From a virus, in the IMG/VR virus record IMGVR_UViG_3300046001_007709, positions 1 through 20,298 of that record: DNA of 20,298 nucleotides. One strand, given 5' to 3'. The notes under the pieces are model-generated. The model was not told the DNA's origin. It saw only the letters and a program-made list of their open reading frames with translations, and did not search any database. Both the position numbers and the translations under genes were made by a program. Of the stretch, positions 1 through 20,298 are shown in pieces. How positions within the stretch are numbered: the first letter of the stretch is position 1; every line of letters starts with the position of its first letter.

Positions 1-1
1 T

Positions 2-691
2 GAAGAAGGAGCTGAAGAAATGGAAGCTCCTGAAGGCGAAGAAGAAATGGAATCTGAAGAAGAGGAAGTTGATCTTGAAGAACTTTTAGCTGAAATCGAA
101 GAAGGTGAAAGTGAAGAACTTGAAGAAGTTGAATCATTAAATGAATTTACTTTTGATATTTCTACAGCAGATGCTATTATATCTATGTTAGCACCAGTTG
201 GAGTAATTACAGGTGCTGCATTACTTAATTTCCGTAAAGAAATTAAAGATTGGTTTAAGAATAATGCTGGAAAAAAAATATCTGATGCTGAATTAACAAA
301 AATGATAAAAGCAAAAGAAGCAGAAGTAAAAACTGGAAAAATTGAAGAAAATACACAAATAGCAGAACTTAAATCTGAACTTAACGAAATCAATTTGTTA
401 AATGCAAAGTTACTTTACACTAACAAAATCTTCAGAAGTAAATCTTTAACTGAATCACAAAAAATTAAAGTTTTGACAGCGTTTGACAAAGCAAAGACTA
501 AAAAAGAAGCTCAACTAGTTTATGAGACATTATTAGAAAGTTTAAAAGTATCAAATGTTGGTGCTAAAACATCTATTAAAGAATCATTAGGTTCAGCGTC
601 AAAATCTTTAGGAAATGCTAAAGCTAAACCAATTATCGAAGTAGACAATCAATTTGCTAGATGGCAAACATTGGCTGGAATTAAAAAATAA
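2..691 (+). CDS. Prohead core scaffold protein, gp22-like (5' end cut by the window)
   Basis: The frame stays open to the left edge, so the Met at 20 may not be the true start. Numbered from that Met, residues 1-40 are almost entirely Glu/Asp-rich, as expected for a T4-type core protein. Residues 53-71 form a hydrophobic stretch, and residues 110-175 form a charged helical region containing LLNAKLLYTNK and a KIKVLTAFDKAKT-type segment. These segments and the RWQTLAGIKK C-terminus are what I recall of gp22-like scaffolds in T4-related phages. The position directly before the major capsid gene matches gene 22 in T4. The family builds the inner core on which the capsid shell assembles and is then degraded by the gp21 protease. 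Possible L-x-E or I-x-E cleavage sites are visible near residues 25 and 207. The hydrophobic stretch is unexpected for a soluble scaffold. Confidence 0.85.
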   Translation, partial: EEGAEEMEAPEGEEEMESEEEEVDLEELLAEIEEGESEELEEVESLNEFTFDISTADAIISMLAPVGVITGAALLNFRKEIKDWFKNNAGKKISDAELTKMIKAKEAEVKTGKIEENTQIAELKSELNEINLLNAKLLYTNKIFRSKSLTESQKIKVLTAFDKAKTKKEAQLVYETLLESLKVSNVGAKTSIKESLGSASKSLGNAKAKPIIEVDNQFARWQTLAGIKK

Positions 692-729
692 ACAATTAAA
701 AAAACAATTAAAAAACTAAATTTAAAAAA

Positions 730-2439
730 ATGAGTTCAATTCAATCATTATTAGAATCCGCTAACCCGTGGAAGTCACTTCAAAGTGACGCTGGGAAATT
801 AGCGTCCAAGTGGGTAAAAACAGGCCTACTTGAAGGATTAGACGATACGTCTAAAAACAACATGTCTATCTTGTTAGAAAACCAAGCAAAACAATTAGTA
901 GTAGAGACTAGTGCAACTGGTACTGGTGCTACATTTACTACAGGTCAAGGTGAAAACTGGGCGGGTATTGCTTTGCCATTAGTACGTAAGGTATTTGGTG
1001 CAATCGCAGCTAAAGAATTCGTTAGTGTTCAACCAATGAATTTACCTTCTGGTCTTGTGTTTTTCTTAGACTTCCAATATGGAACTAACGTAAATCCATT
1101 CGCATCAGGTGACTCTCTTTACGGAACACGTAACGTAACTGGTCAATTTCCATACCAAACAACTGGTACAACTGGTGGTTTATATGGTGCTGGTCGTTTT
1201 GCTTATTCTACAAACCAATTTTCAGCTTCTGTTCAAATGACAGGTTCAAACAATGGTGGTACATTACCAACTGTTGCAGCTGGTACTGGTTCAGTAGTTT
1301 CAGCTTCTTGGTCAGATTTAAACTATGATTCTGCTCTTTCTGCCTCAGTAAAAGCTAATCAAGTTTACAAAATAACTGTGACTACAGCTTCTGTATTAAC
1401 TAATTTTGATCCAGATGGTGTTCGTGCATTTGTGTTAAGCGGAAGTGGTTTTACTGTTGCAAATAACTTACCAGCTTTCACTACTTACAATTACACTGCT
1501 GGTACTATCACTTTCTACGCAACTGGTTCAACTACTGCTTTCAGTGGTGCTCCTGCAGCGCCAGTAACTGTATTCTACAATAAAACTACTGCTGATAACT
1601 CTCGTGGTGATTTTGAAGATCCAACAGGTGCATCATTACCTACAACTTCAACTCCAAATGCCCAATCAGCGACTACAATTGGTATTCCAGAAATCAACAT
1701 CAAAATGCAATCTCAAGCTATCACAGCTAAGACTAAAAAGCTAAAAGCTGTTTGGACTCCTGAGTTTGCTCAAGATTTGAACGCTTACCAAAATATCGAT
1801 GCTGAAGCTGAATTGACTAACATCATGAGTGAATACATTTCAATGGAAATTGACTTGGAGATCTTAGACATGTTGATCGAAGATGCAGCTGCCGCAACTG
1901 AATATTGGTCAGTAGTTAACAACACTACATTGAATGCTGGTGGTACTGACTTTACACAAAGTTTAGGTTACTACAACACTCAAGGTGGTTGGTTCCAAAC
2001 TTTAGGTACTAAAATGCAAAAAGTAAGTAACAAAATTCACCAATTGACACTTCGTGGTGGTGCAAATTTCTTAGTATGTTCTCCAACAGTTGCTACTGTT
2101 TTAGAATCAATCCCAGGATTTGCTGCTAACACAAACGGAGATGCTGCTAACATGGAATATGCAATGGGCGTACAAAAAGTTGGTGCTATCAACAACCGTT
2201 ACACAGTGTACAAAAATCCATACATGACTGAAAACGTTATTTTGATGGGATTCAGAGGTAAACAATTCCTAGAAACAGGTGCTGTTTTCGCTCCATACAT
2301 TCCGTTGATCATGACTCCATTAGTTTACGATCCTAACACCTTCACTCCACGTAAAGGGTTAATGACTCGTTACGCTAAGAAGATGTTACGTCCTGAGTTT
2401 TATGGTAAGATCTACGTGAGTGGTTTAAACTCTTTGTAG
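730..2439 (+). CDS. 23: Major capsid protein (gp23)
   Basis: This 569-residue protein forms the hexameric shell of the head. The segment at about residues 77-115 (NWAGIALPLVRKVFG, then AAKEFVSVQPMNLPSGLVFF) is the hallmark of T4-type gp23. The C-terminal half carries the expected capsid-fold region, including the PYIPLIMTPLVYDPNTFTPR segment and the RPEFYGKIYVSGL ending. Residues about 140-320 are a Ser/Thr/Gly/Ala-rich insertion. T4 gp23 is matured by gp21 cleavage at L/I-x-E followed by A or G. The nearest candidate here is VVE59 before T60, which departs from that rule. The start at 730 is preceded by an A-rich leader and no Shine-Dalgarno, and lies 38 nt after the scaffold stop. No promoter motif was seen in that gap, so it is probably read through from upstream. 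A strong terminator follows. Confidence 0.97.
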   Translation: MSSIQSLLESANPWKSLQSDAGKLASKWVKTGLLEGLDDTSKNNMSILLENQAKQLVVETSATGTGATFTTGQGENWAGIALPLVRKVFGAIAAKEFVSVQPMNLPSGLVFFLDFQYGTNVNPFASGDSLYGTRNVTGQFPYQTTGTTGGLYGAGRFAYSTNQFSASVQMTGSNNGGTLPTVAAGTGSVVSASWSDLNYDSALSASVKANQVYKITVTTASVLTNFDPDGVRAFVLSGSGFTVANNLPAFTTYNYTAGTITFYATGSTTAFSGAPAAPVTVFYNKTTADNSRGDFEDPTGASLPTTSTPNAQSATTIGIPEINIKMQSQAITAKTKKLKAVWTPEFAQDLNAYQNIDAEAELTNIMSEYISMEIDLEILDMLIEDAAAATEYWSVVNNTTLNAGGTDFTQSLGYYNTQGGWFQTLGTKMQKVSNKIHQLTLRGGANFLVCSPTVATVLESIPGFAANTNGDAANMEYAMGVQKVGAINNRYTVYKNPYMTENVILMGFRGKQFLETGAVFAPYIPLIMTPLVYDPNTFTPRKGLMTRYAKKMLRPEFYGKIYVSGLNSL

Positions 2440-2463
2440 TATTAACTTAACATAGTAAGAAGT

Positions 2464-2492
2464 AAGCCGAGCCTGTAAGCTCGGCTTCTTTT
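2464..2492 (+). terminator. Intrinsic terminator after the major capsid gene
   Basis: A perfect 9-bp stem (AAGCCGAGC at 2464-2472, GCTCGGCTT at 2479-2487) closes a 6-nt loop and is followed by CTTTT. It lies 24 nt after the capsid stop codon, so it would insulate the highly expressed capsid message from the PhoH unit. Confidence 0.9.
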
Positions 2493-2519
2493 ATCTTGGA
2501 ATCTCAACATGTGTTTAAC

Positions 2520-2534
2520 ATATTTATCAACAAA
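2520..2534 (+). promoter_or_regulatory. Candidate late promoter, variant motif before the PhoH gene
   Basis: ATATTTATCAACAAA matches the repeated ATATTTATAACAAA motif except for one extra C. It lies between the capsid terminator and the PhoH gene, where a new transcription start is needed. It ends 4 nt before ATG 2539 and 16 nt before ATG 2551. The other clear sites lie 10-29 nt before their ATG. Confidence 0.5.
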
Positions 2535-2538
2535 AATT

Positions 2539-3213
2539 ATGACACAAAACATGAACGAAGAAGGTAAGAAGAAAATTAAAGGTGAAATAAAATTTAAGTT
2601 GTCTCTCAATGAAGAACAAAAAGAAGCAAAACAAATAATATTAGAAAATCCAGTTACTTTAATAAAGGGAATGGCTGGATCAGGTAAAACACTTGTAGCA
2701 TGTCAAGTAGCTTTAGACCTAGTTTTTAAAAAAGAAATGAATAAAATTATCATCACTAGAGCTACAGTGTCAAAAGAAGACATAGGATTTCTTCCAGGTG
2801 ACTTAAAGGAAAAAATGGATCCTTGGTTGGCACCAATTTATGCTAACTTATACTTATTGTACGATAAGGAAAAAATTGACAAAATGGTTGTAGACAATCA
2901 AATTGAAGTTGTACCATTTGCTTTCATGCGTGGGCGAACTTTTCCTAACTCTTTTGTTATAGTAGACGAGTGTCAAAACATTACCGGCCAACAAACCGAG
3001 ATGATGTTAGGTCGTTTAGGCAAGGGTGGTAAAATCGTTTTTTGCGGTGATTTAGCACAAGTAGATTTGAAGAGTAAAAAAGATTCTGGCATAGGATTCT
3101 TCCCACGTTTAGAGGAAAGAATTAAGGGTGTAAAAATTGTTACTCTAAAGAAAAATCATAGACACGAAATAGTAGAAGATATACTTAAAGTATATGATGA
3201 ATTTAGAGACTAG
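2539..3213 (+). CDS. phoH: PhoH-family P-loop ATPase
   Basis: The product has 224 residues from ATG 2539. Walker A is GMAGSGKT at residues 44-51, Walker B is FVIVDE at 139-144, and a GDLAQ segment at 170-174 is followed by NHRHE near 206-210. This order is that of the PhoH nucleotide-binding family, common in marine and environmental myoviruses. Its role in phages is unsettled; RNA metabolism and phosphate stress have been proposed. An ATG at 2509 extends the frame by ten residues, but that extension would overlap the conserved promoter-like motif at 2520-2534, so I prefer 2539. ATG 2551 is an alternative whose distance from the motif fits the other sites better. The gene lies alone between the head and fibre regions, with a terminator before it and a promoter-like motif after it. 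Confidence 0.93.
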   Translation: MTQNMNEEGKKKIKGEIKFKLSLNEEQKEAKQIILENPVTLIKGMAGSGKTLVACQVALDLVFKKEMNKIIITRATVSKEDIGFLPGDLKEKMDPWLAPIYANLYLLYDKEKIDKMVVDNQIEVVPFAFMRGRTFPNSFVIVDECQNITGQQTEMMLGRLGKGGKIVFCGDLAQVDLKSKKDSGIGFFPRLEERIKGVKIVTLKKNHRHEIVEDILKVYDEFRD

Positions 3214-3216
3214 TCA

Positions 3217-3230
3217 ATATTTATAACAAA
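3217..3230 (+). promoter_or_regulatory. Candidate late promoter motif before the fibre operon
   Basis: This is an exact ATATTTATAACAAA starting 3 nt after the PhoH stop codon and ending 13 nt before ATG 3244. The same 14-mer occurs before 12722, 17172 and 18987. It would drive the genes from 3244 to 7860, which are spaced by one base or overlap. Confidence 0.65.
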
Positions 3231-3243
3231 CAACTTATACACA

Positions 3244-3624
3244 ATGGCAGCAGGTAGATACTCTTTTACTATAGAACAAGGATCAACATTAAACTTAGAA
3301 TTACAATATAAAGACGCAAGTGGAAATCCTATAGACTTAACATATTATAGTGGAAAAATGCAAATTCGTCCTTCAGTAGCTTCATCTACAGCTTACATTA
3401 CTTTAAGCAGTTCATTACAAGCAGACGGAACAGGTTTAAACTTTAGTGGTTCAAATGGAACAACTCCTCCTACATCTGGTTCAATAGGAATATACATTTC
3501 AGCAGCGTCATCTTCATTGTTAAGTTTTGACACAGGAGTATACGACTTAGAAATTGCGTCAGGAAGTTTTGTGTCAAGAATTTTAGAAGGCCAAGTAAAA
3601 TTATCACTTAACGTTACTCGATAA
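3244..3624 (+). CDS. Small virion structural protein, BppU N-terminal-like
   Basis: This 126-residue protein starts with a beta-rich pattern (YSFTIEQGSTLNLELQYKD, then GNPIDLTYYSGKMQIR near residues 27-42). It ends with GVYDLEIASGSFVSRILEGQVKLS. I associate this arrangement of an N-terminal polymerisation strand, a 'DLTGYT..MQIR'-type hairpin and a C-terminal 'YDLEI..gg.v.ri.eG.v..s' with small phage baseplate or fibre-anchoring proteins resembling the N-terminal domain of BppU. No enzymatic motif is visible. Its stop codon overlaps the start of the large fibre gene by one base (TAATG), suggesting translational coupling and a joint function, perhaps attaching the fibre to the baseplate. The structural role is fairly safe, but the exact position in the virion is unknown. 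Confidence 0.6.
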   Translation: MAAGRYSFTIEQGSTLNLELQYKDASGNPIDLTYYSGKMQIRPSVASSTAYITLSSSLQADGTGLNFSGSNGTTPPTSGSIGIYISAASSSLLSFDTGVYDLEIASGSFVSRILEGQVKLSLNVTR

Positions 3625-6600
3625 TGTCAGATTGTATAGGACCAATTAACATAATCCCTGACAACAATCAGGTTGTCTTATTAGACAACAACAAAAGTAT
3701 AACAGTAGTAGACAACAACTGCTGTACTGATGTTAATGTTACCCAACCAATAACCTCTGTAGTTCAAATCTTAACAGGACCTATAGGTCCAGTAGGTTCA
3801 TCAGGTTCAGCTGGTCCTTCTGGCTCAGCAGGTCCATCAGGATCAGTAGGTCCATCAGGATCATCAGCTCCATTTTCTTATGTAAGTGGAACAACATGGA
3901 ATACTACAAGCAGTATTGAAATCACAGGTTCATTAACAGTAAGTGGTTCTAACACTTTTAGAAACATAGGTCCTGCTCAATTTACAGGTTCAGTAGATGT
4001 GTTAGGAACATTAACTGTAACTAATGGTATAACAGGGTCTTTACTTGGAACCGCAAGTTATGCTTTACAAGCGTTGTCTTCAAGTTATAGTACCACAGCA
4101 TCTTATGCTGAAAATGCACAAACCGCATCCAATATATTAGGCGGTAAAGCAACACACGTACCGTTTTTTATAACCGATACTACTCTAGCTACTAGTTCAA
4201 TATATCAATCGGGATCAACTAGTATAATAATTAATCAAGACAATAATACAACAGCTAATCCTGAAGCATTGTATGTTTGGCAACCAAGTACATCATCATT
4301 TAACGTAATAAGTGGAAAAGGAAACTTAAACAACTACTTACAGTTAAACATACAAAATACAAATCAAGGAGTAACAGCATCATCAGACGTAGTAGCAACA
4401 GCCAATAATGGTAATGAAACTACCAACTATATTGACATGGGTATCAATAGTGAGAATTTCACAGGAGACATTGGTGGTCCAAATGCTGGTTATTTATACT
4501 CTACCGGTCAACATCTACACATAGGAAATGCTTCAAATTATCCAATTCAATTTTTCGCAGGTGGACTTAATTCAGACACTAATAGAAAACTACAGTTAAG
4601 TCCAAATAACTATCATGAAATGACTGGTTCATTGGATATTAGTGGTAGTTTAATAGTACAAGGAAGTATAACTAGTTCATTACAAGGAACAGCAAGCTAT
4701 GCTAACAATGCTTTAAGTTCATCTTATGCTTTAACCGCTTCATATGCTTCAAATGTTCCTGTTACTGCATCATACGCATTAAATGCAGCTAACGCTGTAA
4801 GTGCATCATATTCTTTAAATTCTGACAATGCTATTAATGCAAATAACGCAACAAGTGCATCATATGCCATTATTGCAGACAGTGCTTTAGCAGCCAATTA
4901 TGCAACAACTGCAGGAAATGGTGGGGTAACAAGTATCATTGCAGGATCAGGAGTAACATTAATACCACCAACAGGTATAGGAAATGTTACCATAGTGACT
5001 ACTGGAGGAGGAGGAACGACAATTATCTCAGGATCAAATATAACATCATCTTTTGTTAATTCAAATACATGGATATTTAATCATGGATTAGGAATCAGAA
5101 CACCAACTATAACAGTTTTTGATTCAAATTACAACCAAATAATTCCTCAGAATATAGAATTGGTAAGCACCTCAAGTGCTACTATAACATTCCCTACACT
5201 TGAAAGTGGATTTGCAGTAGCAATGGTGGGTGGAGTAGCAGGAAATGCTTACTCGGCATCATACTCACTATACTCAACTTATGCAGCAACAGCATCTTAT
5301 TTTGAAGAAACTGATCCAATATTTGTAGCAAAATCAGGATCATTTGCAACTACTGGTTCAAATAGGTTTATAGGAAACCAAACTATAACAGGCTCACTAA
5401 TAGTATCGAGTTCAAACTCAGTAACTGTTGTAGGTCCTATGACAATAACAGGATCATTTCTCGTAAGTGGTTCAACACTTCAAATTGGAAATAATACTCT
5501 AATAGGAAATACAGTTCTTAGCGGAAGCATCTCAGTAAGTGGATCACAAACTTTTAAAGGTAACCTGGATTTAACAGGATCTTTTACAATAACAGGATCA
5601 ACCGTACAAATTGGAAATAATACACTAACAGGAAATACTTCACTAACTGGTAGCATTGCCATGACAGGTAGCATTCTTATTTTTGGTGATGTTCTTCCAC
5701 AAATTTCTAGTTCTTATAACTTAGGATCAGAAACACAACCTTGGAAATCAATTTATGTACAATCAGGATCTATTAGCATACAATCAGATATTCCTGGCAA
5801 CCCACCTGCAACTATTTCAAACCAAACTGGCAATGTTACCATTACAGCAGCCGGTTTTCAAATAAAAAGCGGATCAACTTCTCCACTTGTAGTTGATACT
5901 ACAGGTAGAACACAAATAAAAGTACCTAATATACCTGCTAACGATGTTGGGGGATTCAGTGTAATAGGAAATCCAAATGGAGATTATCAACCGGTAATTA
6001 ATCCTAGTGGTATGGTACATATTACTGGTAATAATAATCAAGCTGCAAGGGTGACTGTAGATGGATTTGGATCTAATATAGGAGCTATTGTTGTAGGTAG
6101 ACACGCTAGAGGAACAGCAGCTTTACCAACACCAACACTATTAGGAGATGTATTAGTTAGATTCGCAGGACTAGGTTATGCGACAAGTAGCTACTTCCCG
6201 GTAGTAGGAGCTGTTCCAACATCTTTAGAATTTCAAGCTACAGAAAATTATTCAACATCTAGTTATGGTAGTAGAGCAGCTTTCTATAACTATGCTAATG
6301 GAGCTACTTCAAGAAGCCTATCAGCAACAATAGACTCAACCGGAATACAAACATCAGGATCTGTAGTAGCAAGTTCGTTTACAGGATCTTTATTTGGAAC
6401 TTCAAGTTGGGCTATAAGCTCATCAAACGCTCAAACAGCTTCATACGTTTTACAAGCAGTTAGTAGTTCATATGCAAGTACAGCTTCTTATGCACCAAAT
6501 TACCTTTTACTTAGTCAAACTGGTTCTTTTGCAACTACAGGTTCAAATATTTTTATTGGAAACCAAACAATTACTGGTTCATTAAGAATATCCGGATCAC

Positions 6601-7163
6601 TAACTGAAATAGGTAATACAACTATAACAGGATCATTACTAGTAACTGGAAGCGGTTTTATAAACTCAAAACCAATACTAACATCAGCAAATACCTCTTC
6701 TTTTGAAAATGGATTTGGATGGTATGGAGCTTTTTGCTCAACTGGATCTCAAACAAATCCTGTAGCAAACGTATCTCGTTCAATGCAATTCGATACAGTA
6801 GAGCATTCAAATGGAGTTAGTTTAGTCAGTGGAAGTAGGATTACAGTTACCAACGGAGGAGTTTACAATATACAATTCTCAGCAGAACTCCAAAATTCAG
6901 CACCTGGGGATCGTTTAGTAAATATCTGGTTTAAAAAGAATGGAACTAACGTTGCTCGCTCTAATGGAATAACTAATCTAGCTAAACAAGCTGGTAATAA
7001 AACAATAGCAGCTTGGAACTATGTAGACACAGCTAACAAAGGTGACTACTTTGAGATAGTATGGCAATCTGCAGACACAACAGCAGAGCTCCATGCAGAA
7101 GCAGCAACAGGTAATATACCATCAACACCATCAGTAATTATAACAGCAACACAAGTAGGATAA
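3624..7163 (+). CDS. Large modular tail fibre protein with collagen-like segment and jelly-roll-like C-terminus
   Basis: The product has 1179 residues. An N-terminal attachment region (1-51) leads into ten Gly-X-Y triplets (52-81). Three blocks of GSLxGTASYA / SSSYxxTASYA repeats follow, at about 138-169, 351-436 and 919-957. A beta-rich module at about 479-530 contains TWIFNHGLG and a VFDSNYNQIIP segment, a type common in phage fibres. ITGSLxVSGS-type beta-helical repeats occupy about 570-690, followed by SSSYNLGSETQPWKSIYV near 694-712, another widespread fibre signature. Residues about 1020-1179 look like a C1q/TNF-type jelly-roll (GVYNIQFSAEL, WFKKNGT, AWNYV, GDYFEIVW), a likely receptor-binding tip. 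It probably forms a trimeric host-recognition fibre. Adjacent genes share its modules. Confidence 0.88.
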   Translation: MSDCIGPINIIPDNNQVVLLDNNKSITVVDNNCCTDVNVTQPITSVVQILTGPIGPVGSSGSAGPSGSAGPSGSVGPSGSSAPFSYVSGTTWNTTSSIEITGSLTVSGSNTFRNIGPAQFTGSVDVLGTLTVTNGITGSLLGTASYALQALSSSYSTTASYAENAQTASNILGGKATHVPFFITDTTLATSSIYQSGSTSIIINQDNNTTANPEALYVWQPSTSSFNVISGKGNLNNYLQLNIQNTNQGVTASSDVVATANNGNETTNYIDMGINSENFTGDIGGPNAGYLYSTGQHLHIGNASNYPIQFFAGGLNSDTNRKLQLSPNNYHEMTGSLDISGSLIVQGSITSSLQGTASYANNALSSSYALTASYASNVPVTASYALNAANAVSASYSLNSDNAINANNATSASYAIIADSALAANYATTAGNGGVTSIIAGSGVTLIPPTGIGNVTIVTTGGGGTTIISGSNITSSFVNSNTWIFNHGLGIRTPTITVFDSNYNQIIPQNIELVSTSSATITFPTLESGFAVAMVGGVAGNAYSASYSLYSTYAATASYFEETDPIFVAKSGSFATTGSNRFIGNQTITGSLIVSSSNSVTVVGPMTITGSFLVSGSTLQIGNNTLIGNTVLSGSISVSGSQTFKGNLDLTGSFTITGSTVQIGNNTLTGNTSLTGSIAMTGSILIFGDVLPQISSSYNLGSETQPWKSIYVQSGSISIQSDIPGNPPATISNQTGNVTITAAGFQIKSGSTSPLVVDTTGRTQIKVPNIPANDVGGFSVIGNPNGDYQPVINPSGMVHITGNNNQAARVTVDGFGSNIGAIVVGRHARGTAALPTPTLLGDVLVRFAGLGYATSSYFPVVGAVPTSLEFQATENYSTSSYGSRAAFYNYANGATSRSLSATIDSTGIQTSGSVVASSFTGSLFGTSSWAISSSNAQTASYVLQAVSSSYASTASYAPNYLLLSQTGSFATTGSNIFIGNQTITGSLRISGSLTEIGNTTITGSLLVTGSGFINSKPILTSANTSSFENGFGWYGAFCSTGSQTNPVANVSRSMQFDTVEHSNGVSLVSGSRITVTNGGVYNIQFSAELQNSAPGDRLVNIWFKKNGTNVARSNGITNLAKQAGNKTIAAWNYVDTANKGDYFEIVWQSADTTAELHAEAATGNIPSTPSVIITATQVG
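3777..3866 (+). repeat. Collagen-like Gly-X-Y repeat within the fibre gene
   Basis: Ten consecutive codon triplets encode G-P/S-X (GPI, GPV, GSS, GSA, GPS, GSA, GPS, GSV, GPS, GSS). Collagen-like stretches in phage fibres form a short triple helix that registers the trimer. Most Gly codons are GGT or GGA in near-identical nine-base units, so this segment could expand or shrink by slippage. Confidence 0.85.
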
Positions 7164-7164
7164 G

Positions 7165-7860
7165 ATGAAAATATTTCAACCCATAGTAACAGGATCACTT
7201 AACGTATCAGGATCAGTAACAGCAGACTCATTTACAGGGTCACTGCAAGGTACTGCTTCATATGCTGTGACTGCATCATATGCTATGAATGGTGGAGGTG
7301 GTGGAGCAGGCTTTCCATTTACTGGAAGTGCTGTAATAACTGGAAGTTTAATTGTAACAGGTTCAACTACATCAACATTAGGATTTACAGGTTCATTATT
7401 TGGAACTTCTAGTTGGTCATCAAACTCTATAAGTGCCTCTTACGCGACAACAGCATCTTTTTTATTAGGAGGAGTTGTTAGTGCAAGTTACGCAGCAACA
7501 TCATCACATGCCACTAATTTTGTAATAGTAAGTACTTTAGCATTAAATGGAACACTAACAGATTCTGCTACTGTAAATTCAACAATAGTAGGCACAAATA
7601 ATTTATTTACTCAAGCAACAGGTTCACGAACATCAGCTTTTGGAAAGTATACTTTATACAATGGAGCAAATGCAAGAGCAGGAGAATTTTACACAGTGTG
7701 GAATGGTACAACTACTACATACACTGACGTTTCAACAACAGACATAGGAAGTACTTCACCTATTGTGTTTAGTTCAACAGTAGTAGGAAGCAACATACAA
7801 ATAGACGCAGTAGCTGGAACATCTGGCTGGACAATTAAAATGTTAACAACCTTTATCTAA
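7165..7860 (+). CDS. Short tail-fibre-like protein sharing modules with the large fibre
   Basis: This 231-residue protein begins with a TGSLNVSGSV beta-repeat (residues 9-18). It continues with GSLQGTASYAVTASYA (26-40), a Gly-rich hinge (43-48), ITGSLIVTGS (58-67), TGSLFGTSSW (75-84) and ASYATTASF (91-99). These are the same modules as in the 3624-7163 fibre. The C-terminal 110 residues have a different sequence (GTLTDSATVNSTIVGTN, then GSRTSAFGKYTLYNGA) and probably form a distinct tip domain. The start lies one base after the preceding stop, so the two genes are co-transcribed. It may be an alternative or accessory fibre, or a distal subunit binding to the larger one. I do not recognise a specific gene. 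Confidence 0.78.
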   Translation: MKIFQPIVTGSLNVSGSVTADSFTGSLQGTASYAVTASYAMNGGGGGAGFPFTGSAVITGSLIVTGSTTSTLGFTGSLFGTSSWSSNSISASYATTASFLLGGVVSASYAATSSHATNFVIVSTLALNGTLTDSATVNSTIVGTNNLFTQATGSRTSAFGKYTLYNGANARAGEFYTVWNGTTTTYTDVSTTDIGSTSPIVFSSTVVGSNIQIDAVAGTSGWTIKMLTTFI

Positions 7861-7862
7861 GC

Positions 7863-7876
7863 ATATTTATAATAAA
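7863..7876 (+). promoter_or_regulatory. Candidate late promoter motif before the second fibre operon
   Basis: ATATTTATAATAAA has one substitution (C to T) relative to the repeated 14-mer. It starts 2 nt after the stop at 7860 and ends 29 nt before ATG 7906. It could drive the closely spaced genes from 7906 to 12644. Confidence 0.58.
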
Positions 7877-7905
7877 GTTAGTTGGATAGGGAAAACTAAG
7901 AAAAA

Positions 7906-8502
7906 ATGAACGAATTTATAGCTCGTAATGGGCTCATCGCACAAAACAATTCTACAATATCAGGTTCACTAAATGTAACCGGTGGAATCACAGGATCTTT
8001 ACTAGGAACAGCTACAACAGCTAGTTACGTTACATTAGCACAGACCGCTTCATATGTTACTCTAGCTCAAACTGCTAGTTATGTTTTACAAGCAGTAAGT
8101 TCTTCATACGCCGTGACTGCTAGTTATGCTTTGAATGGTGGAGGTATTCAAAGTAAATCAGCTACTTTTGATGGCCAGGGTGGTGTAATAAACATTAATA
8201 CAAAAGCTACTTTTAATATAGATTTTACAGGTACAGTTACTGGGTGGCAGTTATTTGAAATAAGTGATACACCTATATCTTCAACATGTGTAATAGATGT
8301 GTGGAAAGACACATATGTAAATTATCCTCCTACAGTAGCAGATACAATATTTGGAACTAAACCATCATTAACTGCTGAAATTAAAAATGAATCAACTGGA
8401 TTATCAATAGCAGTAACCACAGGAGATATATTTATAGTAAACATAGACTCTAACACTAACGCTGTAAAGCTTTTACTGGTTTTACAATTTAACATAACAT
8501 AA
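7906..8502 (+). CDS. Short tail-fibre-like protein
   Basis: The 198-residue product has the N-terminal pattern FIARNGLIAQNNSTISGSLNVTGGITGSLLGT (approximately residues 4-35). A direct duplication YVTLAQTAS-YVTLAQTAS follows (41-58), then VLQAVSSSYAVTASYALNGGG (60-80). All of this repeats the modules of the two upstream fibre genes. Residues 81-198 form a separate beta-rich C-terminal domain with the motif ISDTPISSTCVIDVWKDTY, followed by YPPTVADTI. I recognise this as a recurring tip module of environmental phage fibres, of unknown ligand. It starts a new transcription unit after a promoter-like motif and an A-rich leader. Confidence 0.78.
   Translation: MNEFIARNGLIAQNNSTISGSLNVTGGITGSLLGTATTASYVTLAQTASYVTLAQTASYVLQAVSSSYAVTASYALNGGGIQSKSATFDGQGGVININTKATFNIDFTGTVTGWQLFEISDTPISSTCVIDVWKDTYVNYPPTVADTIFGTKPSLTAEIKNESTGLSIAVTTGDIFIVNIDSNTNAVKLLLVLQFNIT
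8026..8079 (+). repeat. In-frame tandem duplication of a nine-residue fibre unit
   Basis: Two adjacent 27-nt units encode the identical nonapeptide YVTLAQTAS but differ at synonymous positions (for example GCACAGACCGCT against GCTCAAACTGCT). The protein repeat is preserved while the DNA has diverged, which implies an old duplication under selection. Confidence 0.8.
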
Positions 8503-8503
8503 C

Positions 8504-8713
8504 ATGGAATATACAATTTTAAGTAGAGAAACAAGAGTATCTACAACCGTAACTACTTTAGTAGAATATGTCTTAGAAGGTCAGACTAAGCAAGTATATG
8601 TAGCTCATTTTGAACCAAAATCAGAAGAAGATATTATACAGGGTATTGTTAATAGAGGTATAACAGAGGAAAAATACTTAACTACAGAAGAATATTTAAC
8701 TACAGAAGAGTAA
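8504..8713 (+). CDS. Small acidic protein of unknown function
   Basis: The 69-residue product starts one base after the fibre stop codon and ends one base before the next gene. The tight spacing and a plausible start support it as a real gene of the operon. The N-terminal half (TILSRETRVSTTVTTLVEYVLEGQ, approximately residues 4-27) looks like beta-strands. The C-terminal half is acidic and ends in a duplicated hexapeptide, YLTTEE-YLTTEE. There is no signal peptide, membrane segment or known motif. Small proteins in this position between fibre genes could be assembly chaperones or minor virion proteins, but that is inference from position only. Confidence 0.62.
   Translation: MEYTILSRETRVSTTVTTLVEYVLEGQTKQVYVAHFEPKSEEDIIQGIVNRGITEEKYLTTEEYLTTEE
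8675..8710 (+). repeat. Tandem 18-nt repeat at the end of the small acidic gene
   Basis: Two adjacent 18-nt units encode YLTTEE. They differ at only three third-codon positions (TAC CTT-type against TAT TTA and GAA against GAG), consistent with a fairly recent in-frame duplication. Confidence 0.75.
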
Positions 8714-8714
8714 A

Positions 8715-10307
8715 ATGGCTATTATAACAATAAGCAACACAGGAGGAATCTGGACCTCTACAACAGCTTGGGTTGGTGGTGTTGTACCTACTGCAGTTGA
8801 TGATGTAGTAGCAACAGCTACCTCTGGTCCATTAACTATAACTAGTAGTGCATCAGTTGCTAAAAGTGTAAACTTTACAAATTATGTAAACACTCTTACT
8901 ATAAATGCTGGATTAAGCATAGCAGGTAACTTAACACTTTCTGCTGGAATGACTATTACTGGTACAGTGGGTTCTTTAGCTTTTAATGCTAATGCTACAT
9001 GGACATCAAATGGTAAAACATGGACTGGTAACTACTTAGTCAATACAGCAACACTAACTATAACTTTAGCAGATAATGCTATAATAGGTGGTACTACAAA
9101 CCATTCTGGTGTTGGTGGTGTACATACTATTAATGGATTTACTCTTAGCTTTAATGGTAGTGTTACAGCATCCAGCGGAAGGGTATTTGCTGGAACAACA
9201 ACATATAGGTTTACTACAGCTACAACACAAACTATAATTGCTACATTTCGATCTGACATTGTTATAATAGCAACAGGGACAGTTACCCTAACCAATCTTA
9301 TATTTTCACCAGCTACTAATAAAACAATAACTTATACTTCTGGTATAATACCTCCCGGAACAGGTGCCTTAGCTTTATCTCCAACTGGTGCTTTAAGTGT
9401 GACTTTAAATACCTCTGGTATGTCATGGAATACTATTTTTAATTCAGGTAATAGCTCAATTGTACTTCTATCTGATCTTAATGTTAGTGGAACCACTACC
9501 TTAAATAATAACCCGACATTGGTAGGGGCCTTTCCACTTAATACATTCAACCTAATTATCGCTTCATCAGGTGGTGTTCTTACATTGAATAACGATATAA
9601 ATGTTACAGGAACTTTAAGTTCTGGAGTAGCAACGAATATTACATTTAATGGAGCTTATAATATAAATGCTTTAAACTCAGTAACTGTAGGAACAAATTG
9701 GTTAGGTACAGCTGTTCTTCTATATACTGGAACTGGAACATTTACAGGAGCTACTGCTGCAAGTGTTTTACAACTTAACACTTTTATAAATACAACAGGT
9801 GCTACATTTGGTTCTTTTACATACAGAACAAAAACATTAACTTGGACAGCAATTGGTACATCAACGCTTGGTACTATGGTATTATTATTAAATAATGCTC
9901 CAACCATGACAGTTAATTGTACTGGGTTAGTTATTCCAACATTGTCAATGAATCTTACAAGCACAAATACAACAATTAATGGTTCTCAAGGATTTGCAAT
10001 AAACAATTATTTATGTATATCAGCTTCTACAAAAGTAACTTGGCAAGCAACTAATACTTATGTAATCAATAATTCTTTTATAGTTACAACAACATCTGCA
10101 GCTTCACATGTATGGGTATCATCATCTCCAGGAACACAGTATAAAGTAAATTTAACAAATGGAGCAAGTCAAGATGTAGGTTTTATAACTGTTACTGATG
10201 CTGATTCAAGTGGTGGAACAACAATATATACAAGAAAAGGAACATTAAGCAATACTTCAAATTGGAGATTATTAGTGGCTCCATTAACAATAGGAGTAGC
10301 ATCATAA
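8715..10307 (+). CDS. Beta-repeat adhesin-like structural protein
   Basis: This 530-residue protein is dominated by Thr, Ser, Asn, Gly and Val in alternating patterns typical of beta-solenoids. The N-terminus has W13, W19, then GGVVPTAVDDVV, similar to a 'W..W.gg.vP...DdV.i' motif that I associate with phage adhesins and Bacteroidetes surface proteins. LTLSAGMTITGT and TWTSNGKTW follow at about residues 75-110. The C-terminus carries VTDADSSGGTTIYTRKGTLSN and NW. The next gene shares all three features, so the two are paralogues. There is no signal peptide, as expected for a virion protein. It probably binds host surface polysaccharide or forms a rigid appendage. No lyase or hydrolase catalytic motif was recognised. 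Confidence 0.72.
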   Translation: MAIITISNTGGIWTSTTAWVGGVVPTAVDDVVATATSGPLTITSSASVAKSVNFTNYVNTLTINAGLSIAGNLTLSAGMTITGTVGSLAFNANATWTSNGKTWTGNYLVNTATLTITLADNAIIGGTTNHSGVGGVHTINGFTLSFNGSVTASSGRVFAGTTTYRFTTATTQTIIATFRSDIVIIATGTVTLTNLIFSPATNKTITYTSGIIPPGTGALALSPTGALSVTLNTSGMSWNTIFNSGNSSIVLLSDLNVSGTTTLNNNPTLVGAFPLNTFNLIIASSGGVLTLNNDINVTGTLSSGVATNITFNGAYNINALNSVTVGTNWLGTAVLLYTGTGTFTGATAASVLQLNTFINTTGATFGSFTYRTKTLTWTAIGTSTLGTMVLLLNNAPTMTVNCTGLVIPTLSMNLTSTNTTINGSQGFAINNYLCISASTKVTWQATNTYVINNSFIVTTTSAASHVWVSSSPGTQYKVNLTNGASQDVGFITVTDADSSGGTTIYTRKGTLSNTSNWRLLVAPLTIGVAS

Positions 10308-10310
10308 ACA

Positions 10311-12644
10311 ATGGCAGCAAATATATTTACAGGGGCAACAGATAATAATTGGGGAACAGCAACAAACTGGTCACAAGGAACTGTTCCTACAACTACTGAC
10401 ACATATATAACCACCTTTGATGCTACAAGTCCTAGTTGTACTGTAAACACAACAGCTAGAGGATGTAATGGAATTGATTTCTCAGCATATGTTAACACTA
10501 TAACAATGACAAATATTATTAATGTATATGGTGATTGTACATTGGGTGCTGGTATGACAATTGTAGGAACTGGCGATATATCAAGTGATGGTACTGCTGT
10601 AACATATACATGGACAAGTAATGGCAAAACATGGCCAAATAACGTAACCTTACACACAGGCCCAACAGCATGGATATTTGCAGATGACTGGACAATTAGT
10701 GGAGATTTAATAACAGCAACAATCGTAATAAATAGCAGTACATTATATATTGGTGGTAATTTTGTATGCGGTGCTAATACAGGTGGAACAACTGCAATAG
10801 TTTTGAATGGTACAGGAACTTGGACTGGTGGAACATGTAGAAATGACTTAACCATAAATACCGCAGGAACAATAACAATAAGTGGAACTGTTGGATACAA
10901 CACAGGAACCTTAACATATACTGCCGGTATAGTAGACACAACTGGTTCAACATTATTTTTAACTAACGTAGGTACTCCAACACTTGCAACAAATGGGATA
11001 TCTTGGAATAACATTACAATGAATACTGGAACAACTGTAACATTAACAAATGCATTAGATGTTAATGGAACATTTACATATGGCTCAGGAAGTTCCTCTG
11101 TGACATTAAATGGTAGCACTGCAACCTTCTCAGGAAATATAAAAGCTTCAGGAACAACTGATTCTGGTTCTACATTATTAGGTACAACAAACATAACGAT
11201 TGATGGTACTGGAACTTGGTCACATTCATCATTATTTAATGCAATAATAACAAATAATTTAACCATAAATACAGCTGGAACACTTACAATAGGTTCTAAA
11301 ATAGGATACAACACTGGAACATTAACATATACTGCAGGTACAGTAGTCACATCAGGTAGTACGTTGTCAATAAGTGCTTCAACAACCCTAGACACAGATA
11401 GAGGAGCAACTAAAATAACGTGGAATAATGTTACTCTTGGTGGAACATTAACATTAACATTGACAACTGCCTTAAACATTAGTGGTACATTTATACCTTG
11501 CACGGGGGGTGTTACAGTTACAATTAACACAAGCACTGTTAACATAGGTGGAAATTTATCAGTACAAGGAAGTGGAGGAATAGTAACAGGAACCTCTCTA
11601 TTTAATATAAATGGAACTGGAACTTGGAGTCACACATCTTCAACTGCTCTTAGAAATAATGTGAATATTGACACTGTTGGAACATTGACTATAAGTGGAA
11701 CAGTAAATTATAACACAGGTACTTTAACTTACACAGCAGGAACTATTACAACCACAGGTTCAACATTAACCATAATTTTATCCACAACATTAAACACAAG
11801 TGGAATGACATGGAATAACATTTCCATATCAGGAGCCTCTCAGACTTACACATTAATCAGTAATTTAAACTGTAATGGAACATTTAATAGTAGTGTAACA
11901 GGTATAGGATTGATAAATGGATTATATAATATAAATTGTTCGGGTTCATTAATAATTGGAGCATCTGGATTAGGAGCAGGAACTGCAACTTTTGTTATGA
12001 CTGGAACTGGAACAATGACATGTGCTACAGGAGCTTTACGAAACAATCTCACAATAAACACAGCAGGTACAATAACATTCCAATCTGGATTTAACTTTGT
12101 TTATAGCACAGGAACGTTAACATACACAGCCGGTACAATAGTCACATCAGGTAATACATTGTTAATAAATGCTTCAACAACCTTAGACACAAGTGGTATA
12201 AATTGGTATAATGTAACAATATCAACAGTGTCTCAAACTGTTACAATAAACTCTTTATTGAATATAACCAATACACTTACAACATCTGTTTCATCAGTTA
12301 TATTTGCAGGAACAAGTGGTTGGACCACTTTAAATTTCTCATCTATAACAGCAGGGGTAACACATACTTTAGCATCTACCAAAACATACACAATAACAGG
12401 ATTGTTTACTATCACAGGAACATCTGCATCAAGAATAGTTTTTGTATCAAGTATACCAGGTAGTCAAGCAATACTCACCCTTGCTAATAATGGTACATCC
12501 TCACAAAATATAGACTTCTGTAATGCTACTGATATTGACAGTTCAGCAGGTTTAACAATTTGGTCATATAAAGGAGTGCTATCAAATGTAACTAATTGGG
12601 CAGTAATGCCTACACAACGTGATACTGTTAGTTATGCGGCTTAA
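10311..12644 (+). CDS. Long beta-repeat adhesin-like protein with four tandem repeats
   Basis: This 777-residue protein is paralogous to the preceding one. It shares an N-terminal W14, W20, then GTVPTTTD; a YVNTIT and LGAGMTIVGT region; TWTSNGKTW near residues 102-110; and a C-terminal DSSAGLTIWSYKGVLSN followed by NW. Between these ends it carries four copies of a roughly 130-residue unit beginning NNLTINTAGT and containing YNTGTLTYTAGT, a layout typical of a long beta-solenoid rod. It starts 3 nt after the stop of its paralogue and is the last gene of this unit. A host-surface binding role is inferred. The composition (Thr, Ser, Asn and Gly, few charged residues) resembles bacterial adhesins, but no anchor or secretion signal is present. 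Confidence 0.72.
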   Translation: MAANIFTGATDNNWGTATNWSQGTVPTTTDTYITTFDATSPSCTVNTTARGCNGIDFSAYVNTITMTNIINVYGDCTLGAGMTIVGTGDISSDGTAVTYTWTSNGKTWPNNVTLHTGPTAWIFADDWTISGDLITATIVINSSTLYIGGNFVCGANTGGTTAIVLNGTGTWTGGTCRNDLTINTAGTITISGTVGYNTGTLTYTAGIVDTTGSTLFLTNVGTPTLATNGISWNNITMNTGTTVTLTNALDVNGTFTYGSGSSSVTLNGSTATFSGNIKASGTTDSGSTLLGTTNITIDGTGTWSHSSLFNAIITNNLTINTAGTLTIGSKIGYNTGTLTYTAGTVVTSGSTLSISASTTLDTDRGATKITWNNVTLGGTLTLTLTTALNISGTFIPCTGGVTVTINTSTVNIGGNLSVQGSGGIVTGTSLFNINGTGTWSHTSSTALRNNVNIDTVGTLTISGTVNYNTGTLTYTAGTITTTGSTLTIILSTTLNTSGMTWNNISISGASQTYTLISNLNCNGTFNSSVTGIGLINGLYNINCSGSLIIGASGLGAGTATFVMTGTGTMTCATGALRNNLTINTAGTITFQSGFNFVYSTGTLTYTAGTIVTSGNTLLINASTTLDTSGINWYNVTISTVSQTVTINSLLNITNTLTTSVSSVIFAGTSGWTTLNFSSITAGVTHTLASTKTYTITGLFTITGTSASRIVFVSSIPGSQAILTLANNGTSSQNIDFCNATDIDSSAGLTIWSYKGVLSNVTNWAVMPTQRDTVSYAA
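10842..12230 (+). repeat. Four tandem ~130-residue repeats inside the long adhesin gene
   Basis: Repeat units begin at 10842, 11253, 11655 and 12042 (spacings 411, 402 and 387 nt). Each encodes N-N/D-L/V-x-I followed by x-T-x-G-T-x-T, then YxTGTLTYTAG and TxG-S/N-T-L, and ends in a T-W/I-x-N/Y-N segment. All spacings are multiples of three, so copy number could change without breaking the frame. The last boundary is approximate. Confidence 0.85.
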
Positions 12645-12697
12645 TAATATATCAGATCCTACATTTAACTAACTGTTAAATCTAATCAAATCATTTA

Positions 12698-12711
12698 ATA
12701 TTTATAACAAA
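12698..12711 (+). promoter_or_regulatory. Candidate late promoter motif before the neck operon
   Basis: This is an exact ATATTTATAACAAA in the 77-nt gap between the adhesin gene and the neck operon, ending 10 nt before ATG 12722. The genes from 12722 to 17111 follow with very small gaps or a one-base overlap and share it as the only visible upstream site. Confidence 0.65.
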
Positions 12712-12721
12712 ATATACTTAA

Positions 12722-13855
12722 ATGAACATTCCTATATACCCAGGCTCTAGCTCATTCTTTCCAGGAGACACTCCATTTGGATTTTATGACAATGACTATC
12801 AATTTCAAATTGACGCAGACAAAGTAACTACTTTTTGTGCTAGACGTTTAGGATATCCAATTATGGAAGTTGAGTTGCAAGACTTAAACTTCTACACTGC
12901 TTTTGAAGAAGCAGTTACAACATATGGAAACGAATTGTACGCTTACAACTTAAGAGACAACATGTTGAATGTAGCTGGAGCATCAACTGCTTCAAACATG
13001 AATCATGCTACAATGACTCCTACTTTAGCAAACATAATTAGAATTTCTCAACAGTATGCTGTAGAATCAGGAACAGGAGGAAATGTAAACTACTACAGTG
13101 GATCATTTCACACAACAGCATCTATTCAAGACTATGATTTTAATGCTTGGGCAGTAGAAAACAATGTAACAGGTGGAATGGAAATCAAAAGAATATTTTG
13201 GCAACCACCTCCAGCAGTAAATCAAGTGTACAACTTAGGAGTATTTTCAGGTTTAGGAGGAGTTCCAGCAGTTGGAGCTTATGGTTTATTTGGTTCAACA
13301 GGATTTTTAATGTATCCAACAAGTCTTTTACTTCAATCTGCTCAAGCAGTTGAAATGCAAAATGAAATTTCACTAGCAGGATATACCTTTGAACTCATAA
13401 ACAACAAGTTAAGAATATTTCCAATTCCTCCACGTGATGGAGATTACATATGGTTTCAATATCTTAACATTGAAGAAAGAGCAAACAGTGTAATATCTCA
13501 AACACCAGGAGTAGTAACTAATGTTTCAAACGCTGGATATTCTAATCCTACTTACACACAAATAAATTCTATAGGCAGACAATGGATTTTTGAGTTTACT
13601 TTAGCATTATGTAAAGAAATGTTAGGATATGTTAGAGGAAAGTACACTCAAGTGCCAATTCCTGGTAAAGAAATTACTCTAAATCAATCAGACTTAATTT
13701 CTGCTGCGACAGCAGAAAAAACAGCATTAGTAGAAAGACTAAGAGTATATTTAGACGAAACAAGTAGACAAGCTTTACTAGCAAGAAGACAAGCAGAAAG
13801 TGACTCAGCAATGAATGAGTTAGGAAAATCACCAATGACAATTTTTATAGGATAA
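12722..13855 (+). CDS. 13: Neck protein, gp13-like
   Basis: The 377-residue product opens with FGFYDNDYQFQIDADKV (residues 19-35), followed by RRLGYPIMEVELQDLNFYTAFEEAV (41-65). That is the pattern of an N-terminal region with a helix beginning 'ELTxxxIYxAFEEAxxEYG' that I recall in gp13-like neck proteins of T4-related phages. A long variable middle contains GlyAla-rich loops (about 170-200). A late segment FQYLNIEERAN and a C-terminal helix rich in Arg and Glu near 335-365 complete it. The family closes the filled head and prepares it for tail joining. The assignment is supported by the next two genes, which match gp14 and gp15 in the T4 order 13-14-15. It is longer than T4 gp13 (about 309 residues). 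Confidence 0.75.
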   Translation: MNIPIYPGSSSFFPGDTPFGFYDNDYQFQIDADKVTTFCARRLGYPIMEVELQDLNFYTAFEEAVTTYGNELYAYNLRDNMLNVAGASTASNMNHATMTPTLANIIRISQQYAVESGTGGNVNYYSGSFHTTASIQDYDFNAWAVENNVTGGMEIKRIFWQPPPAVNQVYNLGVFSGLGGVPAVGAYGLFGSTGFLMYPTSLLLQSAQAVEMQNEISLAGYTFELINNKLRIFPIPPRDGDYIWFQYLNIEERANSVISQTPGVVTNVSNAGYSNPTYTQINSIGRQWIFEFTLALCKEMLGYVRGKYTQVPIPGKEITLNQSDLISAATAEKTALVERLRVYLDETSRQALLARRQAESDSAMNELGKSPMTIFIG

Positions 13856-13856
13856 G

Positions 13857-14366
13857 ATGGCATTATTTGGTTCAGCAAGAGACGTTTCATTCATAAGAAA
13901 AATGAACAGAGAGTTAATGGGAGACATTATCACCCAACAATGTGCTTTCTACAAGTATAAGTTGAAGGATACACCAACCAACATATATGGAGAAGCCTCA
14001 ACAGGAAGAACATTTGATGGCCCAGTCTTACTAAACGCTCTTATTACAGTTGGAGACAACACAAGTCCTACAAGTGACTTAGGCGTAAACTTTGACTGGC
14101 CAATGTCATTTGCTTTCTTAAGAGACGATTTAGTTGATGCAAACGTGCATCCCGAAGTAGGAGATGTTATATTATATCAAGAAAGTTATTGGGAAGTAGA
14201 CAACACAAATCAAACTCAATTTTTTGTAGGTAAAGATCCTGATTATCCTTACAACATCAATCCTTTAAATCCAGGATTAGACCAGTTTGGATACAATGTT
14301 AATGTAACATGTGAATGTCACTATGTTCCTGCTGATAGATTAAACATAATTAAAGCTAGATTGTAA
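13857..14366 (+). CDS. 14: Neck protein, gp14-like
   Basis: This 169-residue protein contains DITTQQ-type and YKYKLKDTPTNIYGEA segments near residues 23-47. It then has FLRDDLVDANVHPEVGDVILYQESYWEVDN (about 87-116), a 'L..dLvd..v.P..GDviyy....fEI' pattern characteristic of gp14-like head completion proteins. It ends with CECHYVPADRLNI. It is much shorter than T4 gp14 (about 256 residues), as in distant T4 relatives. The gene starts one base after the gp13-like stop and overlaps the following start by one base (TAATG), so the neck genes are translated together. It would join the head portal end to the tail. Confidence 0.8.
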   Translation: MALFGSARDVSFIRKMNRELMGDIITQQCAFYKYKLKDTPTNIYGEASTGRTFDGPVLLNALITVGDNTSPTSDLGVNFDWPMSFAFLRDDLVDANVHPEVGDVILYQESYWEVDNTNQTQFFVGKDPDYPYNINPLNPGLDQFGYNVNVTCECHYVPADRLNIIKARL

Positions 14367-15226
14367 TGGCAACTAAAGGAAGAAAACCAATACCAAAAAC
14401 ACAAAGAGAAATTAGTGTTTCTCAACAAGTTCCTTTTGACCAAGAAGTAGGAAATCCTAATTTAGCAAATGAAATAAACAGAGGCGAACAAATTTCCTTT
14501 AAAGGAGACACTGTTAAACCTTTTTCTATAGGCATTCAAGACATAGATGAGTCTATATTTTACTACTTTAAAAATGTCATTAAACCTTTTGTAATACAAA
14601 ACGGAGAAAGACTAGAAGTGCCTATTATATATGGTTCACCTGAAAAGTGGAAGTCATTTCAAAAAGACGGATACTATAGAGATTCACAAGGAAGAATTAT
14701 GATGCCTATCATCATGATTAAAAGAGACAGCATTGACAAAGTAAGGAGCATAGCAAACAAGTTAGACGCTAACAATCCAAACAACATTTCCATTCACAGA
14801 AAAAAGTACAGTCCACAAAATGGGTACGATAATTTCAATGTGTTAAACAATGTAATACCTCAAAAAACAAATTATGCAGTTGTAATTCCAGACTACATTA
14901 CTGTAACTTACAGTTGTGCTGTTAACACTTATTACATGGATCAACTGAATAAAATTGTAGAATCAATTGAGTATGCATCTGATTCATATTGGGGTGATCC
15001 TTCAAAGTTTCAGTTTAGAGCGATGATTGACTCGTTTGCTATTAAAACAGAATTGTCAGACAAAGAGGAAAGAACAGTAAGTAGTACATTTAGCATAAAA
15101 TTAAATGGATATATAGTTCCAGATGTGCCACAAAAAGACTTAACAGCATTAAAGAAAATACCTGACATAATTAAAATTACAGTAACAGAACAAGTAGTAA
15201 GCAACATAAACAACATTAATCAATAA
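14366..15226 (+). CDS. 15: Tail sheath stabiliser / tail completion protein, gp15-like
   Basis: The 286-residue length is close to T4 gp15 (272). Matching segments in order are VIKPFVIQNGERLEVPIIYGSPEKW (about 71-95), which parallels the 'RVPITYASKE' region; IMMPIIMIKR (111-120); VIPDYITVTYSCAVNTYYMDQLNKIVESI (about 173-201), equivalent to 'YELSIFTRYEDDMFQIVEQI'; and RTVSSTFSIKLNGYIVPDV (236-254), equivalent to 'RRIEWSLTFEVNGWMYPPV'. In T4 gp15 caps the completed tail, stabilises the sheath and binds the neck. The basic N-terminal 50 residues are extra relative to T4. It is translationally coupled to the gp14-like gene. Confidence 0.85.
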   Translation: MATKGRKPIPKTQREISVSQQVPFDQEVGNPNLANEINRGEQISFKGDTVKPFSIGIQDIDESIFYYFKNVIKPFVIQNGERLEVPIIYGSPEKWKSFQKDGYYRDSQGRIMMPIIMIKRDSIDKVRSIANKLDANNPNNISIHRKKYSPQNGYDNFNVLNNVIPQKTNYAVVIPDYITVTYSCAVNTYYMDQLNKIVESIEYASDSYWGDPSKFQFRAMIDSFAIKTELSDKEERTVSSTFSIKLNGYIVPDVPQKDLTALKKIPDIIKITVTEQVVSNINNINQ

Positions 15227-15231
15227 AATAT

Positions 15232-15480
15232 ATGACAGTAAAAGTTTTAACACAAGAAGAAATTACACAATTGAAAGCAATTCAAGAAAAACGTTTTCAA
15301 TTAACTGAACAATTTGGCATAATTGAACTAAGAATTCAAGAGTACAATTTACAAAAAGAACATTTAGTAGATGAATTAAAGAAGTTGCGTCAAGAAGAAA
15401 TTACAGCAGGAGAAAACCTCCAGAAAAAATACGGCGACGGATCAATTAATCTTGAAAAAGGAGAATTTGTAAGTGTTTAA
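15232..15480 (+). CDS. Small coiled-coil protein
   Basis: The 82-residue product has heptad-like hydrophobic spacing from about residue 5 to 62, with many Glu, Gln, Lys and Leu, predicting one long helix or a coiled coil. A short C-terminal tail follows (DGSINLEKGEF). The start lies 5 nt after the gp15-like stop with an A-rich leader, and the next gene begins 11 nt after its stop, so it belongs to the neck operon. There is no known motif. Its size and helical nature would suit a minor virion protein or assembly factor, but no function can be assigned. Confidence 0.7.
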   Translation: MTVKVLTQEEITQLKAIQEKRFQLTEQFGIIELRIQEYNLQKEHLVDELKKLRQEEITAGENLQKKYGDGSINLEKGEFVSV

Positions 15481-15491
15481 TATTATATAAA

Positions 15492-17111
15492 ATGATAAAA
15501 TTAATTAATTTATTAAAAGAAACAATATCTGAGAGTTTCAATTTACATGATTTAAATGATGATGAACAAATTAATATTTATCAATTATATAAAAACTCAT
15601 ATGAAAAATCTGTAGGCAGCGCTTGGGATGAAGATAAATTTTTTGAAAGAGCAGAAGATTGGGAATTTTTTGGAGATAAAGAAGGATATGTAGCTGCTAG
15701 ATTACAAAATAGTGGAATGTATAAATTGGCAGTTGTTGGAGGAAATATTAGGGGAATATTAAAAGGAATGCAAGAATTGTCTTCTTTAAATAAACCGACT
15801 TGGGGAATGGTTTCAAAAGACTTATTACCTATGGTACAAAGGTTAGATTTTAAAACACCTAACGCTGTAACAATGAATCTTCTTCTTAGACTTATACCTA
15901 AAGAAGTATTTGGAGGAGTTGATTTCAAAATAAATTTAGACGGCAGCATTACTCTAAAATACTCAGACACTGGAGATGCTAAAAAATATTTTGTAGGAAA
16001 TAAACAATATTTTGATTTCTTAAAAAATCAAATTAAAGATAAAGTAAATCCTAAAAAATTAGTTAATATATTAAAAGAATCAAAACAAGTAGGAGATTTA
16101 TATCATTTTACTCCTCTTAGCAATATTGCTAACATACTTAAATCTCAATATTTGATATCAAATGATGAACAGGCAATTTCTACATCTATAAGACCAAATA
16201 TGGCTACTAAGGATTTTCAAGATATGAAATCAACTCCTATAGCTAGAATAATGTTAGACGGAGACAAAATCAGTACTAGATATAAAATACGTTCGTTTGC
16301 ATATGGCTCAGAATACAGTGAAATTGGACGTGGAGAAGATTTAGGTGAAGAGGCGATATTAACTAATGGAAGAAATTTTTATTTTATACCTTATCTTAAA
16401 CGAATAGATATATTTACAAATAAGAAGTCTCAAATAGATTTAAGTAAAATAACCCAAATATTAGATAAAATGAATATACCTTATAAAATATATGAAGGTA
16501 CTCCAAAATCTAACATACCATACACTCAACCTAAAGATGGAAATCCATTAGATGTAAAGTATAAACCTAATCCAAAAGAAATAGCAGTTTCTGATTTAAC
16601 AGGTGAACATCCTTATCCTAATTTTAAAAGTTTTGAATTTACAAATGATCCAAAAATATATCCATTATTAAAGGATCCTGAAGGTTTAAAAAGTATACCT
16701 CAAAATTTAATACGACCATCATCTATATTTAAAACACAATGGGACACAACTCCACTATTTCCAGAACATTATGTATCTGTAGATTCATCAAATGATGCAA
16801 AATATGATTTAAAAAATTCAAAAAAACAATCTGAAAAAACAGGAGATAAAGGAATGGAATTGTATTTGTTTGGAAGAGATTATTCAAATGACATTACTCA
16901 AAAATTACTTAAAAGTATTGAATTTAAAACTTGGGATCAATTAAAAATGTCTAAAGACATAGAAAATATTAAAAAAGAATGGGATAAATATGGTTGGTAT
17001 TATAGTTACAACGGACTTATGCTTTTTCCAAAAAAAATAGCAGATATGTATCTTATTCCACGTCAAGTAAAACCAGCAGAAAATAAACAATTTATTATTC
17101 CTAAAAAATAA
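15492..17111 (+). CDS. GNAT-like / ADP-ribosyltransferase-like fusion protein, probable internal virion protein
   Basis: This is a 539-residue, multi-domain protein. Residues 1-15 (MIKLINLLKETISES) resemble T4 capsid-targeting peptides such as that of Alt (MELITELFDE) and contain candidate gp21-type sites at LKE10 and ISE14. Residues 20-180 (FFGDKEGYVAARLQNSG, WGMVSKDLLPMVQRLDF, KKYFVGNKQYF) look like a GNAT-fold domain found in many environmental phage proteins. Residues 200-310 resemble an ADP-ribosyltransferase: LYHFT with H205, AISTS near 229-232, MLDGDKISTRYKI near 254-266 and GEEA with E286/E287, in the order of an H-S-E ART triad. Residues 370-539 are unrecognised. There is no signal peptide or membrane segment. 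Its codons favour AAT, GAT and ATA more than the neck genes do. The T4 Alt analogy is inference; enzymatic activity is unproven. Confidence 0.65.
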   Translation: MIKLINLLKETISESFNLHDLNDDEQINIYQLYKNSYEKSVGSAWDEDKFFERAEDWEFFGDKEGYVAARLQNSGMYKLAVVGGNIRGILKGMQELSSLNKPTWGMVSKDLLPMVQRLDFKTPNAVTMNLLLRLIPKEVFGGVDFKINLDGSITLKYSDTGDAKKYFVGNKQYFDFLKNQIKDKVNPKKLVNILKESKQVGDLYHFTPLSNIANILKSQYLISNDEQAISTSIRPNMATKDFQDMKSTPIARIMLDGDKISTRYKIRSFAYGSEYSEIGRGEDLGEEAILTNGRNFYFIPYLKRIDIFTNKKSQIDLSKITQILDKMNIPYKIYEGTPKSNIPYTQPKDGNPLDVKYKPNPKEIAVSDLTGEHPYPNFKSFEFTNDPKIYPLLKDPEGLKSIPQNLIRPSSIFKTQWDTTPLFPEHYVSVDSSNDAKYDLKNSKKQSEKTGDKGMELYLFGRDYSNDITQKLLKSIEFKTWDQLKMSKDIENIKKEWDKYGWYYSYNGLMLFPKKIADMYLIPRQVKPAENKQFIIPKK

Positions 17112-17140
17112 AGAACATTTAACTTTTAAACATTTTTACC

Positions 17141-17154
17141 ATATTTATAACAAA
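17141..17154 (+). promoter_or_regulatory. Candidate late promoter motif before the sheath gene
   Basis: This is an exact ATATTTATAACAAA in the 60-nt gap upstream of the tail sheath gene, ending 17 nt before ATG 17172. No clear terminator is visible between the preceding stop and this site. Confidence 0.65.
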
Positions 17155-17171
17155 ATTAAACATAATAAAAA

Positions 17172-18911
17172 ATGGCAGAAACATTAATATCACCTGGCGT
17201 TCTAGCAAGAGAAAATGACTCCTCTTTTGTATCAAAAAGACCAGTTATCGTAGGAGCAGCAATTATCGGACCAACAGTTAAAGGCCCAGTTGAAGCACCT
17301 GTGGTATGTACTACTTACAGTCAATTTACAACATTATTTGGCACAACTTTTGTAAGTGGAAGTGCGACTGATAGTCAAACTTATTCTTACTTTACTTCAA
17401 TTGCAGCATACAACTACTTTATCAATGGTGGAACATCATTGTTAGTAGCTAGAGTAGTAAGCAGCTCAGCTGATTATACTAATGCTACAAGTTCATTAAT
17501 TCCAACAGGATCAGGTGGTCCAACATCAGGTGGTCCTTCACCATTTATTTTATCTACTCTTTCAAAAGGTGCTATTATGAATAGTACTTCCACAGAAACT
17601 ACTAACAATGCTTTACCAAGTGGCTCATCAGATAATGTAAGATGGCAAATTGTGAATGCAAACTCAGGATCTGGAACATTTGATTTATTGGTTAGAAGAG
17701 GAGATGATACTTCACTTACTCCTACAGTATTAGAAACATGGACTGGTTTATCATTAGATCCATTGTCTGGAAACTATATTGCTCGTGTAATTGGTGATCA
17801 GGTTGAAAATTTTAACTTTGCCAATACCCAAATGGAAATTAGTGGTTCATATGCTAATAGATCAAATTATATTTTTGTAAAACAAGTAAATTTTACTACT
17901 CCTAATTATTTTGATAACAATGGGGTTGCAAAAAATATATATACTGGTTCATTACCTATAGTTTCATCTGGTTCATTTGGTGGAGCATCAGGTACTATCA
18001 AAGGTGGAGCTTTATTTTATGATAAAATTAATGCATCTTCAAACTCACAAGGTTTAGTAGGAGGAAATTATACTAATATGATTGCTCTTTTATCAAATAA
18101 AGATGATTACCAATTTAATATATTATTAACTCCAGGTTTATATGATGCTGCTGCTAATACTTCACAAATATCTTCAATTATAGCAAATACTCAAAATAGA
18201 GGAGATAACATTTTTATATTAGATCCAGTAGCTTATAACTCAACTGTATCAACAGTTGTATCTGCAGCGGCAACAAGAAATACTTCATATGCTGCAGAAT
18301 ATTGGCCATGGTGTCAAATTGTAGATCCAGGAACAGGAAACTTAGCTTGGGTACCAGCATCAACAGTAATTGCAGGTGTTTACGCTTACAACGATTCAGT
18401 ATCTGAACCTTGGTTTGCACCAGCAGGTATAAACAGAGGTGGATTGTCTCAAGTAGTTAGAGTAGAACAAAAATTGTCTCAAGCAAGCAGAGATACTCTA
18501 TACACAGGAAAAGTAAATCCAATTGCTACATTCCCTGGAACAGGTGTTGTAGTGTACGGTCAGAAAACATTACAAACTAGAGCTAGTGCTTTAGACAGAG
18601 TAAATGTTAGAAGATTGTTGATTGCTTTAAAATCATACATTTCTCAAGTAGCAAATAACTTAGTGTTTGAACAAAATACAATTGCAACAAGAAATCAATT
18701 TTTAAGTCAAGTAAATCCATATTTAACAAGTGTTCAACAAAGACAAGGATTGTATGCTTACAAAGTGATAATGGATGATTCAAACAACACTCCTGATGTA
18801 ATTGATAGAAATGAGTTAGTAGGTCAAATTTATTTACAACCAACTAAAACAGCAGAATTCATTTACTTAGACTTCAACGTTACACCAACTGGAGCAACAT
18901 TCCCAGCATAA
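17172..18911 (+). CDS. 18: Tail sheath protein (gp18)
   Basis: The 579-residue product begins with LISPGVLARENDSSFV, followed by GAAIIGPTVKGPVEAP (about 28-43), the standard N-terminus of T4-type contractile sheaths. The C-terminal region has RVNVRRLLIALKSYISQ, then VFEQNT, the YLTSVQQRQGLYAY segment and FIYLDFNVTPTGATFPA at the end, all diagnostic of the conserved inner sheath domain that polymerises around the tube. The middle (about 110-300) is the variable outer domain with Ser/Gly-rich loops (GSGGPTSGGPSPF). It is somewhat shorter than T4 gp18 (659). It has its own candidate promoter and a strong terminator, so it is probably transcribed alone at high level. Confidence 0.97.
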   Translation: MAETLISPGVLARENDSSFVSKRPVIVGAAIIGPTVKGPVEAPVVCTTYSQFTTLFGTTFVSGSATDSQTYSYFTSIAAYNYFINGGTSLLVARVVSSSADYTNATSSLIPTGSGGPTSGGPSPFILSTLSKGAIMNSTSTETTNNALPSGSSDNVRWQIVNANSGSGTFDLLVRRGDDTSLTPTVLETWTGLSLDPLSGNYIARVIGDQVENFNFANTQMEISGSYANRSNYIFVKQVNFTTPNYFDNNGVAKNIYTGSLPIVSSGSFGGASGTIKGGALFYDKINASSNSQGLVGGNYTNMIALLSNKDDYQFNILLTPGLYDAAANTSQISSIIANTQNRGDNIFILDPVAYNSTVSTVVSAAATRNTSYAAEYWPWCQIVDPGTGNLAWVPASTVIAGVYAYNDSVSEPWFAPAGINRGGLSQVVRVEQKLSQASRDTLYTGKVNPIATFPGTGVVVYGQKTLQTRASALDRVNVRRLLIALKSYISQVANNLVFEQNTIATRNQFLSQVNPYLTSVQQRQGLYAYKVIMDDSNNTPDVIDRNELVGQIYLQPTKTAEFIYLDFNVTPTGATFPA

Positions 18912-18921
18912 TAAAAAATAC

Positions 18922-18953
18922 ATCTTCCCTTCCAAAAGAAGGGGAGATTTTTT
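18922..18953 (+). terminator. Intrinsic terminator after the sheath gene
   Basis: An 11-bp stem with one G-T wobble (ATCTTCCCTTC at 18922-18932, GAAGGGGAGAT at 18938-18948) closes the loop CAAAA and runs into a T tract. The tube gene's promoter-like motif starts ten bases after the T tract. Confidence 0.9.
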
Positions 18954-18962
18954 AAAAACATA

Positions 18963-18976
18963 ATATTTATAACAAA
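18963..18976 (+). promoter_or_regulatory. Candidate late promoter motif before the tube gene
   Basis: This is an exact ATATTTATAACAAA placed between the sheath terminator and the tube start, ending 10 nt before ATG 18987. Lying directly after a terminator, it must start a new message if the tube gene is to be expressed strongly. Confidence 0.68.
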
Positions 18977-18986
18977 ACAAAACACA

Positions 18987-19475
18987 ATGGCAATATTAGA
19001 TCCAAACGAAATATTTTTCACAGCATTCGAACCAAAAGTAAAGAATCGCTTTATCATGTATGTTGACGGAATTCCTTCATACACAATTAAAAAAATTGGT
19101 GCTGTAGGAGTAACAATGGACGAAATCAAATTAAACCACATTAACGTGTACCGCAAAATTAAAGGTAAAGCACAGTGGGATGACATCGAAATGACATTGT
19201 TTGATCCTATCACACCATCAGGCGCTCAGTCAGTAATGGAATGGGTACGTTTACATCACGAATCTGTTACAGGTAGAGATGGTTACTCTGACTTTTACAA
19301 GAAAGACGTGACAATCAACGTTTTAGGACCAGTTGGTGACATTGTATCAGAATGGATTATCAAAGGTGCATTTATTAAATCTGCTAAATTTGGTGACTAC
19401 AGTTGGGATGATGAAAACGCGGCTCAAGAATTATCAGTTAACTTAGGAATGGATTATTGTATCTTGAACTTCTAA
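18987..19475 (+). CDS. 19: Tail tube protein (gp19)
   Basis: The 162-residue length is almost the same as T4 gp19 (163). Diagnostic segments are FEPKVKNRFIMYVDGIPSYTIK (about 14-35), a central strand with MDEIKLNHINVYRKIKGKAQW (about 44-64), DIEMTLFDPITPSGAQ (about 66-81) and the ENAAQELSVNLGMDYCILNF ending. These match the tube fold, which stacks in hexameric rings as the DNA channel inside the sheath. It lies directly after the sheath gene, as in T4. It is flanked by terminators on both sides and preceded by a candidate promoter, so it appears to be a single-gene unit. Confidence 0.97.
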   Translation: MAILDPNEIFFTAFEPKVKNRFIMYVDGIPSYTIKKIGAVGVTMDEIKLNHINVYRKIKGKAQWDDIEMTLFDPITPSGAQSVMEWVRLHHESVTGRDGYSDFYKKDVTINVLGPVGDIVSEWIIKGAFIKSAKFGDYSWDDENAAQELSVNLGMDYCILNF

Positions 19476-19497
19476 TTTAACAAAAATAAATATAAAG

Positions 19498-19533
19498 GAA
19501 ACTCACTTAAACTTGGTGAGTTTCTTTTTTTTT
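19498..19533 (+). terminator. Intrinsic terminator after the tube gene
   Basis: A perfect 9-bp stem (GAAACTCAC at 19498-19506, GTGAGTTTC at 19516-19524) closes a 9-nt loop and is followed by nine T residues. It lies 22 nt after the tube stop codon. Confidence 0.93.
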
Positions 19534-19536
19534 CGT

Positions 19537-19547
19537 ATATATATAAC
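19537..19547 (+). promoter_or_regulatory. Weak candidate promoter motif before the baseplate gene
   Basis: ATATATATAAC differs from the first eleven bases of the repeated motif by one base, followed by CGAACAA. It lies immediately after the tube terminator and ends 28 nt before ATG 19576. The AT-repeat nature makes a chance match more likely than at the other sites. Confidence 0.4.
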
Positions 19548-19575
19548 CGAACAATAAGTTACACTAATAAAATCT

Positions 19576-20298
19576 ATGGAAAATACAACCTACGACTTCC
19601 CAACGGAAGAAATCGAATTGCCTTCAAAAGGCTTAATTTACCCTGAAGATAATACTCTATCAAGTGGTAAAGTTACAATGAAGTACATGACTGCTAAGGA
19701 AGAAGACATTTTAACCAATCAATCTTACATTCAAAATGGTACAGTATTAGACAAACTATTTCAAAAATTAATTGTGTCTAAAATCAACTACAATGACTTA
19801 ATTGTAGGTGATAAAAATGCAATTATGGTAGCAGCAAGAATTTTAGGATATGGTAAAGATTATACATTTGATTATAATGGAACAGAATATTCAATAGATT
19901 TAACAACAATTGACAATAAACCATTTGAAGTTAAAAATAAAGGCGTTAACGAATTTGACTATACTTTACCATCTACTGGCGTAAACATCACCTATAAAAT
20001 TCTAAACAATAGTGATGAAAATAAGATTAAAGCAGAAGTAGACAGCCTTAAAAAAATAAATAAAAACGATTCCTCTGAACTTTCAACTCGACTCAAATAT
20101 ACTATTACATCTGTTAATGGAGATCGAGAAGTTAAAACTATTCGAGAGTTTGTTGACAAACACTTATTAGCTCGAGACTCACGAGAGTTTAGAAAACATA
20201 TTAAAGAAACTCAACCAGACGTAGATCTGACTTTTTTTCCCGAAGGAAATTCAAGTAGAATCGATATCCCAGTTGGGGTTAAGTTTTTTTGGCCTGAC
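19576..20298 (+). CDS. 26: Baseplate hub / assembly protein, gp26-like (3' end cut by the window)
   Basis: The frame runs open from ATG 19576 to the right edge (241 codons without a stop), so the gene is incomplete. It begins with EIELPSKGLIYPEDN (about 12-26), followed by SGKVTMKYMTAKEEDILTNQSYI (30-52), GTVLDKLFQKLI and GDKNAIMVAARILGYGKDY (about 78-96). It ends with the IPVGVKFFWPD segment (231-241). This order is that of the T4 gp26-type baseplate protein family (PF12322). The FFWP motif normally lies close to the C-terminus, so little is probably missing. In T4 gp26 belongs to the baseplate hub assembly pathway. Here the gene follows the tube gene, unlike T4, where portal gene 20 follows gene 19. 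Confidence 0.85.
   Translation, partial: MENTTYDFPTEEIELPSKGLIYPEDNTLSSGKVTMKYMTAKEEDILTNQSYIQNGTVLDKLFQKLIVSKINYNDLIVGDKNAIMVAARILGYGKDYTFDYNGTEYSIDLTTIDNKPFEVKNKGVNEFDYTLPSTGVNITYKILNNSDENKIKAEVDSLKKINKNDSSELSTRLKYTITSVNGDREVKTIREFVDKHLLARDSREFRKHIKETQPDVDLTFFPEGNSSRIDIPVGVKFFWPD

Follow-up and report, generated by a model that had tools for sequence, protein, structure and literature searches.

Between the neck and tail sheath genes of a T4-like phage fragment lies an ORF whose product is predicted to join a GNAT fold to an ADP-ribosyltransferase (ART) fold. The locus raises the question of where and when such a protein acts, and whether it works as one enzyme or as two.

Gene context and predicted folds

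By gene content, the window (the whole stretch of DNA analysed, 20,298 nucleotides) is a 20.3-kb fragment of a T4-like phage, with genes in the order scaffold (C-terminal part), gp23-type capsid protein, PhoH, repetitive fibre-like proteins, neck genes, the ORF, tail sheath and tube (Table 1). The scaffold gene probably starts before the contig. Among cultured phages, Flavobacterium phage immuto_2-6A has the most similar capsid protein (57.7% identity), and the host is therefore probably a member of the Bacteroidota, as judged from sequence. Long repetitive ORFs rich in S, T and G occupy 3624-12644, between PhoH and the neck genes; FTGSLQGTASYA repeats come first and threonine-rich proteins follow, and the products are probably fibres or decoration proteins. 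The ORF can be taken as a real gene because its frame is preserved from end to end in relatives from metagenomic phages (49-55% identity); a copy of the 539-aa protein that is 100% identical is present in a second metagenome (L002). When L002:104-676 is compared with window positions 13857-14366, this near-identical phage is seen to carry a GIY-YIG-like ORF (YIYYLCKDDGVPLYIGKTKNS) just ahead of the neck gene at 14366; this ORF is probably an inserted homing endonuclease gene. An earlier note on this DNA had placed the gene in a late structural operon, which is correct for the window (neck to sheath) and not general, since in contig L012 the same GNAT-ART fusion adjoins QueC/QueE/FolE-like genes (nucleotide-modification genes). 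A structural neck protein was considered and rejected, given the location of the L012 fusion elsewhere and the lack of a recognisable copy in immuto.

Table 1. Coordinates of the ORF, its parts and the neighbouring genes in the window
Feature	Position	Strand	Detail
ORF	15492..17111	+	539 aa: leader, GNAT fold, internal leader, ART fold, C-terminal domain
N-terminal leader, residues 1-14, MIKLINLLKE TISE	15492..15533	+	candidate cuts after E10 or E14
GNAT-fold domain, residues 20-185	15549..16046	+	AlphaFold model m34603b551a43, PDB fold matches
Internal leader PKKLVNILKE, residues 187-196	16050..16079	+	directly N-terminal of the ART module
ART-fold domain, residues 197-345	16080..16526	+	AlphaFold model md86717d1e2a7, PDB fold matches
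H205, candidate NAD-binding histidine, strand 1	16104..16106	+	24/24 sequences
S230-T231-S232, strand 2	16179..16187	+	S230 in 23/24
E286-E287, candidate catalytic glutamates	16347..16352	+	each 24/24 sequences
C-terminal domain, residues 346-539	16527..17108	+	in a subset of relatives, e.g. L008, L009, L012, L020
Head scaffold gene (C-terminal part)	20..691	+	65% identity/112 aa to the protein before the capsid gene in L065
Major capsid protein, gp23 family	730..2439	+	PF07068 E 9.7e-75; 67% identity to L065
Neck head-tail adaptor gene	12722..13855	+	phrog_211 E 7.7e-12
Tail sheath gene, immediately 3' of the ORF	17172..18911	+	PF04984, phrog_23

Profile searches with the protein and its alignments (Pfam, PHROGs, NCBIfam, PDB sequences) gave no significant family, and the domain assignments therefore rest on folds. 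A tblastn search of 72,556 plasmids gave no match. Among phage records, the whole protein matched a single 735-kb phage (two records) by its GNAT part only, the ART part gave chance-level matches only, and none was found with the C-terminal part. The ART alignment found nothing in 84,980 bacterial and archaeal species genomes in a scan limited by its peptide patterns, and ART and GNAT were unmatched in immuto in searches run without a positive control.

The GNAT-like region proposed in the earlier note is borne out by an AlphaFold model of residues 1-188 built from 9 sequences (pLDDT 84; residues 2-12 below 50). All 50 of the PDB matches listed for it are GNATs (best E 6.5e-4, probability 1.00), and in this model residues 20-185 have the GNAT fold. 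The motif A loop Q/R-x-x-G-x-G/A is absent; the loop is VVGGNIRGILKG in the window and GTAGSNKSKYK in relatives. Because the canonical loop is absent, acyltransferase activity and CoA binding are uncertain.

The second model, of residues 192-539, was built from 24 sequences (pLDDT 75; ART core mostly above 75). Its best PDB fold matches belong to the ART superfamily (yeast Tpt1, DarT1, Mycobacterium tuberculosis DarT, KptA), with Foldseek probability up to 1.00, E 1.9e-3 and TM 0.72 by target length; the E value is perhaps no better because the C-terminal domain was part of the query. CC0527, which we take to be ART-like, is also among the best matches. Tpt1 removes 2'-phosphates from RNA and DarT modifies DNA. 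The motifs LYHFT (H205), ISTS (S230) and EEAI (E286/E287) fall on modelled strands 202-208, 228-232 and 286-290, which is the usual ART arrangement on strands 1, 2 and 5. The ART-like assignment of the earlier note thus stands, and of the residues that it named H205, E286 and E287 are invariant in homologues (S230 in 23/24), with the limit that the 24 sequences are mutually homologous and 24/24 does not amount to 24 independent observations. The protein resembles Tpt1/KptA and DarT in its invariant strand 1 histidine and in glutamates on a later strand, and differs from them in having no significant sequence-profile match: the DarT profile (PF14487) scored 13.0 bits (0.085) against the C-terminal part of the window protein, below the 22.5 cut-off, and Tox-ART-HYD1 (Pfam) matched one relative weakly (0.0065). 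The last active-site position is E, vs D in the Tox-ART-HYD2 clade, and the first is an invariant H instead of the R of R-S-E ARTs (T4 Alt/VIP2). According to the model, residues 197-345 have an ART fold and are predicted to form an enzyme of the H...E Tpt1/DarT-like kind. The C-terminal domain is missing from ART proteins of roughly 150 aa, and its viral fold matches are nearly all uncharacterised proteins. An Alt homologue was rejected, as the active-site residues differ; the comparison with Alt drawn earlier holds for an analogue and fails for a relative (PMC5512222).

Leaders at the start and inside the protein

The ORF does begin with MIKLINLLKE, as previously read. Compared with the T4 IPII/IPIII start, MKTYQEFIAE↓A (arrows mark known or candidate cuts), it shares hydrophobic residues at positions 4, 7 and 8 and E10, and it ends in L/I-x-E as a T4-type leader does. 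According to PMC9026906, the first ten residues of T4 IPIII are enough for import; of these, 4 and 7 play a part in targeting and 8 and 10 in cutting. Of the two candidate cuts, E10 has the T4-like spacing and E14 is the site common to relatives, with ISE↓S at the GNAT N-terminus in the window, IYE↓S in L003, LYE↓T in L012, LYE↓V in L013, FLE↓N in L051 and FLE↓S in L055; the starts of L003, L012 and L013 are only 7 residues long (MKKYIYE).

The leader is common to otherwise unrelated proteins, and the capsid-targeting-like start claimed earlier is now recognised as a T4 IPIII-type leader. When 11 related contigs or genomes were counted with ART and capsid proteins excluded, the pattern was found on 29 unrelated ORFs vs 4.4 by shuffling (maximum 12 in 2000 runs); a Zeta_toxin-family kinase is among them, and MIKLKDLLLE↓APAK and MIKLKDILSE↓AKTK are further examples of the pattern in related phages. 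With another residue in place of E there were 0-11 matches, and with E there were 30. G007, G008, G017 and G018 have a strong excess; the cultured immuto has one too, and among those counted G002, G005 and G011 have none. G017 has a cluster of MGKFKEYL.E proteins, its ART among them, and the window capsid protein itself starts MSSIQSLLE↓S. Peptidase_S77, the T4 gp21-type prohead protease, was found in 10/23 contigs, which are mostly fragments; the window contig ends short of the protease gene. Immuto has a prohead protease and several leader-bearing proteins, for example with MIKLIDLLTE↓SLFP, MRLLELLRE↓AKEA and MKKVMGNLADLLLE↓ESDF. In G003, whose capsid and scaffold proteins share 67% and 65% identity with those of the window, the protease (1676-2284), a leader protein, a solo ART gene (3990-4877), the scaffold (5057) and the capsid gene (6121) are consecutive.

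Two further observations concern leaders. A Zeta_toxin-family kinase (L079:7921-8760, E 1.6e-12) starts with a head leader, MISLRSMLLE↓V, and may be injected cargo. Another type of leader, (E)F.RMQKLAGI(I/L).E, stands at the start of unrelated ORFs in L065 (3478-3981), L009 (460-933 and 5596-5901), L106 (6675-7139) and L108 (20061-20456). It resembles the scaffold C-terminus, ARWQTLAGIKK in the window (20-691) and SRWQKLAGIIK in immuto, so that cargo may imitate a scaffold motif for head entry.

A second copy of the leader, at residues 187-196, had escaped the earlier reading; it carries a candidate prohead protease site, ILKE196↓SKQ. ART proteins that stand alone open with MIKLTDLLKEITE↓AKQVGDLYHFT (L009), MKLLSILKNIILE↓AKQAGDLYHFT (L008) and MIKLKDILLE↓AKQVGNLYHFT (L029), and the same leader is found in the interior of fusions, NPKKLVNILKE↓SKQVGDLYHFT in the window and NPMKFMNLLKEILLE↓AKQVGNLYHFT in L012. 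The L012 internal leader has a methionine at the would-be old start, and its MKFMNLLKEILLE↓AKQ can be aligned with the L008 start MKLLSILKNIILE↓AKQ. Across the 24 sequences the site is L/I-x-E↓A/G/S, with E at P1 in 24/24, L or I at P3 in 23/24, A, G or S at P1' in 22/24, and P2 free (N, L, T, K, I, E or D). Read from the alignment, this conservation has the pattern of a putative protease site rather than that of a helix. Residues 192-196, the first five modelled, have pLDDT below 50 and are predicted to be disordered. ART fusions with three other partners retain the site, and a 1148-aa protein of L044 has eight [LI]NE vs 1.3 expected (p 5e-5), mostly between recognisable parts. Over all ORFs, internal leader motifs show a modest excess (15 vs 5.9), several of them plainly chance, and this excess is not counted as proof. 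A head-core-like protein encoded beside a prohead protease (L072:8141-9325, minus strand) has an internal leader-like KMKLVDLLKE↓G. The earlier note had described one enzyme with two possible activities; the conserved candidate site between the domains suggests two products, and the protein is therefore probably cut in two.

The modules also occur apart and in other combinations. The GNAT module stands alone in L007, L051 and L055 and is fused to ART in the window, L003, L012 and L013. In the 735-kb phage and a relative (L006:3686-5902, L004:3309-5522) it forms the C-terminal end of a 737-738-aa protein, the middle of which (GVYSYPAIDFL...IDAFVDHGDGFIHTNEPHQALLLAP) looks by eye like an ART-type region. 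The ART module stands alone in many phages, and is fused to a metallopeptidase-like region in L042 and to a kinase-like protein in L035 (by eye, without a family match). The 1148-aa L044 protein contains ART, a part that is clearly a 5'-deoxyribonucleotidase, and regions with weak resemblance to a CTP-transferase and a metallopeptidase; in immuto, the 5'-nucleotidase that matches the L044 part is encoded separately and bears a leader of its own (MKKVMGNLADLLLE↓E). In L024, a diverged second ART-like ORF (4101-4364) adjoins a leader-bearing ART gene and has its own leader (MIKLTDLLFE↓GINDNYLYHDTSLENLLGIIK).

Proposed route into the host and its alternatives

We propose, with moderate confidence, that the protein is fused head cargo of a T4-like (gp23) phage, which is packed, cut by the prohead protease into two enzymes, and injected. 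The MIKLINLLKE leader would carry the precursor into the prohead core, where the gp21-type protease would cut after L/I-x-E twice, once near the N-terminus (E10 or E14) and once in the internal leader (E196). Cutting would release two separate enzymes, an acyltransferase of the GNAT fold and a Tpt1/DarT-like ADP-ribosyltransferase that depends on NAD. DNA packaging would come after cleavage; both enzymes would then enter the new cell together with the DNA and modify molecules of the host at an early stage of infection. Nucleic acids can be substrates of Tpt1/DarT-like ARTs, and proteins of other ARTs. We infer packaging, cleavage, injection, catalysis and target from computed features, namely the folds, the ART residues, the site, the spread of the leader and the protease.

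The leader and the evidence for packaging also fit a protein that is packaged and injected uncut, as a single bifunctional polyvalent effector in which the internal leader is a relic of gene fusion. We consider this unlikely, as a relic should drift, yet P1 and P3 are fixed while P2 varies, in a segment that is modelled as disordered. A protein that is not packaged at all, made late and, as T4 ModA/ModB do, modifying proteins of host or phage while still inside the producing cell, would suit the L012 fusion among nucleotide-modification genes; it is improbable in view of the leader with its L/I-x-E site, common to unrelated proteins, and of the G003 ART gene inside a run of head genes. Slightly less probable still is that the conserved L/I-x-E before ART belongs structurally to the ART fold and that the N-terminal helix common to these proteins has nothing to do with targeting. 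The ART rows are all homologous and the conservation of E196 could be structural, but the segment is predicted to be disordered, the same ten residues ending in E are found on unrelated proteins, and the second ART-like ORF of L024 (MIKLTDLLFE↓G...LYHDT) has this leader followed by another spacer.

The earlier statement that no described system with this domain order was known was too strong. The pair is not new, because earlier work has predicted both packaged ARTs in myoviruses and polyvalent proteins that combine GNAT with ART (PMC5512222, PMC9503650, PMC7824862), and the two domains were reported as neighbours in a predicted injected phage protein in 2017 (PMC5512222). As in polyvalent proteins, unrelated enzyme domains, GNAT and ART among them, lie in one protein, here encoded between neck and sheath genes, and the further partners include metallopeptidase and nucleotide enzymes. 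The polyvalent ARTs are of the Tox-ART-HYD2 (H-Y-D) type and the GNATs are RimI-like (PMC5512222), whereas the window ART looks Tpt1/DarT-like, with H...E. Iyer et al. (2017) compared polyvalent proteins with viral polyproteins and proposed embedded peptidases as the cutters (PMC5512222); no embedded peptidase was recognised in the window protein, the modules of which are divided by a leader that contains a candidate prohead protease site. As is proposed for the protein described here, T4 IPII/IPIII have a short N-terminal leader removed by gp21 after L/I-x-E, and T4 Alt is an ART injected with the DNA, with R-S-E residues. The available part of PMC9026906 describes N-terminal propeptides in T4 and also, for Alt and gp21, propeptides at the C-terminus, and mentions no cut between two enzymes. 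The prohead protease of phage SPN3US, gp245 (A-x-E), offers a parallel to the proposed cleavage in that it cuts head and ejection proteins after x-x-E, some propeptides several times; these cuts remove propeptides, and no separation of two enzyme domains is reported in the available part of that source (PMC10052503). A literature search, mainly of open-access journal articles, came upon no account of internal leaders that are kept and then cut by a prohead protease. What is new here is the retention of the internal leader rather than the GNAT-ART domain pair.

It is an even question whether T4-like Bacteroidota phages more generally fuse neighbouring leader-bearing genes into cargo polyproteins, with internal leaders serving as protease sites and enzymes delivered in a fixed ratio per import. 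If so, the protein described here would consist of GNAT and ART units and the 1148-aa L044 protein of several modules. By a sequence rule (a leader with L/I-x-E, at the start or inside), the injected cargo of aquatic phages might be recognisable from DNA alone, and the rule would reach kinases, nucleotidases and proteins without a known family in a large and poorly known phage group. Polyvalent effector proteins would thereby be linked to T4-type head maturation.
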